From positions 1 to 64,000 of the forward strand of contig NZ_JADWYU010000085.1 of NCBI RefSeq assembly GCF_016786325.1: DNA of 64,000 nt, written 5' to 3'. This document shows, in pieces, positions 1-64,000 of the stretch (the first letter of the stretch is position 1; each line of letters opens with the position of its first letter). The notes beneath the pieces are model-generated. The model was not told where the DNA came from. It searched no databases and saw only the letters and a list, made by a program, of their open reading frames with translations. The translations under genes were made by a program, and so were the position numbers. Source of the stretch: Frankia nepalensis. Its GTDB lineage: Bacteria > Actinomycetota > Actinomycetes > Frankiales > Frankiaceae.

Positions 1-73
1 GGGGGGGCCCCCGGGCCCCCCCCCGGGGGGCCCGGGGGGGCCCCCCCCCCCCGCGGGCCGGGGGGGGGGGGGC
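1..73. other. Contig-edge homopolymer artefact
   Basis: These bases are only runs of G and C, apart from nothing recognisable as coding. They sit at the end of the window and interrupt the reading frame of the MMPL gene that follows. This looks like low-quality sequence or a collapsed assembly end, not biology. Do not use it for annotation. Confidence 0.8.
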
Positions 74-883
74 GAGCCCCGGGTCTCGCCAGGCGGCGAC
101 ACGATCGTGCTGCCCGCGCGCCCGACCACCGCGCCGGCGGACCCCGCGACCTCCCGGACCCTCGCGCGCGTCCGCGCTCTCGTCCCCGACAACGTGGCGG
201 TGTCGGGCCTGACCGCCATGACCGACGACCTCACCGTGCAGCTCACCCGGACCCTACCGATCTTCATAGGCGCGATCCTGGTCGCTTCGTTCCTCCTCCT
301 GATGCTGGTGTTCCGCTCCGTCGTGGTGCCGCTGAAGGCGGTGCTGACGAACGCCCTGTCCATCGGCGCCGTGTACGGCATCGTCGTCGCGGTGTTCCAG
401 TGGGGCTGGCTCGGTTCCCTGTTCGGCCTCGACCGGACGTACCTGATCGCCTCCCCGCTGCCGACGATCTTTTTCGCGGTACTGTTCGGCCTGTCCATCG
501 ACTACGAGGTTTTCCTGCTTTCCCGCATCCGCGAGGAGTACGACGCCATCGGTGACAGCACCGAGGCGGTCGCGCGCGGCCTGGCCGGCACCGGACGTGT
601 GATCACCTCCGCGGCACTGATCATGACGGTCGTGTTCCTCAGCTTCGTCACGAACCCCTCGCCGCTGGTCAAGATGATGGGCCTCGGGCTGGCGGCGGCC
701 ATCGTGCTCGACGCGACCATCGCGCGGATGGTGCTGGTGCCCGCCACCATGGCGCTGCTGGGGCGCGCGAACTGGTGGCTGCCCCGGTGGCTCGACCGCC
801 ACCTCCCCCGCGTGCGCGCGGGCGGCACCGAGCTCCCGGGGGAGCGGGAGGCGGCGCTCGCCGCCGTGCCCGAGCGCTGCTGA
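74..883 (+). CDS. MMPL family transporter, C-terminal part (5' partial)
   Basis: This is the C-terminal end of a large RND-type membrane protein of the MMPL family, which exports lipids or other hydrophobic compounds using the proton gradient. About 260 residues are visible. They carry a cluster of hydrophobic helices and the segment FGLSIDYEVFLLSRIREEY, whose Asp-Tyr pair is part of the proton relay in this family. The GTG at 107 is not the true start: the frame stays open upstream and the residues before it (SPGGDTIV) read as normal MMPL periplasmic sequence. The 5' part, normally another 450 or more residues, is lost in the homopolymer edge. It ends in a short hydrophilic tail. The family is clear; the substrate is unknown. 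Confidence 0.88.
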   Translation, partial: EPRVSPGGDTIVLPARPTTAPADPATSRTLARVRALVPDNVAVSGLTAMTDDLTVQLTRTLPIFIGAILVASFLLLMLVFRSVVVPLKAVLTNALSIGAVYGIVVAVFQWGWLGSLFGLDRTYLIASPLPTIFFAVLFGLSIDYEVFLLSRIREEYDAIGDSTEAVARGLAGTGRVITSAALIMTVVFLSFVTNPSPLVKMMGLGLAAAIVLDATIARMVLVPATMALLGRANWWLPRWLDRHLPRVRAGGTELPGEREAALAAVPERC

Positions 884-954
884 CCTGGCGGCGACGCGGA
901 CCCACGGTAAGGTCCGCACGGCGGATGGCGCGTCGGTGGTCCCCATCCGTCCGC

Positions 955-1083
955 CCGGAACCCGCCGGCCTTGACGAGCCGCGGTGTCCGGCCGGCGTCG
1001 AGGTACCAGGGCTGACCAGGGAGCCAGGCCGTCAGCAGCTCCAGCTTGGACGGAACCAGGGTGGTGTTGTGGATCGTCGCCAT
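955..1083 (-). pseudogene. Fragment of a maltokinase N-terminal-cap-like protein
   Basis: The minus strand encodes 43 residues starting ATG GCG ACG at 1083 (MATIHNTTLVPSKLELL, then TAWLPGQPWY and LVKAGGFR). This is the conserved start of the small actinobacterial proteins that resemble the N-terminal cap domain of maltokinase, often labelled 1,4-alpha-glucan branching protein. The family normally continues past GGFR with a conserved acidic stretch for a total near 190 residues. Here the frame runs into unrelated sequence and then antisense to the MMPL gene, so only the N-terminus remains. An AGG-rich stretch directly precedes the ATG. I read it as a deletion remnant whose breakpoint lies between the MMPL stop and about 955. 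Recognition is from family memory. Confidence 0.6.
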
Positions 1084-1263
1084 CCTCGAATCATCCGCCC
1101 GCGCGTCTCTCGTAGAGGTCACCCGCCCTCCCGGTCCCGAGACCCGCGGCCAGCGCTCCCGACCAACCTGCTCGAAATCTGCCCCTTCCCGGGCATAGCG
1201 CGCTAGACAGCAGGGAATACCCCAGACCCCTGAGGTCCCCGCTCCTGGAGGAGGATCACCATC

Positions 1264-1404
1264 ATGGCTCGCTATGTGTGCCCTGGCTGCAAGACCAAGT
1301 CCGACAACTTGTCGACGCGGGCCGAGGCTGCCCAGCTGCTGGAGATCCATCGCCGCTACTTCTGTACCGAGGCGCGGCCGGGGTCACAGCTCAGGCGCCG
1401 CTGA
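1264..1404 (+). CDS. 46-residue Cys-containing small protein
   Basis: A short frame starts with ATG behind a very good ribosome site (GGAGGAGG at about 1247-1254). The product begins MARYVCPGCKTKSDNLSTR and ends in three arginines. It has a CPGC pair near residues 6-9 and a third Cys at 34 after a His at 29, so a small zinc-binding knuckle (C-x2-C...H...C) is possible. It stands alone, is followed by a hairpin, and precedes the methyltransferase gene. I do not recognise a family. The ribosome site and the CxxC motif are the reasons for believing it is real. Confidence 0.55.
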   Translation: MARYVCPGCKTKSDNLSTRAEAAQLLEIHRRYFCTEARPGSQLRRR

Positions 1405-1416
1405 TCCGCGGGGCAT

Positions 1417-1436
1417 CCGGTCGCACGGGCGACCGG
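1417..1436. terminator. Hairpin after the small Cys gene
   Basis: Perfect 8-bp arms CCGGTCGC and GCGACCGG enclose a 4-base loop, 12 bases after the stop at 1404. There is no U tract, as is common in high-GC actinomycetes. It probably ends or stabilises the small-gene transcript. Confidence 0.5.
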
Positions 1437-1513
1437 TGCCCTGGCCGAACCGTCCGCCCCCGGATGGTCTACGGTGAGAACGCCGGTGAGCCAGTTTGTC
1501 CCGGGGAGCCTTC

Positions 1514-2335
1514 TTGACATCGAACACCGCGCCGGGTCCGGACAGACCCGCCGCGCCCACCCTTGACGTCACCGTGCCGCACTCCGCGCGGGTGTGGAAC
1601 TACTGGCTGGGCGGCAAGGACAACTATCCCGTCGACCGGTCCGTCGGGGAGCAGGTCCGCGAGGTCTACCCGGAGATCATCGACGTCGCGCGGGAGTCAC
1701 GGGCGTTCCTCGCCCGGGTGGTGCGCTTCCTGGTCGGGGAGGCGGGCATCCGCCAGTTCCTGGATATCGGGACCGGCCTGCCCACCGCGGGCAACACCCA
1801 CGAGGTGGCCCAGCGGATCGCCCCGGAGTCCCGCGTCGTCTACGTCGACCGGGATCCGCTGGTCCTCGTCCACGCCCGGGCCCTGCTGACGAGCACTCCA
1901 CAGGGGGCGACCGCCTACGTCGACGCCGACGTCCGCGACCCCGGGGCGATTCTCGCGGCCGCCGACGGCGTCCTGGACTTCACCCGGCCGGTCGGGCTGA
2001 TGATGCTCGGCGTCCTGGGCAACGTCGCCGACCTCGACGAGGCCTACGAGATCGTGAAGCGGCTGGTCGACGCGATTCCGGCCGGCAGCTACCTGGTCGT
2101 CAACGACGGCACGATCGCCGACGCGGAGGCCGCCCGGGGCGCGGCCGAGGCCGCGCGCCGCCGCAAGGAGGCCGGCGACCCGTACTACCCGCGGACACCG
2201 GCCCAGTTCGCCCGGTACGTCGCCGGCCTCGAGCTGATCGACCCGGGAGTCGTGTCCACCCCGCTGTGGCGGCCCGAGCCCGGCACGAGCCCGCGGCCGA
2301 TCGGCAGCCACGGCGCGGTCGCCCGCAAGCCGTAG
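1514..2335 (+). CDS. SAM-dependent methyltransferase, DUF574 family
   Basis: A member of the S-adenosyl-methyltransferase family formerly called DUF574 (Methyltransf_19), which is strongly expanded in Frankia and Streptomyces; substrates are mostly unknown. The family hallmarks are all visible: ARVWNYWLGGKDNYPVDR near the N-terminus, then the SAM-binding segment FLDIGTGLPTAGNTHEVAQ, then VVYVDRDPLVLVHARALL. I prefer the TTG at 1514, because GGGGAG lies about 6 bases before it. The in-frame TTG at 1496 has no such site. Length, about 273 residues, is normal. A paralogue lies at 31734-32591. It is followed convergently by the thioesterase gene and a shared hairpin. Confidence 0.9.
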   Translation: MTSNTAPGPDRPAAPTLDVTVPHSARVWNYWLGGKDNYPVDRSVGEQVREVYPEIIDVARESRAFLARVVRFLVGEAGIRQFLDIGTGLPTAGNTHEVAQRIAPESRVVYVDRDPLVLVHARALLTSTPQGATAYVDADVRDPGAILAAADGVLDFTRPVGLMMLGVLGNVADLDEAYEIVKRLVDAIPAGSYLVVNDGTIADAEAARGAAEAARRRKEAGDPYYPRTPAQFARYVAGLELIDPGVVSTPLWRPEPGTSPRPIGSHGAVARKP

Positions 2336-2346
2336 CCGGTCGGGTT

Positions 2347-2374
2347 CACCGGTCCCACCGCGACGGGGCCGGTG
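2347..2374. terminator. Bidirectional hairpin between convergent genes
   Basis: Arms CACCGGTCCC and GGGGCCGGTG pair at 9 of 10 positions plus one G-U, around an 8-base loop. It lies between the methyltransferase stop (2335, plus) and the thioesterase stop (2396, minus), so it can serve both transcripts. Confidence 0.55.
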
Positions 2375-2395
2375 GGCGGCCCGGCACCGGGCCGG

Positions 2396-2980
2396 CTACG
2401 GCGCGAGCGGGAAGACCAGGCAGGTCGTGCTCGCGGTGGCGACGACGCGGCCGGCGGCGTCGCGGACATCCCCCTCGGCGAAGGCGACCCGCCGACCGGG
2501 CTTGGTGACCCAGCCGTGCGTGAGGAGCTCGGTGGGTTCCCCGGGTTCGACTCGCACGGGACGCAGGTAGTTCACCTTGATCTCGATGGACGTGTACCCG
2601 ATGCCGGCCGGCAGGGTGGAGTGGACCGCGCAGGCCGCCGCGGTGTCGAGCAGGGTGCAGACGAGGCCGCCGTGCACGACCCCGATGGGGTTGTAGGCGG
2701 ACTCGTCCGGCGCGCACGCGAACAGCACGTCGCCCGGCTCGGCGCGCACCGGCCGGAAGCCGAGCAGCGACGCGATGGGCGGCGGCGGAACGGAGCCGTC
2801 CTGGAGGGCGCGCAGGAACTCCAGCCCGCTCATGGTCGCGGCACGCGCGGCCGTCCGCAGTGGATCATGCCAGCTGACGGTCCTGCTGCGCGGCTCGCCC
2901 CAGGCGGCGAAGGCCCGCGCCGGCGACGCGGACGAGGCCGGCTCGGACGGGGCGGGCGTGGACGGGTCCGTGATCGTCAT
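2396..2980 (-). CDS. PaaI-type hotdog-fold thioesterase
   Basis: A 194-residue protein with a single hotdog domain of the PaaI/YdiI acyl-CoA thioesterase group. The characteristic stretch NPIGVVHGGLVCTLLDTAA holds the H-G-G signature of the central helix, followed by SIEIKVNYLRPV, the usual strand. Such enzymes hydrolyse aryl- or acyl-CoA in the cytoplasm. The N-terminal ~45 residues are a Pro/Ala/Ser-rich leader with no clear function. It is transcribed divergently from an HxlR regulator gene and a palindrome fills the gap between them, so control by that regulator is likely. The substrate cannot be read from the sequence. Confidence 0.85.
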   Translation of the reverse strand: MTITDPSTPAPSEPASSASPARAFAAWGEPRSRTVSWHDPLRTAARAATMSGLEFLRALQDGSVPPPPIASLLGFRPVRAEPGDVLFACAPDESAYNPIGVVHGGLVCTLLDTAAACAVHSTLPAGIGYTSIEIKVNYLRPVRVEPGEPTELLTHGWVTKPGRRVAFAEGDVRDAAGRVVATASTTCLVFPLAP

Positions 2981-2992
2981 GGCCGCACCCTA

Positions 2993-3023
2993 CCATCTGA
3001 GTTCGATTCTCGAACCTAGATGG
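2993..3023. promoter_or_regulatory. Palindromic operator in thioesterase/HxlR divergon
   Basis: Left arm CCATCTGAGTTCGA and right arm TCGAACCTAGATGG match as inverted repeats at 12 of 14 positions around a 3-base centre. It lies 13 bases before the thioesterase ATG and about 40 before the regulator GTG. This is the expected place for an HxlR dimer to control both genes. Confidence 0.65.
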
Positions 3024-3063
3024 GCGCGCGAACTACACTCACGACCATGGAGGTGCGACCCTC

Positions 3064-3546
3064 GTGACGACACCACCACTGCTCGAGCAGCCCCGCGTCT
3101 GCTCCATCGCCCGCGCGCTGGAGGTGGTCGGCGAGCGGTGGGCGCTCCTCGTCATCCGCGAGGTGAGCCTCGGGGTGCGCCGCTTCGACGCCATCCAGGC
3201 GGCCACGGGCGCGCCGCGCGCCGTGCTCACCGACCGGCTCGCGGGCCTGGTGCGCGCGGGCGCGCTGGAACGGGTCAGCTACCGCGAGGAGGGCTCGCGG
3301 ACCCGGTGGGAGTACCGGCTCACCCCGGCCGGCCGGGAGCTGGCTCCGGTGCTGTCGGCGCTGCGCCAGTGGGGCGACCGCCATCTGTCCGGCGAGGCCG
3401 GCCCACCCGCGACCTTCACCCACACCGGCTGCGGCGCCCCGGTCCGCGTCCGGCACGTCTGCGACGCCGGCCATGTCATCGACGACACCCGGATGATCTC
3501 CGCGGTGGCCGAGTCGACCGACTCGGCCGACTCGGCCGAACGGTGA
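3064..3546 (+). CDS. HxlR/MarR-like winged-helix transcriptional regulator
   Basis: A 160-residue DNA-binding protein of the HxlR family. The N-terminal domain shows the family pattern: VCSIARALEVVGERWALLVI, then RRFDAIQAATGAPRAVLTDRL (recognition region) and RVSYREEGSRTRWEYRLTPAG (wing). The C-terminal tail has two Cys and two His (TGCGAPVRVRHVCDAGHVID), a possible small metal- or redox-sensing patch, then a Ser/Asp/Ala repeat end. It starts at GTG; GGAGG lies upstream with rather long spacing. It is divergent from the thioesterase and probably regulates it and itself through the palindrome at 2993-3023. Confidence 0.88.
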   Translation: MTTPPLLEQPRVCSIARALEVVGERWALLVIREVSLGVRRFDAIQAATGAPRAVLTDRLAGLVRAGALERVSYREEGSRTRWEYRLTPAGRELAPVLSALRQWGDRHLSGEAGPPATFTHTGCGAPVRVRHVCDAGHVIDDTRMISAVAESTDSADSAER

Positions 3547-3634
3547 TCGCTTCCGCGCGACCGGCACCCGGGCGCCTGGCCCCGGCCCGCCGCGCGAGCC
3601 GGGACATGGGCCGTCCTTGACGCCGGTCGAGGCT

Positions 3635-3675
3635 CCCGCGGCGGGGGCCGCGGCGCGGCGGCCCGCCGCCGCGGG
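3635..3675. terminator. GC-rich hairpin between HxlR gene and rpsD
   Basis: Arms CCCGCGGCGG (3635-3644) and CCGCCGCGGG (3666-3675) are perfect inverted repeats in the gap between two convergent genes. A GC-only stem without a U tract is typical for this genome type. Confidence 0.5.
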
Positions 3676-3681
3676 TGACCG

Positions 3682-4299
3682 TCAGCGCGCGTAGTACTCC
3701 ACGACCAGTTGCTCGTCGCAGGTCACCGGTATCTCCGGGCGGCTCGGCCGCCGGGCCAGCACGGCGAGCAGCGCCTGCCGGTCCACCTCGAGATAGGGCG
3801 GGGGCGACACCCGGGGCGCCGGGCCTTCGACCGCCAGCAGGAACGGGGCCATCCGCCGGCTGCGAGGCGACACCGTCACCACGTCGCCGACCTCCAGCCG
3901 GTATCCGGGACGGTCGACGCGACGGTCGTTGACCTGGATGTGCCCGTGGCCCACGAACTGGCGGGCCTGGTAGATGGTCCGGGCGAAGCCGGCGCGCAGC
4001 ACAGCGGCGTCCAGCCTGGTCTCCAGGTCCTCGATGAGCAGGTGGCCGGTACGGCCATCGCCCCGGTCGGCGTCCTCGAACGCGCGCCGCAGCTGCTTCT
4101 CGCTGATGTGGTACTGGAAGCGCAGCCGCTGCTTCTCGAGCAGCCGGAGCTTGTAGGGGCTCGGGTTGCGCCGGCCGCGGCCGTGCGGGCCGGGCGGGTA
4201 GGGCCGCTTCTCGAAGTACTTGACCGCCTTCTCGGTCAGCGGCAGTCCGAGGCCCCGGCTGAGCTTGGCCACGGGCTTGTGACGCACGATCGCCTCCAT
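3682..4299 (-). CDS. rpsD: 30S ribosomal protein S4, zinc-independent form
   Basis: Ribosomal protein S4 binds 16S rRNA early in 30S assembly. The 205-residue product shows TEKAVKYFEKRPYPPGPHG, YKLRLLEKQRLRFQYHISEK, the S4 RNA-binding domain (LDAAVLRAGFARTIYQARQ, then GHIQVNDRRVDRP), and the conserved C-terminus CDEQLVVEYYAR. The N-terminus has no CxxC zinc ribbon, so it is the C-minus paralogue that many actinobacteria keep beside the zinc form. I chose the ATG at 4299 (MEAIVRHKPVAKLSRG). The in-frame ATG at 4332 would place 11 odd residues in front and span the palindrome. The iron-box-like palindrome touches the start codon, so the mRNA may have almost no leader. C-minus ribosomal paralogues are usually Zur-controlled; the box here looks different. 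Confidence 0.92.
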   Translation of the reverse strand: MEAIVRHKPVAKLSRGLGLPLTEKAVKYFEKRPYPPGPHGRGRRNPSPYKLRLLEKQRLRFQYHISEKQLRRAFEDADRGDGRTGHLLIEDLETRLDAAVLRAGFARTIYQARQFVGHGHIQVNDRRVDRPGYRLEVGDVVTVSPRSRRMAPFLLAVEGPAPRVSPPPYLEVDRQALLAVLARRPSRPEIPVTCDEQLVVEYYAR

Positions 4300-4317
4300 T
4301 AAGTTAGGTGAACCTAA
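4299..4317. promoter_or_regulatory. DtxR/IdeR-like iron box
   Basis: TTAAGTTAGGTGAACCTAA matches the IdeR/DmdR consensus (TWAGGTWAGSCTWACCTWA) at 16 of 19 positions by hand. It also contains the 14-bp palindrome TTAGGT-GA-ACCTAA, flanked by TTAAG and CTTAA. It lies in the 46-bp gap between rpsD (minus) and an unknown gene (plus), so it could control both. It does not resemble known Zur boxes. Confidence 0.55.
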
Positions 4318-4345
4318 TCTTAAGCCAACCATAGTGGAGGTCGCG

Positions 4346-5089
4346 ATGGAGCGGATGACGGGTGTTCCCGGTGGCGGTGCCGCCCTGGGGCTCCCCGGGC
4401 TCGTGGCGGCCGCGCGCGCGCTGACGGACTCGGCGGACTACGGCAGCCTCGCGCTCTGGGGCGGCCGGGTCGCCCACGGCCTGCGCTTCACCAGTCGCTG
4501 TCTCAGCGGCTCGCCGAGCCCGAACGCGCCCGCGCGGCTGACGGACCCGGCGCGCGCGGACCAGCCGGAAGGGCCGCCGACGGCTGGCCCCTCGGCGGGC
4601 GGGCAGCCCTGCGCCGACTCGTCGCCCGCTCCCGCGCCGGCCCGCGACCTTCCCACGGACGAGAGACCGGCGGCCGACCCAGCCGCGGCCGGAGCCGGCG
4701 AACATGTCACCGGCGTCGAGCAGATCGCCGGCCTGGACGCCACCTGGCCGACGGAGCCGGTCACCCGCCTCCTCGTGCTGGCGCCGGCCGCGATCGGCCA
4801 CCTGCTCGGAGACGACGACCAGGCCTGCCGGTTCCAGTTCTGTGGGCCGGTCGCGGGGCGGGCCCACTGGGTCTCGATCGCCTTCGGCGGCTGGGTGGCC
4901 GCGGTGCCGGCCGTGGACGCGGCCCGGCTCACCGCGCACTTCGCGGACCGGCATCCCACCGCTGACCTGTTCGACCTCGGCGAGCGCTGGACGATGCTCG
5001 AGATCGACGTGGTCGAGGCCATCGTGCGCACCGAGCAGAGCTGCACGCACCTCGACACGGAGGACGCCCGCTCGCTGCTCACGTCCTGA
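4346..5089 (+). CDS. Hypothetical protein, two-part with Pro/Ala linker
   Basis: A 247-residue protein I do not recognise. It starts at ATG with GTGGAGG six bases upstream. Residues ~1-60 form a Gly/Ala-rich segment, residues ~60-125 a Pro/Ala/Asp-rich linker, and residues ~130-245 a compact part with FCGPVAGRAHWVSIAFGGW, RHPTADLFDLGERWTMLEID and a C-terminal THLDTEDARSLL. There is no signal peptide. Its promoter region holds the iron-box-like palindrome shared with the zinc-free S4 gene, so metal-dependent expression is possible. It overlaps the end of the flavin reductase gene convergently by 11 bases. Confidence 0.7.
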   Translation: MERMTGVPGGGAALGLPGLVAAARALTDSADYGSLALWGGRVAHGLRFTSRCLSGSPSPNAPARLTDPARADQPEGPPTAGPSAGGQPCADSSPAPAPARDLPTDERPAADPAAAGAGEHVTGVEQIAGLDATWPTEPVTRLLVLAPAAIGHLLGDDDQACRFQFCGPVAGRAHWVSIAFGGWVAAVPAVDAARLTAHFADRHPTADLFDLGERWTMLEIDVVEAIVRTEQSCTHLDTEDARSLLTS

Positions 5090-5630
5090 GGCGCGCGCCG
5101 CCGGGGAGGGCTCGTTCGGTCGGCGGCGCGGGGCGTTCGGCGTTGCCGTGCCCGGGCGCGATGTCCAGCGCCTGGGACTGGCGCAACGGGATGAACGGAG
5201 ACGTCGGCCCGCGGACCGCGACGGGTTCCAGGGTGAAGCAGACGTGGTCCCCGCCGTCGTCCAGGACGCACAGCCTCCGGCCCACCAGCCGGTTGGGAAG
5301 GTCGGCCAGCAGCGGGACGCCCCCTGGCCCGGGCAGCACCGACCGGCCGGCGAACTTGTCGGTCTCGTCACCGGTGAGCGATCCGAACGCCTCCGCCATC
5401 GCGTGGTCGTCGGCGCCGAGGAAATGCAGCCCGAAATGCGTCGAGCGCAGCCCGATCCTGAAGGTGTGGTTCGCCTTCGACAGCCACACGCAGTACCGGG
5501 GCGGCGTGATGCTGGACTGGCCGTGGAAACCGACCAGGCAGCCGGCCCGTTCCCCGCCTGCGGCGGCGGTCACGACGACCATTGCCGGATTCGCGCTTTT
5601 CAGCAGGATGCTCAGTTCTTCGTCAGCCAT
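5079..5630 (-). CDS. Flavin reductase-like FMN-binding protein
   Basis: A 183-residue protein of the flavin-reductase-like (split-barrel, FMN-binding) family. The N-terminus ANPAMVVVTAAAGGERAGCL followed by GFHGQSSITPPRYCVWLSKAN is the classic FMN-binding pattern of this family, in which small enzymes reduce FMN with NAD(P)H or act as flavin-dependent oxidoreductases. HFLGADDHAMAEAFGSLTGD fits the middle of the domain. The end is Pro/Arg-rich and not conserved. There is no monooxygenase partner next to it, so the physiological electron acceptor is unknown. Confidence 0.8.
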   Translation of the reverse strand: MADEELSILLKSANPAMVVVTAAAGGERAGCLVGFHGQSSITPPRYCVWLSKANHTFRIGLRSTHFGLHFLGADDHAMAEAFGSLTGDETDKFAGRSVLPGPGGVPLLADLPNRLVGRRLCVLDDGGDHVCFTLEPVAVRGPTSPFIPLRQSQALDIAPGHGNAERPAPPTERALPGGARLRT

Positions 5631-5878
5631 CGCGTCCCCTCCTCGCGCGGCGCCGAAACCTCTCGGGCCACGCCAGTTCCTACCAGGTCTGCCGTTCTGA
5701 AAACGTGAGGTGGCCGACAGGGTGCGTCAGGCGGTCACCCGGTGGCCGGAGGACGCTCACGAGGACGCCCCACAGACAAGATCACGAGCTGGCCGCTGTC
5801 TCGCGACGGTGCCTCTGGATGTCGTCGGCGAACGGCTCACCGGCCGGGCGGCGACGGCCACGGCCGCGCCGGAACGGC

Positions 5879-5922
5879 GATGGGCGGCTGGGGCACCGTG
5901 GAGGCTGCCCCAGCCGCCCATC
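5879..5922. terminator. Perfect 17-bp hairpin downstream of glsB-like gene
   Basis: Arms 5879-5895 (GATGGGCGGCTGGGGCA) and 5906-5922 are exact inverted repeats around a 10-base loop. The stem lies 98 bases downstream of the minus-strand GlsB-like gene and is its most likely terminator. The rest of the 389-base gap to the flavin reductase gene shows nothing recognisable. Confidence 0.65.
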
Positions 5923-6019
5923 AGGCGGAGTTTCGTCGCGCGGTGTCCTGGCGAGGCCCGCCCGCCGACCGATCCGGGTCGCTCCCGGTCCGGCGGGAGC
6001 CCGTCGTCGCGAGCGGCCC

Positions 6020-6295
6020 TCAGCGCAGGACGCGGCGCCGGCTGGCGGCCCGGTAGATCAGCAGGGCGGCGATCGCGCCGATGATGGACCCGATGATGCC
6101 GGACGGCTGCAGCGCGCCCTCGCCCAGGTCCTTGCCGAAGAGAAGGTATCCGAGGAATCCGCCGACGAACGAGCCGACGATACCGAGGAGAATTGTCGCC
6201 CCAATGCCGAGCGGATCACGGCCGGGCACGACAAGACGTGCGACCGCGCCGGCGATGAGACCGAGCACGATCCAGGCGATGATAGTCCAGAGCAC
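6020..6295 (-). CDS. GlsB/YeaQ/YmgE family stress-response membrane protein
   Basis: A 91-residue, three-helix inner-membrane protein of the transglycosylase-associated (GlsB/YeaQ) family, linked to stress responses in many bacteria; its molecular role is not established. The pattern IIAWIVLGLIAGAVARLVVPG, DPLGIGATILLGIVGSFVGG and IIGSIIGAIAALLIYR is diagnostic. I chose GTG at 6295 because GGAGG lies five bases upstream and the product then starts as the family does (VLWTIIAW). A short palindrome (CGACGA...TCGTCG, 6326-6341) lies upstream and may be regulatory. Confidence 0.9.
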   Translation of the reverse strand: MLWTIIAWIVLGLIAGAVARLVVPGRDPLGIGATILLGIVGSFVGGFLGYLLFGKDLGEGALQPSGIIGSIIGAIAALLIYRAASRRRVLR

Positions 6296-6476
6296 GAGAT
6301 CCTCCAGGTGGGCGGAATACTTTTCGACGATCACTCGTCGTGGTATCGGGAGCTTTACCCCACCGACCGCGTGACTCAAACAAAGCAGTCTTCGGATACC
6401 TCCATCGGGGTGGTGCGGCGCTCCTCTCCATGCCTCCATCCACCCGGTCGGTCACCGCTGGAGACCACGAAGTCAC

Positions 6477-8417
6477 CTATGGCGTCCGGCCCGGCTCGGG
6501 GGGTAGCTGGCCCGCGTCGCTTCCAGGAGCGGCGGGCGGCAGGGCACGGACGTCGGCGCGGACGTCGGCACGGACGTCGGCGTGGATGTCGTCGTACAGC
6601 CGCTGGTGGGCGGCGCGTACCCGCTCGGGATCCACCTTGAGGACGGCGCGGTCGTAGGTCAGCAGGCCGTTGCGTTCGCCCTCGACGTCCGTCGCCTGGG
6701 TGTAGATGGCGATGCTGAGGCCCTGATCGCGGGCGAGCGCGCGCAGCTCGTCGACCATTCCCACGTAGCGATCGGTGAGCTGGCCGGGCGAGGTGGCCCA
6801 CTCGTAGCTGAACCCTTCGGTCGCGGGCCAGGCATGGCCGGTCATTGGCAGTCCGATGCCGCCGAACTCGCCGAGCGCGCGACAGCGGCCGTCCGAGGCC
6901 GCGACGGCGGCCGGGCCTGGATAGGAGTGCAGGTCGGCCACGTGGCCCGCTCCCGCGTCGATCCAGTTGTTCCCAGGATCCGCGCTGCCGCTGTTCTCGC
7001 TGACGAGGCGAGTCGGGTCGAGGGCCCGAACGGCCCGGGCGATGCGCGCGACGTCGTACTGGCCCCAGCCCTCGTTGAACGGCACCCACCCGACTACGGA
7101 CGGGAAGGCACGGCACTGCTCGACCAGCGCCGCCAGCTCGGCCTCGAACTGCCGGCGAGCTGCCTCGTCCGGCTCCCGGTCATGCGGCATGGACGGCATG
7201 TCCTGCCAGACGAGCATGCCGAGCCGGTCGGCCCAGTAGTACCAGCGCGCCGGCTCGACCTTCGCGTGCTTGCGGACGCAGGTGAAGCCGAGCTCCTTCG
7301 CCACCTCGAGGTCGCGCCGCAGCGCGTCGTCCGTCGGTGCCGTGTAGACGCCGTCCGGCCAGTAGCCCTGGTCCAGCAGCCCGAGGTGGAAGACGAACCT
7401 GCCGTTGAGCAGCGGCCGTGGCTCGCCGGAAACCTCCGTCACCTCGACCGACCGCATCCCGACGTAGCTGTCCACCCGGTCGCCCACGGCGGGAGGCCCG
7501 CCTCGCCCGTCGGCGACCGTGACGGTCACGCCGTACAGGAACGGGTCCTCGGGTGACCAGGCCCGCACGTCCGGGATCTCCACCGTGAACGGCCGGCCGC
7601 TGACGCCCGTCCCGGCCGCCACCGTCTCGGCCCCGGCCGCCAGCCCGGCCCGCACCTCCACCCGGACCGGGACCGCCGGATCGGGATGCGCGGCCCCTGT
7701 CTGACCGGGGCTTTCGCCCAGTGCCGGCCGCGCGTCCGCCAGGGCCGCGTCCGCCTGGACCGCGTTCACCAGGACGTGGACGGCGCCGGCGGCCAGATCC
7801 GGGGTGAGGGTGAGCCGGGACAGGTGGCAGGTCGGCGTCCGCTCCAGCCAGACCGTCTGCCAGATCCCCGAGGCCGAGGTGTAGAAGATCCCGCCCGGGT
7901 GGCGGCGCTGCTTGCCCAGCGGCTGCCCGCCGCCGTCCGTCGGGTCGAATACGTGGACGAGCACTTCTTCCTGGCTCCAGGTCAGGTAAGGCGTGATGTC
8001 GAAGCCGAAGGCGTCGTAGCCACCTCGGTGCACGCCCACGGCGACGCCGTTGATCCATACCCGGCATTCCCAGTCGACCGCGCCAAAATGAAGATGCACC
8101 CGCCCGGCCGCCCAGTCGGGCGGTACACGGAAGGTCCGGCGGTACCACATCCGCTCGTACGCGGCCCCAATGCCGGACAACGCCGACTCGACCGGAAACG
8201 GGACCAGGATGCGCCGCGGCAGCCGCCGGCCGACCGGTGGGTCGTCGAATCCGCCGAGACCCCCCTGCCCGCCGCCGGCGGCGGGCCCTTCCGATCCCCG
8301 TTCTCCCCCGAACTCCCAGGTGCCGTTCAGCGAGAGCCAGGACGGTCGCGCGAGCTGGGGACGTGGGTATTCCGTCAGGGGACGCCTTGTGGCGACCGCG
8401 CGCGACCAGGCGGTCAC
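6477..8417 (-). CDS. Glycoside hydrolase family 2 protein
   Basis: A cytoplasmic-looking glycosidase of about 646 residues related to beta-galactosidases and beta-glucuronidases. The order is a jelly-roll sugar-binding domain (SWLSLNGTWEF, then WYRRTFRVPPDW and HFGAVDWECRVWINGVAVG), an Ig-like domain, and a TIM barrel. The acid/base Glu is in VPFNEGWGQYD and the probable nucleophile Glu is in ALGEFGGIGLP. There is no signal peptide. The C-terminus carries a (DVRA)n tail coded by a 12-base tandem repeat at 6547-6582. I chose GTG at 8417, which has GGAG seven bases upstream; GTG at 8435 is an alternative. The sugar substrate is unknown. Confidence 0.9.
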   Translation of the reverse strand: MTAWSRAVATRRPLTEYPRPQLARPSWLSLNGTWEFGGERGSEGPAAGGGQGGLGGFDDPPVGRRLPRRILVPFPVESALSGIGAAYERMWYRRTFRVPPDWAAGRVHLHFGAVDWECRVWINGVAVGVHRGGYDAFGFDITPYLTWSQEEVLVHVFDPTDGGGQPLGKQRRHPGGIFYTSASGIWQTVWLERTPTCHLSRLTLTPDLAAGAVHVLVNAVQADAALADARPALGESPGQTGAAHPDPAVPVRVEVRAGLAAGAETVAAGTGVSGRPFTVEIPDVRAWSPEDPFLYGVTVTVADGRGGPPAVGDRVDSYVGMRSVEVTEVSGEPRPLLNGRFVFHLGLLDQGYWPDGVYTAPTDDALRRDLEVAKELGFTCVRKHAKVEPARWYYWADRLGMLVWQDMPSMPHDREPDEAARRQFEAELAALVEQCRAFPSVVGWVPFNEGWGQYDVARIARAVRALDPTRLVSENSGSADPGNNWIDAGAGHVADLHSYPGPAAVAASDGRCRALGEFGGIGLPMTGHAWPATEGFSYEWATSPGQLTDRYVGMVDELRALARDQGLSIAIYTQATDVEGERNGLLTYDRAVLKVDPERVRAAHQRLYDDIHADVRADVRADVRALPPAAPGSDAGQLPPEPGRTP

Positions 8418-8773
8418 CAGTCTTCTCCGGAGCACCTTCCGGGATGCTAGAAGATCTCACCCTGGCTGTCCGCCGGTCGTCGTGATCCACCGGCGGCGCG
8501 CTGCCGCGACAGGTTGTAGCGACGCGCGGGCACGACCCGCCCGAGGCCGCCTGATACAAGCGGGGTGGTCCGGCGGGCGTGCCTTCGTTCCCGTTCCCGC
8601 CGTCCCGATCGGACGCCCTCGCCACCCGCCGCCGGCGCCGCGGGGGCCGAGCCCGCCGCCGCGGGCGCGCACCGGGCCTGACCGATCGGTCGCATCTGCT
8701 CGAGGACCAGGCCGCGTGCCGTCGGGACGACGAGGACCTCGGGTGGCGAGACCGCGGCGCGAGCGGGGACGGT
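8418..8773. other. Intergenic stretch without a recognisable gene
   Basis: Between the GH2 start and the SnoaL-like stop, both on the minus strand, I see only GC-rich sequence and short Arg/Pro/Gly-rich shadow frames. It must contain the GH2 promoter and probably the terminator of the cluster to its right. No clear palindrome stands out. Confidence 0.5.
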
Positions 8774-9223
8774 TCAGGCGGACGCGGGTGGCGGGGCGAA
8801 GTGGTGGGAGAGGTCGCCGACGAGGCGCTGGCGGTCGCGGCGCTCGGCGAAACGCCAGGCGCCGTCGACCCGTTCGAAGACGTCGTCGTGGCGGCTGGCC
8901 GCGATCACCTGTAGCGGCAGGCCGGGGCAGGCCTGCAGGACGGTGACGTAGCTGGAGGCCGTCGCCGTGTCGGCGCCCTCGGCGTGGGTGATGTCGAGGT
9001 TGGTGACGACGTGCTGGGTGCGCGGGGTGCCGTCCTCGTGGAGGCGGACGCCGGACGCCCAGAGCTCACGGAGTACCTCGCGCCCCTGGAAGACGGTGCC
9101 GTCGCCGGCGATCACGCGGGCGTGCTGGAACAGGTCCGCGACCGCGTCGAAGTCGCCGTCGTCGATGAGCCGTGGGTAGGAGTACACCAGCGACCCGATC
9201 GCCCGGATGTCCCGCTCGCTCAC
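8774..9223 (-). CDS. SnoaL-like / NTF2-fold protein (first of two)
   Basis: A 149-residue single-domain protein of the NTF2-like superfamily (SnoaL_4 type). The segment AIGSLVYSYPRLIDDGDFDAV with VADLFQ, then QHVVTNLDI, and a final DGAWRFAERRDR are the usual landmarks. The fold is used by cyclases, dehydratases, isomerases and ring-hydroxylating dioxygenase small subunits. It starts at GTG with GAGGGAG upstream. It is the last gene of a minus-strand run with an SDR (gap 16 bases) and another SnoaL-like gene. A dehydratase/isomerase or accessory role in the same catabolic path is likely but not shown. Confidence 0.82.
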   Translation of the reverse strand: MSERDIRAIGSLVYSYPRLIDDGDFDAVADLFQHARVIAGDGTVFQGREVLRELWASGVRLHEDGTPRTQHVVTNLDITHAEGADTATASSYVTVLQACPGLPLQVIAASRHDDVFERVDGAWRFAERRDRQRLVGDLSHHFAPPPASA

Positions 9224-9239
9224 GCCGATCTCCCTCTCG

Positions 9240-10034
9240 TCAGCTGATGTTCATGGGGCTGCCGGCCAGCGCGCCGCCGTCGACGACGAACTCGGCGCCG
9301 GAGCAGTAGGAGGCGCGGTCGGACACCAGGAAGGCGACCATCTCGGCCACGTCGGCTGGCCGGCCGATCCGGGGCACGGGCAGCGCGGCGAAGACCGCCT
9401 CCTTGTCGACGCCCGCGAACTCCGGGGCGTCGACCATGGGGGTGTCGATCGTGCCGGGGTGGACCGAGTTGACCCGGATCCCGTAGCGGCCGAGTTCGAG
9501 CGCCGCCGTCTTGGTCATCCCGCGGATGGCGAACTTGGACGCGACGTAGGCGACCACACCGGGCACGCCCTCGATGCCCGCGGTGGAGGACACGTTCACG
9601 ATGGAGCCGCCGCCGGTGTCCCGCAGGGGAGCGATCGCCGCCCGCATCCCCAGGAAGCAGCCAACCTGGTTGACCTGGACGACCGCGAGGTAGTCGTCGA
9701 GCGCGGTGTCCTCGATCAGCCCGGTGCGCACGATCCCGGCGTTGTTGACGACCGCGTCGAGCCGGCCGAAGGCCGCGACAGCGTGGTCGACGGCGCCGGC
9801 CCAGTGGTTCGGGTCGGCCACGTCCAGGCGCAGGTAACGGGCGTCGTCGCCGAGGTCGGCCGCGACGGCCTCGCCCTGTTCGTCGAGGACGTCGCCGAGC
9901 ACGACGCGGGCGCCGCGGGCGACGAGCAGTCTGGCCTCCGCCTCCCCCTGGCCGCGCGCCGCGCCCGAGACCAGCACGACCTTGCCGTCGAGCCCCTCGC
10001 CGGTTCCGGCCGCGCCGGGCCCGGCCGGGCTCAT
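9240..10034 (-). CDS. Short-chain dehydrogenase/reductase (SDR)
   Basis: A classical SDR of about 264 residues that oxidises or reduces a C-O group with NAD(P). It has the cofactor glycine motif SGAARGQGEAEA, NNAG, the active-site Ser in NVSSTAG and YVASK for the catalytic Tyr/Lys. FVVDGGALAG is near the C-terminus. Asp after the second strand (VVLGDVLD) points to NAD(H). Its ATG overlaps the stop of the upstream SnoaL-like gene (ATGA), so the two are translationally coupled. The substrate is likely a cyclic alcohol or ketone made by the neighbouring enzymes, by inference. Confidence 0.9.
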   Translation of the reverse strand: MSPAGPGAAGTGEGLDGKVVLVSGAARGQGEAEARLLVARGARVVLGDVLDEQGEAVAADLGDDARYLRLDVADPNHWAGAVDHAVAAFGRLDAVVNNAGIVRTGLIEDTALDDYLAVVQVNQVGCFLGMRAAIAPLRDTGGGSIVNVSSTAGIEGVPGVVAYVASKFAIRGMTKTAALELGRYGIRVNSVHPGTIDTPMVDAPEFAGVDKEAVFAALPVPRIGRPADVAEMVAFLVSDRASYCSGAEFVVDGGALAGSPMNIS

Positions 10035-10570
10035 GAGCCCTCCGCGGCCGAGACCTCCGCCGCCGAGACCTCCACCGCGGCGGGGGCGAACCGGTTGCCT
10101 GGCGCTCCCCACCACCCCGGCCGTGGCACGCCCTGGGGCCAGGCGCCGTCCAGCCAGACCAGGCCGGCGACGTACTCGGTGAGCCGCCAGCCGGTGGCGG
10201 TGCGGGCGAACCGGCAGTCGTAGTAGCCGCCGTCGGCGAGCAGCGTCTCCCCGCCCCGGCCGTCCAGGGTGATCATCTGGGTGAGCACGTAGGCGCGTCC
10301 GCTGGCGGTGTCGCCGTCGAGCTGGATGTCGACGTTGGAGAGGTAGTGCTGGCACGCGACGAAGATCGACAGTGACTCGCGCAGGTAGTCCACGATCTCC
10401 GGGTAGGCGGCGCGGACGCCACCGTTGCGGGTGAAGTCGACGACGGAACCCTCGGTGAACACCTCGGACAGCCGCGGCCAGTCGCGGGCGTCGACGGCGT
10501 GGGTGTAGCGGGTCAGCACCTCGTGGATCTCCAGGCGGTCCGCGGCCGCCTCGGCCCGGCTCGTCGTCAT
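10031..10570 (-). CDS. SnoaL-like / NTF2-fold protein (second of two)
   Basis: A 179-residue NTF2-like protein. It shows IHEVLTRYTHAVDARDWPRL with SEVFTEGSVVDF, CQHYLSNVDIQLDGDTASG and GGYYDCRFARTATGWRLTE. The TRYTHAVD...DW pattern is common to SnoaL_4 proteins next to SDRs. The C-terminus ends in a short repeat (VSAAEVSAAE). A good AGGAG site precedes the ATG. It is coupled by a 4-base overlap to the SDR downstream. Together with the other SnoaL-like gene it brackets that SDR, a repeated pair that suggests duplicated or sequential steps. Confidence 0.85.
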   Translation of the reverse strand: MTTSRAEAAADRLEIHEVLTRYTHAVDARDWPRLSEVFTEGSVVDFTRNGGVRAAYPEIVDYLRESLSIFVACQHYLSNVDIQLDGDTASGRAYVLTQMITLDGRGGETLLADGGYYDCRFARTATGWRLTEYVAGLVWLDGAWPQGVPRPGWWGAPGNRFAPAAVEVSAAEVSAAEGS

Positions 10571-10586
10571 GAACGGCTCCTGTCTC

Positions 10587-10632
10587 TGCTCGGCTGTCTC
10601 TTGTCTCTTGTCTCTGCTCGGCTGTCTCTGCT
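10587..10632. repeat. CT-rich short repeats in intergenic gap
   Basis: The motif TGTCTCTGCTCGGC recurs, interspersed with TGTCTCT copies, in the 123-base gap between two minus-strand genes. It is low-complexity and probably from slippage. It lies upstream of the second SnoaL-like gene's ribosome site. Confidence 0.55.
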
Positions 10633-10693
10633 CGCCGCCCGTCGTCGACGTGAAGGGGCCGAGGTGAAAGGGGGGCGTGCGTGACCGCGCGGG

Positions 10694-11458
10694 TCAGGTG
10701 ATCGTGTAGCCGCCGTCGACGGGCAGGGCGGCGCCGACGACGAACGACGCGGCGCCCGAGAGCAGCCACAGCACGGCCTCGGCGATCTCGTCGGCCTCGG
10801 CGATCCGGCCGATCGGGTGCAGCGCCGCCACCTGCGCCTCCGCCTCGGCGCTGCCCCGCATCCAGTCGTCGACCATGCGGGAGCGGGCCGTGCCGGGGCA
10901 GATGGCGTTGATCCGGATGCCCTGGGTGATGTACTCCAGCGCCGCCGTGCGGGTCAGCCCGATCACGCCGTGCTTGGCCGCCACGTAGTTGCCCATGCCC
11001 GGGAAGCCGATCAGGCCGGCGCCCGAGGACGTGTTCACGATCGCGCCGCCGCCGCGGGCCAGGATCGCCGGGATCTCGTGCTTCATCCCGTAGAACACCC
11101 CGGACAGCATCACGGCGATGCCGCGTTCCCAGACCTCGTCGGGCATGTCGGCGATGTTCGCGCCAGCACCGACGATCCCGGCGTTGTTGTGGGCGTAGTC
11201 CAGCCCTCCGTAGCGGCGGACGGTGAAGTCGACCATCGCCTTCACCGAGGCCGACTCGGCGACGTCGACGCGGACCGCCGCCGCGTCGCCGCCGTCGCCG
11301 GCGATCAGCTTGACGGTCTCCTCGGCCTGATCGAGGTCGAGGTCGGCGACGACGACGCGGGCGCCGGCGGCGGCGAGCCTGCGGGCGGTGGCACGGCCGA
11401 TGCCGCCCGCCGCTCCGGTGACGACGGCGACCTTGCCGTCGAAGTCGTAATGGATCAC
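10694..11458 (-). CDS. Short-chain dehydrogenase/reductase (SDR)
   Basis: A classical NAD(P)-dependent SDR of about 254 residues. It has TGAAGGIGRATARRL, VVADLDLDQ (Asp at the end of strand 2, NAD preference), NNAG, TSSGAGLIGFPGMGNY with YVAAK, and PVDGGYTIT at the end. I chose GTG at 11458 (VIHYDFDGKV), because AGGAG lies eight bases upstream. An upstream GTG at 11488 has no such site. It sits between the SnoaL/SDR pair and the ABC importer genes on the same strand, so it is probably part of the same catabolic operon. Confidence 0.9.
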   Translation of the reverse strand: MIHYDFDGKVAVVTGAAGGIGRATARRLAAAGARVVVADLDLDQAEETVKLIAGDGGDAAAVRVDVAESASVKAMVDFTVRRYGGLDYAHNNAGIVGAGANIADMPDEVWERGIAVMLSGVFYGMKHEIPAILARGGGAIVNTSSGAGLIGFPGMGNYVAAKHGVIGLTRTAALEYITQGIRINAICPGTARSRMVDDWMRGSAEAEAQVAALHPIGRIAEADEIAEAVLWLLSGAASFVVGAALPVDGGYTIT

Positions 11459-11565
11459 GTGTGCTGCTCCTGGCTGCTGATCGAGCACTCCGCCACGGCG
11501 GCGGACCGGCGGACGGGAACGGGTGGGCGCGAACGGGTGGACGAGAAGGGGGATGAAAAGGGTGG

Positions 11566-12348
11566 TCAGCCGAGATAGGCCTCCCGGACGAGCCGATCGG
11601 CGCGAACCTCGTCCGGCGTGCCGGCGGCGATGACCCGGCCGAGGTTGAGCACGACGACCCGGTGGCAGTGACGCATCACGAACGGCACGTCGTGCTCGAC
11701 GAGGACGACGCCGCAGCCCTGCTCCCGGCGGATCCGGGTGATCGCCTCCGCGAGCACGGCGGAGCCGGCGTCACCGAGACCCGAGGTTGGCTCGTCCAGC
11801 AGCAGCACGGTCGGGCGGTCGACGACCGCGCGGGCGAGCTCCAGCAGCCGGGCCTGCCCGATCGGCAGCGTCGCGGCGTACGCGTCCCGGCTGCCGGCCA
11901 GCCCGCACAGGTCGAGCATCTCCTCGGCGCGCCGCCGGCGGGCCCGCGCCACGGCGAGCCGCCGGGACAGGCCCAGGACGTCGGCGGCGATCCCTCCGGT
12001 GCGACCGCGCCATTCCTGCGCCGCGAGCAGGTTGTCGAGCACGGTCAGCTCGCCGAAGACCTGCTGGCGTTGGAAGGTGCGACGCAGGCCGTGCCGGGCC
12101 CGCCAGGTCGCCGACCGGCGGGTGACGTCGGCGCCGTCGAGCCACACCCGGCCGCTGGCCGGGGAGCGAAGGCCGGAGGTGACGTCGAACAGCGTGGTCT
12201 TGCCGGCGCCGTTGGGCCCGATCACGCCGACCACCTCGTCTCGGCCGACGTCCAGCGAGACGCCGTCGAGGCCGACGACCCCGCCGAAGCGGACGGTGAC
12301 GTCGGTGACCCGCAGCGCCGGGCGGGCCCCGGTCCCGGTCATCGTCAT
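11566..12348 (-). CDS. Branched-chain-type ABC transporter ATPase (LivG-like)
   Basis: An ATP-binding subunit of about 260 residues of the hydrophobic amino-acid uptake (HAAT) importer family. Walker A is GPNGAGKT, the signature is LPIGQARLLELARA (a LivG-type variant of LSGGQ), Walker B is VLLLDEPTSGL, and the H-loop is VLVEHDV. Its ATG overlaps the stop of the fused permease-ATPase gene upstream (ATGA). Together with that fusion and the lipoprotein gene it makes a complete importer. HAAT importers carry amino acids but also urea, amides and many aromatic or cyclic carboxylates; the neighbouring oxidoreductases suggest a carbon source and not an amino acid. Confidence 0.9.
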   Translation of the reverse strand: MTMTGTGARPALRVTDVTVRFGGVVGLDGVSLDVGRDEVVGVIGPNGAGKTTLFDVTSGLRSPASGRVWLDGADVTRRSATWRARHGLRRTFQRQQVFGELTVLDNLLAAQEWRGRTGGIAADVLGLSRRLAVARARRRRAEEMLDLCGLAGSRDAYAATLPIGQARLLELARAVVDRPTVLLLDEPTSGLGDAGSAVLAEAITRIRREQGCGVVLVEHDVPFVMRHCHRVVVLNLGRVIAAGTPDEVRADRLVREAYLG

Positions 12349-15212
12349 GGCGCTCCCGTCAGGTAGGCGTCGGCGAGGGTGTCGCGGTCGACGTCGCCGG
12401 CCGCCCGCGACCAGGCGACCCGGCCCAGGTCGAGGAACGCGACCTCGTCGGCGAGGTCGAGCACGTGACGCGCCTTCTCCTCGACGACGAGGACGGCGGT
12501 GCCGGCGGCGGCGAGCTCGGCGAACAGCTCGAGCACCCGCGCCGAGATCCGGGGCGCGAGCCCCAGGCATGGCTCGTCGGCGACGAGCACCCGTGGCGGG
12601 TCGAGCAGCATCGGGGCCAGCGCCAGCATCTGCTGCTCGCCGCCGGACAGGTTGCCGGCGGCGACCCGGCGGCGCGCGGCCAGCGCGGGGAACCGGTCGA
12701 GGACGGCCGCGACGCCGCCGCTCGCGTCGACGCCGCGCGGCAGCGCGAGGGCGAGGTTCTCGGTGACGGTGAGCGCGGGGAACACGCCGCGGGACTCCGG
12801 GGCGAACGCGAGCCCATGCCCGACCCGGCGATGGGCGGGCAGGGCGGTGACGTCCGCGCCGGCGAGCTCGATCGCTCCCGCCGTCGGGGCGAGGCCGCCG
12901 GCGATCACGGCGCAGACCGTGGACTTGCCCGCCCCGTTGGCGCCGAGCAGGACGGTCACGGCGCCGCGCCGGACCACCAGGTCGATTCCGCGCAGTACCT
13001 CGACGGCGCCGTAACCCGCCCGGACGCCGCGTAGCCGCAGGCCGACGGCGGGGCCGACGGCGGGGCCGACGGCGGGGCCGTCGGCCCGCGCGTCGCCCGG
13101 CCCGGTGGTCGTGAGCGGGTCGCCCGGCATCGAGGCGTCGACCTCCGGGTCCCTCACGGCCGCCAGGTCTCTCGCGGCCGCCAGGCCGCCCACGGCGGCC
13201 GGCTCCGAACCGTCGGCGTGGGCGCCGACGCCGGGCGCCCTGGCCGGGACGGCGCCTCCCGCGCCGTCCCCGGGGGTGTCGAGGCGCGCGCGCCGCTGTG
13301 CGCGCCGGCGCGCCCCGGCCAGCGCGCCGCTGATCTGGGTGACGATCCCGTCGGGCGCCTTGGCGAGCTGGATCGCGCCAAGGCCGAACAGGATGTCCCG
13401 GATCCTGGTCGAGCTGGTGACGTGCGAGAGGATCTCCGGGCTGGCGGCGAAGAACAGGCCGGCGACCACGGCGCCCGCGGGCCGGCGGATGCCGAACAGG
13501 ACCACGACCGCGAGCCAGCCGAGGCCGGTCATCGCGTCGAGGCTGGTGTGGCTGACGCTCTGGTTGACCGTCGCGAGCATGATCCCGCCGAGGCCCGCCA
13601 CGGCGGCGGACACCGTGAAGATCCGCAGCTTCGCCCAGGCGGCCGAGATACCCACCGAGGTCGCGGCCGCCGGCGCGGAGCGCACGGCGGTCACGGCGTG
13701 CCCGGACGGCGAGTCGCGCAGCGCCCCGATCGCGGCGCAGGCCAGCGCGACCAGCGCGAGCAGCACCCCGGCGAGCACCCGGTCGTCGGCCAGGTCCAAG
13801 CCGAGCAGGGTCGGCCGCGGGATCGTCCAGCCGTACTCGCCGTTGCTCAGCGCCTCCCAGGGGAACAGGACGGTGTCGCCGACGAGCGCCAGCGCGAGCG
13901 TGGCCAGCGCGAGCGCGAGGCCGCCGAGCCGCAGCGCCGGGACGGCGACCACCGCCCCGAGCAGGGCGGCGGCCGCCACCCCGATCAGCGCGGCCAGCAG
14001 GAACGGAAGACCGTGGCTGAGGCAGAGCCCGAACACGAGCGCGGCGAAGGTGACGAACGCGGCCTGCGCGAGGCTGACCATCCCGCCGAGGCCGGTGACG
14101 AGCACGAACGACAGGAAGATCATGCAGAAGGCGAGGCCCTGCACGATCAGGGTCAGCCAGTAGTCGTCGGCGCCGAACTGGGCGAAGAGGTAGAGCGCGA
14201 GCGCGGCGGCGGTCCAGGGCGCGTAGCGGCGCCAGGCCGCCAGCCCGGCGAGATGGTCGGGTGGCAGGCGCGCCTCGGCGACGGAGCTCGCGATCCGCCC
14301 GCGGTCCCTGGCCAGGTAGAACAGCCCGGCGAACAGCAGGACGTAGGGCAGCGCCGAGGCCGCGCCGTGGACCGAGTCGGCGAAGCGCGCGTAGCCGGAG
14401 AACATGCTCTGCGCGACGCCCAGCAGCAGGCCGCCGAGGAACGCCAGCGGCATCGAGCGCAGGCTGCCCAGCACCGCCGCGGCGGCGCCGACCGCGACCA
14501 GGCCGGTGAAGGAGGCGGGCGTCAGGCTGAAGAAGGGCGCGCCGATGACGCCGGTGAACCCGGCGAGGGCGAAGCTGCCCAGCACGACCAGCCTGGAGGT
14601 CGTCCGGGTGTCGACGCCGCGGTACTCGGCGAGCTGGCGGCGGTCGACGGTGGCCCGCACCCGCAGGCCGAGCCGGGAACGGTGCAGCAGCGCCCACAGG
14701 CCCGCGGCGATGACGGCCGCCGAGACGAGCACGATCGTCTGGTTGGAGTCGACGTGCAGCCAGTCGGTCAGGTGCCAGACGTGCTTCGGGGTCGGTCCGA
14801 TCCCGGGCGGATAGGTGATGTTGTCGCCGCGGGGGATGTCGGCGCCGAAGGTGTCGACCGCGGTCTCGACGAGGAACAGCGTGAGCGCGGGCAGCGCGAT
14901 CAGCAGGCCGACCGTTGCCACGATCTTGGTGGCGTCGTCCGCGTCCCGCAGCGGCCGGAACAGCACGGCGTCGACCACCAGGCCCAGCAGCGGCGCCGCG
15001 ACCAGCACGGCGACGGCGACGGCGAGCGGCACCGGCCAGCCGAGTCCCGTCGTCAGCTCGTAGTAGAGCAGCGCGATCGAGAACGCGACGGCGGTGTGCG
15101 CGAAGTTGAAGATCCGCAGGGCGGTCTGCTGCAGGACCAGGCCGACGGCGAGCAGCGAGTACACCGCGCCTGAAACCGCCCCGCTCACCAGCAGGGCGAT
15201 GAAGGTGTTCAT
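12345..15212 (-). CDS. LivH-LivM-LivF triple-fusion ABC transporter subunit
   Basis: One 955-residue chain holds both permeases and one ATPase of a HAAT importer. Residues ~1-290 are LivH-like (FIALLVSGAVSGAVYSLLAV start, EYRGVDTRTTSRLV loop). Residues ~310-620 are LivM-like (GLAFCMIFLSFVLVTGLGG; the loop SVGISAAWAKLRIF). A Pro/Ala/Arg linker with three GPAV repeats (12-base unit, about 13040-13084) follows. Residues ~715-950 are a LivF-like ATPase with Walker A GANGAGKS, signature LSGGEQQ, Walker B VLVADEP. I chose ATG 15212 (MNTFIALL). Two-domain LivM-LivG fusions are known; I do not recall H-M-F in one chain as common. There are no stop codons or frameshifts between the parts. Confidence 0.88.
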   Translation of the reverse strand: MNTFIALLVSGAVSGAVYSLLAVGLVLQQTALRIFNFAHTAVAFSIALLYYELTTGLGWPVPLAVAVAVLVAAPLLGLVVDAVLFRPLRDADDATKIVATVGLLIALPALTLFLVETAVDTFGADIPRGDNITYPPGIGPTPKHVWHLTDWLHVDSNQTIVLVSAAVIAAGLWALLHRSRLGLRVRATVDRRQLAEYRGVDTRTTSRLVVLGSFALAGFTGVIGAPFFSLTPASFTGLVAVGAAAAVLGSLRSMPLAFLGGLLLGVAQSMFSGYARFADSVHGAASALPYVLLFAGLFYLARDRGRIASSVAEARLPPDHLAGLAAWRRYAPWTAAALALYLFAQFGADDYWLTLIVQGLAFCMIFLSFVLVTGLGGMVSLAQAAFVTFAALVFGLCLSHGLPFLLAALIGVAAAALLGAVVAVPALRLGGLALALATLALALVGDTVLFPWEALSNGEYGWTIPRPTLLGLDLADDRVLAGVLLALVALACAAIGALRDSPSGHAVTAVRSAPAAATSVGISAAWAKLRIFTVSAAVAGLGGIMLATVNQSVSHTSLDAMTGLGWLAVVVLFGIRRPAGAVVAGLFFAASPEILSHVTSSTRIRDILFGLGAIQLAKAPDGIVTQISGALAGARRRAQRRARLDTPGDGAGGAVPARAPGVGAHADGSEPAAVGGLAAARDLAAVRDPEVDASMPGDPLTTTGPGDARADGPAVGPAVGPAVGLRLRGVRAGYGAVEVLRGIDLVVRRGAVTVLLGANGAGKSTVCAVIAGGLAPTAGAIELAGADVTALPAHRRVGHGLAFAPESRGVFPALTVTENLALALPRGVDASGGVAAVLDRFPALAARRRVAAGNLSGGEQQMLALAPMLLDPPRVLVADEPCLGLAPRISARVLELFAELAAAGTAVLVVEEKARHVLDLADEVAFLDLGRVAWSRAAGDVDRDTLADAYLTGAP

Positions 15213-15283
15213 CCGGTCAGGTCCTCCCGGGCCTCGGCACCACCTCGCGGGCACCACCTGGCGGGCATCGCCTGGCGGGCATC

Positions 15284-15324
15284 GCCTGGCGGGACGGGCC
15301 GGCGGTGGCCGCGTCCCGCCAGGC
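15284..15324. terminator. Hairpin after substrate-binding gene
   Basis: Arms GCCTGGCGGGACG (15284-15296) and CGTCCCGCCAGGC (15312-15324) are exact inverted repeats 13 bases past the lipoprotein stop. The left arm is the last of several repeats of a 15-base unit (CATCGCCTGGCGGG-like, from about 15245). Such a hairpin can protect the binding-protein mRNA and lower read-through to the permease gene. Confidence 0.6.
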
Positions 15325-15336
15325 GGGCTGGGGCGG

Positions 15337-16656
15337 CTACCGCGGCACGCTGGCGATCGGGACGTTGCCCGTGCAGGTCATCGGGCTGACCGGCTGGTAG
15401 CTGGTGCCCTCGATCTGGACCAGCGCCGAGCAGGGGGCCGGCTCGCCGTGCCCGGCCGGGAACGAGATCGGCCCGATGCCGGGCTGGCTGGCCGTCGGCT
15501 GGTAGGTGAAGCTGCCGTTGACGACCTCGTCGAAGCGTTCCGGCGTCAGGTCACGTCCGGCGGCCTGGAGCATCTGCACGAAGACGTCGGCCATCCAGTA
15601 GCTCTGGATCGCGCCGAGCGTCAGCTTGGCGTTCGGGTCGACGGCCTTGATGTCGTCGGTGAGCTGTGTGATGGCGTCGCCGCCGAACTCGGTCGGCAGG
15701 AACTGGGTGCTCACGTAGCTGCCCTGCAGCGCCGCCGTGATGTCCGCGCTGCCCTCGAGCAGGCCGGGTGAGTAGGTGATGTAGTTCAGCAAGGCGCCCT
15801 TGTAGCCCGCGGTGTGCAGCCCGGCGCTGATCCCCACGGTGTTCGCGAACAGGCTGTTGAACACGACCAGGCCAGGCGGGGCGCCGTCGTCGCTCGTCAT
15901 CACGGCCTGGACGAACGGGGTGTAGTCGACCTTCTCGGTGGTGGGCACGTTCGCCTTGGCGTAGACGACCTTCGCGCCGGCGGCGAGGAAGGCCGCCCGC
16001 ACCGTCTTGAGGCCGTCCGTGCTGTTGGCCGAGTCATCGGAGACGATCGCGACCGTCGTGCCGGCGCCGAGCCTGTCGATGATGGGCTTGGCGAGCGAGG
16101 TGTTCACGACCGTGGCGCCGGGCGGCTGGATGCATCCGTTGTAGCCGAAGGCGAAGCCGGCCTTGTCGCCACTGCACTGACCGGGCATGAAGCCCCAGCC
16201 GACCGACGGGACCTTCTGGGCGTTCAGGTAGTCGGAGCTGGCGGGCAGGAAGCCGGCGCCGAGCATGGGCACGATCGCGAAGACCTTGTCCCGCTGGACG
16301 GCCTTGTGGACGAGCTGCAGGTTGGTGTCGCCGGCCTCCTGGTCGTCGGACACCCCGATGTAGGAGATCGTGCGGCCGTTTATGCCGCCCTCCCGGTTCG
16401 CCCGCTCGAAGCGGGCCTTGGCGCCGATGTCGGCGCCTGGGTAGCCGCCGCTCGCGCTGGTCAGCGCGGCGATGCCACCAATCGTGATGCTGGTGTCGGT
16501 GACCCCGCGCGGGCCGTCCGATCCGCCGGAGGAGCCACAGGCGGCGGCGACCACGGCGAGCGCGACCAGTCCCGCCACGTTCGCTAACAACGGGTACCGG
16601 CGGATATCGCGCGTCCATCGCGAGGTTCCCGGGGTGGATCGTGGGCGCATCGTCAC
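15337..16656 (-). CDS. ABC transporter substrate-binding lipoprotein (LivJ/K-like)
   Basis: A 439-residue periplasmic-binding-protein-like lipoprotein of the HAAT family. After a basic N-terminus there is a hydrophobic segment ending in the lipobox VVAAAC, with Cys near residue 41 as the lipid anchor. SITIGGIAALTSASGGYPG and GGINGRTISYIGVSDDQEAG mark the type 1 binding fold, and LGAIQSYWMADVF lies in lobe 2. GTG at 16656 has GGGAG four bases upstream; ATG at 16650 is an alternative. It is first in line for the importer genes to its left. Its far upstream region holds the TetR-type palindrome at 16913-16934. Confidence 0.92.
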   Translation of the reverse strand: MTMRPRSTPGTSRWTRDIRRYPLLANVAGLVALAVVAAACGSSGGSDGPRGVTDTSITIGGIAALTSASGGYPGADIGAKARFERANREGGINGRTISYIGVSDDQEAGDTNLQLVHKAVQRDKVFAIVPMLGAGFLPASSDYLNAQKVPSVGWGFMPGQCSGDKAGFAFGYNGCIQPPGATVVNTSLAKPIIDRLGAGTTVAIVSDDSANSTDGLKTVRAAFLAAGAKVVYAKANVPTTEKVDYTPFVQAVMTSDDGAPPGLVVFNSLFANTVGISAGLHTAGYKGALLNYITYSPGLLEGSADITAALQGSYVSTQFLPTEFGGDAITQLTDDIKAVDPNAKLTLGAIQSYWMADVFVQMLQAAGRDLTPERFDEVVNGSFTYQPTASQPGIGPISFPAGHGEPAPCSALVQIEGTSYQPVSPMTCTGNVPIASVPR

Positions 16657-17121
16657 GTACTCCCTATGAGCAGGGCGGATCAGGATTCGGCGGGCCAGGC
16701 GGTATCACGTTCGGCGCGGCTGAATATGCGCGGCGGCGTTCGCGCGCGGGTCGTGGCGCGTCTGTCGGGCCGCGTCGCCGGCCGGGCGACGCGGCGACGG
16801 GCCCGAAACTCGGGGCGTAGGGCCCTGGATCCGGTGAGCACACGGACCACTCGAGCCCGTGGCCAGCGGCCCTGGGCCGCCCGCCAACCGATTAAACACG
16901 CCGGACGGCTTTGCTTACAAGTGTTAGTTTGTAACCTGTACGCGGGGTGCCGGAGCATGTCGGCTCAGGTCAGGGGCCCGGTCCGGCCACCCGAGTCACC
17001 CCGAGGTGTGGCGGGGCGATAACGTGCCGCTTCGACGCGCTCTCGCCGCGTCGCCGGTCCCGTTCCGGCCGGCGGATACCGGGCGAGCAGTATCTGGCGC
17101 GGCCGGCTGACAGGAGGAGCA
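16657..17121. other. Divergent intergenic region with one operator
   Basis: This 465-base stretch separates the lipoprotein (minus) and TetR (plus) genes. Apart from an AT-richer island around 16895-16940 that holds a palindrome, it is GC-rich without a convincing gene. Both promoters should be here. Confidence 0.6.
16913..16934. promoter_or_regulatory. TetR-type operator, site A
   Basis: TTACAA (16915-16920) and TTGTAA (16929-16934) form an inverted repeat around GTGTTAGT. The 16-mer GCTTACAAGTGTTAGT (16913-16928) matches site B at 21504-21519 in 14 of 16 positions, and 15 bases (ACAAGTGTTAGTTTG) are identical at both places. It lies in the gap between the importer lipoprotein and the TetR gene. 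Confidence 0.65.
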
Positions 17122-17754
17122 TTGGCGTCGCGACGCGAAGAGATTCTCGACATCGCGCGGAGACAGTTCGCCGCCAACGGCTACCAGGCCGCCTCGATGC
17201 GGGACCTCGCGGAGGCCAGCGGGCTGATGGCGGGCAGTCTTTACTCGCATTTCAAGAGCAAGACCGAGATGATCACGGATATCGTCGTCCGTTTCTACGA
17301 CACGCTTCTCCCGCGCCAGGCCGCCGTGCTCGAGGACCCGACGGAGAACGGCGCGGCCAAGGTCGCCCGAATGATCCAGGAGGTCTTCACCGTCTGCGCC
17401 GCGCACCGCCTGGAGCTGACGATCCTGCACTACGACTGGACCGCGCTGTCCAGCATCGAGGAGGTCATGTCCCGCAGCAGCCGCACGCTCGACCTGTGGA
17501 CCATCGCGCTGCGGGCGGGCGTCGCGGACGGGTCGATCGACCCGGAGGTCGACCCGGTGCCGATGGTCCGGATCATCACCAGCTCCATCCACAGCCTCCT
17601 GGACACCAAGCGCTACGGGCATCTGCCACTCGCCCCCGAACAGGAGAGCCAGCTGCTCGCGCAGCTGCGCCGCGCCCTGCTGGAGGGCATCGTCGCGTCC
17701 CCGGCCCGGCCGGCCGACACGCCCGGCGGCGCCCGGCCGGCACGGCCGACCTGA
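17122..17754 (+). CDS. TetR/AcrR family transcriptional regulator
   Basis: A 210-residue TetR-family repressor. The N-terminal helix-turn-helix reads EEILDIARRQFAANGY, ASMRDLAEASGLMAGSLYSH and FKSKTEMI. The C-terminal ligand domain is of the type seen in regulators of lipid or steroid catabolism (ending LLEGIVASP plus a Pro/Ala tail), but it does not identify a ligand. It starts at TTG with a strong CAGGAGGAG upstream. It is the only plus-strand gene in the 8.8-21.5 kb cluster, and two copies of one palindrome flank it, which makes it the obvious local regulator. Confidence 0.9.
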   Translation: MASRREEILDIARRQFAANGYQAASMRDLAEASGLMAGSLYSHFKSKTEMITDIVVRFYDTLLPRQAAVLEDPTENGAAKVARMIQEVFTVCAAHRLELTILHYDWTALSSIEEVMSRSSRTLDLWTIALRAGVADGSIDPEVDPVPMVRIITSSIHSLLDTKRYGHLPLAPEQESQLLAQLRRALLEGIVASPARPADTPGGARPARPT

Positions 17755-17848
17755 CCCGGACCGTCGCCGCGCGCCGCCCGGCGCCCGCCGGGCGGCCCCG
17801 GCGACGCGCCGGGCCACGCCCCAGTCCGGGCCACGCCCCGCGCCGCCG

Positions 17849-19042
17849 TCACCACTCGTCCTCGAACGGGGCGTGGGACAACCGGCTCAGCCGCTCCGGT
17901 CCGTCGTCGCGGACCAGCACGGTCTCGGCGCCGAGGTAGCCGCCCTCCCCCGGCTCCCACACATAGGGCTGCAGCACCAGCACGGTTCCGGCACGGATCG
18001 GCGCGTCGACCGGCGCGGGGCCGCGCGCCCCACCGAGGAACGGCGGCTCGACGCCGAGGCCGATCCCGAAGGCGATCGGCAGCGGCGGCAGCGGCTCGCC
18101 GGTCGCCGCCCAGGCCGCCGCCAGGTCGCGCACGGTCGCCCCCGGCCGGCAGGCCGCGGCGAGCCTGTCGTAGGCGGCCCGCCACCGCCGGTAGAGGGCG
18201 CGCCGCGGCGCCGTCGGACCGGAGGCGGCCGGCCCCGCGACGAGCCGGGTCCTGGCGACCGTTCCCTCGTAGCCGGCATGGTGGGCGGCACCGCTCAGCG
18301 CCACCAGGTCTCCCGCCCCGAGGGTCCTGGCCGAGGGCCGCAGCCGCAGCGGCACGCCGTCCGCGAAGCCCGCGGCCTCGCGCGGGGTGGCGCAGAACGT
18401 GCCCTCGGACGCGGCGTGGTTGAGGCCGTTGCGGGCCAGCGCCGCGTGGAACGCGCCCTTCACCGTCAGCTCCCGCGCGCCCGGGGCCGCGAGCGCGGCC
18501 GCCTCGTGCAGCGCGCCCTCGACGAGCGCGAGCGCCGTGCGCAGACACCGGACCTCGCCGGGCAGCTTGACCGAGCGCAGCGGGCGCAACAGCGCCTCGG
18601 CGTCCACCAGCTCGGCGCGCGGGGCGAGGTCGCGCAGCAGCGTCGCCATCGACGCCGACATCCCGTCGACGGCGATCCGGCGCGCCGCCGCGAGCCCGTC
18701 GATCCGGGCCACGTTGGCCTGGATCAGCCGCGGGTTCCACACCAGGCCGGACAGGCGCTCGCGCGGGATGTCCGGCGGCACCCCGTCGTCCCAGGTGGTG
18801 ACCAGCAGGTGCACGGCCGCGTCGGCGCGGACCAGCGCGCAGACCGGCCCCCAGCCGGTCACGACCGCCCGCCACAGCGGCCGGTGACCGGCGACGTAGC
18901 GGGCGTTGCCCTGCCGGCCGAGCAGCAGGACGTCGATGTCGTGCTCGGCCAGCGCGGCGAGCACGCGCGCCCGGCGCTGCGCCCGCAGGCTGGGGAAGTC
19001 GATGCCGGCGCCGTCCTCGTACGCCATGGTCGTGATCGTCAC
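17849..19042 (-). CDS. M24-fold protein with degenerate metal site
   Basis: A 397-residue protein with the creatinase N-domain and the M24 'pita-bread' domain of Xaa-Pro peptidases. In the active family five ligands D, D, H, E, E hold two metals. Here the first region reads LVALSGAAHHAGYEG (both Asp missing), the His region reads IAFGIGLGVEPP (no GHG), and the first Glu region reads VLVLQPYVWEPG (Gln for Glu); only GAETVL keeps the last Glu. Metal-dependent peptidase activity is therefore unlikely; a creatinase-like metal-free hydrolase or an inactive partner is possible. GTG at 19042 has GAGGAG upstream. The second M24 gene upstream keeps all ligands. Confidence 0.82.
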   Translation of the reverse strand: MTITTMAYEDGAGIDFPSLRAQRRARVLAALAEHDIDVLLLGRQGNARYVAGHRPLWRAVVTGWGPVCALVRADAAVHLLVTTWDDGVPPDIPRERLSGLVWNPRLIQANVARIDGLAAARRIAVDGMSASMATLLRDLAPRAELVDAEALLRPLRSVKLPGEVRCLRTALALVEGALHEAAALAAPGARELTVKGAFHAALARNGLNHAASEGTFCATPREAAGFADGVPLRLRPSARTLGAGDLVALSGAAHHAGYEGTVARTRLVAGPAASGPTAPRRALYRRWRAAYDRLAAACRPGATVRDLAAAWAATGEPLPPLPIAFGIGLGVEPPFLGGARGPAPVDAPIRAGTVLVLQPYVWEPGEGGYLGAETVLVRDDGPERLSRLSHAPFEDEW

Positions 19043-19166
19043 GTTGTCGCTCCTCGCGGCGGGGGCAGCCACGGGCCGGGCCGGCCGGCGCGGCCACGGG
19101 CCGCCGCCTGGTGGGCGCGGTCGGTGGGCGGGTGATCGGTGGGCAGCCGGTCGGCCGGCGGGTGGG

Positions 19167-20363
19167 TCATGCGTCGATCTCGTTCGGGTAGCGGCTGATC
19201 CGCTCGTGCCCGTCGGGGGTGATGACGACGAGCTCCTCGCAGCGCCAGCCGGCGTGCCCCTCCTGCCAGGTGACCGGCTCGATGACGATCGCCATCCCGG
19301 GTTCCAGCACGAAGCGCTCGTCGAACTCGGGGCCCCGGTCGGAGCCGATCTGCTGCGACTCGCCGCCCTCCAGCCCAAGCGTGTGACCGAGGAAGAAGTG
19401 GTCGAGCCAGGGTCGTCTGCCGTCGTTCAGGCTGGTCGCGAGCTTCACCAGCTCCGCGCCGCTCACCCCGGGCCGCAGCTGCTCGAGCACCGCGTCGGTG
19501 ATGTCCTGCCAGCGCCGGTACAGGCCGCGCAGCGTCGGGCTCGGCCGGCCGCACACCCAGGTCCGGCCGACGTCCGAGGCGTAGCCCTCGTAGCCCGTCA
19601 CGGTGTCGGTCCAGATCACGTCACCCTCGCGGACGACGTGGTCGTTCGTGATCAGGTTGAACGGGATGTCGCCGTTCACGCTCCACGGCCCGTCCGAGAT
19701 CCGCGGCGGCATCGCCTGCCACACCGGATCCAGGAAGTTGCACGTCGCGCCGAGCTCGAACAGCCGCTCGTAGAACGGGCCGGACAGCTCGTTGAGCCGG
19801 ATGCCCGGGCGCAGCGCCCGCTCGGCGGCGTGGGTCGCCGCCTCGTTGATCTCCCAGGACCGGCGCATGCACTCGACCTCGTCCGGGGTCTTGTGCAGCC
19901 GCGCGGCGACCAGCAGCGGCCCGGCGGGCGCCAGCGGCGACGGCGCGAGCAGCGCCGGCAGCCGCAGGTACATCGGCGCCGTGTAGTCGTCCACGGCGAC
20001 CGGGTCGCCGCGGCCGCCGGTCAGCTCCCTGATCCGCGCGGCGGCCGCGACGACGCCTTCCTCGGTCTCCAGCTGCAGGCAGGGATGGACGTGGTCGGCG
20101 GGCAGGTCGGCCGGCGCGGCGTCCGGCCAGGCGGTGAACAGGTGCGGGTGCTCGGCGCCGGCGACGACCAGCGCGACGGCGCGTTGCTGGTAGACGCGGT
20201 TGTTGTCGCCCTGCACCGGGTTCGCGCCGGTGGCGTAGAGCACTCCCCCGCTGGTCAGCAGGAACAGCGCGCCCAGGCCTTCGGCGGCCATGAGGTCCTG
20301 GAGCTTGCGGTGCCGCTCCCGGTGCATCCGGGGGAGGTCGAGCTCCCTGAACGGGGGTGTCAT
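19167..20363 (-). CDS. M24 family metallopeptidase / creatinase-fold hydrolase
   Basis: A 398-residue member of peptidase family M24 (Xaa-Pro aminopeptidase, ectoine hydrolase and similar C-N hydrolases). All metal ligands are visible: Asp in VIWTDTVTG and in YEGYASDVGRT, His in FFLGHTLGLEGG, Glu in MAIVIEPVTW, and Glu in RCEELVVI. The N-terminal half is a creatinase_N domain (LGALFLLTSGGVLYATGANP). It forms a minus-strand run with the degenerate M24 copy (gap 124 bases of GGTGGGCG-type repeats) and an SDR. A role in opening an amide or lactam in the imported compound is an inference from context. Confidence 0.9.
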   Translation of the reverse strand: MTPPFRELDLPRMHRERHRKLQDLMAAEGLGALFLLTSGGVLYATGANPVQGDNNRVYQQRAVALVVAGAEHPHLFTAWPDAAPADLPADHVHPCLQLETEEGVVAAAARIRELTGGRGDPVAVDDYTAPMYLRLPALLAPSPLAPAGPLLVAARLHKTPDEVECMRRSWEINEAATHAAERALRPGIRLNELSGPFYERLFELGATCNFLDPVWQAMPPRISDGPWSVNGDIPFNLITNDHVVREGDVIWTDTVTGYEGYASDVGRTWVCGRPSPTLRGLYRRWQDITDAVLEQLRPGVSGAELVKLATSLNDGRRPWLDHFFLGHTLGLEGGESQQIGSDRGPEFDERFVLEPGMAIVIEPVTWQEGHAGWRCEELVVITPDGHERISRYPNEIDA

Positions 20364-20460
20364 CGGGTTCTGCGCCTTTCGTCGAACGGGATCGGTCCGA
20401 GGGCCTGGCCAGGCGCGCCGGGTCTGGGCGGGCCGGACGGGCAGGCGGCCGCGGGCCGGG

Positions 20461-21249
20461 TCATGCGATGGGGCAGCTTCCGCCGTCGGCCATGAGGGTC
20501 TGGCCGGTCACGAACCGCGCCGCCGGGGAGATCAGGAACTCGGCGACGGCGCCGACGTCGGCCACGGGGTCACCGAGCCGGCCGAGCGGGTTGCGGCCGA
20601 GCACCCGTTCCCGCATCGCCGGGTCGCCCGCGAACGCCCGCGCCATCGCCGGGGAGTCGGCGAGCGGCGCGACGCAGTTGACCCGGATCCCGTCCGGGCC
20701 CCATTCACGGGCGAGCACGCGGGCCAGCCCACGTTGCGCGGCCTTGGCGGCGGCATAGGCGGGCAGCAGCCACTTGCCCTCGAAGCCGGCCTCCGACGTC
20801 GTCACGAGCACCGACCCGCCGGACCTCCGGAGCAGCGGATGGGCGGCGACGGCCAGGCGCCGCAGCCCGGTGACCGCGACGGCCACGTGCTCGGCGAGCT
20901 CGGCGACGCTGATCTCGGCCGCTGGCGCCGACCGGGCGGACAGGCCGGAGGTCGCGTTGTGCACCAGGGCGTCGAGCCGCCCATGAGCCCGATCGACGGC
21001 GTCGACCAGCCCGGCCACCGCGGCCGGGTCCGTCACGTCGCAGGGCCAGGCCCGGCCGAGGCCACCGGCGGCCGTCACCTCGTCCGCGACCGCCGCGGAG
21101 GCGGCCGCCCGGCGGGCCGCGATCCACACCTCCCAGCCCGCGGCCCCGCAGGCCACCGCGATGCCGCGGCCCACCCCACCGGACGCGCCGGTCACGACCG
21201 CGACCCTGCGCCGCGGGCCGTCCGCCGCCGGCGCTCCCGGGGCGCTCAC
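20461..21249 (-). CDS. Short-chain dehydrogenase/reductase (SDR), atypical
   Basis: An SDR of about 262 residues. It has TGASGGVGRGIAVACG, WIAARR at the end of strand 2 (Arg-Arg, suggesting NADP), VTTSEAGFEGK, and YAAAK as the catalytic Tyr/Lys. The usual NNAG is replaced by HNATSG. The end GQTLMADGGSCPIA is standard. It starts with GTG whose first bases overlap the stop of a small upstream frame (GTGA). It lies first or second in the operon that continues with the two M24 genes, directly behind operator site B. Confidence 0.88.
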   Translation of the reverse strand: MSAPGAPAADGPRRRVAVVTGASGGVGRGIAVACGAAGWEVWIAARRAAASAAVADEVTAAGGLGRAWPCDVTDPAAVAGLVDAVDRAHGRLDALVHNATSGLSARSAPAAEISVAELAEHVAVAVTGLRRLAVAAHPLLRRSGGSVLVTTSEAGFEGKWLLPAYAAAKAAQRGLARVLAREWGPDGIRVNCVAPLADSPAMARAFAGDPAMRERVLGRNPLGRLGDPVADVGAVAEFLISPAARFVTGQTLMADGGSCPIA

Positions 21250-21464
21250 CGGGCCCGCCCGCGGTCCACACGCGCCGCCGAGCCCGTGTTCCCTGCCGTG
21301 CCGGGTGTGATCCCCCAGACGGCGAGCCCGGCGTTCCAGCCGTCGTCATTCCAGCGGTCGCTCGCCGGAGCGGGCACCGCGCGCCGGGCCCGCGCGCCGA
21401 CGGCCGCCGTGAACCCGGCGCGCGGCCCCGAGGACACCCCGAGGAACAGGACGGACGACCTCAT
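21246..21464 (-). CDS. Possible small protein upstream of SDR, coupled start
   Basis: A short frame ends with a stop that overlaps the SDR start codon (GTGA). From the ATG at 21464 (GGTGG nearby) it gives about 72 residues, starting MRSSVLFLGVSSGPRAGF. An in-frame ATG at 21503 abuts operator site B and would give 85 residues with almost no mRNA leader. The composition is Ala/Arg/Gly-rich and I know no family. It may be only a translated leader that couples the SDR. Confidence 0.3.
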   Translation of the reverse strand: MRSSVLFLGVSSGPRAGFTAAVGARARRAVPAPASDRWNDDGWNAGLAVWGITPGTAGNTGSAARVDRGRAR

Positions 21465-21503
21465 CGGCACCACCAGATCCAGACCAGACGAGACGCGGGT
21501 CAT

Positions 21504-21519
21504 ACTAACAAGTGTTAGT
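21504..21519. promoter_or_regulatory. TetR-type operator, site B (perfect palindrome)
   Basis: ACTAACA-AG-TGTTAGT is a perfect 16-bp palindrome right upstream of the minus-strand SDR/M24 operon. It shares 15 identical bases with site A near the TetR gene (ACAAGTGTTAGTTTG). Two such sites at the two promoters of one cluster point to one regulon. Confidence 0.7.
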
Positions 21520-21887
21520 TTGGCGCGCTACTCACCCGGTGGCCGGGTTCCGGCATGCCACCCGGACGGTCGGCACCACCCCCCGCCCACCCCCCGCCCA
21601 CCCCCCGCCATCGCGGCCGCCTCGCCGCGCCGGTCCGCTCCGCGCACCGCGAAACGACCGGTCTGAAACAGGTCTGACCTAGGAAATTGACCTGGAGGCG
21701 CGAGCATGGCGTCCGGGCAACGACGGGGCGCCATGTCGCGGGCCTTCGACGACGCGGTGCCGCCTGGCCCGCGAACCGAAGGCGCGCGCCGACACGGCCG
21801 GCACAGGACCGGGGCTACGAGGCCCACGTCCGCGGGAAGCTCCGCTGAGCGCGCCCCGCGCGAAGACCGAGACCACCGGAGGGCGGC
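21520..21887. other. Divergent intergenic region before ppc
   Basis: This gap must hold the ppc promoter and the SDR-operon promoter. It contains three tandem copies of an 11-base ACCCCCCGCCC unit (21578-21609), an unusual C-rich tract. No gene was convincing. The AT-richer part near 21660-21690 (GAAACAGGTCTGACC) is a plausible promoter zone. Confidence 0.5.
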
Positions 21888-24800
21888 ATGACGGCCATGG
21901 ACCACCGCGACACGGACCACCGCGACACGGACCACGGCGGCATGGACCACCGCGACACGGACCAGCGCGACACGGACCACCGCGGCGAGGAACGGACCAG
22001 CGGCCACGGGAACGGCCCCTTGCCGGACGCCGAGCGGGGGCGCGGCGCCGGGGGCAACGGGAGCCGCGACGCCGGCACCTTCGCCGGCGGGGTCGCCTCC
22101 GACGTGCGGCACGCCGGAGTGCGCGCCGGCGTGCGCCGGCTCGGGCAGCTGCTCGGCGAGTCCCTGACCCGGCACGAGGGCGGCGAGCTGCTGGAGCTCG
22201 TCGAGCGGGTCCGCTCGCTGGCCCGCGGCGGCGGCGACCGCGGCGACCTCCAGCGGGTGCTCGCCGCCGTCGACCACCCGACGGCGATCGTGCTGGCGCG
22301 CGCGTTCACCGCGTACTTCCAGCTCGCCAACATCACCGAGCAGCTGCACCGGGCACGTGAGCTGGCCGACCGCCCGCGCGGCGCGCTCGAGGAGACCGGC
22401 GTCCGGATCGCCGCCGCCGTGTCCGCGGGCCAGCTCGACCCACGGCTGCCCGCCCAGGTGATGGACCGCCTCGAGCTGCGCCCGGTGTTCACCGCGCACC
22501 CGACCGAGGCGAGCCGCAGGTCGGTGCTCGACGTGCTGCGCGGGATCGCCGAGCTGCTCGACGCGGCCGACGACCCACGCGCGCACCCGTCACGGCGCGC
22601 GGTGGTCGAGCGCCGGCTCGCCGAGGCGGTCGACGCGCTCTGGCAGACCGACGAGCTCCGGGTGGAGCGTCCGAAGCCCGCGGACGAGGCCCGCTCCGCC
22701 GCCTACTACCTGACCTCGATCGCCACGGACGTGCTGCCCGGGCTGTTGGAGGAGCTCGACGGCGCGTTCGCCGCGGTCGGGGCCGGGCTGCCGGTCACCG
22801 CGCGTCCGCTGCGGTTCGGCTCGTGGGCCGGGGGCGACCGCGACGGCAACCCGAACGTCACCCCCGCCGTCACCCTCGACGTGCTCACGCTGCAGCACGA
22901 GTTCGGCATCCGGGTCCTGCTGGGCGCCGTCGACGGCCTCATCAGGGACCTGACGGCCTCGACCCGGGTCGTCGAGGTCAGCGACGAGCTGCTGGCCAGC
23001 CTCGCGGCCGACCGGGCCGCCCACCCCGAGGTGTACGACCGGTTCATCCGGCTCAACGCCACGGAGCCGTACCGGCTGAAGTGCAGCTACGTCCGCGCCC
23101 GGCTGACGGCGACCCGCGACCGGCTGGCCGCCGGCACCGCCCATGTGCCCGGCCGCGACTACCTGAGCGCGCGCGAACTGCTCGCCGACCTGCTCCTGAT
23201 GCACCGCTCGCTGTCGGAGAACCGGGGCGAGCTGGTGGCGGACGGACCGCTGCGGCGCGCGATCCGGGTGGCGGCGGCGGTCGGGATGTCGCTCGCGACG
23301 CTCGACATCCGCGAGCACGCCGAGCGCCACCACGCCGCGCTGGGCGCGCTCTACGACCGGCTCGGTGAGCTGGGGCGCCCGTACGCCGACCTCGACCGCG
23401 CCGAACGCATCGCGCTGCTGTCACGCGAGCTGGCGGGACGCCGGCCATTGTCCGGCGCGGCGGCGCCCGTCCCCGCCGACCCGACGGCGGCGGCGGTGCT
23501 GGAGCTGTTCACCACGATCCGCGTCGCGCTGGACCGGTTCGGCGAGGACGTCATCGAGAGCTACATCGTCTCGATGACCCGGGACGTCGACGACATCCTC
23601 GCCGTCGTCGTGCTCGCCCGCGAGGCCGGCCTCGTCGACATCACCCCCGGCACCGGCACGACCGGCGGCCCAGCCCAGGACGGCGCGGGCGCGGAGCACG
23701 GCGCGGGAACGCGGGACGGCGCGGGAACGCCGGACGGCATGCGCGCGCGGGCGCGGATCGGGTTCGTGCCGCTGTTCGAGACGGTCGCCGAACTGCGCGC
23801 CGCCGGACGGCTGCTCGACGGCATGCTCGCCGACCCGGCCTACCGGGCGGTGGTCGCCGCGCGCGGGAACCTCCAGGAGGTCATGCTCGGCTACTCCGAC
23901 TCCTCGAAGGACGCCGGCATCACCGCGTCCCAGTGGGAGATCCACAAGGCGCAGCGGGAACTGCGCGACGTCGCGCGCCGGCACGGCGTCGTGCTGCGGC
24001 TGTTCCACGGCCGCGGCGGCTCGGTCGGCCGGGGCGGCGGGCCGACCGGCGAGGCGATCCTCGCCCAGCCGTTCGGCACCCTCGACGGCCCGATCAAGGT
24101 GACCGAGCAGGGCGAGGTGATCTCGGACAAGTACACGCTGCCCCAGCTTGCCCGCCACAACCTGGAGATCGCGCTGGCCGCCGTGCTGGAGGCGTCGATC
24201 CTGCACCGCGCGTCCCGGCAGCCGGCGGACGTGCTCGCCGAGTGGGACCAGACAATGGACGCGGTGACCGAGTCCGCGCGCGCCGCCTACCGGCGCCTGA
24301 CGGCCGACCCGGCGCTGGTGCCGTTCTTCCTCGCCGCGACCCCCGTCGACGAGCTCGCCCACCTCAACATCGGCTCCCGCCCGTCGCGCCGGCCGGGCGG
24401 CGCCGGCGGGCTCGCCGACCTGCGCGCGATCCCGTGGGTGTTCGGCTGGACCCAGTCCAGGATCATCCTGCCCGGCTGGTTCGGGGTCGGCACCGGCCTG
24501 GCCGCCGCCCGGGCGGCCGGCGCGGGCGACACGCTCGCCGAGATGTACCGGTCATGGCACTTCTTCCGCACGTTCCTGAGCAACGTGTCGATGACGCTGG
24601 CGAAGACCGACCTGCGTATCGCCGCCGACTACGTCACCACGCTGGTTCCGGCCGAGCACGCCAGCCCGTTCGAGGTGATCCGCGCCGAGCACGAGCGCAC
24701 GGTCGCCGAGGTGCTGGCCGTCACCGGGGCGTCGACGTTGCTGGAGCACGCACCGGTGCTCCGGCAGACGCTGGAGGTCCGGGACCTGTACCTCGCCCCG

Positions 24801-24944
24801 CTGCACGCGCTGCAGGTCTCCCTGCTCGCCCGCTCGCGCGCCGACGCCCAGGCCGACCCGGACGGCGAGATCGACCCGCGCCTGCGCCGGGCCCTGCTGC
24901 TGACCATCAACGGCATCGCCGCGGGCCTGCGCAACACTGGGTAG
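21888..24944 (+). CDS. ppc: Phosphoenolpyruvate carboxylase with repeat N-tail
   Basis: PEP carboxylase adds bicarbonate to PEP to make oxaloacetate and refill the TCA cycle. The catalytic signatures are all here: VFTAHPTEASRRS, SWAGGDRDGNPNVTP, MLGYSDSSKDAG, LFHGRGGSVGRGGGPTGEAI, and the C-terminal GIAAGLRNTG. At 1018 residues it is longer than usual (~900). The extra length is an N-terminal tail of about 70 residues that opens with six DHRDT-type pentapeptides, and a Gly/Ala insertion (QDGAGAEHGAGTRDGAG) near residue 600. GGAGGG precedes the ATG. It is a core housekeeping gene; the tail is the odd part. Confidence 0.96.
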   Translation: MTAMDHRDTDHRDTDHGGMDHRDTDQRDTDHRGEERTSGHGNGPLPDAERGRGAGGNGSRDAGTFAGGVASDVRHAGVRAGVRRLGQLLGESLTRHEGGELLELVERVRSLARGGGDRGDLQRVLAAVDHPTAIVLARAFTAYFQLANITEQLHRARELADRPRGALEETGVRIAAAVSAGQLDPRLPAQVMDRLELRPVFTAHPTEASRRSVLDVLRGIAELLDAADDPRAHPSRRAVVERRLAEAVDALWQTDELRVERPKPADEARSAAYYLTSIATDVLPGLLEELDGAFAAVGAGLPVTARPLRFGSWAGGDRDGNPNVTPAVTLDVLTLQHEFGIRVLLGAVDGLIRDLTASTRVVEVSDELLASLAADRAAHPEVYDRFIRLNATEPYRLKCSYVRARLTATRDRLAAGTAHVPGRDYLSARELLADLLLMHRSLSENRGELVADGPLRRAIRVAAAVGMSLATLDIREHAERHHAALGALYDRLGELGRPYADLDRAERIALLSRELAGRRPLSGAAAPVPADPTAAAVLELFTTIRVALDRFGEDVIESYIVSMTRDVDDILAVVVLAREAGLVDITPGTGTTGGPAQDGAGAEHGAGTRDGAGTPDGMRARARIGFVPLFETVAELRAAGRLLDGMLADPAYRAVVAARGNLQEVMLGYSDSSKDAGITASQWEIHKAQRELRDVARRHGVVLRLFHGRGGSVGRGGGPTGEAILAQPFGTLDGPIKVTEQGEVISDKYTLPQLARHNLEIALAAVLEASILHRASRQPADVLAEWDQTMDAVTESARAAYRRLTADPALVPFFLAATPVDELAHLNIGSRPSRRPGGAGGLADLRAIPWVFGWTQSRIILPGWFGVGTGLAAARAAGAGDTLAEMYRSWHFFRTFLSNVSMTLAKTDLRIAADYVTTLVPAEHASPFEVIRAEHERTVAEVLAVTGASTLLEHAPVLRQTLEVRDLYLAPLHALQVSLLARSRADAQADPDGEIDPRLRRALLLTINGIAAGLRNTG
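21900..21989 (+). repeat. Six 15-base tandem repeats inside ppc
   Basis: Six in-frame units of the type GACCACCGCGACACG encode DHRDT, DHRDT, DHGGM, DHRDT, DQRDT and DHRGE at residues 5-34 of PEP carboxylase. The result is a His/Asp/Arg-rich tail. Unit number probably varies between strains by slippage. Confidence 0.9.
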
Positions 24945-24996
24945 CAGGCCGGGTGGGCGAACCCGCGGTACCTCGTCCACGGAGGGGAACGGGAAC

Positions 24997-25320
24997 ATGG
25001 ACGACCCGCATGTGCATGTCGAGTGGACGGTGCCGGACACCAGCGCGGACACCCGCGCGGTGACGGCCTCGGTGTTCGGGCTCGTCGCCGACGCGCCGCG
25101 CACGGTGCGGACGGGATGCGACACGCGGGTGCCGTACGCCTCGACGTCCCCTCACCCCGAGCGCGTCACCTGCCTGCCGTGCCGGGAGCACGCCCGCGAC
25201 CGGCACCTGCGCTACGCCGCCACGATCGAACAGTCAGCGGCCCTGCTCGGCGGCGACCACGTCCGGGCCGCCCTCGCCGCCGCGCGCAGGATGCGTGACG
25301 TCGCCGACCGATTCACCTGA
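24997..25320 (+). CDS. Hypothetical small protein with CxxC
   Basis: A 107-residue protein starting MDDPHVHVEWTVPDTSAD with GGAGGGG upstream. It has a TGCDTRVPYASTSPHPERVT...CLPC segment, so three Cys and several His could bind a metal, and an Ala-rich helical end (AALAAARRMRDVADRF). It lies 52 bases after ppc and may be co-transcribed. I do not recognise a family and there is no signal peptide. Confidence 0.65.
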   Translation: MDDPHVHVEWTVPDTSADTRAVTASVFGLVADAPRTVRTGCDTRVPYASTSPHPERVTCLPCREHARDRHLRYAATIEQSAALLGGDHVRAALAAARRMRDVADRFT

Positions 25321-25352
25321 TCGAGGACTTTCGCCTCCCCAGCGGCGGCTCG

Positions 25353-25380
25353 GGCTCCGGTTTCAGCCCTGCCCGGAGCC
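25353..25380. terminator. Hairpin between convergent genes
   Basis: Arms GGCTCCGG and CCGGAGCC enclose a 12-base loop, between the small CxxC gene (plus) and a TetR gene (minus). Confidence 0.5.
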
Positions 25381-25405
25381 GGTGGCGAGACCACGGGCGG
25401 GAGCG

Positions 25406-26119
25406 TCAGCGCGGCTGCGCCTCGCGGATCCCGGCGACGACGATGTCGAGGCCCAGGCGGTAGTAGTCAGGCGGGCTCGCGCAGTTGGTGAGGGCGTCGG
25501 CCGCGGCGACGACGTTCGGGTAGCGCCGCGGCGAGAGCGCGGCGAGGCGGGCTCGCTTCGCCCGGATCTCGTCGTCGCGGGCCTCCGGGTCCCGGATGCG
25601 GGGAGCCCCGGGCTCGCTGGTGACCAGCGTGATCGCCGAGGTCACCGCCATCGTTCCGAGTTCGGCCGCCCGTTCGACGGAGAAGCCGGCCGAGCGCAGC
25701 ATCGCCAGGCCGCGTTCGGCGAGCTCCAGCCCCGGCGGTGACGACATGATCCTCGGCAGTACCAGGCCCGCCACGGCCGGATGCTCCCGCACCGCCTCGG
25801 TGAGCGCGCCCAGCAGGTCGCGCAGCTGCTCGTGCCAGGGGGCGTCCGACGGTTCCGCCAGCGCGACGTTGGCGAACAACCGCTCGGCGATGCCGTCGAA
25901 CAGCTCCTCCTTGTCCCGGAAGTGCCGGTAGAGCGCCATCGGCGTGACCTGGTGCTCCTGGGCGAGCCGACGGATGGTCACCGCGTCGAGTCCCTCGACG
26001 TCCGCGAGAGCGATCGCCCCGGCCACGACCAGGTCCCTCGTCAGAGGCTCCCGAACCCGCCCACGCGTCCGCGGGGACGGGTGCCGCCCCGCCGCTCGTC
26101 CGGTCTCCGCTGCCGTCAC
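25406..26119 (-). CDS. TetR family regulator of the adjacent efflux pump
   Basis: A 237-residue TetR-family repressor with a TetR_C-type ligand domain. After an Arg/Pro-rich N-tail the helix-turn-helix reads LVVAGAIALADVEGLDAVTI, RRLAQEHQVTPMALYRHFR and DKEELFDGIA. Later segments (HPAVAGLVLPRIMSSPPG) fit the C-terminal ligand-binding domain. GTG at 26119 is the start that keeps the basic tail and lies close to the operator; the ribosome site is weak. It is divergent from an MFS exporter, with three copies of a 9-base palindrome between them. Repression of the pump and itself, lifted by a drug-like ligand, is the classic arrangement. Confidence 0.88.
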   Translation of the reverse strand: MTAAETGRAAGRHPSPRTRGRVREPLTRDLVVAGAIALADVEGLDAVTIRRLAQEHQVTPMALYRHFRDKEELFDGIAERLFANVALAEPSDAPWHEQLRDLLGALTEAVREHPAVAGLVLPRIMSSPPGLELAERGLAMLRSAGFSVERAAELGTMAVTSAITLVTSEPGAPRIRDPEARDDEIRAKRARLAALSPRRYPNVVAAADALTNCASPPDYYRLGLDIVVAGIREAQPR

Positions 26120-26130
26120 GTTGACAAGTC

Positions 26131-26197
26131 TACGGCGTACACCTAAAGTCCGGCTAGATCTACGTCGTATACATACATCGCAGACATACGTCGTATG
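26131..26197. promoter_or_regulatory. Triple TetR operator, TAC-GNC-GTA
   Basis: Three copies of the 9-bp palindrome TACG(G/T)CGTA lie at 26131-26139, 26161-26169 and 26187-26195; the last extends to CATACGTCGTATG. Start-to-start spacing is 30 and 26 bases. They fill the AT-rich gap between the regulator and the efflux gene, so both promoters can be covered. Confidence 0.75.
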
Positions 26198-26246
26198 CGT
26201 ATGCCGTAAGCGGACGGCGTAGCCCCGCGAGGAACATGAGGAAGCA

Positions 26247-27719
26247 ATGCGACGCAGTCCCTGGGCAACCCTGGTCGTGCTGGCGCTCGCCCAGTTCGCG
26301 GTGGTGCTCGACGTGACGATCGTCAACGTGGCCCTGCCCGACATCCAGCGGGATCTCGGCTTCTCCGCGGCGGGCCTCCAATGGGTGATCAACTCTTACA
26401 CGCTGTTGTTCGGTGGTTTCCTGCTGCTCGGCGGGCGCGCGGCCGACCTGCTCGGCCGGCGCCGGATGTTCGTCGCCGGCCTGGTCCTGTTCGGCGCGGC
26501 GTCGCTGGTAGCCGGCCTCTCGACCACGTCGGGCGTCCTGGTCGCGACCCGCGCCGCGCAGGGGCTGGGCGGCGCGCTGATGTCCCCGGCCGCGCTGTCG
26601 ATCCTCACCGTCACGTTCCCGCAGGGCCGGGACCGCAACATCGCGCTCGGGGTCTGGGGCGGTCTCGCCGGCCTCGGCGGCACCCTCGGCGTGGTGGCGG
26701 GTGGCGTTCTCGTCGACGCGCTGAGCTGGCGGTGGGTGTTCTTCGTGAACGTGCCGATCGTCGTGGCGCTGCTCGCCGTGGTCCGGGTCTTCGTGGCCGA
26801 GAGTGTCGCCGAACCACGCGAGGCGGACGGCCAGACCGGCCCGGCGGGCCAGGAGGCCCCCGACGGACGGCGGGCGTTCGATGCGGCTGGAGCCATCCTC
26901 GGCACCGCGGGGCTGCTCGCCGTCGTCTACGGCGTGGTGCGCGCCGAACCGCTCGGCTGGGGGTCATGGGAGGTCATGGGTGCGCTCACCGGTGGCGTGG
27001 CGCTGCTCGCGGCGTTCGTCGTCGTGGAGGTCCGGTCGGTCGCGCCGCTCGTGCCGCCGAGACTGTTCCGGTCTCGCTCGCTCACGACGGCGAGCCTCGC
27101 GCTCGCGCTGAACGGCGGCGCCTTCCTGTCGATGTTCTTCCTCACCGCGCTCTTCCTGCAGCAGGTGCGCGGCGACTCGGCGCTCGCCGCCGGCCTGCAC
27201 TTCCTGCCGATGGGCGTCGCGGCCGTCGTGGCCGCCGCCGTGGCCTCCCAGCTCGTCACCCGGATCGGCACCCGGCCGGTACAGCTCGGCGGCGCGGCGC
27301 TCAGCGTGGCCGGCCTGGTGACGCTCATCCAGGCGGGCGCGGACGGCAGCTACCTGACCGCGCTGCTCCCCGGGCTGGTGCTGTTCGGCTTCGGCATCAT
27401 CGGCGTCGGCGTGCCCGCGCAGATCGCCGCCGTCGTGGATGTCGAACCGCGTGACGCGGGCGCGGCCTCCGGCGTCGTGACGACCTTCTACCAGATCGGC
27501 GGGGCACTTGGCCTCGCCGTCGTGAGCACGCTCGCCAACTCCCGGACGGGGGCGGCGCTGGCCGGCGGCGCGTCCGAGCAGACCGCGCTGGTCGACGGCT
27601 TCCACCGCGGCCTGGCGGTGGCGACCGGCCTCGCGGCCGCGGGAGTCCTGGCGGCCCTCGCGTCACCGCGGGTCGCGGCGGCCAAGGCCCGAGCGACGGA
27701 GGCGGCCGCGGCGGTCTGA
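26247..27719 (+). CDS. MFS drug exporter, DHA2 (14-TM) family
   Basis: A 490-residue membrane transporter of the DHA2 drug:H+ antiporter group (QacA/EmrB-like). It shows WATLVVLALAQFAVVLDVTI and NVALPDIQRDLGFS, motif A GGRAADLLGRRRMF after helix 2, the antiporter motif C region LGGTLGVVAGGVLVD in helix 5, and 14 hydrophobic segments. GAGGAAG precedes the ATG. The gene is divergent from a TetR repressor. It most likely exports a lipophilic drug or a metabolite; the substrate is unknown. Repeat element A follows about 130 bases after its stop. Confidence 0.92.
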   Translation: MRRSPWATLVVLALAQFAVVLDVTIVNVALPDIQRDLGFSAAGLQWVINSYTLLFGGFLLLGGRAADLLGRRRMFVAGLVLFGAASLVAGLSTTSGVLVATRAAQGLGGALMSPAALSILTVTFPQGRDRNIALGVWGGLAGLGGTLGVVAGGVLVDALSWRWVFFVNVPIVVALLAVVRVFVAESVAEPREADGQTGPAGQEAPDGRRAFDAAGAILGTAGLLAVVYGVVRAEPLGWGSWEVMGALTGGVALLAAFVVVEVRSVAPLVPPRLFRSRSLTTASLALALNGGAFLSMFFLTALFLQQVRGDSALAAGLHFLPMGVAAVVAAAVASQLVTRIGTRPVQLGGAALSVAGLVTLIQAGADGSYLTALLPGLVLFGFGIIGVGVPAQIAAVVDVEPRDAGAASGVVTTFYQIGGALGLAVVSTLANSRTGAALAGGASEQTALVDGFHRGLAVATGLAAAGVLAALASPRVAAAKARATEAAAAV

Positions 27720-27847
27720 CCGCGACCAGCCCGAACGAAGAACGCCCGAACGAAGAACTACAGATTGCCGCGCCTCCGAAGAGTCCGGATGCGCTGGTCG
27801 GAGCACCCGACAAAGTCCCCCATGAGTTCCGAGGTCCGGCGTGGGCG

Positions 27848-28031
27848 AGCCACGTGGGGCGATGGAAATCGCCCCACGTGGCTGGCCGGTCCTGGGATCG
27901 GTCCATGGGCTGTGGTGCCCGACGAGGAGGTCCTCGGCACCATGACGTCTGGGATCATGGTCCAACGCCCCACAGGTCATGACCAGCCGCCCGTCAGGGC
28001 CGCCCCGCTCAACGGTCACGAGGTTTCCCGT
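27848..28031 (+). repeat. Structured 3' repeat element, copy A
   Basis: A perfect hairpin with 16-bp arms (AGCCACGTGGGGCGAT, loop GGAA) is followed by GGCCGGT and a conserved ~144-base tail starting CCTGGGATCGG. Inside the tail GGTGCC...CGGCACC forms a second stem and CCATGA...TCATGG a third. Copy B matches the tail at about 126 of 144 positions by hand alignment. It lies downstream of the MFS gene in the same direction, and its last bases overlap the final codons of the LuxR gene on the other strand. Confidence 0.8.
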
Positions 28032-28714
28032 TGAGGGCGCCAGGACTGGATGCGGTGGTGGTCCGGGGCGAAGCCGTGGTTGACGCCCCACAGCACGGCC
28101 TGAGAGCGGCTGGCCACACCGATCTTGCGGTAAAGCGCGCGGATGTAGGACTTGATCGTGTTCGGGCTGAGGCAGGTGATCCTGGCGATCTCGAGATTGC
28201 TGCGACCCTGGGTGATCAGCGCGAGAACCTCGGCTTCTCGTTCGGTGAGGCCCTCGCTTCGGCCCGGCCAGTCCAGGCCGGCCATGACGCGGGAGCGTGG
28301 TGACGGGCTCACGACGACCTTGCCCGCGTGCACGGCCTCCAGCGCGGCGACGAGGTCGCGGGCCGGCAGCGTCTTCGACAGGTAGCCGCGGGCACCGCGC
28401 GCCAGGGCGCCCTCGACCAGATTCGGATGGAAGTTCCAGGTGTAGATGACGAGCCGTCCCGTGTGCCGGTTCTCGACGATCTCGGCGATCTCGTCTCCGC
28501 CGGCCTCGGGCTGGGCGAAGGAGTCGTACAACACGATGTCGACGTCCTGCGCGACAGGCCGATTGCTGTCGATCTCGACGACCCGCACATGCCGCTGGTA
28601 GGGCTCCAGGATCCGGGCGATTCCGGCGAGCACGATGTCGTAGTCATCGACTAGCGCCACCGTGATCGGCGCGGACGCCCCGGCTATCGGCGGTACTTGC
28701 GGCCCATCCTCCAT
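28016..28714 (-). CDS. LuxR/NarL-type response regulator
   Basis: A 232-residue two-domain regulator. The receiver domain keeps the acidic pair (ALVDDYD), the phospho-Asp (IVLYDSF) and the Lys (GYLSKTLP), although the region after the Asp lacks the usual MPxxDG. The C-terminal NarL-type helix-turn-helix reads LTEREAEVLALITQGRSNLE, then ITCLSPNTIKSYIRALYRKI. No histidine kinase gene is adjacent. It is divergent from a REC-SpoIIE phosphatase gene, so the two may form one signalling unit. ATG 28714 gives a normal N-terminus; the upstream GC-rich extension is not family-like. Confidence 0.9.
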   Translation of the reverse strand: MEDGPQVPPIAGASAPITVALVDDYDIVLAGIARILEPYQRHVRVVEIDSNRPVAQDVDIVLYDSFAQPEAGGDEIAEIVENRHTGRLVIYTWNFHPNLVEGALARGARGYLSKTLPARDLVAALEAVHAGKVVVSPSPRSRVMAGLDWPGRSEGLTEREAEVLALITQGRSNLEIARITCLSPNTIKSYIRALYRKIGVASRSQAVLWGVNHGFAPDHHRIQSWRPQRETS

Positions 28715-28716
28715 AG

Positions 28717-28750
28717 GCGGGGGATACCCGCCGCAGCGTGGTAGATACCC
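28717..28750. promoter_or_regulatory. Possible operator upstream of LuxR gene
   Basis: GGCGGG-GGATA-CCCGCC is an inverted repeat next to the start codon, and GATACCC occurs twice (28723 and 28744), 21 bases apart, i.e. two helical turns. This may be an autoregulatory site; it is weakly supported. Confidence 0.3.
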
Positions 28751-28885
28751 CACCCTTAGGGGTGTACCGCGCCCCACCGTTGATGAGTTAGGTGTGGTCT
28801 GGCCGGTTGGTACGCCCTGACGGCGCCGGCACCGCGGCAAGCCACGGGTCGCGGATCGTTCGCCAGAAAGGCATCGCCGAGTCCC

Positions 28886-30079
28886 ATGCGGAGCGTGGTC
28901 GAGCTGCCGGCGCAGGTCGCATCCGAGCCAGACCAGACCGACTGGCCCGTGCTCCTGGTCGAGGACGACGACGGCGACGCGTTCCTCGTCCAGGAACTCC
29001 TCGAGGAGACGTCGGCCCCGGTCCGGCTGCTACGTGCCAGCAGCCTCGCCGAGGCCCGCGCACTCGCCACCGACGTCCGCTGCGTGCTGCTCGACCTCGG
29101 ACTTCCCGACAGCCACGGCCTGTCCGCCCTGGAAACCATGCGCCGCCTCGCGCCCCGCGCCGCGATCGTCGTCCTCACCGGGCTGGCCGACGAACACCGT
29201 GGCATCGAAGCCCTGGCGACCGGCGCCCAGGACTACCTCGCCAAAGGCGACATCAACGGCAAGACCCTCGTCCGCGCCATGCGCTATGCCCTCGAACGCC
29301 GCGACGCCGAACGCGCCGCCCAGGCCCTGCGCGAATCACAACTGCGCGCCGAGGAAAACGCCCGCCTCGAGCGCGGCCTCCTGCCCACTCCTCTGCTGCG
29401 CGACACCCGCCTACGCCCCCTCGCCCGCTACCGGCCCGGACGCAGGCAAGCCCTCCTCGGCGGCGACTTCTACGACGTCGTCGAGACCCCCGACAACGTC
29501 GTCCACGTCCTGCTCGGCGACGTCTGCGGCCACGGCCCCGACGAAGCCGCCCTCGGCGCCAGCCTGCGCATCGCCTGGCGCACCCTCGTCCTCGCCGCCG
29601 TCCCCGAACCGGACCGCCTCGCCCACCTCCAGGACGTCCTCGTCAGCGAACGCACCAACGACGAACTGTTCGCCACCGCCTGCACCCTCACCATCGCCCC
29701 CGACCGCGCCTCGGTCGGCATGCGCCTCGCCGGCCACCCACCACCCGCCCTCATCCACCCCACCCCCACCCCGCTGCCCGACACCCACGTCGGACCCGCC
29801 CTCGGCGTCCTCGACACCCTCCCCACCGAAAAGATCACCGTCCCCCTCCCCCACGGCTGGGAACTCCTGCTCGCCACCGACGGGCTCCTCGAAGGACGCG
29901 ACGGCCCTTACGGCGAACGGCTCGGCTGGGAGGGCGTCCTCACCGAAATCGCCGCCCTCGGCCCACCCCCCGGCGACGACACTCTCCCCGACCAGCTCAT
30001 CGACCGCGTCGAACGCCGCAACGGTGGCCCCCTGACCGACGACGTCGCCCTCCTGCTCCTCAGGGGACCGACGACCTGA
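28886..30079 (+). CDS. Response regulator with SpoIIE-type PP2C phosphatase
   Basis: A 397-residue RsbU-like signalling protein. Residues ~20-140 are a receiver domain with VLLVEDDDGDAF (acidic pocket), VLLDLGLPDSHG (phospho-Asp), VLTGLAD (Thr) and YLAKGD (Lys). A short coiled coil (ERRDAERAAQALRESQLRAE) links to a PP2C domain with the metal ligands in GGDFYDVV, GDVCGHGPDEAA, TDGLLEG and LTDDVALLLL. Such proteins dephosphorylate anti-sigma-factor antagonists in response to a kinase signal. Third codon positions are almost only C, more extreme than in the neighbours. It is divergent from a LuxR regulator. Confidence 0.93.
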   Translation: MRSVVELPAQVASEPDQTDWPVLLVEDDDGDAFLVQELLEETSAPVRLLRASSLAEARALATDVRCVLLDLGLPDSHGLSALETMRRLAPRAAIVVLTGLADEHRGIEALATGAQDYLAKGDINGKTLVRAMRYALERRDAERAAQALRESQLRAEENARLERGLLPTPLLRDTRLRPLARYRPGRRQALLGGDFYDVVETPDNVVHVLLGDVCGHGPDEAALGASLRIAWRTLVLAAVPEPDRLAHLQDVLVSERTNDELFATACTLTIAPDRASVGMRLAGHPPPALIHPTPTPLPDTHVGPALGVLDTLPTEKITVPLPHGWELLLATDGLLEGRDGPYGERLGWEGVLTEIAALGPPPGDDTLPDQLIDRVERRNGGPLTDDVALLLLRGPTT

Positions 30080-30391
30080 CCTGGGCACAGCCAGCGGCGC
30101 GCCTCAGCTCCAGCCGCCCGCGCGCCGGGCCAGACGGTGCCCGGTCAGACGGCGCCCGGCCAGGCGGCTGGCGCCGGGATGCGCGTTCGGGGACATGCCG
30201 CGACGCCGAAGACGGGCAGGCCGTTCCCATGCACGCCCGGCCTGGTCCCGGAGGCCTCGGCCCGGGGCCGCGAGCCCGACGGGAAACCTGGGCGGATGGT
30301 TGCGCGCTCTCCGGTCAGCGCGGCCCGTCGGGGCGGGAGGGCGGCCGGCACCACGTCGGATGACCCTCGCTGAAAGCATCGAGGAGTCCTC
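30080..30391. other. Intergenic stretch with degenerate short repeats
   Basis: Between the phosphatase and the decarboxylase remnant there are three imperfect ~15-base repeats (GCCCGGCCAGGCGGC-like, near 30126-30170) and otherwise featureless GC-rich sequence. I see no gene. Confidence 0.4.
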
Positions 30392-30875
30392 ATGCCTGAA
30401 ACGGTGATCCAGTATGTTCTCCGACGCCTGAAGGAGATCGGCGTCGACGACGTCTCGGGGTGCCCGGCGACTTCGCCTTCGCCGTCCAGGACGCCATCGT
30501 GCGGCACCCCGGCCTCGAATGGATCGGCTGCCGCAACGAGCTCAACACGGGTTATGCCGCCGACGGCTACGCGCGTGTCCGCGGAATCGGCGCGCTCAGC
30601 ACGACGTATGGCGTAGGCGAGCTGAGCGCGATCAACGCGGTCGCCGGCTCCTACGCGGAGAACCTGCCGGTCTTCCACCTCACCGGCATGCCAGCCATGC
30701 CGACCCAACGGGCCCGTGCCAAGGTGCACCACACCCTGGGCAACGGCGAGTTCGAGCTCTTCAGTCACATGGCCGGCCCCGTCGTGTGCGCCGCCGCCGT
30801 GATGACCCGCGGAACGTCGCATACGAGACTGCCAGGAGGCTCCACGACAGCCTCGGCGCTCTCTACGGAGCCTGA
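30392..30875 (+). pseudogene. Remnant of pyruvate/indolepyruvate decarboxylase
   Basis: The start of a ThDP-dependent decarboxylase (pyruvate/indolepyruvate decarboxylase family, normally ~550 residues). The frame begins well (ATG with GAGGAG; VIQYVLRRLKEIGVDDV). One T is missing near 30455, so FGVPGDFAF becomes SGCPATSPS. Restored in the next frame it reads DAIVRHPGLEWIGCRNELN, STTYGVGELSAINAVAGSYA and VFHLTGMPAMPTQR, including the ThDP Glu (NELN). Near 30810 the frame shifts again to NVAYETARRLHDSLGALYGA and stops. The C-terminal two thirds are absent. It cannot make enzyme. Confidence 0.85.
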
Positions 30876-31029
30876 TACGGCGGCCCGCGATCCTGGCACG
30901 GTTGTCCTGCCCACGGATCGTGGCGGGTCGCCACCGGGCCGGACTATGGTGAGAAAGCGGCTGCCGTCCCGGCGGCCTCGAGCGCCGGGCCCGGAACGTG
31001 GCCCGGCCTGAGGGGGAGGAACGCAGAAG

Positions 31030-31479
31030 ATGCTGCGCGTCGGCGACACCGCGCCGGATTTCGAGCTGCCGGACGAGAACGGCACTCCACGCAAGCTGTC
31101 CACGCTGCTGGAGGAGGGGCCGGTCGTCCTGTTCTTCTACCCGGCGGCGATGACGAAGGGCTGCACCGCCGAAAGCTGCCATTTCCGGGACCTCGCGGCG
31201 GAGTTCGCCAAGGTCGGCGCCCAGCGGATAGGTATCAGTACCGACCCGGTCGCCAAGCAGAAGCAGTTCTCCGACAAGCATTCCTTCGACTACCCGCTGT
31301 TGTCGGACGAGGACGGCGCCGTTTCGAGGGAATTCGGCGTGAAGCGGTCGATCGACCTGCTCCGGGTCAAGCGCGCCACGTTCGTGATCGGCAAGGACCG
31401 CGTCCTCATCGACGTCATCTCCAGCGAGCTGAACATGAACATTCACGCCGACAGGGCACTGACCGCGCTCGGCGGATAG
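31030..31479 (+). CDS. Peroxiredoxin, BCP/PrxQ type
   Basis: A 149-residue thiol peroxidase that reduces H2O2 or organic peroxides using thioredoxin. It has the Prx fold start (RVGDTAPDFELPDENG) and the motif PAAMTKGCTAESCHFRD; the first Cys is the peroxidatic one and the second, five residues on, the resolving one, as in PrxQ. The usual Pro of PxxxTxxC is present (YPAAMTKGC). A strong GGGGAGGA precedes the ATG. It stands alone, with a hairpin and tandem repeats downstream. Confidence 0.93.
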   Translation: MLRVGDTAPDFELPDENGTPRKLSTLLEEGPVVLFFYPAAMTKGCTAESCHFRDLAAEFAKVGAQRIGISTDPVAKQKQFSDKHSFDYPLLSDEDGAVSREFGVKRSIDLLRVKRATFVIGKDRVLIDVISSELNMNIHADRALTALGG

Positions 31480-31581
31480 GCAGCCGAGCCTGTCACGCGC
31501 GCCAGGGCATCGACGGGGTGGGTCTGGCGCCCTCGCCCGGCGGCCCGACGCCGTAACTACCCACGCCAGAACGCTCCGGCG

Positions 31582-31619
31582 CCGCGGCCGGCACCTCTAC
31601 CGCCTGGTGCCGGCCGCGG
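31582..31619. terminator. Perfect 14-bp hairpin between convergent genes
   Basis: Arms CCGCGGCCGGCACC and GGTGCCGGCCGCGG enclose a 10-base loop. It lies between the peroxiredoxin (plus) and the methyltransferase (minus) and can end both transcripts. Confidence 0.7.
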
Positions 31620-31701
31620 GGACGCGATCGTACGGGGACGCGATCGTACGGGGACGCGATCGTACGGGGACGCGATCGTACGGGGACGCGATCGTACGGG
31701 G
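31618..31701. repeat. Five 16-base tandem repeats
   Basis: Five exact copies of GGGGACGCGATCGTAC follow one another, plus a partial sixth (GGGGACG). Each unit has a central CGATCG palindrome. The array starts in the right arm of the terminator hairpin. It is noncoding and likely variable between strains. Confidence 0.95.
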
Positions 31702-31733
31702 ACGAGAGGCCGCCGCTGGCCGGAGACGGTTTC

Positions 31734-32591
31734 CTAGGAGATTCGAGCGACGGCGCCGTACACGCTGACCTGCGCGTCGGTCAGGCCCTCCGGGATCGTG
31801 CCGTCGGGGCGCCAGCGATGCACGGGCACGATCCCGGGCTCGACCAGGTCCAGGCCTTCGAAGAAGCGCGCCACCTCGTCCCGGCTGCGCGCCGACCCGG
31901 AGATTCCGCGCTTGCGATACACCTCCTGGGCCCGCGCGACGTCGGAGGCGAAGTCGGCGGTGCCGTGGGTCAGCGCCAGATAGCTGCCCGTGGGCAGCGC
32001 GTCCAGATACCGGCGGATCAGGCCGAGGGGGTCGTCGGAGTCCGGGATGAAGTGCAGGATCGCGATGACCGACAGGACGACCGGCTTGGACAGGTCGAGC
32101 GTGTCGCGCAACTCGGCCGAGTGCAGGATCTTCTCCGGTTCCCGGAGGTCGGCGTCGAGGTAGGCGGTCTTCCCCTGGGGGGTGCTGGCAAGCAGGGCGC
32201 GGGCGTGCGCGAGCACGATCGGATCGTTGTCCGCGTAGACGATCCGGCTTTCCGGGGCGATGCCCTGGGCGATCTCGTGCAGGTTGGGACTGGTCGGGAT
32301 GCCGGTGCCGACGTCGAGGAACTGGCGGATGCCGACCTCGGCGGCGAGGAACCTGATCGCCCGGCGGACGAACTCACGGTTCTGCCGGGCGGCGATCGGC
32401 GCGTGCGGGTAGACCGCCAACGTCTGTTCGGCCGCCTGCCGGTCGGCGGGGAAGTTGTCCTTGCCGCCCAGGTAGTAGTCGTAGATCCGCGCGGTGTGCG
32501 GCACGTCCGTCCGCAGGACCACGGGGTCCACCGGGCCCGCCAGGCTCGTCAGGTCCGTCGTACCGACCTCAGCCATCGGGCTGTCGTTCAC
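31734..32591 (-). CDS. SAM-dependent methyltransferase, DUF574 family (second copy)
   Basis: A 285-residue paralogue of the gene at 1514-2335. It has the family start HTARIYDYYLGGKDNFPADR, the SAM site FLDVGTGIPTSPNLHEIAQ, IVYADNDPIVLAHARALL, and the C-terminal FFEGLDLVEPGIVPVHRWRP. It starts at GTG with GAGG five bases upstream. No biosynthetic genes are nearby, so a substrate cannot be guessed. Members of this family are often clustered with regulators in actinomycetes, which is not the case here. Confidence 0.92.
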   Translation of the reverse strand: MNDSPMAEVGTTDLTSLAGPVDPVVLRTDVPHTARIYDYYLGGKDNFPADRQAAEQTLAVYPHAPIAARQNREFVRRAIRFLAAEVGIRQFLDVGTGIPTSPNLHEIAQGIAPESRIVYADNDPIVLAHARALLASTPQGKTAYLDADLREPEKILHSAELRDTLDLSKPVVLSVIAILHFIPDSDDPLGLIRRYLDALPTGSYLALTHGTADFASDVARAQEVYRKRGISGSARSRDEVARFFEGLDLVEPGIVPVHRWRPDGTIPEGLTDAQVSVYGAVARIS

Positions 32592-33168
32592 GTCGCCTCA
32601 GCCTCTCGCGTCATCTCGAAGGCGATACCGACCATCTCGCCCTGCCCCGTGGAGGTCCGGCCCGCCGGCAGGACCAGCGAGCGGTATCTCCTATGGCCCG
32701 ATTATGTGGGTTTCGCCGCGGAGGGTGGCGACCACCCCGGTGCGGGGTCAGCACGCCGTCACCCTTCACGCGGGACCCCTGCCGCCAGCGCGTCCGGGTA
32801 GACCGTCCCGCGCCGCCACCGGCCGCGGGTTCACGGCGCCGGCCACGCTCGTGACCAACGCGTCCTGGCGCGCGGCCTCGCCACGGCCGCCGGCGGCGCG
32901 GACTCAGCCCGGTGACGTGGGCCGACGACACGGGCGACGACGCGGGCCAGCGACGTGGGCCGACGACACGCCCGAGCGGCGCACCCCAGCCGACTGATTA
33001 CTCTGTGTAACTATCCACGCGCAGTCCCGTGGAGCGCATGCCGAGTTCGACGCGATCGGGGCCGCCAGGCACCCGCGGGCGGACCGAGCCCGTTCGAAGG
33101 GTCCGTGCGCGGCGGCGACCCGCCGTCGGAACCGGCCACCGGCTTGAAAGCTCGAGGTGCATCTCGCC
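32592..33168. other. Intergenic region with an 18-base direct repeat
   Basis: This 577-base stretch between divergent genes has no convincing frame. It holds an 18-base direct repeat GACGTGGGCCGACGACAC (32914-32931 and 32952-32969) and an AT-richer patch (ATTACTCTGTGTAACTATCC, 32997-33016) that may be the promoter of the secreted protein gene. Confidence 0.5.
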
Positions 33169-34248
33169 ATGCCCAGCCACCTCCGGCGCGACCCCGCGCA
33201 GCCAGCCACCGCGGCGCGCACGGCGCCGCGCGCCCACGGTTCCTCGCCACGGGCGCGCCACCCGGTGCCCCGGCGCCTGACGGCCAAGGCCGCGACGCTC
33301 GTGGCGCTGCTGGTCCCGGCGGCGGCCACGGCTCTGGCCGCGGCACCGGCTCTGGCCGCGGCACCGGCTCTGGCGGCGGCACCGGCTCTGGAGGCGACAC
33401 CGCCGGCCATGGGCGTGAGCGCGCCACCGCCCGCCGCGAGCTCCGCCCAACCGGCGCCGGCGGCGGGGCCCGCCGTGGCGGCCGCCGGGCCAGGCATCGG
33501 CATCGCGGCCCTGCCCCCGCCGGAGCAGTCGTTCGCCTCCGCGGGGATCATCATCCATTTCCAGTACGCGGTCACCAACACGGGCGACCAGACGCTGACC
33601 GGTGTCACCCTGCGGAACTCGCTGGCCGGCATCACCTTCGCCTTCTGCGAGATGAGGACGCTCGCGCCCGGGGCCTCGACGGACTGCGTGGCGCCCTACA
33701 CCACGACCCAGGCCGACGTGACGGCCGGCGGCGTCACCAACGTCGCGACCGCTGTCGGCACACCGCCGGCCGGCCCGGCAGTCCTGTCACTTCCCGTCTC
33801 AGTGACCGTTCCCGCCCTCGCCGCCCCGGCCGTGGCGCTGATCAAGGGGACCCTCCAGGAACGGTTCACCCGGGCCGGGCAGTCGATCCGTTACCTCTAC
33901 GGGGTCTTCAACACCGGCAACGCCACGCTGACCGACATCACCGTGCACGACCCCCATCCTGGGCTGGGGCCGGTGCGCTGCGCGGAGTCGCTCGCGCCCG
34001 GCAGGCTGGGGTTCTGCTTCGCCGACTACACGACGACGCAGGCCGACGTCGCGGCAGGGAAGATCACCGACACGGCGAAGGTGACGGCCACCCCGCCCAC
34101 CGGCCCGGCCGTCTCCTCGCTGCCGTCGACCGCGACGATTCCCCTGGCGTCGCCTCTCCTGGTGCCGCCCAACCAGCGGCCGCGGCAGGTCCGCCCACGG
34201 TTCGTGTTCATCCCGGTGCCGATTCCGGTGACCTGGTCAGATCGGTGA
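33169..34248 (+). CDS. Secreted protein with two DUF11-like Ig repeats
   Basis: A 359-residue exported protein. After an Arg-rich start comes a hydrophobic signal region (ATLVALLVPAAATALAAAPA). It is lengthened by four 18-base DNA repeats (33330-33401) coding ALAAAP units. Two copies of a DUF11-type Ig-like domain follow, roughly residues 115-215 and 220-320. Each has a VTNTG or VFNTG motif, an LAPG turn and a YTTTQADV strand with one or two Cys. Such domains are found in cell-surface proteins of actinomycetes. There is no LPxTG signal or C-terminal membrane helix, so it is probably secreted. Confidence 0.8.
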   Translation: MPSHLRRDPAQPATAARTAPRAHGSSPRARHPVPRRLTAKAATLVALLVPAAATALAAAPALAAAPALAAAPALEATPPAMGVSAPPPAASSAQPAPAAGPAVAAAGPGIGIAALPPPEQSFASAGIIIHFQYAVTNTGDQTLTGVTLRNSLAGITFAFCEMRTLAPGASTDCVAPYTTTQADVTAGGVTNVATAVGTPPAGPAVLSLPVSVTVPALAAPAVALIKGTLQERFTRAGQSIRYLYGVFNTGNATLTDITVHDPHPGLGPVRCAESLAPGRLGFCFADYTTTQADVAAGKITDTAKVTATPPTGPAVSSLPSTATIPLASPLLVPPNQRPRQVRPRFVFIPVPIPVTWSDR

Positions 34249-34403
34249 CCCAGCTGGCGGAGCGGGGACCCGCCTCGGCGCGGTGAGAAGCGGTGTCAGC
34301 GGCGGCGTTGATGCGGGGCCGGCGCCAGCCCACTGGCTTGTCGGCCGGTAGCCGTCGCCGGATGACCCGGGCGGATGACCCGGGCGGCGCCGAGTGATGG
34401 ATC

Positions 34404-34436
34404 GGATGTCCGGACATTGACGATGTCCGGACATCC
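34404..34436. terminator. Double-palindrome hairpin between convergent genes
   Basis: GGATGTCCGGACAT and ATGTCCGGACATCC form a perfect 14-bp stem around TGACG. Each arm also contains its own 12-bp palindrome ATGTCCGGACAT. It lies between the secreted-protein gene (plus) and the VOC gene (minus). Confidence 0.6.
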
Positions 34437-34491
34437 GGCGAGGCGGATCTGGGCCACCGGGCTCGCCTCAGCCCGACCTGACCGCCCGGGA

Positions 34492-34857
34492 CTACGACCC
34501 CTCGCCGCCGTCGCCGATGTCGAAGAGGTTGCCCTCCGGGTCGGCCAGAGTGGTCCACACCACCCCGTACTCGGCGAAGTCGGCGACGTGCTTCGCGCCA
34601 AGTCCGACAGCCCGTTCCACCTCGGAGGCGACGTCCGGTGCGTGCAGATCCAGATGAATACTGTTCTTGCCAGCGGTGCGGTCCGGCACCTTGATGAACA
34701 TCAGGACCGGCTTTGCTCCGGCCGCGCGCCCGACCGTGGCGAAGAACTCCGTGGCTCCGTCGTCCACGGCGCCGCCGAGCAGTTCCGCGTAGAACCGGGC
34801 CAGCTCGGCCGCGTTCTCGCAGTCGACGGTGACGTTGCCGACCGTGAGCTGAGTCAT
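34492..34857 (-). CDS. VOC (glyoxalase/bleomycin-resistance) family protein
   Basis: A 121-residue single VOC domain made of two beta-alpha-beta-beta-beta modules. NVTVDCENAAELARFYAELL starts the first, SIHLDLHAPDVASEVERAVG the second, and YGVVWTTLADPEGNLFDIG is the typical end with the metal-ligand Glu replaced by the Glu-Gly-Asn pattern usual in this group. Such proteins bind metal or hydrophobic drugs, or act as small lyases or dioxygenases. Its ATG overlaps the stop of the MerR gene (ATGA), so it is made with its regulator. Confidence 0.85.
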   Translation of the reverse strand: MTQLTVGNVTVDCENAAELARFYAELLGGAVDDGATEFFATVGRAAGAKPVLMFIKVPDRTAGKNSIHLDLHAPDVASEVERAVGLGAKHVADFAEYGVVWTTLADPEGNLFDIGDGGEGS

Positions 34858-35672
34858 GATCGATCTCCTTGTTGAATGGGCCAGCAGATCTCGGTCCTGA
34901 ACTGGCTGGGGTCGTCGGTGTGGTCTGGCCCGACCAGGTACACCTCTCTGATCGGGCCGTCCACCGCCGTGTCGTGCTCGGCGACCTGGCCGCCGAGCCA
35001 TCCATATGTGAGGTCGCAGTCGGCGAACGGGCCGCTGTGGACGGCGACCGCGTAACGCTGCCGAGGCAGCACCGCGAAGCGGTCGTCACCGTCCGGCGCC
35101 GACTCGGGCAACACGGGCACGAACGCCACGACCTCGCCCGCGTCGCGTTCGAAGAACTCCGCCGAGTACGTCGCGCCACCGGCGCCCGCCGGGTCCAGGC
35201 CGTGCTCCGCGAGCAGCCCGTAGAGCGCCGGGAAGGTCTGCCCGCACCACTGCCCGACCTCGTCGCGGGCCAGCCGGGCCGAGGTCCGCAGCACCGTGAC
35301 GGCCGGTGACTGACGACGGATCACCGGTATCGCCGGCACCGATCCGAGCAGGCGCCGCAGCGACAGCACCACGTCCCTGGTGCGGCTGAGCTCGGCCTCC
35401 ATCCGGTCGAGGTGCCGCGCCAGGGCCCGCTCCCGGGCCGTGCCGTCGGGCTCCACCAGCACGCCGCGGATCTCGGCCAGCGGCATCTCCAGATCCCGCA
35501 GGCGGCGGATCAGGTGGGCGTCGCGCACCTGATCCGTCGAGTAGCGCCGGTAGCCGGTGGACTCGTCGACGGCGTCGGGTACCAGCAGGGCGATGTCGTG
35601 GTAGTACCGCAGCGTCTTCGCGCTCACGTGACACATCCGCGAGAACTCACCGATGGTGACGCTCGATGCCAT
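34854..35672 (-). CDS. MerR family regulator with GyrI-like effector domain
   Basis: A 272-residue regulator. The MerR helix-turn-helix is SVTIGEFSRMCHVSAKTLRY with YHDIALLVP and GYRRYSTDQV, then a dimerisation coil (LARHLDRMEAELSRTRDVVL). The C-terminal ~150 residues look like a GyrI/BmrR-type small-molecule-binding domain (VTVLRTSARLARDEV, then YAVAVHSGPFADCDLTYGWL). I chose ATG 35672 (MASSVTIGEF). Its own promoter has the twisted 19-bp spacing and palindrome of MerR targets. With the coupled VOC gene it forms a likely drug-sensing operon. Confidence 0.9.
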   Translation of the reverse strand: MASSVTIGEFSRMCHVSAKTLRYYHDIALLVPDAVDESTGYRRYSTDQVRDAHLIRRLRDLEMPLAEIRGVLVEPDGTARERALARHLDRMEAELSRTRDVVLSLRRLLGSVPAIPVIRRQSPAVTVLRTSARLARDEVGQWCGQTFPALYGLLAEHGLDPAGAGGATYSAEFFERDAGEVVAFVPVLPESAPDGDDRFAVLPRQRYAVAVHSGPFADCDLTYGWLGGQVAEHDTAVDGPIREVYLVGPDHTDDPSQFRTEICWPIQQGDRS

Positions 35673-35678
35673 GAAGCC

Positions 35679-35709
35679 AGTCAAGACCTTCCAGCGGCTG
35701 GAAGGTCAA
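35679..35709 (-). promoter_or_regulatory. MerR-type promoter with 19-bp spacer operator
   Basis: On the minus strand TTGACC (-35) and TTGACT (-10 position) are separated by 19 bases. The spacer carries the perfect palindrome ACCTTCCAG-CGG-CTGGAAGGT (35686-35706, as on the plus strand). The layout copies SoxR/MerR promoters. The start codon lies 7 bases past the -10 element, so the mRNA may be leaderless. Confidence 0.8.
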
Positions 35710-35878
35710 GGAGGTTCTGGCGGGGGCGCTGGCAGGTGGTCCGGGCATGCCCACCCCTGGGTGCCGGAGCGGCTTCGGCCCGCGGCACGGCCCGGCGGGA
35801 GACGGTTGCCACCGCGGGATCGGCGGCATTCTCCGTCTTGGCGCGCCTGGCGCCCCCTCCCTGCTGTAGCACTGGTTC

Positions 35879-36733
35879 GTGCAGCCTCTCTCGGTCATCC
35901 TCGTTCACCGCGACCAGCCGGAACGACTCGTCGACACGATCGAAGCGTTCCGCGCCCAAGACGTTCCTGTCACGATCACGATCGTCGACAACGGATCGGC
36001 GGTCGTGCCGCCCGTCGAGGCCGCCGACGTCGCGGTCGTGCTGGCTGGCAGCAACCTGGGGTTCGGACCGGCGGTCAACATCGGCTACCGCAGGTTCCTC
36101 GCGGACCGGGACGCGGGCGAGTGGGTGGTGATCGCGCCGCACGACGCGCTGCCCGAGCCCACCTGCCTGAGCCACATGCTGAGCGTGCTCGCGGACCACC
36201 CACGGGCCGGGCTGGCGTGCGCCGACGTCGGCGACGGCATGACGCCGGTCGTCGATCCCTACCTCGGCGGGATCCTCGTGCCCGGGAGCGCCGACGCGGG
36301 CTGGGAGCCGATCGGTCAGCCACACGGCACGCTGATGCTCGCCCGGCGTGCCTGCCTCGACGAGGTCGGGATCTTCGACGAGCGCTACTTCGCGTACTGC
36401 GAGGAGGCGGACCTCGCGCTGCGGGCGAAGTCCGCCGGCTGGGAGTCCGGGCTCGTGCGGGGCGCGATGGTCAAGAACCCGTACGTCGGCTCGGCGGCCG
36501 CCGCGATCGACTACCTGCAGCTTCGCAACACCCTGCTGCTCGTGCGAGAGCACTCCGGCCGCTACCACATGTTCATCCGCCTCTGCATCGCGCTGTGGCA
36601 GCTGGCGTCGGGCGCGGTCGCCCCGGCCCGGCGGGGCGCCTACTGGAGCCCCGAGGGGCAGGTCCGAGGGATCGTCGACTTCCTCCGCGGCCGTTTCGGC
36701 CCGCCGCCGCCGCACCTGTTCGTCAAGCGCTGA
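35879..36733 (+). CDS. Family 2 glycosyltransferase, rhamnosyltransferase-like
   Basis: A 284-residue GT-A fold glycosyltransferase. It begins PLSVILVHRDQPERLVDTI, has the family's VDNGSA and NLGFGPAVNIG segments (as in rhamnosyltransferases WbbL-like), a middle region VVIAPHDALPEP in place of a clean DxD, and FDERYFAYCEEADLALR with the Glu-Asp pair near the acceptor site. C-terminal residues are amphipathic without clear membrane spans. It starts with GTG. It stands alone and probably adds a deoxysugar to a surface glycan or lipid. Confidence 0.85.
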   Translation: MQPLSVILVHRDQPERLVDTIEAFRAQDVPVTITIVDNGSAVVPPVEAADVAVVLAGSNLGFGPAVNIGYRRFLADRDAGEWVVIAPHDALPEPTCLSHMLSVLADHPRAGLACADVGDGMTPVVDPYLGGILVPGSADAGWEPIGQPHGTLMLARRACLDEVGIFDERYFAYCEEADLALRAKSAGWESGLVRGAMVKNPYVGSAAAAIDYLQLRNTLLLVREHSGRYHMFIRLCIALWQLASGAVAPARRGAYWSPEGQVRGIVDFLRGRFGPPPPHLFVKR

Positions 36734-36741
36734 CGCGCCCG

Positions 36742-36784
36742 CCCCGCCGCGGCTCCTCCTTCGCCTGGGAGGGCCGCGGCGGGG
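36742..36784. terminator. Hairpin after glycosyltransferase gene
   Basis: Arms CCCCGCCGCGGC (36742-36753) and GCCGCGGCGGGG (36773-36784) are exact inverted repeats, and the inner CTCCT...GGGAG extends the stem. It starts 9 bases after the stop codon. Confidence 0.65.
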
Positions 36785-36854
36785 CGCCGAACGGCCCCCG
36801 TCAGGCCCCGCTGCCCTGTCTCTGATCCGAGGCGTCCGCTACCCGAGACGGCCG

Positions 36855-36908
36855 CGGCCGGAGGCGTTCGCGACCCAAGGCGTCTCGGACCGCGAACGTC
36901 TCCGGCCC
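36855..36908. repeat. Long imperfect inverted repeat before amidohydrolase
   Basis: Left arm CGGCCGGAGGCGTTCGCG and right arm CGCGAACGTCTCCGGCCC pair at 16 of 18 positions around 18 bases; GAGACGG flanks both ends. It lies ~100 bases before the amidohydrolase start and may be an operator or RNA structure. Confidence 0.5.
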
Positions 36909-37008
36909 GAGACGGCGCCCCACGCTCGCGAGTGCGGCTAGGATCGTAGAGAGTAAGTGCTCGCAAACAACCGCGCCGCAGCCGACAGGCGAGAACCAGG
37001 AGCACACG

Positions 37009-38217
37009 ATGCCGAGGCCGAACTGGCAGCTGCTTCCGGACCCAGAACCGCAGGAACGCAGCTACTCGATCGTCTCGGTGGACGATCATCTCACCGAGCC
37101 CGCCGACATCTTCGTCAAGCGCTTCCCGGCGAAGCTCCGTGACCAGGCACCTCACCTGATCACGACTCCGGACGGGTCGGAGGCCTGGCTCTACCGCGAC
37201 CGGCTCTACCGGGACAACGGGATGAGCGTCGTCGCCGGGCGCCCGAAGTCCGAGTGGACCCTCGACCCGCTGAACTTCAGCGAGATGCGCCGGTCAGCGT
37301 GGGACGTGCACGCGCGGGTGAAGGACATGGACCTCGACGGCATCTGGGCGTCGTTGTGCTTCCCGTCCGGGGCCTGGGGCTTCACCGGCCGCGTGCTGTC
37401 GATGAACCTCGACGAACAGGTCGGGCTCGCCGCGGTCCGGGCGTGGAACAGCTGGATGATCGAGGAGTGGCACGGCGCGTACCCGGAGCGCTTCATCCCG
37501 ATGCAGCTGCCCTGGTTCAAGGACCCGAAGGTCGCCGCAGACGAGATCCGCCGCAACGCCGAGCTCGGCTTCACGTCGGTGTCGTTCCTCGAGTCGCCGC
37601 ACCTGCTCAAGCTCCCGCCGATCACCAACCACAAGCACTGGGAGCCGTTCTTCAAGGCGTGCGAGGAGACCGACACCGTCATCTCGCTGCACTGCGGCGC
37701 GAGCGGCTTCGTCCTGCAGGGCTCGCCCGGTGGTGGCCTGAACGTGCAGACGTCGCTCTTCCCGGCGGGCGCGTTCTGCGCCGCGGTGGACTGGGTGTGG
37801 GCCGGCATCCCGACGCGCTACCCGAACCTCAAGATCGCGCTGAGCGAGGGCGGCATCGGCTGGGTGCCGATGGCGATCAACCGCCTCGACTACGTGCTCG
37901 CGCACTCCGGCAGCGGCGGCACGCCGTGGACCTACGACGTGACGCCGAGCGAGGCGTTGCGCAGGAACTTCTACTTCTGCATGCTCGACGACCCCGGCAC
38001 CCTCGACCAGCGCCACATGATCGGGATCGACCACATCCTGTTCGAGACGGACTTCCCGCACGCCGACTCGACCTGGCCGGGCTCGCAGGACCTGCTGCGC
38101 AAGCGCTTCGCCGACATCCCGCGACACGAGGCCGTGATGATCGCCGGCGGCAACGCCGCGAAGCTGTTCCGGCATCCGCTGCCCCAGAGCAGCGACTGGC
38201 CCGCGATCGCCCCGTAG
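37009..38217 (+). CDS. Amidohydrolase family 2 protein (decarboxylase-like)
   Basis: A 402-residue TIM-barrel amidohydrolase of the group that includes ACMSD and other metal-dependent aromatic decarboxylases and hydrolases. It starts with the strand-1 motif SIVSVDDHLTEPADIF, where D-H replaces HxH. Later ligands are His in VISLHCGASG and Asp in ILFETDFPHADSTWPGS. NAAKLFRHPL is the usual C-terminal sequence. CAGGAG precedes the ATG. The VDDHLTEP variant is common in actinobacterial steroid or aromatic catabolism proteins, but no such genes adjoin, so the reaction is open. Confidence 0.9.
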   Translation: MPRPNWQLLPDPEPQERSYSIVSVDDHLTEPADIFVKRFPAKLRDQAPHLITTPDGSEAWLYRDRLYRDNGMSVVAGRPKSEWTLDPLNFSEMRRSAWDVHARVKDMDLDGIWASLCFPSGAWGFTGRVLSMNLDEQVGLAAVRAWNSWMIEEWHGAYPERFIPMQLPWFKDPKVAADEIRRNAELGFTSVSFLESPHLLKLPPITNHKHWEPFFKACEETDTVISLHCGASGFVLQGSPGGGLNVQTSLFPAGAFCAAVDWVWAGIPTRYPNLKIALSEGGIGWVPMAINRLDYVLAHSGSGGTPWTYDVTPSEALRRNFYFCMLDDPGTLDQRHMIGIDHILFETDFPHADSTWPGSQDLLRKRFADIPRHEAVMIAGGNAAKLFRHPLPQSSDWPAIAP

Positions 38218-38397
38218 ACCCACGCTCGGCCCCACGAGCCACCGTGCCGCCAGCGCCGCGCCGCTGGCCGGCGGCGCGCGCGTCGACGCGCGCGCCCACG
38301 GGTCGGCGGCCGGGGCGGCCGCCCGAACGGCCGGCCGCCGGAGGGTTCTTGGTGAGATGCTTCCCTGGGCACCCACTCACCTGGAGACTTCCGTTCT

Positions 38398-40440
38398 GTG
38401 AGCATCCTCGACGACGCCCGCGAGGGCATGAACCTCGACGTACGACCGCAGGACGACCTCTTCGGCCACGTGAACGGCCGGTGGCTCGCCGAGGCGGAGA
38501 TCCCGGCCGACCGCTCAAGCTGGGGCCCGTTCGTGCAGCTGGCCGACACCGCCGAGCGGCAGGTCCGCGACATCATCACCGACCTCGCGGCACGGGACCC
38601 GGCGGCCCAGAGCGCCGACACGCGCAAGATCGCCGACCTCTACAACTCCTTCCTGGACGTCGACACGATCCAGGAGCTCGGCCTGGGTCCGGCGCGGCCG
38701 CTGCTGGACGCCGCCCGCGGCGTGCGGGACGTCCGCGACCTCGCGGCGTTCCTCGGCGAGCTCGAGCGGGTCGGCGGCCACGGGCTGTTCGGCTCCTACG
38801 TCGACACCGACGACCGCGACTCCGACCGCTACCTGTTCAACCTCCTCCAGGGCGGCCTGGGCCTGCCGGACGAGTCGTACTACCGCGAGGAGAAGTTCGC
38901 CGAGATCCGCGCGAAGTACGTCGCCTACCTGACCCGCATGCTCGGGCTGGCCGAGCACCCCGACGCCGACGGCGCCGCGCGGCGGATCCTCGACCTGGAC
39001 ACGTTGATCGCCAAGGGCCACTGGGAGCGGGCCGAGACCCGCGACGTCCAGAAGACCTACAACCTGAGGACGGCCGAGGAGCTGGCGGCGCTCTGCCCGG
39101 CCTTCGACTGGGACGCCTACGTCACCGGCCTCGGCGGGCACCTGAGCGCAGGAGCACACGCGCGGAGGTCCCTTGCGAGGGACGAGCAAGGGGCCGGAGC
39201 GCGTGGGCGACGGAGCGAAGCGGAGACACTGGCCGGCCCGAGCGCGACGCTCGCCGAGGTGTGCGTGCGGCAGCCGTCGTTCTTCGAGCACCTCTCGGTG
39301 GTGCTGACCGACACGCCGATCGAGGTGTGGCGCGACTGGCTGGTCGGCCACGTGCTGCGCTCGGCCGCGCCCTACCTGCCCGACGCGTTCGTCGAGACCC
39401 ATTTCGACTTCTACGGCCGCACGCTGTCCGGCACGCCCGAGCTGCGGGCCCGGTGGAAGCGCGCGGTGTCCTTCGTCGAGGGCGCGATCGGTGAGGCGGT
39501 CGGCGAGGAGTACGTCGCCCGGCACTTCCCGCCCCGCGCCAAGGCGCAGATGGACGACCTGGTCGCGAACCTGCTCGCGGCCTACCGTGAGTCGATCTCC
39601 CGGCTGGACTGGATGACCGAGGAGACCAAGCAGCGGGCGTTCGAGAAGCTCGAGACGTTCCGGCCCAAGATCGGCTACCCCGACCGGTTCCGGGACTACT
39701 CGAAGCTGCGGGTCCGTGGCGGCGACCTCATGGGCAACGCCCAGGCCGCCGCGGCGTTCGAGACCGACCGGCAGCTCGCCAAGATCGGCGCGCCGGTCGA
39801 CCGCGACGAGTGGTTCATGCTCCCGCAGACGGTCAACGCCTACTACAACCCCGGCACCAACGAGATCTGCTTCCCGGCGGGCATCCTGCAGAAGCCGTTC
39901 TTCAGCCCGGACGCCCATCCGGCCGAGAACTACGGCGGCATCGGCGCCGTCATCGGCCATGAGGTCGGTCACGGTTTCGACGACCAGGGAGCGCAGTACG
40001 ACGGCGCCGGCAACCTCAACGACTGGTGGACCCCGGCCGACAAGGCCGCGTTCGAGGTGAAGTCGAAGACGCTGGTGGAGCAGTACAACGCCTTCGAGCC
40101 GCGCAACCTGCCGGGCGAGAAGGTGAACGGCGCGCTCACCGTCGGCGAGAACATCGGCGATCTCGGCGGCCTGACCATCGCGCACCATGCCTACGTCATC
40201 TCCCAGGGCGGCGAGGCCGCCCGCGACGACCGGCGGCGGCTGTTCATGAACTGGGCCTATGTGTGGCGCACCAAGCGCCGCCTCGAGCTCGAGCGGCAGT
40301 ACCTCACCACCGACCCGCACAGCCCGCCGGAGTTCCGCGCCAACATCGCGCGCAACCTCGACGAGTTCCACGAGGTCTTCGACACCACCCCCGGCGACGG
40401 CCTGTGGCTCGACCCCGACGACCGGGTCCGCATCTGGTAG
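38398..40440 (+). CDS. pepO: M13 (neprilysin/PepO) zinc metallopeptidase
   Basis: A 680-residue peptidase of family M13 that cuts small peptides. It has DLFGHVNGRWLAEAEIPADR at the start, NAYYNPGTNEICFPAGILQK, the zinc motif GHEVGHGFDDQG (HExxH) and the third ligand in GENIGDLGG, and ends LDPDDRVRIW as PepO proteins do. There is no signal peptide, so it acts in the cytoplasm. Residues about 247-280 (LSAGAHARRSLARDEQGAGA...) are an Arg/Ala-rich insertion absent from typical members, coded by a hairpin-forming DNA segment. It starts with GTG. Repeat element C follows its stop by 18 bases. Confidence 0.93.
   Translation: MSILDDAREGMNLDVRPQDDLFGHVNGRWLAEAEIPADRSSWGPFVQLADTAERQVRDIITDLAARDPAAQSADTRKIADLYNSFLDVDTIQELGLGPARPLLDAARGVRDVRDLAAFLGELERVGGHGLFGSYVDTDDRDSDRYLFNLLQGGLGLPDESYYREEKFAEIRAKYVAYLTRMLGLAEHPDADGAARRILDLDTLIAKGHWERAETRDVQKTYNLRTAEELAALCPAFDWDAYVTGLGGHLSAGAHARRSLARDEQGAGARGRRSEAETLAGPSATLAEVCVRQPSFFEHLSVVLTDTPIEVWRDWLVGHVLRSAAPYLPDAFVETHFDFYGRTLSGTPELRARWKRAVSFVEGAIGEAVGEEYVARHFPPRAKAQMDDLVANLLAAYRESISRLDWMTEETKQRAFEKLETFRPKIGYPDRFRDYSKLRVRGGDLMGNAQAAAAFETDRQLAKIGAPVDRDEWFMLPQTVNAYYNPGTNEICFPAGILQKPFFSPDAHPAENYGGIGAVIGHEVGHGFDDQGAQYDGAGNLNDWWTPADKAAFEVKSKTLVEQYNAFEPRNLPGEKVNGALTVGENIGDLGGLTIAHHAYVISQGGEAARDDRRRLFMNWAYVWRTKRRLELERQYLTTDPHSPPEFRANIARNLDEFHEVFDTTPGDGLWLDPDDRVRIW
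39157..39205. repeat. Palindromic in-frame insertion inside pepO
   Basis: Nested inverted repeats: CACGCGC (39157) with GCGCGTG (39199), and CCCTTGC (39170) with GCAAGGG (39186); alternatively GTCCCT with AGGGAC. They lie in the Arg/Ala-rich insertion of the peptidase and the frame stays open. This resembles a small palindromic element inserted in a protein gene. Confidence 0.55.
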
Positions 40441-40458
40441 CCGGAAGCTGGCCGGCCG

Positions 40459-40563
40459 GGGTCCGCGGCTTCCGGCAGCCGCGGACCCGGCCTGGGATCG
40501 GGGCATGAGCCAGGGTGCCAAAACAGGCCGTGGCGGCACCACCAGCGCTGGAATCATGGACCG
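40459..40563 (+). repeat. Structured 3' repeat element, copy C (diverged)
   Basis: A perfect hairpin GGGTCCGCGGCT/AGCCGCGGACCC starts 18 bases after the pepO stop. It is followed by GG and CCTGGGATCGG, then a second perfect stem GGTGCC...GGCACC and the block ATCATGG. With one gap the tail matches copy A at roughly two thirds of 73 positions. It has the same order and spacing as A and B but a different hairpin sequence. Confidence 0.65.
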
Positions 40564-40665
40564 GACTGCCCGCGGGCCAGGACGCGACGCGATCAGCGCC
40601 AGCTCCCTGTCCACCGTCCGTGCCTGCTGGGGCCACGACCTCGTCCAGGAGCCATCAGACAAGCC

Positions 40666-40847
40666 CTGAAGAAACCTCGGAACCGACGAGCGGGGCGGCC
40701 CGAGGGGCAGCTGGTCATGACCTGTGGGGTTTTCGACCATGATCCCAGACGCCATGGTGCCGAAAACCCGCTCGTCTGGCGCCATAGCCCATGGACCGAT
40801 CCCAGGACCGGCCGGCCGCCAGGGATCTTCCATCGCCACAGGCGGCC
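40666..40847 (-). repeat. Structured 3' repeat element, copy B
   Basis: Read on the minus strand, a hairpin with GGCCGCC/GGCGGCC arms (40841-40847 and 40814-40820) is followed by GGCCGGT, CCTGGGATCGG and a tail to 40666 that matches copy A closely. It starts 22 bases after the stop of the minus-strand TrmH-type gene, in that gene's direction. The hairpin loop keeps CGATGGAA as in copy A although the arms differ. Confidence 0.8.
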
Positions 40848-40868
40848 GGTCGAAGGCCGGCTCCATCA

Positions 40869-41390
40869 CTAAACGAGTCCGGCGAGCCGGTAGAGGACCA
40901 GGGAGCCGGCGACAGCGACGTTGAGGCTCGCGCCGGTGCCGATCATCGGTATCTCGACCGCGACGTCGACCAGTCCCAAGGCGTCGGCCGGCAGGCCTGT
41001 CCGCTCGTGGCCGAGCAGCATCACGGTGCGTTGCCTGGCAGCCGGCAGGTCGGCGAGGCGGACCGACTCGTCGGTGAGCTCGACGCCGACGACGCGGCTG
41101 CCGGCGGCCTTCTGGCCTTCGAGCCAGGACAGTGGGTCGCGGCCGACCCAGTGCACGCAGCTCCGGTGCCGCAGCGTGTTGCCGCGGGCGAGTGCCTCGG
41201 GTACGTGGGGAAGCCGGGGTACCGCGAGACAGGCCCCGACGGCGTCGCAGGTACGCAGGAGCGTGCCCAGGTTGACGCCGTGCAGGGGCCACAGCGGCGC
41301 GGCGATCAGATGGTCCCAGCAGGAATGCGAGCGTGGGCGACGGGCACGTCGCAGCTCCCCCGGGCTGCGCGGGCGCGGGGCGCTCACCAT
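40869..41390 (-). CDS. TrmH/SpoU-type RNA 2'-O-methyltransferase
   Basis: A SPOUT-class methyltransferase of about 173 residues that methylates ribose in tRNA or rRNA. All three SpoU motifs are visible: NLGTLLRTCDAVGA (motif 1 with the catalytic Arg), MLLGHERTGLP (motif 2) and VEIPMIGTGASLNVAVAGS (motif 3, the knot that binds SAM). It starts with ATG-GTG at 41390 or 41387; the ribosome site is weak. It has no N-terminal RNA-binding extension. The target nucleotide cannot be read. It is divergent from the SNF2 helicase gene. Repeat element B follows its stop. Confidence 0.88.
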   Translation of the reverse strand: MVSAPRPRSPGELRRARRPRSHSCWDHLIAAPLWPLHGVNLGTLLRTCDAVGACLAVPRLPHVPEALARGNTLRHRSCVHWVGRDPLSWLEGQKAAGSRVVGVELTDESVRLADLPAARQRTVMLLGHERTGLPADALGLVDVAVEIPMIGTGASLNVAVAGSLVLYRLAGLV

Positions 41391-41653
41391 CCGTTGGTGG
41401 AGACCACCTCCGCATCGCCGACTCGACCGGCCGACCGGCCCGCTTCCCACGATCTCCACATGAGCACGGCGCTTCGCGGCGCGCCGAAACCATCGACGAC
41501 GACAGTCGCGTCGACGATACCGTGACCAGCAGGCGGCGAGTCCGTCTTGTCGCTGGCCGCTTCGACGCCCACGCGGGTCGCATGGTGTACGTAAGCTCTC
41601 GGGCGAGCGCCGCGGAGATGCCCGAACTCGGGCAACGGCCTCTGGGAGTGCCG

Positions 41654-44600
41654 ATGCTGGTCGTGCACGGTGTCCGCGCGACCGCCAGCGGGGTCTGGCT
41701 GTGGGCCGAGGACACGCGGCGGTGGAGCCAGGCACCGGGACGACCTGACACGTTCCGTGGAAGCGGGAGCGGCGAACGGGCGCCGGGGCCAACCCGGAAC
41801 ACCGAGCCCGCGCCCCACCCCTTCGCCGCCCTGCCCCCGGAGCTGGCGCCGCTCGCCACGGGCGGACCCACCGCGACCCCGCGGCTCGCCGTGTTCCTGC
41901 CGAGCGCACCCGCGGCACCGCTCGCCTCGCCGGACCTCGCGGCCGCATTGGCCGCCGCGACGCCCGGGTCCGGACCTGGTGGAGCCGGCGCGCCTGCCCA
42001 TGGCCCGGTCCTGCGGCGCTGGCTGGTCGACACGATCCGCCCGGAGGCCCCACTGGCACTCGGAGCGTTGCGGGAGCCGGGCGAGGCGTTCCGCCTCGGG
42101 GCCTCCGCGCTGTTCCTGCTGGCCGTCGACGCGTTCGCCGCGGACCTGGTCGACCGCGGCCGGGTTCTCCCGGCGGTCGGGTGGGACGGCGCGCGGCCGC
42201 TGGCGCGCTGGCAGCCGGTCCTCACCGGGCCGGACGCCGAACGGTTCGACGACCTGACCGCCGGCATGCCGCCGGCGTTCCGCGCCGTCGGCGAGGGCGC
42301 CGCCGCCGGGAACGACCCGGCCGAGGCACTGGGCGGCACGCTCGACGACCTCGTGGACGCCCACGCGCGCGGACGGCTTCGGCGGGCGCGGCGTACGCCG
42401 TCGGCCCCGGGACCGCCCGGGCCGCCCCTGGGCGGCGCCACGGCCGGCTGGCTACGCGCCCTCGGCGACGACCCGCGCTTCACCGCCGCCGGCGACGCGG
42501 CGCACGAGCTCGCCACGAAGGTCGAGACGTGGCGCTCGGGCGGCACCCGGCCGTGGCCAACACGGGTGTGCTTCCGGCTCGGCGAACCGGGTGCCCTGTC
42601 GAGGACCGCTCCGGGCGACGCCGACGCCTGGCGGATCGACTTCCTGGTCCAGGCGGTCGAGGACCCCGGTGTCCGGGTGCCCGCCGGCCAGGTCTGGCGG
42701 GATCGGCCCACCGGGCCCGCGACGTGGGCCACCGAGACCGAGGAGTCGCTGCTCGCCGGGCTCGGGCGGGCCGTGGCCGTGTGGCCTGAGCTGGGCCGGG
42801 CGCTGCGCGAGGCCCGGCCGACAGGACTGGACCTGACCCTCGAGCAGGCCCAGGAGTTCCTGCGCGTCGCCGGTTCCCTCGAGCAGGAGGGCTTCGGGGT
42901 GCTCGTGCCGTCCTGGTGGGCGCGGCCGGTCCGGCCCACGCCTCGGCTCGCCGTGCGCGCGGTGAACCCGATGACGCCGATCCTGCGGGACGTCACGACG
43001 GACCTCGACCAGATCGTCGACTTCCGCTGGGCCGTCAGCCTGGGCGACGTCGAGCTCAGCCGCGCCGAGCTCGACGGCCTCGCGCGGGCGAAGTCCGAGC
43101 TCGTCAAGGTCAGGGGCCGGTGGACCCGGGTGGACCCCGGCACGCTCGCCGGGCTCGACCTGGCCCGGCGGTCCGCCGGCGGCCGGATGGCCGTCCGCGA
43201 CGTCCTCCCCTTCGCCGGTCTGTCCGCCCACCCCGCCGGGGACGACGCCGCCGGCACGGAGATCGAGGTGGTCGCGGACGGCTGGCTCGGCGCTCTGCTC
43301 GCCGGCCTGGACCGCCAGCCGAGCCAGGGGCCGCCGCTGGTCGAGCCGCCCGCCGGCCTGGGGGTACGCCTGCGCCCCTACCAGGCACACGGCCTGGCCT
43401 GGCTCGCCCTGCTCGACCGGCTCGGCGTCGGGGCGGTCCTCGCCGACGACATGGGCCTGGGCAAGACCATCCAGGTCCTGGCACTGGAGCTGCTCACCCG
43501 GGACGCCGGCCGCCGCGGGCCCACCCTCGTCGTCTGCCCGACCTCGGTGCTCGGGAACTGGCTGCGCGAGGCGGAGCGGGTCGCTCCCGGCCTGCGGGTC
43601 CACACCCACCACGCGGACCGCCGGCGGCCGGAGGTGGAGCTGGCCGAGGCCGCCCGGGGGCATGACCTGGTCCTCACGACCTACACGCAGCTCGCCCGTG
43701 ACGTCGAGGAGTTCCGCCCGGTCGCGTGGGAACGGCTCGTCCTCGACGAGGCGCAGCAGATCAAGAACTCCGCGACCGCCCAGGCCCGCGCCGCGCGCCG
43801 GCTGACCGCCCGCCACCGGGTCGCGCTGACCGGCACCCCGGTGGAGAACCGGCTCGGCGACCTCTGGTCGATCATGCGTGTGGTCAACCCGGGGCTGCTC
43901 GGCTCGGCCAGCTCGTTCCGCGCCCGCTACGCGGTGCCGATCGAGCGTTACGGCGACGCCGACGCGACCGCCCGGCTGCGCCGGCGGATCCGCCCCGTCG
44001 TGCTGCGCCGGGTGAAGACCGACCCGTCGGTGGTGCGTGACCTGCCGGCGAAGGCGGAGCTGCGCCAGCTGTGCACGCTGACGACGGAGCAGGCGTCGCT
44101 GTACCGGGCGGTCGTCGACGACATGATGGAGCGCCTGCGGGACGCCTCGTCCCCGGTACGCCGGAGCGGCGTCGTGCTCGCGGCGATGACGCGGCTGAAG
44201 CAGGTCTGCAACCACCCGGCCCACCTGCTCGGGGACTCCTCGGCGCTGCCCGGCCGGTCCGGCAAGCTGGCCCGGCTGGAGGAGCTGCTCGCGCAGGTCG
44301 TCGCGGGCGGCGAGCGGGCGCTGTGCTTCACCCAGTTCGCCCGCTTCGGCGCCATGCTCGCCCCCTACCTGTCCACCCGGCTCGGGGTGGACGTGTCGTT
44401 CCTGCACGGCGGCCTGCGTCCCGCCGAGCGGGACAGGCTCGTCGAGCGCTTCCAGACCCGGCAAGGACCGGGCGTGTTCCTGCTCTCCCTCAAGGCCGGC
44501 GGCACCGGCGTGAACCTGACCGCGGCGAACCACGTCATCCACATCGACCGCTGGTGGAACCCCGCGGTGGAGGCACAGGCGACGGACCGCGCCCACCGCA

Positions 44601-44797
44601 TCGGCCAGCGGCGCGACGTGTGGGTCCAGACGCTGCTGTGCATGGGCACGCTCGAGGAGCGCATCGACCGGATCCTCACGGACAAGGCGGCGCTGGCCCG
44701 GACCATCGTCGGCGGCGGCGAGAGCTGGCTGGGGGCGCTGTCCACCGACGAGCTGCGGGATCTCGTCGCGCTCGCGCCCGAGGCCGTCCATGACTGA
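41654..44797 (+). CDS. SWI2/SNF2-family DNA-dependent ATPase
   Basis: A 1047-residue bacterial SNF2 helicase-like protein. The N-terminal ~500 residues are the bacterial SNF2-associated region (MLVVHGVRATASGVWLWAED start; VLVPSWWARPVRPTPRL). The motor has ADDMGLGKTIQVLALEL (motif I), VLDEAQQIKN (DEAQ), LTGTPVENRLGDLWSIM (III), LCFTQFARFG, and HIDRWWNPAVEAQATDRAHR (V-VI). It ends in the conserved SWLGALSTDELRDLVAL. I chose ATG 41654 with GGGAG upstream; the frame is open before it but not family-like. It overlaps the SWIM-protein gene by 8 bases. This pair is widespread in actinobacteria and probably remodels DNA-protein or repair complexes. Confidence 0.94.
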   Translation: MLVVHGVRATASGVWLWAEDTRRWSQAPGRPDTFRGSGSGERAPGPTRNTEPAPHPFAALPPELAPLATGGPTATPRLAVFLPSAPAAPLASPDLAAALAAATPGSGPGGAGAPAHGPVLRRWLVDTIRPEAPLALGALREPGEAFRLGASALFLLAVDAFAADLVDRGRVLPAVGWDGARPLARWQPVLTGPDAERFDDLTAGMPPAFRAVGEGAAAGNDPAEALGGTLDDLVDAHARGRLRRARRTPSAPGPPGPPLGGATAGWLRALGDDPRFTAAGDAAHELATKVETWRSGGTRPWPTRVCFRLGEPGALSRTAPGDADAWRIDFLVQAVEDPGVRVPAGQVWRDRPTGPATWATETEESLLAGLGRAVAVWPELGRALREARPTGLDLTLEQAQEFLRVAGSLEQEGFGVLVPSWWARPVRPTPRLAVRAVNPMTPILRDVTTDLDQIVDFRWAVSLGDVELSRAELDGLARAKSELVKVRGRWTRVDPGTLAGLDLARRSAGGRMAVRDVLPFAGLSAHPAGDDAAGTEIEVVADGWLGALLAGLDRQPSQGPPLVEPPAGLGVRLRPYQAHGLAWLALLDRLGVGAVLADDMGLGKTIQVLALELLTRDAGRRGPTLVVCPTSVLGNWLREAERVAPGLRVHTHHADRRRPEVELAEAARGHDLVLTTYTQLARDVEEFRPVAWERLVLDEAQQIKNSATAQARAARRLTARHRVALTGTPVENRLGDLWSIMRVVNPGLLGSASSFRARYAVPIERYGDADATARLRRRIRPVVLRRVKTDPSVVRDLPAKAELRQLCTLTTEQASLYRAVVDDMMERLRDASSPVRRSGVVLAAMTRLKQVCNHPAHLLGDSSALPGRSGKLARLEELLAQVVAGGERALCFTQFARFGAMLAPYLSTRLGVDVSFLHGGLRPAERDRLVERFQTRQGPGVFLLSLKAGGTGVNLTAANHVIHIDRWWNPAVEAQATDRAHRIGQRRDVWVQTLLCMGTLEERIDRILTDKAALARTIVGGGESWLGALSTDELRDLVALAPEAVHD

Positions 44798-45743
44798 CGT
44801 CCGGGCCGGCGGGGACCGCGGCCGCCGGGACGGGCGGGCCTGGTGGTCGTCGGAGTTCCTCGCGCTGGTCGTGGGCATGAGCCCGCCCGAGCCACTGCGC
44901 GCCGGCCGCGCTCTGGTGCGCACCGAGGCCGTGCTGAGCGTGCGGCGATCCGGCAACCTCGTCGTCGCGATGGTCCGTGACCGGGACGAGGACCTGTACA
45001 AGGCCCGGCTCGCCGTCCGGACGTTCGGCGACGCTGACTGGGGCCGCGTCGAGGAGGCGCTCGCCGCCGAGGCCGGGTACGCCGCCGCGCTGCTGGCCGG
45101 CTCGATGCCCGCGGGGATCGAGGAGGTCTTCGGCGCGCTCGGGCTCTCCCTCCTGCCCACCCGCGTCGACGACCTGGCGATGGACTGCACCTGCGCCGAC
45201 TGGCAGCGGCCGTGCGCGCACCTCGTGGCGGCCGGCCACCAGCTCGCCGACGTGCTCGGCCTCGACCCGTTCGCGCTCCTGGCGCTGCGCGGCCGGGAAC
45301 GTGACGCGCTCCTCGGCGAGATCCGACGCCTTCGCCCGCCGCCCACCTCTCGTTCCGCGGACGGCACCCGCGCGTACTCCTGGCCGGCGGGGCCGGGATG
45401 GTCCCCGGCGGTGCCCGGGCCGTCCGGCGCCACGACGGCGGCGCTCCCGGCCGGCGGAGACGCGGAGCCGCTGCCCAGCGCGCCCGCCGCGTTCTGGTCA
45501 TCGCCGGTTCCCGCCGGCCGCCTGGGCACCACGCCCGATCGTCACCGGCCCGCGGCGCGTCCCGACATCCTGCTGGAACTGTGCGGGCCGCTGGTGGTGG
45601 AACCGTTCGGCGACCTGCGCGACGCGCTGCGCCCCGCGTACCAGAGCTTCACGGCCCGGCGGCGTGACGAGGCCGGTGACGCGTCGGGAAGCCCGGCCGA
45701 CCCCGCGGGTCCGGCGGAGAGCCCGCCGAGCGGCCTCGTGTAG
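44790..45743 (+). CDS. SWIM zinc-finger protein, partner of SNF2 ATPase
   Basis: A 317-residue protein with the SWIM zinc finger CTCADWQRPCAHLVAAGH (CxCx(n)CxH) at residues ~132-149. The N-terminus (WWSSEFLALVVGM, then LRAGRALVRTEAVLSV) is typical for the SWIM partner of actinobacterial SNF2 proteins. The C-terminal half is a Pro/Ala-rich linker with a short conserved end (DILLELCGPLVV, ALRPAYQSFTA). Its ATG lies inside the end of the SNF2 gene, which couples translation. SWIM fingers bind DNA or protein. Confidence 0.93.
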   Translation: MTDVRAGGDRGRRDGRAWWSSEFLALVVGMSPPEPLRAGRALVRTEAVLSVRRSGNLVVAMVRDRDEDLYKARLAVRTFGDADWGRVEEALAAEAGYAAALLAGSMPAGIEEVFGALGLSLLPTRVDDLAMDCTCADWQRPCAHLVAAGHQLADVLGLDPFALLALRGRERDALLGEIRRLRPPPTSRSADGTRAYSWPAGPGWSPAVPGPSGATTAALPAGGDAEPLPSAPAAFWSSPVPAGRLGTTPDRHRPAARPDILLELCGPLVVEPFGDLRDALRPAYQSFTARRRDEAGDASGSPADPAGPAESPPSGLV

Positions 45744-45746
45744 CGA

Positions 45747-46535
45747 TTACCAGACGCGAGCGAGGACGTTGGTGACGTAGCCGGTCATCCGGTCGAGCTT
45801 CGGCTTGTCGTCCGGGTTGGCGGCCGACAGCTTGCCCTGTGCCCATTCGGCCGCCCAGGTGGGCACGTTGTGCGCCGCGATTACATAGACCCAGTTCTTG
45901 CCCCACCGGTCCGAGTCGATGCGGTCACGCATCGCGTGCGCGGTCGAGTCCAGCGCCCAGTACGGGTCAAGCGCCTTGTCCCTGGTGATGTCGGGCAGCG
46001 TGGTGTTCCACTGGTTCAGGCCGAAGTCCGAGTTGGTCCAGTAGCCGACCGCGCCCGGGTCCCAGTTGCTCTCGATCGTCGTGATCCCCCGCAGCAGGCC
46101 CCGCGGGACGGTGTACTTCAACGCGTACCGGTCGGCGATCGGCATGAACAACGCGTACGCCGTCTCCTTGTGTACGAGGCCGGAAGGGCTGCGCTCGACC
46201 GCCGGAAGGTACATGTCGCGGTTGATCGTCGGCTGCTTGCGCTGCTGGAAGGCGATGACCGCGGCCCGGGTCGCCTCGGTGAACCGGCCGTCCGCCGGAA
46301 TGGCCGGCGTCTTCTCACCGGAGACGGCCACGTGCCAGTTCAGCGCCCGCTGGATCGCCTTCACCCCCGCCCGGACCGCCTCGATGTCCTCGGGCGTGCT
46401 CCCCTCGGGCGCCCGCTCGCCAGCCCCGATCCCGTAGTACGGCCCGAAGCCGTTGCCCGTCGCGTTGACGGTGCCGCCCCTGCCGTCCGACGGCCAGCTA
46501 CCCCGCCCCACGCGCACCCGGTCGGGAGTCGTCAC
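45747..46535 (-). CDS. Peptidoglycan-binding, lytic transglycosylase-like protein
   Basis: A protein of about 262 residues. Residues ~50-130 look like a PG_binding_1 domain (AIQRALNWHVAVSGEKT, then DGRFTEATRAAVIAFQQRK). Residues ~150-260 resemble a soluble lytic transglycosylase / phage lysozyme domain: VPRGLLRGITTIESNWDPGA with a likely catalytic Glu, then SDFGLNQWNTTLPDITRD, and a C-terminal AHNVPTWAAEWAQGKL. No signal peptide is visible, although it should act on the wall, so export is unclear or the start is elsewhere. GTG 46535 was chosen for a GGGGG-rich site upstream. It converges on the SWIM gene with a 3-base gap. Confidence 0.75.
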   Translation of the reverse strand: MTTPDRVRVGRGSWPSDGRGGTVNATGNGFGPYYGIGAGERAPEGSTPEDIEAVRAGVKAIQRALNWHVAVSGEKTPAIPADGRFTEATRAAVIAFQQRKQPTINRDMYLPAVERSPSGLVHKETAYALFMPIADRYALKYTVPRGLLRGITTIESNWDPGAVGYWTNSDFGLNQWNTTLPDITRDKALDPYWALDSTAHAMRDRIDSDRWGKNWVYVIAAHNVPTWAAEWAQGKLSAANPDDKPKLDRMTGYVTNVLARVW

Positions 46536-46691
46536 ACCTGCCCCCACGCGTCTCGAGGTCCCTGGCCGACCGGCCCGGTCGGCACCGCCGGTGATCAGGG
46601 GCAGCCTAGGGGCATCCAGGCGCCTCCGTACTCGAATCCGGCCAACGACGCACCCCACACCGCGCGACGCCGCGAGCCGCCGCGAGCCGCC

Positions 46692-46735
46692 GAGACGCCG
46701 CCGAGACGCCGCCGAGACGCCGCCGAGACGCCGCC
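46692..46735. repeat. Four 11-base tandem repeats
   Basis: GAGACGCCGCC occurs four times in a row, preceded by related CGAGCCGCCG copies. It lies in the 213-base gap between two minus-strand genes. Being 11 bases long it would shift frame if translated, so it is noncoding. Confidence 0.9.
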
Positions 46736-46748
46736 GGGCGAGTCTCGG

Positions 46749-47888
46749 CTACGCCTTTCCGGACACCGCCGCGGGGTCGCAGGCCGCGAAGGGCGCGCCG
46801 CTACCGCTCCAGACCACCACGCGTCCCGACCAGAGCGGGCCGCAGTTCTCGGGGGTCAGCGCTCGGCGGGTGGTTCCGTCATCGATGCCGTTGCCGAAGC
46901 ACCAGTCGTAGTAGACGTAGGCCTCCCGCGACGACCCGTCCGCCGTCAGGCGCAGCACGATCCCGGTGTCGCCCCACCTTTCCGTCACGCAGGTGTCCGG
47001 CGTGTCCGGCCCGCCGCCGACCGGCGCGGCCTGGATCGCCGCCAGCAGCGCCGTCGCGCCGGCTCCGCCGAGCTCGTGGGAGGCCAGGAGCCCGGGGGTG
47101 CCCACCGGGCGGCTCAGGTCGTAGTGGCAGACCGCGACGCTGTCGACGGTGTCGAGCCGGGCCAGGTCGAACGGCGCGGGTGGGCTGACGAACCTGCCGG
47201 CCTGGATCGGCGAGCTGGCGGCGCAGCCGTGCTGGTCGACGGCGCTCTGGCGGGCCGAGGCGATGATCCGCTCGGCCTCGCCGAGGTGGGCGTCGTCCGT
47301 CAGGACGAACACCTTCGCCGAGCCGACCGTGCGGACGAGCCGGGTCCAGCCCTCGGTGCTCACCCGCCCGTCCGGCACCTCCTCGACGCCGCCGGCCGCG
47401 GGGGTCGCGGCGAACCAGACGTGCGGGGCCCAGTGCTCGCGGGGGACGTCGCCGCCGTGCAGATCCGGCGCCGCTCCGGTGGGCGGACAGGCGATCATGA
47501 GCACGGGCGCGCCGGGCCCTCGGGTGTTGACGTACGGCTGCTCGGGGAAGACGCGGGGCTGCTCGGTCGCCGCGCACCAGTCGCTGGCCGGCGCCGGCGC
47601 GTACCCCCAGGAGGCCGGGACCTCCACGACCGCGTCCAGGAACGACTCCAGTCGCCACTGTGGCGCCGGCGCCGGCAGGTCGGAGACCGCCCGCGCGGCC
47701 TCGGGCCGGACCGTCTCGTCGTCGCCATCCGCCCGCCCGACCGTGAGCAACGTGCCGCCGATGACCAGCGCCACCGCGACCAGTACCCACACCGCCGCGC
47801 GCGGCACGCGCGGCCAGGCGCGGCGGGCAGCCTCCACCAGCCGGGTCACGGCGGATGTACGCGGCGCGCGGACCGGACGAGCTCTCAC
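46749..47888 (-). CDS. Hypothetical membrane-anchored extracytoplasmic protein
   Basis: A 379-residue protein with an Arg-rich cytoplasmic start and one membrane helix at residues ~32-50 (AVWVLVAVALVIGGTLLTV). The outside part has six or more Cys spaced in pairs (WCAATEQPR, MIACPPTG, DQHGCAAS, VAVCHYDLS, DTCVTERWG, YYDWCFGN, PENCGPLW, AACDP), so several disulphides are likely. I recognise it only as a type of conserved actinobacterial hypothetical. It starts with GTG and is divergent from a small DUF6458-like gene. Confidence 0.75.
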   Translation of the reverse strand: MRARPVRAPRTSAVTRLVEAARRAWPRVPRAAVWVLVAVALVIGGTLLTVGRADGDDETVRPEAARAVSDLPAPAPQWRLESFLDAVVEVPASWGYAPAPASDWCAATEQPRVFPEQPYVNTRGPGAPVLMIACPPTGAAPDLHGGDVPREHWAPHVWFAATPAAGGVEEVPDGRVSTEGWTRLVRTVGSAKVFVLTDDAHLGEAERIIASARQSAVDQHGCAASSPIQAGRFVSPPAPFDLARLDTVDSVAVCHYDLSRPVGTPGLLASHELGGAGATALLAAIQAAPVGGGPDTPDTCVTERWGDTGIVLRLTADGSSREAYVYYDWCFGNGIDDGTTRRALTPENCGPLWSGRVVVWSGSGAPFAACDPAAVSGKA

Positions 47889-48029
47889 GGCAACCCCCTT
47901 GCGGCAGCCCCCACGCGTCTTCGACGCGCGGTCGCGCGCCCCGGTTCCACGTCTGGGCCGAAATCCGTTCGAGCCACGAAACCGCAGGCCAGCGCCCCTG
48001 GCCGAATACCCCGCGGTCAGAAACAGGAT

Positions 48030-48044
48030 TGGATATTATATCCA
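48030..48044. promoter_or_regulatory. AT-rich perfect palindrome in divergent gap
   Basis: TGGATAT-T-ATATCCA is a perfect 7-bp inverted repeat in a strikingly AT-rich patch of an otherwise ~75% GC gap. It lies 89 bases before the DUF6458-like gene and 142 before the divergent membrane-protein gene. It may be an operator overlapping a -10 element (TATTAT). Confidence 0.5.
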
Positions 48045-48132
48045 CAGGGTTTCCGTCGAATACCACCAATCTCTTCGGGTACGCCGAGACGCGATCGTCT
48101 CCAGCCGGGAGGCCCCTCGAAGGGAGCACACG

Positions 48133-48435
48133 ATGGGTATCGGTGCCGGCATATTCCTCATGGCCCTCGGCGCGATCCTCACATTCGCCGTCGACGTCGA
48201 GATCTCGGGTCTCGACATCGCGGTGATCGGGGTTGTGCTGATGGTGGCCGGCGCGGTCGGGATCATTCTCGACGTCTTCCTGTTCGCCCCGCGCCGGCGG
48301 CAGCGCGTCGTGTACCAGCAGCAGCAGCGTCCCGCGGTCCGTCCTGACGTCGAGGTCTACGACGAGGTCGCCACGGACCGCGACCCCCGATTCCGCCGCC
48401 AGGTGACGACGACCGACTACCGGCCGATGCGCTGA
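48133..48435 (+). CDS. DUF6458-like two-helix membrane protein
   Basis: A 100-residue protein with two membrane helices (GIGAGIFLMALGAILTFAV and DIAVIGVVLMVAGAVGIILD) and a basic Gln/Arg-rich tail (RRRQRVVYQQQQRPAVRP). The start MGIGAGIFLMALGAILTFAV is the hallmark of the DUF6458 family, widespread in actinobacteria, with unknown function and often stress-linked. GAAGGGAG precedes the ATG. The palindrome upstream suggests regulated expression. Confidence 0.85.
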   Translation: MGIGAGIFLMALGAILTFAVDVEISGLDIAVIGVVLMVAGAVGIILDVFLFAPRRRQRVVYQQQQRPAVRPDVEVYDEVATDRDPRFRRQVTTTDYRPMR

Positions 48436-48509
48436 CCACCGGCCGAACGCGCTGAACTGAACGCGACGCCCCGGCGCGCCGACCGGTTCAGCGCGGACCG
48501 GTATCCCCG

Positions 48510-49277
48510 GAACGGGCGGCACCGGCCGCGACCGGCGCCGTCTGGCGGCGGCCCTGGTGAACAGCGCCAGCGCGGCGGCCAGCGCGGCCAGCGCGGCCAG
48601 CGCCGGCACGAGTAAGGCCGCGCTCAGCCCGGCGGGCGCGAACCGCCCTTCCTCCGGGCGGTCCGCGCCCGCCGGGCCAGCCACGCCGGCCGGCAGGTCA
48701 GCGTCGCCTCCGCCGTCCCCGCGAGGCGCCCGGCGCGGACCGTCAGGGCCGCGTCCGAGGGCACGGTGATGGTCACCCGGACCGTGACCGGGGAACCCGG
48801 CGACGGGGCGACCTCGGCCCGGTCGAGCGTCGTCCAGCTCGACAGGTCGTTCGCGGCCCGCCCTGGGGCGAACTGGAAGTACCCGTCGGCGACGGCGGCC
48901 GCGGCCGGGTACACGGACAGCGGCAGCCGCTCGGCCGAGTCGGCGGACACCTCCACGGCGCGGGTCAGGGCCGTCCCCGGCCGGACGGTCTCGACGACGC
49001 ACCGCGCCGACCGCGACCGGTCCGCCGCGGCGTCCTCACCGGGCCCGGTGGGCCGGGGAAGCAGCGCGATCCCGAACGACGCCAGCGGCGAGACGGAGTC
49101 CGTCGCGGCTCCCGTCCGCGCGCCCGCCGCGGCTCCCGTGACGCCGGCCAGTTCGACCAGTTCGGCCGCTTCGGCCATGCCGGCCGCGCCGGCCGCGTCG
49201 GCGCCGGCGCCGGCGAGCAGGACGGCGGACACGACGGCGAAAGGACACAGGCGGATCGCGCGGCGCTCCCACGACAC
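48510..49277 (-). pseudogene. Frameshifted DUF916/WxL-like cell-surface protein
   Basis: From GTG 49277 a frame codes a signal peptide (LCPFAVVSAVLLAGAGADA). Then comes FGIALLPRPTGPGEDAA and a domain like the extracellular DUF916/COG1470 module of actinobacterial anchored proteins (VYPAAAAVADGYFQFAPG, VTVRVTITVPSDA). It stops at 48624. The expected C-terminal anchor, GRFAPAGLSAALLVPALAAL plus a poly-Arg tail, is present only in another frame (48520-48650). The domain is also shorter than usual after VPSDA. So a deletion and a frameshift have probably broken it; a base-call error is the alternative. Confidence 0.5.
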
Positions 49278-49861
49278 CCAGCGGGCGCGTATCCACGGTC
49301 ACCACACCCGCGGGCCCAGGCGACTCCGCCCGGGCGCTCCTGAGCCGCCAGCCGGCGGGCGACATTGCCGGGCACCGGCCCGTCGGCGCCTCCCGGCCGG
49401 CCGGCGTGGGTCTCGCCGAACGCCCGCGCCGGCCTTTCGTTTTCTTCCTCGCGTTCCGCCGAATCATTGAGGTGATTGGCGCCAGTGGGTGGATTGACGC
49501 TTTTTTGTGCGCATGTATGGGGGACGTGTCACCAGACCGTTACAGCAGGATCCCGGCCCGTACACCCGATGCGTTGTAATCTCCGGGAGCGGGCCATTGT
49601 CGGCCCTGCTCGTCAAACGGATCGTCGTCACCTCGGGGGATCTATCATGCGCTTTACGCGAATTAGGGCCGGAGTGCCCGGAGGCCCGCGCGGGTCCTGA
49701 CTCGCCGGTGGTCCCAGCGAAAACCACCTCTGTACCCGGCCGTCCTGTGTCGGCGGGTCAGCGGAACGGGTCGCCGTGACTCGTCGTTCCGAAGCCTCCG
49801 GACGCGGGTGGACGGGCCCGCGCCGCGCTGCCCGCCGACGCCCTCCCGCGGAAGTCCGCCC
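49278..49861. other. Long leader region before exopolysaccharide genes
   Basis: This 584-base gap has AT-richer patches (near 49436-49520) with a possible -35 TTGACG at 49494. A 17-codon frame with a GGGGGA site starts at 49649 (MRFTRIRAGVPGGPRGS), too short to trust. The distance suggests a long untranslated leader for the acyltransferase operon. I recognise no known riboswitch. Confidence 0.4.
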
Positions 49862-51961
49862 ATGTCAAACACCATCGTCCTGCCCACCCAGCGCGTCGGC
49901 GAGCCCGGCGACAGCCGGGCGGTGCCGACCGGCCGTCCGGTACCGAGACGTTTTCGGCCGGACATCCAGGGGCTTCGGGCGATCGCCATCGTGACCGTCG
50001 CCTTCTATCACGCCGAGGTGCCCTTCCTGACCGGCGGCTACATCGGCGTCGACGTGTTCTTCGTGATTTCCGGGTTCCTCATCACCAGGCAGCTCCACGC
50101 GGAGGCGGTGGCTACCGGGCGGGTAAGCCTGGCACGGTTCTACGCCGCTCGTTTCCGCCGTCTCCTGCCGCCGGCCGCGCTGGTCGTCGCCTGTTCCGTC
50201 GCCGTCGCGCACTACGTTCTGCCGTACCAGCAGATGAAGTCCCTGATGACCGACGTCGGGTACGCGGCCTTCTACGGGGTCAATTACCACTTCGCGTACG
50301 AGGGCGTGCAGTACCAGAACGCCTCCGATCCGCCGTCCCCGGTGCAGCATTTCTGGTCGCTCGCCGTCGAGGAGCAGTTCTACGCCGTCTGGCCGGTGCT
50401 GATCCTGCTCTGCTGCCTGCTCGGCCGGCGCCGCCCGCGGTACCGGCTGGTCGTCACGGCCATCGCCGCCATCACCGTCGCGACGCTGGCCTACTCGGTC
50501 GCGATCTCCGCGGACCAGGCCCCCCTCGCCTACTTCTCGCTGCAGACGAGGGCGTGGGAGCTCGGCGCCGGGGCGCTCGTCGCGCTGACGGCCGACCGGT
50601 GGGCCCGCCTCCCGGCCAGGCTCTGCCGGATCCTCGCCTGGTCCGGCCTGGGCGCCATCCTCGCCGCGGCGGTGCTCTACGACGAGCACACGGTCTATCC
50701 CGGGGTCGCGGCCGTGGTGCCGGTCGCCGGCGCGGCGCTGCTGATCGGCGCGGGGGTGCTGCGGCACGGCCGGACGCCGGAGACGTTCCTGCTGGAACGG
50801 CCGTCCATGCAGTACGCCGGCAAGGTCTCCTACGCCTGGTATCTCTGGCACTGGCCGATGCTGATCCTGCTGCCGGCGTGGGTGGGCCGCCCGCTGGGCG
50901 TCTGGGAGCAGGTGGAGATCGTCTGCCTCGCGTTCTGGTTCGCCGTCCTCACCTACTTCCTCGAGGACGCCGCACGCCGGGCCAGCTGGAGCACGTTCGG
51001 CTGGATTCGGGCCGGCGCGGCGCTCTCGGCCTTCGTCGCCCTCTGCTCGGTGGCCGGAACCCTCACGCTGCCGTCGCTGGAGACGTCTGGCGTCGCGCGC
51101 AGCGCGCTGGCGCTGAACACTCCGGACGTCACCGCGGTCCAGGCGGCGCTGACGCGCAGCATCCAGATCGAAAGGCTGCCGCGCAACCTGACGCCGGCGC
51201 TCGCCGACGCGCCGACGGACATGCCGCCCGGCATGGGCAGCTGCGGGTTCGCGGATCTCCATCAGACCGAGATCAGACTGTGCGACGCCGGCGACCTCAC
51301 CGCCGAGCGGGTCGCGGTCGTCCTCGGCGACTCGCACGCCCATCAGTGGATGACCGCGCTGGACCAGGAGGCGAAGCGGACGGGGTGGAAGCTCGTCGAG
51401 ATCACCAAGGGTGCCTGCCCGATCGCGGACGTCCAGTTCTTCCAGAACGACCTGAAGCGCGAGTACCGCGAATGTGACGTGTTCCGGCGGTGGGCCGCGG
51501 CCGAGGTGGCCCGCCTACAGCCGGACCTCGTCATCGCCAGCCAGTCCAACATCGCGCCCTGGGACAACATCACCGACGAGGAATGGGCGCGCAGGTCGGT
51601 CGCGGCCCTCGTCACGCTGGCCGGCTCGACCGCGTCGGTCGCCTACATCGGCGACACGCCGACCTTCCTCGCCGATCCGATCACCTGCCTCCAGCGGAAC
51701 CTGGACGAGGCACAGCGGTGCCTGGTCCCGCGCACCGAGGCGTTCGGCCGCTTTCCGGACCGGTACTTCGTCATCGCCGACGCGATGCGACGGGCCGGCA
51801 TCGGGTACGTCGACACGCTGCCCTTCTTCTGCACCCCGCGGCTCTGCCCTGCGGCGGTGGACAACATGACTGTCTACCGCGATCAGGGCCATATCACCGA
51901 CACCTACGCCACGTGGCTCGCGCCCATGCTCCAACCGATATTCCGGGGGGTCCCCCAGTGA
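49862..51961 (+). CDS. OafA/YrhL-type acyltransferase with SGNH domain
   Basis: A 699-residue membrane acyltransferase that O-acetylates a surface polysaccharide. The N-terminal ~370 residues are an acyltransferase_3 domain: RPDIQGLRAIAIVTVAFYHA (catalytic His), GGYIGVDVFFVISGFLITRQ, and WSLAVEEQFYAVWP, with ten hydrophobic spans. The C-terminal ~280 residues are an outside SGNH hydrolase-like domain with VVLGDSHAHQW (nucleophile Ser) and DQGHITDTYATWLA (Asp/His). ATG 49862 starts it. Its stop overlaps the GTG of the GT2 gene, so acyl transfer and polymer synthesis are made together. Confidence 0.93.
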   Translation: MSNTIVLPTQRVGEPGDSRAVPTGRPVPRRFRPDIQGLRAIAIVTVAFYHAEVPFLTGGYIGVDVFFVISGFLITRQLHAEAVATGRVSLARFYAARFRRLLPPAALVVACSVAVAHYVLPYQQMKSLMTDVGYAAFYGVNYHFAYEGVQYQNASDPPSPVQHFWSLAVEEQFYAVWPVLILLCCLLGRRRPRYRLVVTAIAAITVATLAYSVAISADQAPLAYFSLQTRAWELGAGALVALTADRWARLPARLCRILAWSGLGAILAAAVLYDEHTVYPGVAAVVPVAGAALLIGAGVLRHGRTPETFLLERPSMQYAGKVSYAWYLWHWPMLILLPAWVGRPLGVWEQVEIVCLAFWFAVLTYFLEDAARRASWSTFGWIRAGAALSAFVALCSVAGTLTLPSLETSGVARSALALNTPDVTAVQAALTRSIQIERLPRNLTPALADAPTDMPPGMGSCGFADLHQTEIRLCDAGDLTAERVAVVLGDSHAHQWMTALDQEAKRTGWKLVEITKGACPIADVQFFQNDLKREYRECDVFRRWAAAEVARLQPDLVIASQSNIAPWDNITDEEWARRSVAALVTLAGSTASVAYIGDTPTFLADPITCLQRNLDEAQRCLVPRTEAFGRFPDRYFVIADAMRRAGIGYVDTLPFFCTPRLCPAAVDNMTVYRDQGHITDTYATWLAPMLQPIFRGVPQ

Positions 51962-53565
51962 CCGTCAACGTCACGGTTCCCAGTTCGCCCGGGCGGCACA
52001 GGCCCGGACGGTCGGTGGCCGACGACCTGCCGCGCGCGCCCACCGACGCCGAGAAGTACGTCTATTTCGGTCGCCAGCACCGCTGGTTCATCTGGCTGCG
52101 TAGCTTCGCGACCCTCTCCGCGGCCACGTCGCTGCTGCTGTTCGCCAACACCGCGGTCGCGACCTGGTGGTTCTGGATCCCGTTCAGCGTGTTCGCGGCC
52201 TACATGATCCTCACGCATATCTGCACCACCGCGAAACGCCGGGTCTCGCGCGTCGACCACCAGGCCATCACCGAGTTGTGGAGCCCCACGACGTATCCGT
52301 CGGTGGACGTGTTCCTGCCGTGCGTCGGCGAGGATCTCCGAGTCATCCGGAACACCTACGAACACGTCGCGCGGCTGCGGTACCCGGGAACGGTCACCGT
52401 GTACGCGCTGGACGACGGCGCCCGGGCCGAGGTGCGCCAGCTCGCCGAGGACTTCGGGTTCCGGTACCTCACGAGACCGGACCGCGGACGCATGAAGAAG
52501 GCCGGAAACCTGAAGTTCGGATTCGAGCACTCCGACGGCGACCTGATCGTGATCTTCGACGCGGACTTCTGCCCCAGGGCGGACTTCATCCTGGAGCTCG
52601 CGCCGTACTTCGACGCGTACGAGGACGTCGGCATCGTCCAGTCGCCGCAGTTCTTCGACACCGACCGGTCGATGTCGTGGCTGCAGCGCTGCGCGGGCAC
52701 CGTACAGGAGTCGTTCTACCGCTGGGCCCAGGTCTCCCGTGACCGGCTCGGGGCGCCGATCTGCGTCGGCACCTGCGCGATCTACCGGCGCGGCGCGCTG
52801 ACGAAGTCGGGTGGCTTCGCCCAGATCGGCCACAGCGAGGACGTGCACACCGGCGTGAACCTGCTCAAGGTGGGCTACCGGACCATCTACGTGCCGGTGG
52901 TCCTGGCGAAGGGGGTCTGCCCGGACCGGCTGGCGAGCTTCATCTCGCAGCAGTACCGCTGGTGCGCCGGCTCGATGAGCCTGCTGCGGGACCAGGCGTT
53001 CCACGACTCGCCGCTCAGCTACCGGCAGCGCCTGTGCTTCTTCACCGGGTTCGGCTACTACATCTCGACGGCGGTCGGAATCCTCACCCTTCCGCTTCCC
53101 ACGATCATCATGGTGTGGTTCCTGCCGGACCGGGTGCACCTGTCCAACTTCTTCTGGCTGCTCCCGACGTTCCTCATGTATCCGCTGATCCGGGTGATGC
53201 ACCGGACGGGCTGGACACCGGCGACGATCCGCGTCTACACGATATCGTCGTACTCCCACGCCGCCGCGATCCTCGACACGTTGCGGAACCGTACTTCCGA
53301 GTGGGTACCGACCGGTGAGACGAAGCGCACCACCATGACCTCCAAGGTCACCGCCGTCCTTGTCCTGTGGACGAGCACGACCAACCTCGTCATGTTCGCC
53401 GGTGGCGTGCATTTCTGGATTACCCGGAACGACCCCGTCTCGGTCGCCCCCGTTCTTTTCATGGCGGCGCTTGCCTCGTTCGTCTGGGTACCGATAGCGT
53501 CCATGGCGTGGCGGGAGCGGCGTGTTCGGCGGCAGAAGGTCGAGAACACCGCGCTGATCGCCTGA
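51958..53565 (+). CDS. Cellulose-synthase-like processive GT2
   Basis: A 535-residue integral membrane glycosyltransferase. Two helices come first (residues ~45-90), then the GT-A domain with the processive D,D,D,QxxRW set: VYALDDGA, IVIFDADFCPRADFI, SEDVHTGVNLL and QQYRWCAGSM, followed by at least four more helices. This is the CesA/BcsA-like or glucomannan-synthase-like architecture, with no PilZ domain. The QQYRW form is typical of beta-1,4-glycan polymerases. It is coupled to the acyltransferase upstream and the hydrolase downstream, the usual set for an exported polysaccharide. Confidence 0.93.
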   Translation: MTVNVTVPSSPGRHRPGRSVADDLPRAPTDAEKYVYFGRQHRWFIWLRSFATLSAATSLLLFANTAVATWWFWIPFSVFAAYMILTHICTTAKRRVSRVDHQAITELWSPTTYPSVDVFLPCVGEDLRVIRNTYEHVARLRYPGTVTVYALDDGARAEVRQLAEDFGFRYLTRPDRGRMKKAGNLKFGFEHSDGDLIVIFDADFCPRADFILELAPYFDAYEDVGIVQSPQFFDTDRSMSWLQRCAGTVQESFYRWAQVSRDRLGAPICVGTCAIYRRGALTKSGGFAQIGHSEDVHTGVNLLKVGYRTIYVPVVLAKGVCPDRLASFISQQYRWCAGSMSLLRDQAFHDSPLSYRQRLCFFTGFGYYISTAVGILTLPLPTIIMVWFLPDRVHLSNFFWLLPTFLMYPLIRVMHRTGWTPATIRVYTISSYSHAAAILDTLRNRTSEWVPTGETKRTTMTSKVTAVLVLWTSTTNLVMFAGGVHFWITRNDPVSVAPVLFMAALASFVWVPIASMAWRERRVRRQKVENTALIA

Positions 53566-54524
53566 CGGAACCGATTTCCGAAACGCGGCGGAAAGTACTC
53601 GGGGCCGCGGCGGCCGCGCTGGGCGCTGGCGCGGTCGTCGCGGGGCTCGCCAGCCTGGGATGCACACCCAGGTGGGGCGCGGTCCCGGCCAGGATCGGCA
53701 TCGTCCACCCGCCGGAGAACCTGCGGGCCAGGGAGGAGCAGCTGGGATACCGGGCTCCGGTCGTCGGCGGCCTCTACTACACGTTCGACACCACCTGGGC
53801 TCGCTACCCCGCCGACCGCGCCCCCGCCGCCGGCCGCGAGCTCGTCGTCTGCTGGATGCCGAAGCTCGCGGCCGAGGTCCTGTCCCTGGCGGACATCCCG
53901 GCAGGCAGACACGACCGGCACGTCGACGCGATGCTGACCGGAATGCGCTCGTTCGACGGACCGGTCGTCTGCCGGTGGGGTCACGAGCCCAACGGCGACT
54001 GGTACCCCTGGTCCGCCGCCCACCCTCGCGGCAGGTCGGCGCCCGAGCACTATGTCGCCGCCTGGCGCTACATCGTGGCCCGCGAGCGGCGCATGCCTGG
54101 TCTCTCCAACATCCGATGGTTCTGGTGCCCCACCGGGCGAGACATCGGTGGCGTGGCGATGGAGCGCTACTGGCCCGGCGCGGACTGGGTCGACATCGTC
54201 GGCTGTGACGTATTCAACGAACCACAGGAGTGGAAGTCGTTCGACGAGATCGTCGCCGACCCCTACCGCCGGATCACCTCGCTGTCAGACAAACAATTCT
54301 GGATCGGCGAGACAGGCTGCCACGAGCCGCTGCCGGGGCATCACGGCACCAAGGCCCAGTGGATCGCCGACATGGCCGAGTCCCGGTCGTACCCACGGAT
54401 CCGGACCATCTGCTACTTCGACTACGACGCGCGGCCGGCCGGCCGCGCCGACTGGCGGCTCGACTCGACGCCGGAGACGCTCGCCGCCGTGCGGGAGATC
54501 CTCCGCCAGGTCGACCCCGCATAG
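53508..54524 (+). CDS. GH26-like secreted glycoside hydrolase
   Basis: A protein of about 340 residues. SETRRKVLGAAAAALGAGAV is a twin-arginine-type signal with a possible lipobox (ASLGC). The rest is a TIM barrel resembling family GH26 mannanases/lichenases: VVCRWGHEPNGDWYPW holds the acid/base Glu and QFWIGETGCHEPL the nucleophile Glu. The start is uncertain. GTG 53508 overlaps the GT2 gene by 58 bases; a CTG overlapping the GT2 stop (CTGA, 53562) would also keep the signal. It probably trims or releases the polymer made by the adjacent synthase, as BcsZ does in cellulose operons. Confidence 0.85.
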   Translation: MAGAACSAAEGREHRADRLTEPISETRRKVLGAAAAALGAGAVVAGLASLGCTPRWGAVPARIGIVHPPENLRAREEQLGYRAPVVGGLYYTFDTTWARYPADRAPAAGRELVVCWMPKLAAEVLSLADIPAGRHDRHVDAMLTGMRSFDGPVVCRWGHEPNGDWYPWSAAHPRGRSAPEHYVAAWRYIVARERRMPGLSNIRWFWCPTGRDIGGVAMERYWPGADWVDIVGCDVFNEPQEWKSFDEIVADPYRRITSLSDKQFWIGETGCHEPLPGHHGTKAQWIADMAESRSYPRIRTICYFDYDARPAGRADWRLDSTPETLAAVREILRQVDPA

Positions 54525-54857
54525 GACGCGGCGCGGCCCGAGCAACATCAGGACGGCGGTGAGCCGGCGGGCGCGCGATCACCACCGCGGCCCCGTGGAT
54601 GTGGTGAACCGAGACGTGGATGAAGCCGCGGCGGGTTGCCCTCGATTGACGCACTCGGCGAGTCGGCCGTGTCGTACGCGACGAGCGTGTGGGGAACGGC
54701 GCGCATCCTCGCTCACAGGGCGTCGGGCCCTCGAAGTGCGCCAGTCTTTGGGAGGTACGATCGTGACGACTTACGCACACCGGGCCAAGAGGCTCCTGTC
54801 CCCAGAAATCTCCTGCCGAAGATCGCGCCAAAATAGTCACCCAGGAATACGTGACCC
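54525..54857. other. Intergenic region before beta-helix gene
   Basis: I see no gene here. There is a GGGAGG site followed by GTG near 54764, opening a short Arg-rich frame that leads nowhere. The end (AAAATAGTCACCCAGGAATA, 54829-54848) is AT-richer and should contain the beta-helix gene's ribosome site (AGGAA). Confidence 0.4.
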
Positions 54858-56162
54858 GTGATCAAGAATTTTGCCCTTGCTCTTCAGCGAACAATCACAC
54901 GCCATAAGATTGTCGTCACCTCCGTGGTCGCGGCCGTCCTCACCCTGACCCTCGTGCTCTGGGCCTCGGCCGCCGGGCTCTTCGGCGCCTCCGAGGCCGA
55001 AGAAGGCGCCCTCGCCAGCCGGACGTCCGGACTTCCCGTGTCGACGGCCACCCGTGATCAGCCCACGCCGTCCGGACCAGCCGCTGGGCCACAGACCCCG
55101 CCCGCTCCGGCGCTCGTCGCCCCCCAACCGGGCGGCCGGGCCGTGACCGTCACGGACGGCGGCGAGCTGGCGGACGCCCTGGCCGACGCCCGCCCCGGCG
55201 ACGTCATCACCATGAAGGACGGCGTCTACACCGCCAAGGGCAGTTCCGTCACCATCGGCAAGCAGAACGCCGCCGCCAAGTTCAGGATCGGCGTATCCGG
55301 TACCGCCGAGAAGCCCATCATCCTGCAGGGATCCCGGCAGGCGATCATCGACGGCAAGCCCGGGGGCGACGGCACCGGGGGTGACTACGGCCTCCACGTC
55401 TTCAAGGCGAACCACTGGACAATCAGTGGCATCCGCATCACCAACCAGAAAAAGGGCCTGGTGCTCGACGGCTCGAGCCACAACGTCCTTGACGGCGTGA
55501 TGGTCGACACCATCGGACAGGAAGCGGTGCACTTCCGCAGCGGGTCCAGCTACAACACGATCATGAACAGCTTCGTGACCAAGACGGGCTACAGCTCGCC
55601 CGGCTACGGCGAGGCCATCTACATAGGCAGCGACGGCGGCAACTGGGAAAAGCTGTACATGGGCAGCGGCTCCGACCAGTCCGACCAGTCCGACCACAAC
55701 CAGGTGCTCAACAACACGATCACCGAGTTCACCGGCGAAGGGCTGGACATCAAGGAGGCATCCTCGTTCAACCTGGTCAAGGGGAACTACTTCGACGGCG
55801 GCACGCTCGGCACCGACCCGGAGGAGCCGGGGGCGCCGCTCAAGCCGCAGAACTCGGCCGACTCCTGGGTCGACGTCAAGGGCGACAACAACACCATCAC
55901 CGAAAACTCCGGCGTCAACGTGCCGCCGCTCGACAAGAATTCAGCCGCCTTCCAGACGCATGTGCACGGCCCCGACGGCTACAATTCGGCGACCAACAAC
56001 ATCTTCACCAACAACAAGGTGCTCTCGGGTAGCGAGGGGTACCTCTTCTGGATCGACCCCAAGGGCAAGGGGAACGTCCTCTCCTGTAGCAACGTCGCGC
56101 AGAGCGGTGGACCAGGAAAGGGGTTCTCGAACCTGGGCGGGTGCAAAGAGACCGGCAACTGA
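54858..56162 (+). CDS. Membrane-anchored right-handed beta-helix protein
   Basis: A 434-residue exported protein. Residues ~18-42 are a membrane helix (IVVTSVVAAVLTLTLVLWAS), followed by a Pro/Thr/Ala linker and, from ~95 on, a parallel beta-helix like that of polysaccharide lyases (VTVTDGGELADALADARPGD start; repeated strands such as NHWTISGIRITNQKKGLVLD, HNVLDGVMVDTIGQEAV, HNQVLNNTITEFTGEG, NLVKGNYFDGG). Two Cys near the C-terminus (LSCSNVAQ, LGGCKETGN) could close the last coil. It follows the polymer synthase genes, so a polysaccharide lyase or binding role is likely. It starts with GTG. Confidence 0.85.
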   Translation: MIKNFALALQRTITRHKIVVTSVVAAVLTLTLVLWASAAGLFGASEAEEGALASRTSGLPVSTATRDQPTPSGPAAGPQTPPAPALVAPQPGGRAVTVTDGGELADALADARPGDVITMKDGVYTAKGSSVTIGKQNAAAKFRIGVSGTAEKPIILQGSRQAIIDGKPGGDGTGGDYGLHVFKANHWTISGIRITNQKKGLVLDGSSHNVLDGVMVDTIGQEAVHFRSGSSYNTIMNSFVTKTGYSSPGYGEAIYIGSDGGNWEKLYMGSGSDQSDQSDHNQVLNNTITEFTGEGLDIKEASSFNLVKGNYFDGGTLGTDPEEPGAPLKPQNSADSWVDVKGDNNTITENSGVNVPPLDKNSAAFQTHVHGPDGYNSATNNIFTNNKVLSGSEGYLFWIDPKGKGNVLSCSNVAQSGGPGKGFSNLGGCKETGN

Positions 56163-56216
56163 GACCCCAGCCAGACCACCCGTAGTCGTCTGGATTCGGT
56201 GGACTGGGACCGGATG

Positions 56217-56251
56217 GCCGGACCGGCGCCGCGGCGGCGCGCCGGTCCGGC
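56217..56251. terminator. Hairpin after beta-helix gene
   Basis: Exact 13-bp arms GCCGGACCGGCGC (56217-56229) and GCGCCGGTCCGGC (56239-56251) lie 54 bases after the stop. It probably closes the exopolysaccharide transcript before the patatin gene. Confidence 0.65.
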
Positions 56252-56371
56252 GCGCGGGGCCATGTCCCAACACGCCCAGGAGCGGGGCATGGTCCAGCGT
56301 GCTAGGAGCATCGGGGCCACGGCCGAGGTGATGATCGGTTCGCCGCGCGGCCGCGCGGGTAGCAGCGTCCC

Positions 56372-57421
56372 GTGACGACCGTTTCGCCAGCCTCCCCGAC
56401 GGGTCCGGTCGCCTTCGTGCTTGGTGGCGGCGGCGTGCTCGGCGCCGCCGAGGTCGGCATGCTCGGCGCGCTGCTGGAGGCCGGTTGCCGGCCCGATCTG
56501 GTCGTCGGGACGTCGGTCGGGGCCATCAACGGTGCCGCGGTCGCCGCCGATCCCACGGCCGGGGCCATCGAGAAGCTGGCGGAGCTGTGGTCCGACCTCG
56601 GCAGCTCCGACGTGTTCGCGGGCGGTCCGGCGAAGCGTCTGGCGACGGTCGTCCAGCACGGCTATCTGCATTCGAACGCACCGCTGCGGCGGATGCTGCA
56701 GGCACATCTCGCGGCCACGTTCGAGGAACTGCCGGTGCGCTTCCAGTGCGTGGCCGCCAGCATCGAGCGGGCGTCCGCGCGCTGGTTCGCCCAGGGGCCG
56801 CTGGTCGACGCGGTCCTGGCATCCTGCGCCGTTCCCGCCCTGCTCCCGCCGGTGAAGATCGGTGGCGAGCACTACGTGGACGGCGGTCTCGTCGAGAGCA
56901 CCCCGGTGGGCCGGGCGGTGGCCCTCGGCGCGCGGACGGTGTACGTGCTGCACGTCGGACGGATCGAGCGGCCGCTGCGCCCGGGCCGCTGGCCATGGGA
57001 GGCAGGGCTGGTCGCCTTCGAGATCGCCCGGCGCCGCGGCTTCGCCGACGCCATGGCTGCCCTGCCCGAAGGGGTGACGGTGCACGTTCTCCCGGTCGGC
57101 GACGGCAACGACACGCCGTTGCTCGGCCTGCGCTACCGGTCCCCCTCCGGGGTGCGCCGCAGGATCGAGCGGGCCCGTCAGGCGACCGCCGAGTACCTCG
57201 AACGGGCCCCGACGGGCGCCCCAAACGGCCCACCGGCCCCGCAGTCACCCGTCAGCCCGGCCGCCGACGCCAGCGAGTCCAACGGCAGCGAGTCCAACGG
57301 CAGCCGGGCTGACGCCGGCGGGGCCGGGGGAACCACTGGGAGGGCGAGCACCACCGCGACCGCCAGGTCCGCTGGACCGGGCGGGCCGGGCGGGCCGGGC
57401 GGGCCGGGCGGCACCAGGTGA
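56372..57421 (+). CDS. Patatin-like phospholipase
   Basis: A 349-residue Ser-Asp dyad lipid acyl hydrolase. It has the oxyanion loop LGGGGVLGAAEVGML, the nucleophile elbow GTSVGAING, and DGGLVESTPVG with the catalytic Asp. The ~70 C-terminal residues are low-complexity: SESNGSESNGS and a collagen-like (GPG)n end coded by GGGCCGGGC-type repeats at 57378-57415. Its GTG start has a weak ribosome site. Its stop overlaps the GTG of an acyltransferase gene, so deacylation and reacylation of a lipid are probably linked. Confidence 0.9.
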   Translation: MTTVSPASPTGPVAFVLGGGGVLGAAEVGMLGALLEAGCRPDLVVGTSVGAINGAAVAADPTAGAIEKLAELWSDLGSSDVFAGGPAKRLATVVQHGYLHSNAPLRRMLQAHLAATFEELPVRFQCVAASIERASARWFAQGPLVDAVLASCAVPALLPPVKIGGEHYVDGGLVESTPVGRAVALGARTVYVLHVGRIERPLRPGRWPWEAGLVAFEIARRRGFADAMAALPEGVTVHVLPVGDGNDTPLLGLRYRSPSGVRRRIERARQATAEYLERAPTGAPNGPPAPQSPVSPAADASESNGSESNGSRADAGGAGGTTGRASTTATARSAGPGGPGGPGGPGGTR

Positions 57422-58434
57422 AGGTGCCGCCCCGCGCCGTCCGTCGCCTGGTCGTCGACCCGCTGTTCGTCCCGGTCGCGGTCGCGGTGGTGGCCCTCGG
57501 CGTCGCGGTGACGCTGGTGGGACTGGCCAGCGCGCCGGTCGACCGGCGGCTACGACTGAGCCGGGTGGCCACGCTCGCCGCGACCTACCTCCTCGCGGAA
57601 GTCGCCGTGATCGTCACCGGATTCGGGCTGTGGCTGATCCGGCCGCTGATGCGGTCGCGGTGGGAACAGGCGCATCTCGCGCTGCTGCGCGCGACGCTGG
57701 GGCTGCTCAGGACGGCGGCCGGCCGACTGCTGCGGTTCCGGCTGACCGTGCAGGAGCCGCCCACGGGGCCGTTCGAGCACGGTGCCCGCCCCGTGCTGGT
57801 GGCCAGCCGGCATGCCGGTGCCGGAGACTCGTTCGCGCTCGTCGACCTGGTTCTCAACCACTACCGGCGCGCCCCACGGGTCGTCGGCCTGGCCAGCCTC
57901 CAGCTCGACCCGGGGATCGACATCCTGCTCGGCCGGCTCGGAGCCTGCTTCCTGCGCACCAACGGCGCCGACGCGACGGCTGTGGCCCGGGTGAACGCGC
58001 TCGCGTCGCGGCTGACCGGCCGGGACGCCCTGGTCATCTTCCCGGAGGGCGCGAACTTCACGGCCCGGCGCCGCCGCCGTCTGATCGTCAGCCTGCGCCG
58101 CCGGGGGCACAGCGCACGGGCCGAGGTCGCCGAGGATCTCACCCATGTGCTCCCCCCGCGGCCCGCCGGGCTGCTCGCCGCGCTGGACGCGGGCACCGTC
58201 GCCGGCACGGTCGTGGTCGCCCACACAGGCCTGGACCATCTGGTCACCCCGGGCCTGGTCTGGCGGGCTCTGCCGCTGGCGGCGCCGATGAAGGTGCGCT
58301 GGTGGTGGTTCCCGGCCGACGAACTGCCCGCGACGGGCACGGAGCGCGCGGACTGGCTGACCATGCAGTGGGCCGTGGTGGACGCCTGGATCGACGCCCG
58401 CCACCCCACCGGCCCGCTGTCGCCCCAGGACTGA
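57418..58434 (+). CDS. PlsC-type lysophospholipid acyltransferase
   Basis: A 338-residue membrane acyltransferase. Two hydrophobic helices come first (PVAVAVVALGVAVTLVGLAS and YLLAEVAVIVTGFGLWLI). The domain carries the HX4D motif in SRHAGAGDSF and the FPEG motif in LVIFPEGANFTARR. The length is greater than that of simple PlsC (~240) because of the N-terminal membrane part and a C-terminal tail. It starts with GTG inside the patatin stop codon. The pair suggests a Lands-type remodelling cycle: patatin removes an acyl chain and this enzyme replaces it. The acceptor lipid is unknown. Confidence 0.9.
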   Translation: MKVPPRAVRRLVVDPLFVPVAVAVVALGVAVTLVGLASAPVDRRLRLSRVATLAATYLLAEVAVIVTGFGLWLIRPLMRSRWEQAHLALLRATLGLLRTAAGRLLRFRLTVQEPPTGPFEHGARPVLVASRHAGAGDSFALVDLVLNHYRRAPRVVGLASLQLDPGIDILLGRLGACFLRTNGADATAVARVNALASRLTGRDALVIFPEGANFTARRRRRLIVSLRRRGHSARAEVAEDLTHVLPPRPAGLLAALDAGTVAGTVVVAHTGLDHLVTPGLVWRALPLAAPMKVRWWWFPADELPATGTERADWLTMQWAVVDAWIDARHPTGPLSPQD

Positions 58435-58674
58435 CGACGAGATCCACGCGGGGGCGCCGCTCGCGATCCAGCTCGTCTTCGTCAGCCCCGTACTCGCGGG
58501 CATGGTCCCGTCTCGGCCCACCACCGAACAATGCCTCGGCGTCTCACGCCACTGGCCAGGCTGTCGCGCCCACGGTGGCCGGTGCCAATCGTCACGCCGC
58601 CACCGCCGACAATCGTTCACCTAACGCATATCGGCCCGCGCTCGCTGGCAGTGGCAGTGGCGGTGGCAGTGGCG

Positions 58675-59922
58675 TCAGTGCAGCGTCGACCCGCTGACCG
58701 ACGGGCTGCCCGAGCCGAGGAAGAAGATGCCCGGGTAGCCCCGGGTCTCGAAACCTTCGCTTGGGTTGTTCCGCAGCGTCGACCCCTCGATCGTGAGAGT
58801 TCCGGAGCGGTCGTTACTGACGAAGAAGACCGCGCCGCCGCCCTCGGCGGCGCGGTTGTCCTCGACCACGCTGCCCGCGATCCGGACACGGAACAGGTTG
58901 CCGTCGGTGTAGATCGCGCCGCCGCTGCCTCCGCCCGGCGCGTCGGCGCGGGCCGGGTTCGCGCCGTACCCGATGGCCTCGTTGTCCCGGAACACGCTGT
59001 TCAGCACCGTCCAGGAGACGCCGATGCTGCTCAGCGCGCCGCCGTTGGAGCAGGATCCGCCGACGAAGGTGCTGGATACCACGTAGACAGGGCGGTCCTG
59101 GAACTGGTCCAGCACCCGGACCGCCGCTCCGCCGAGGTCGGGGCCGGTCGGGTCGCACCGGTTGTCGGTGAACAGCGAGTTCACGATCTTCAGCTGTCCG
59201 CCGCGAACGAAGATCGCTCCCCCGCCCCCGCCGGCGGCGTGGTCGCCGGTCGAGTCGCCGCCGGTGAATGTCAGGTTCTGCACGGTGAGGCTCGGGTGGT
59301 CCTGGTCGTCGCAGTGCGAGGTGGTCCACCCCTGGGCCTGGTCGCAGGTGTTCATGTAGAGGATGCGGTGCCGGCCACCGCCGCTGAGCGTGACCAGGCC
59401 CGCGCCGTCGAGGACGACCCGCGGGTTGGCCGCGTTCACGACCTTGGCGGTCGTGGTCAGGGTGATCGTGACCGGGGCGGGCCCGCAGTCGAAGGTGATG
59501 ACCCCGCCGGCGGCGACGGCCGCCACCACCGCGTCGGAGGTGCAACTGGCCGGTCTTCCGTCGCCGATGACCCGGGTCGGGTGGGAGGTGTCGACAGCGG
59601 CCGCCTCTGCCGGGACGGCGGCCGTCCCGGTGGGGTTTCCGGCGAGCGGTCCGCCAGGAGCCGGTCCGCGGGTCGGGCCGGGCGCGGGGGCTGTCGAGAG
59701 CTGGGTCGCCGACGCGGCCGGCGGGGAACTCGGCGAGGCGCTCGGTGAGGTGGGCTGGGCCGTGGCGGCGGTCAGGCCTCGTGTCGGGCGAACCGACGAG
59801 GTGGCCGTCGAGCCCGCGACGGCGTCACCCGCGCCAGAGGCGCCCGCGCAGCCGGCCAGGAGGCAGACCAGAGCGAGGACCGACGCCACGGGCGTCCGTG
59901 ACCTGCCTGCCTTCGCGCGCAT
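58675..59922 (-). CDS. Beta-helix lipoprotein with Cys-rich coils
   Basis: A 415-residue exported lipoprotein. The signal ends in the lipobox LLAGC (Cys ~25), followed by a Thr/Ser/Pro/Ala linker to residue ~105. The remainder is a right-handed beta-helix with repeated strand-turn units (NLTFTGGDSTGD, GGAIFVRGGQLKIVNSLFTD, GGAIYTDGNLFRVRIAGSVV, GGGAVFFVSNDRSGTLTIEG), like chlamydial-type polymorphic or adhesin/lyase-like proteins. Several Cys pairs could stabilise coils. It is convergent with the PlsC-like gene; four GGCAGT-type hexamers (58647-58670) lie just past its stop. Confidence 0.85.
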   Translation of the reverse strand: MRAKAGRSRTPVASVLALVCLLAGCAGASGAGDAVAGSTATSSVRPTRGLTAATAQPTSPSASPSSPPAASATQLSTAPAPGPTRGPAPGGPLAGNPTGTAAVPAEAAAVDTSHPTRVIGDGRPASCTSDAVVAAVAAGGVITFDCGPAPVTITLTTTAKVVNAANPRVVLDGAGLVTLSGGGRHRILYMNTCDQAQGWTTSHCDDQDHPSLTVQNLTFTGGDSTGDHAAGGGGGAIFVRGGQLKIVNSLFTDNRCDPTGPDLGGAAVRVLDQFQDRPVYVVSSTFVGGSCSNGGALSSIGVSWTVLNSVFRDNEAIGYGANPARADAPGGGSGGAIYTDGNLFRVRIAGSVVEDNRAAEGGGAVFFVSNDRSGTLTIEGSTLRNNPSEGFETRGYPGIFFLGSGSPSVSGSTLH

Positions 59923-60361
59923 GCGACGAACGGTAGTCCGGCGAACGGGACTTTTCGTAGACCGCCTGGATCAACATCCACACCACCGCGAGGTTGAGGT
60001 CGCGTTTCTGCGGCGTGCCGAAAGTCGATTCGCGCGGTGGGCCGCCTGCCCAGCACGGGTCAGGTCCATCGTCGGCGGGCCAGTCGGCGGTGCCAGTCCA
60101 AATGATCCTCTCTGGACAGAGAACACTGAGACCACAATTCGCCATTGACATGGTTGTCAGGTCGAGGCCGCACGCCGCCTACCCGCATTTGACGGGCTGA
60201 TCGCGCGGTCTAGGGCGGGACTGCCGGACAGGGACGGCGTAAGATGACGCCGCTGGGAAACAGCCAGCCCGGGCCGGGGTTGCCGCGTGTCAGCGTCGCG
60301 ACCTCACGAGCTTCAGGCTCAGTGCCGGGCACGTCGGTGATCTCTCCTGTAGAGGCACCCC
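59923..60361. other. Intergenic region upstream of signalling genes
   Basis: No convincing gene is present. There is an AT-richer stretch near 60095-60155 (CCAAATGATCCTCTCTGGAC) that may be a promoter for either neighbour. The rest is featureless. Confidence 0.4.
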
Positions 60362-60589
60362 ATGTCCGTTGAGAACGGCTCTACCTCCACGCGGCCCGCA
60401 CCCGTGCTCGGTAGCCAATACGGCACCTGCGGCGGCAAGTCCGCGTTCGCCAGGGAGACCAGCCCCGGTAGCTGGCAGGTCAAGGTGCATGATCCCAGCA
60501 ATCCACGCGCCGGCCACGACGGTTGGGTGATGATCGGCTCCGGTTGGCCGACGTTGTCGGAGGCATCCGCCGCCACCGGCCTGTCCTGA
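60362..60589 (+). CDS. Hypothetical 75-residue protein
   Basis: A small protein starting MSVENGSTSTRPAPVLGSQY. It contains CGGKSAFARETSPGSWQVKV and HDGWVMIGSGWPTLSEASAA. The composition is not the Arg/Pro/Gly bias of shadow frames, and the gene ends 12 bases before a phosphatase gene, so co-transcription is likely. AGAGGC lies upstream. The family is not recognised; it has no membrane segment. Confidence 0.6.
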   Translation: MSVENGSTSTRPAPVLGSQYGTCGGKSAFARETSPGSWQVKVHDPSNPRAGHDGWVMIGSGWPTLSEASAATGLS

Positions 60590-60601
60590 GCCCGCGCCGC
60601 G

Positions 60602-62107
60602 ATGTCCGACAACGGCGCCGACGCGAAGGTGGCGAGTGGGGCGGTCGACCGGTCCGGATCACGCGCGGCGCGGCGGACAGACGGCTCATGCGATCGCGAT
60701 CGCGCGTGGGTAGCGCCCGACGTCGATGAGCAGCTCTCGCACCGGTTGCCGGTCGTGCCGACACAGTTGCCCAGGATGCCGCCGGCTCCCGTGCTGGACG
60801 AGGACCGCCCGTTCGAGCGGCTCACGGCGCTGGCGAGGATCGTGCTGGCCGTGCCGGTCGCGTTCGTCGCGCCGGCAGGTGAGTCCGGTGCGGGGTTGCC
60901 GGACGCCCCCCGTGGGCCCTCCTGGGCATCGGATCTCGCGCCCGACACCCTGGCCCACGCTCTGCGTGAGATCCTGGCCGGCGGCGCCCCTCTGACGGTG
61001 AACAACGTCCAAACCGACCCGAGCACCCGCGACGACCCGCGCCTCGGCGCCACGGGCGTTGCCGCGTGGACGTGCGCCGGCGTCGACGGTCCGGCCGGCG
61101 AAACACTCGCGCTGTTCTGTGTGCTGGACACGGCCGCGCGCAGGTGGACGGAGCACGACCTGGAGATCCTCGGAGGTCTGGCGCGGGTCGCGGCGGGCGA
61201 ACTGGGATGGCGCGAGGACACCGCCCGCGCGGGCCGCGCGGCAGAGCGGCTCAGAGCGCCCACGGCCCAGGAGCCGGCCCCGCGCATGGGCCTGCTGCTC
61301 CCGCGGACGTCCGGCGTCCCGGGGATGCAGGTCGCCGCGCGCGGTCTCCCGGCAGTTGACGGCCTGAGGGCGCTCGGCGACTTCTACGACGTGTTCCCGG
61401 TGTGGTCGCGCGGTGGCACCGCCTCCAGGCCCTGCGCGGACCGAGTACACGTGCGGCGTGAGTCCAAAGCGGACCGGTGGGACGTCGTGATCGGAGACGT
61501 CAGCGGCCACGGCCCGGAAGCCGCGGTGGTCGCGGCGTTGGCACGCCGCATGATCCGCGCCGTCGCGATGACCGAGAAGACTCCGGCTGGGGTGCTCGAC
61601 CGCCTCAATACCGCGCTTCTGGCCCGGAGTCTCGGCAGCGAGCGTTTCCTCACCGCCACCTACGTCATGCTGTTTCCCGACCCAGGCGGAGTCCGCGCAC
61701 TCCTCGCGTCGGCGGGGCATATGCCCGCGCTACTGAGGACCTCCGCCGGTTCGGTGCGCGCCATCGGGTATCACGGACTGCCTTTGGGTTTGTTCGACGA
61801 GTCCGGTCTGAAGAACGTACGAGTGCTCCTTCGGCCGGGAGACACGTTGCTTCTCTACACCGACGGTGTCACCGAAGCCCGACAGGGCCGTGAACAGTAC
61901 GGCGAGGAACGCCTCCGGGCTCTCCTCGCCGCGGTGGGACAGCTCAGCGCGCACGACCTCGTGGACGCCGTCGAGGAGGATGTGCTCGCCTTCGCCGGTG
62001 GTTCCCATGCCGATGACATCGCCGTTCTCGCCCTGCGCTCCACCGACGTGGCCGACCAGATTCGACAGGACTGTCCCGCGCCCCCGGTCGGGAGCACGTC
62101 TGGCTGA
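60602..62107 (+). CDS. GAF-domain SpoIIE-type PP2C phosphatase
   Basis: A 501-residue RsbU-like phosphatase. After a basic, disordered ~50-residue start, residues ~65-205 form a GAF sensor domain (FERLTALARIVLAVPVAFVA, then TVNNVQTDPSTRDDPRL). Residues ~240-490 are the PP2C domain with metal ligands in GDFYDVF, VIGDVSGHGPEAA, LLYTDGVTEARQG and HADDIAVLAL. Such enzymes dephosphorylate STAS-domain anti-anti-sigma factors. No STAS or kinase partner is in the window. Its neighbours are two ANTAR-type genes on the other strand. Confidence 0.93.
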   Translation: MSDNGADAKVASGAVDRSGSRAARRTDGSCDRDRAWVAPDVDEQLSHRLPVVPTQLPRMPPAPVLDEDRPFERLTALARIVLAVPVAFVAPAGESGAGLPDAPRGPSWASDLAPDTLAHALREILAGGAPLTVNNVQTDPSTRDDPRLGATGVAAWTCAGVDGPAGETLALFCVLDTAARRWTEHDLEILGGLARVAAGELGWREDTARAGRAAERLRAPTAQEPAPRMGLLLPRTSGVPGMQVAARGLPAVDGLRALGDFYDVFPVWSRGGTASRPCADRVHVRRESKADRWDVVIGDVSGHGPEAAVVAALARRMIRAVAMTEKTPAGVLDRLNTALLARSLGSERFLTATYVMLFPDPGGVRALLASAGHMPALLRTSAGSVRAIGYHGLPLGLFDESGLKNVRVLLRPGDTLLLYTDGVTEARQGREQYGEERLRALLAAVGQLSAHDLVDAVEEDVLAFAGGSHADDIAVLALRSTDVADQIRQDCPAPPVGSTSG

Positions 62108-62248
62108 GTGTGACGGCCTGTGGCCTGTGTGAGGCCCCTCGCCGGCCGATCGGTGTTCGGGCGGAGACGGCAGCGTGTGGGCTCGCCTTCTCCGACCGGA
62201 TCGCTTGCCCTGCGTCACCTCATCCGATTCCGGTGGCCGGGGTCGGCG

Positions 62249-62932
62249 CTAAGGGTCTCGCGGCGACCGGGTGGGCAGCTCCCCGCCGGGTCCGTGTGCG
62301 CGCGCTGGGCGCCCGTCGCCGGCGCCCAGGTCTGTCCAGCTCGGCCTGTCCAACTCGGCGAGGATCACGTCGGCCGCGGTGGGCCGGTCGATGCCGGTGT
62401 CGGTGGCCAGCATCTCGAGGCGCTGACGCGCCTGCTCGGGAGTGTCGCCTTGGCCGATCAGCACGCCGATGGCCTGGTCGATCGTTGACAGGATCTTCAG
62501 CCCGCTGGGCGCCGCCGGATCGTGGGGCACCGCGAGGTCCTCGTCGAGTACGAATCCGATGGCGCCGAGGCCGCCGCCGTCGCCGGCCAGCCAGCTCAGG
62601 TCGGTCGCGAGGCCGAGGAATGCTCCGGGAGCCGCGGCAAAGAGGATCAGGGAGATCGTGGCCGCCGGATCTTCGGGCGCGGGGACGTCCGGTGGAAGCG
62701 ACATCCTCAGCGAGGAACGGATGTCTTCGGGCTCGGTATCCTCCTCGAGCGCGGTGAAAGTGAGGCGGCGCCCGGCAACAGAGAGTATGACCGAGAGCCC
62801 GAGGTAGGAGCGCACGGCGATCTTGGTGTCAGCGGCGATTTTTCGCAGGGTTTGCGAGATATCCGCACCGGGCTCGTCCAGTGATTCGGTGAGAGCGGCA
62901 AGATCCGCGGCTAAGGCAGTGGAAATATCCAC
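62249..62932 (-). CDS. ANTAR-domain regulator with unusual N-domain
   Basis: A 227-residue protein. Residues ~1-135 are an unassigned domain (LRKIAADTKIAVRSYLGLSV, GRRLTFTALEE, ILFAAAPGAFLGLATDLSWL) that may be a degenerate GAF. Residues ~145-200 look like an ANTAR RNA-binding domain: STIDQAIGVLIGQGDTPEQA then RQRLEMLATDTGIDRPTAAD. ANTAR proteins act as antiterminators on mRNA leaders. GTG 62932 is the chosen start, with GGAG ten bases upstream. It sits next to a second ANTAR gene in the same direction. Confidence 0.8.
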   Translation of the reverse strand: MDISTALAADLAALTESLDEPGADISQTLRKIAADTKIAVRSYLGLSVILSVAGRRLTFTALEEDTEPEDIRSSLRMSLPPDVPAPEDPAATISLILFAAAPGAFLGLATDLSWLAGDGGGLGAIGFVLDEDLAVPHDPAAPSGLKILSTIDQAIGVLIGQGDTPEQARQRLEMLATDTGIDRPTAADVILAELDRPSWTDLGAGDGRPARAHGPGGELPTRSPRDP

Positions 62933-63054
62933 AGCGTGGTTACTCCGAAGCGGCGTCCCCGAACGCCTTTTTTCGGCCACAAAGCCGAGTACCGCGGGTC
63001 GCGGTGCTTGGTGGGGCACCAGACACGAGTCAGGGCCCCGGATCCTGGGGTGCC

Positions 63055-63088
63055 GTCTTTCAGGCTACTCGGTCTTTCAGGCTACTCG
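63055..63088. repeat. 17-base tandem duplication between ANTAR genes
   Basis: GTCTTTCAGGCTACTCG occurs twice in a row, exactly. It lies in the gap between the two ANTAR-type genes, so a promoter or leader element may have been duplicated. Confidence 0.9.
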
Positions 63089-63128
63089 GTCGAGCCAGCC
63101 GCGCGGCCGCGGCGGACCGACGGCCGAG

Positions 63129-63929
63129 CTACGTCTCGCGGTTGCGGGCTCGGGCGCGGCGGACCGCCTCGTCGACAATGCGCTGGGCGACGGCGGCGAG
63201 TTTGACATTCTCGCGCTGGCTGATCGCGCGCAGCCGCGCGAACGCCTCCTCCGCGGTCCCGCCGGTGCGGCCACGCAGCAGCCCGATCGCCTGATCGATG
63301 ATCGGCCTGCTTGACAGGGCGGTCTGCAGCTGGATCGTGAGGTTCAGCGCCTGGGCCAGCACCTGGGCGTTGTGTACCGCGACCGCGGCCGGGGCCGAGA
63401 ACAGCTCGCCGAGTTCGGCGGCGTGGTCGTCGAAGACGTCCTTGCCACGGGCGTAGACGTTGATCGCGCCAACCACCTGATCGGGTAGCAGCAACGGCAG
63501 TGACAACACGCTGTGCACACCGAGGCGGCCGACCCGAGGGCCGAAACGGGGCCACTGCCGTTCACCGCCCAGTGATCCCGAACGGACCGTGCGCCGGTCA
63601 AGGGTGGCGGTGATACAGGGACCTTCGTTGAGGACGGCATACTGGATTTCGTCGATGTCCCGAACAAACGGCGCACTGGCTGCCAGAGCCTCGATCCGGT
63701 TGTCATCCCGGTCGAGGCACAGCAACGTCACCCCGGCGCCGTCGGCGCCGGGAATCGCCTGGGCGGCGAAGCTCGCCACCCGGGTCAGCAACTCCTGAAG
63801 GTCCAGGGAACCGGATACCAGACCAGCGAGACCGGATAGACCCGCCCGCAGGTCGAGGGCATCCGCCCGCGCCTGCTCGGAACTCAGCCCCGGCGTCAGC
63901 CTGGCGATGTCCTCGTCGAACTCGGTCAT
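63129..63929 (-). CDS. GAF and ANTAR domain transcription antiterminator
   Basis: A 266-residue sensor/RNA-binding protein. Residues ~30-180 are a GAF domain (LSGLAGLVSGSLDLQELLTR, AIPGADGAGVTLLCLDRDDN, SVLSLPLLLPDQVVGAINVY). Residues ~195-250 are an ANTAR domain (LQTALSSRPIIDQAIGLLRG then GGTAEEAFARLRAISQRENV). This is the common actinobacterial GAF-ANTAR architecture. I chose ATG 63929 (MTEFDEDIARL); an in-frame ATG at 63974 is possible. Its ligand is unknown. Confidence 0.92.
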   Translation of the reverse strand: MTEFDEDIARLTPGLSSEQARADALDLRAGLSGLAGLVSGSLDLQELLTRVASFAAQAIPGADGAGVTLLCLDRDDNRIEALAASAPFVRDIDEIQYAVLNEGPCITATLDRRTVRSGSLGGERQWPRFGPRVGRLGVHSVLSLPLLLPDQVVGAINVYARGKDVFDDHAAELGELFSAPAAVAVHNAQVLAQALNLTIQLQTALSSRPIIDQAIGLLRGRTGGTAEEAFARLRAISQRENVKLAAVAQRIVDEAVRRARARNRET

Positions 63930-64000
63930 GGTCGCGTCACCAGCATGCGTTGCCCTCAGGTTCGTGCCGAACATGACATTTCGGGACCTGCGTGGCGCTG

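Follow-up and report, generated by a model that had tools for sequence, protein, structure and literature searches.

Gene organization of the locus

The window, by which we mean the whole 64,000-nt stretch of Frankia nepalensis DNA analysed here, carries genes for a branched-chain-amino-acid-type ABC importer, a TetR-family regulator and an operon of SDR and M24 genes, together with two short palindromic sites, A and B, that lie roughly 4.6 kb apart. The features, in window coordinates, are as follows:

8774–9223, minus strand: SnoaL_4 protein, end of the importer-side run
9240–10040, minus strand: second SDR of the importer-side run, the C-terminal part of a mechanically called 509-aa ORF (9240–10769); start approximate
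10031–10570, minus strand: short ORF flanked by the two SDRs; its translation, judged by eye alone, is probably SnoaL-like
10694–11488, minus strand: SDR downstream of the importer and in the same direction
11566–12333, minus strand: second importer ATPase, LivG-like (PF00005, PF12399)
12345–15257, minus strand: importer permease with two BPD_transp_2 stretches, fused to an ATPase (PF02653, PF00005)
15337–16656, minus strand: SBP of the importer (PF13458, 2e-44)
16913–16928, no strand: site A, GCTTACAAGTGTTAGT
17122–17754, plus strand: TetR-family regulator, KstR2-like, 210 aa, TTG start, Shine-Dalgarno AGGAGGAG
17849–19041, minus strand: M24b, an M24 homologue that in alignment lacks most metal ligands (PF00557, 5.2e-21)
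19167–20363, minus strand: M24a, M24-family metallopeptidase-like, metal ligands in place in alignment (PF00557, 8.4e-33)
20461–21249, minus strand: SDR2, a catalytic-type SDR (TGASGGVG, YAAAK)
21246–21503, minus strand: SDR1 remnant, an ORF of 72–85 codons
21504–21519, no strand: site B, ACTAACAAGTGTTAGT

Beyond the importer the run continues with an SDR, the small ORF, an SDR and SnoaL, so that a regulon covering it would link import to several oxidoreductases as well as to the M24 pair; the SDR at 10694–11488 is possibly part of the importer transcription unit. On the other side, site B had been read from the sequence as lying before an SDR/M24 operon. Its position stands, but an ORF that had gone unreported, the SDR1 remnant, lies between the site and the SDR start at 21249. 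The remnant consists of about 50 N-terminal and about 20 C-terminal codons joined in frame across an internal deletion of around 400 bp, and its end overlaps the start of SDR2. Because it aligns with both ends of SDR1, the window operon must once have had SDR1 and lost its middle. Intact SDR1 was found on another contig of this genome (C39) and in the congener G007, and nowhere else. These two copies (L002 795–1454 and L038 2946–3605) lack the TGxxxGxG cofactor and YxxxK catalytic motifs, and SDR1 is a probable pseudo-SDR partner.

M24b is likewise a probable pseudoenzyme partner. Active and degenerate M24 genes stand side by side in the window (17849–20363) and also in Mycobacterium branderi (L099 11947–14296), where the pair has different neighbours (MarR, P450 and amidohydrolase), and paired M24 genes occur in 12 further loci; the sequences suggest that M24a and M24b may form an obligate enzyme–pseudoenzyme complex.

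Other parts of the window hold unrelated features. A PEP-carboxylase-like ORF starts with a repeated DHRDT peptide/DNA repeat (21888–21990), and its true start may lie further downstream. Similar peptide stretches (MDRSQDRPA...) at two distant places, 27397–28034 and 40791–41525, suggest a putative repeated element. At 25406–27719 a second TetR gene (TetR_C_1) and an MFS transporter gene overlap and point away from each other, a classic efflux pair, and there the operator copy is absent. Rfam gave no RNA family in the window.

Two matched palindromes in the window

Site B is a perfect 7-2-7 palindrome, as the sequence-only reading had described it, and precedes the SDR1-remnant/SDR2/M24 operon. 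Site A agrees with it in 14 of the 16 bases, again as described, and the two share an uninterrupted 15-base identity, ACAAGTGTTAGTTTG. Located in the gap that separates the TetR gene from the divergent SBP gene, 193 bp from the TetR start and 256 bp from the SBP start, site A contains the core CTWACAAGTGTTAG but is an imperfect palindrome and the weakest copy. A second perfect dyad, TTACAA-N8-TTGTAA, overlaps it at 16915–16934. The weakness of this copy, its long distance from either start codon and the overlapping dyad speak against the regulon favoured below.

A scan of the window for ACTAACANNTGTTAGT with up to three mismatches returned exactly two places, 21504–21519 (no mismatch) and 16913–16928 (two mismatches), so the earlier statement that the window has no third copy is correct; a third copy lies elsewhere in the genome. 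The same scan of dinucleotide-shuffled sequences gave a mean of 0.10 matches, and two matches were reached in one of 100 shuffles. It could be argued that the resemblance of A to B is a coincidence, or marks a promoter element common to both rather than an operator, since short palindromes are common: the window, at 72.6% GC, has 25 perfect 7-2-7 palindromes. Site B is the sole one of these with at least ten A/T bases, however, and its full 16-mer found no match with up to two mismatches in 300 Markov-simulated 64-kb sequences. A chance match between A and B is very unlikely.

Further copies in the genome and in a congener

The 10.7-Mb draft genome was scanned for the 16-mer with up to two mismatches, a check proposed with the sequence-only reading, in which many scattered matches were to count against a regulon. 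Such scatter is absent: the pattern occurs at two places with at most one mismatch and at four with at most two, three of the four at a related gene set. Matches with three mismatches number 22, fewer than the 48 of a reversed-pattern control, and are thus background. The additional near-perfect site, C39:9822–9837 (ACTAACAAGTGTTAGC, one mismatch), lies outside the window and directly precedes the intact SDR-like gene SDR1 (219–237 aa). The fourth place, C376:96280 (ACTAGCATGTGCTAGT, two mismatches), differs in its spacer and lacks a clear gene context, and we treated it as a likely chance match. Divergent from the C39 site, a small SCO4226-like (nickel responsive) gene (L002 1679–1963) starts about 163 bp away and could be a further target of the operator.

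Across 395 actinomycete genomes the exact core CTWACAAGTGTTAG occurs seven times, four of these being site A, site B, the C39 site and a site in G007; at least one of the three others falls inside a long coding frame. A perfect CTAACAAGTGTTAG was also seen just upstream of an XRE-type-looking regulator ORF in an unrelated actinomycete (G161, L096 1501–1514).

Among 57 relatives, G007 alone has the site with at most one mismatch (C159:3646, one mismatch). There it precedes SDR1-SDR2-M24a-M24b, which is the window operon in intact form and has SDR1 overlapping SDR2; identity to the proteins of this genome is 82% for SDR2, 88% for M24a and 73% for SDR1. B, C39 and G007 have the 14-bp core in common without a difference, whereas the 50-bp flanks align at only 52–56% with gaps, about the level expected of unrelated sequence, and the similarity between window and C39 DNA stops 7 bp past the site. 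Since the core bases have stayed fixed while the flanks diverged to about random, the conserved core reads as a footprint. The M24-pair homologues from mycobacteria and others (12 loci) have no matching site at up to three mismatches.

At B, C39 and G007 a TANNNT hexamer resembling a −10 element (TAGTAT, TAGTGT and TAGGGT) runs into the edge of the site, which favours a shared promoter element. A sigma-70 promoter scan found no consensus promoter near the sites, a point against the regulon favoured below. Against both coincidence and a promoter element stand the rarity of the core in the 395 genomes, its repeated placement at SDR1-type promoters and the conserved two-fold symmetry, and we regard this explanation as highly improbable. 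The recurrence of the switch at one more gene and in a relative points instead to a real shared control element. Sites A and B are well supported as matched functional operators, as judged from how rare they are in the genome, from the third copy before a homologous gene and from their persistence in a congener whose flanks have diverged.

A candidate binder, TetR 17122

The regulator gene at 17122 is, by Pfam domain search, the only one between sites A and B, as had been noted from the sequence. Its product matches TetR_N (PF00440, E 1.2e-15) above the cutoff and TetR_C_24 (PF17932, E 4.4e-6) marginally, at 27.4 bits versus a cutoff of 26.4. Site A, imperfect as it is, places a palindrome in the upstream region of this gene, the usual autoregulatory arrangement for a TetR protein. 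The nearest chains of solved structure are those of KstR2 (E 4.6e-18), and the recognition segments are closely alike (LMAGSLYSHFKSKTEM versus ILSGSLYHHFASKEEM in KstR2; helix GSLYSHF versus GSLYHHF). A single-sequence structure prediction reached a pLDDT of 48 and was discarded. TetR 17122 is the best candidate binder of the operator.

The earlier claim of a TetR regulon with two operators has thus held in part: the operators are real and shared, the promoters number at least three, and the TetR protein as their binder is what we infer. The last point follows from G007, which keeps the site and the operon with no TetR or SBP orthologue detected (best SBP match 35%) in a draft of 850 contigs and 93% completeness, in which a gap where the TetR gene would be is possible; its best TetR match, at 33%, belongs to the KstR2 type and is itself preceded by a KstR2 box. 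A search of the family (35 genomes) and the 395-genome class sample at E ≤1e-22 likewise found no orthologue of TetR 17122, except for KstR2-like matches of 29–33%. The related-locus search and the protein searches of relatives and of family/order and class samples gave nothing beyond about 33%, which makes footprinting on TetR orthologues impossible. Literature searches on the motif together with TetR brought up nothing relevant, only coincidental word hits.

The G007 genome invites the explanation that the operators are real but bound by a regulator encoded elsewhere, TetR 17122 being another target or unrelated. With 45 TetR-like matches to TetR 17122 in the Frankia nepalensis genome, other binders are available. 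The G007 operon contig, however, breaks off within M24b, beside the expected place of the TetR gene, TetR 17122 stands alone between the sites with one of them in its own upstream region, and near the C39 site no regulator gene was recognized except a LuxR-type ORF. We consider a regulator from elsewhere rather unlikely.

KstR2 itself, the steroid-ring regulator, might control the operon if the sites were variant KstR2 boxes. Of the 10 defined positions of AnCAAGnnCTTGnT, the segment AACAAGTGTTAGTT agrees with 8, the spacer reads AG in each of the four sites, and KstR2-like genes with KstR2 boxes exist in this genome (C94), G006 and G007. This best register is nevertheless broken in the right half, which here reads TTAG, whereas in published boxes the CAAG/CTTG cores are almost fully preserved (PMC3068626). 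Site B is also perfectly symmetric about another centre, and G006 has KstR2 and neither the site nor the operon. Control by KstR2 seems to us improbable. We likewise rejected the sites as KstR2 operators of the AnCAAGnnCTTGnT form, and TetR 17122 as the KstR2 orthologue: its identity to KstR2 is about 30%, and proteins closer to KstR2, with ACCAAGCGCTTGGT-type boxes in front of their genes, are encoded on C94 of this genome (C94:9404) and on C585 of G007.

A probable small repressor regulon

We favour a single small repressor regulon with the sites as its operators, which a dimer of TetR 17122 (17122–17754) probably binds at three places. The regulon is a real one of ordinary kind, with at least three promoters in this genome. 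The dimer would bind the 16-bp palindrome at A, B and C39. At site A it would regulate its own gene and control the SBP-permease-ATPase-SDR-SnoaL run, presumably one importer transcript; at site B, the SDR1-remnant/SDR2/M24a/M24b operon; and on C39, the stand-alone SDR1 gene. In the uninduced state TetR would block transcription, and the location of site B immediately upstream of the SDR1 remnant, with the TANNNT overlap, would fit a promoter-blocking repressor. TetR may then be released by a small molecule that has been imported, or by a product of its breakdown, upon which importer and enzymes would be induced together.

More tentatively, evolution may have split the operon while keeping one switch, with SDR1, probably a non-catalytic partner of SDR2, persisting elsewhere and a KstR2-like TetR that has shifted to a wider operator as the regulator. 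On this doubtful but possible reading, because the intact SDR1 paralogue on C39 stands under its own copy of the same operator, the regulon would still supply both partners in step.

The analysis offers a testable operator and regulon for an uncharacterized uptake/catabolic cluster, adds to it one gene outside the window, and presents a case of an operator that accompanies a gene that left its operon. If binding is shown, the pairing of a recognition helix like that of KstR2 with another predicted operator would help to relate TetR helices to DNA specificity. In other respects the arrangement is that of an ordinary TetR regulon, and systems of this kind are well known.

Comparison with known TetR systems

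KstR2 is a TetR regulator of cholesterol ring degradation in Mycobacterium and Rhodococcus, with the 14-bp operator AnCAAGnnCTTGnT (PMC3068626). The system described here shares with it a near-identical recognition-helix core, a short palindrome at a few promoters that include the regulator's own, and catabolic targets. It differs in the operator, which in the window is the 16-bp ACTAACA-NN-TGTTAGT, in the low identity of the regulators (about 30%) and in the target genes. The presumed half-site ACTAAC of the window, whose palindrome is spaced 2 bp wider, resembles the KstR2 half-site ACCAAG, a likeness that is no more than suggestive. BkaR, a TetR protein of branched-chain keto-acid genes, is similarly autoregulatory and has its 16-bp palindrome in the region of its own promoter, at neighbouring genes and at a further promoter, but its motif is GTTANTNNNNANTAAC and its targets are others (PMC3920632). 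Finally, a short palindrome between a TetR gene and a divergent gene is the pattern of generic TetR cluster control (PMC4482099); in the present case there are additional sites, one at a distance of 4.6 kb and one on a different contig.
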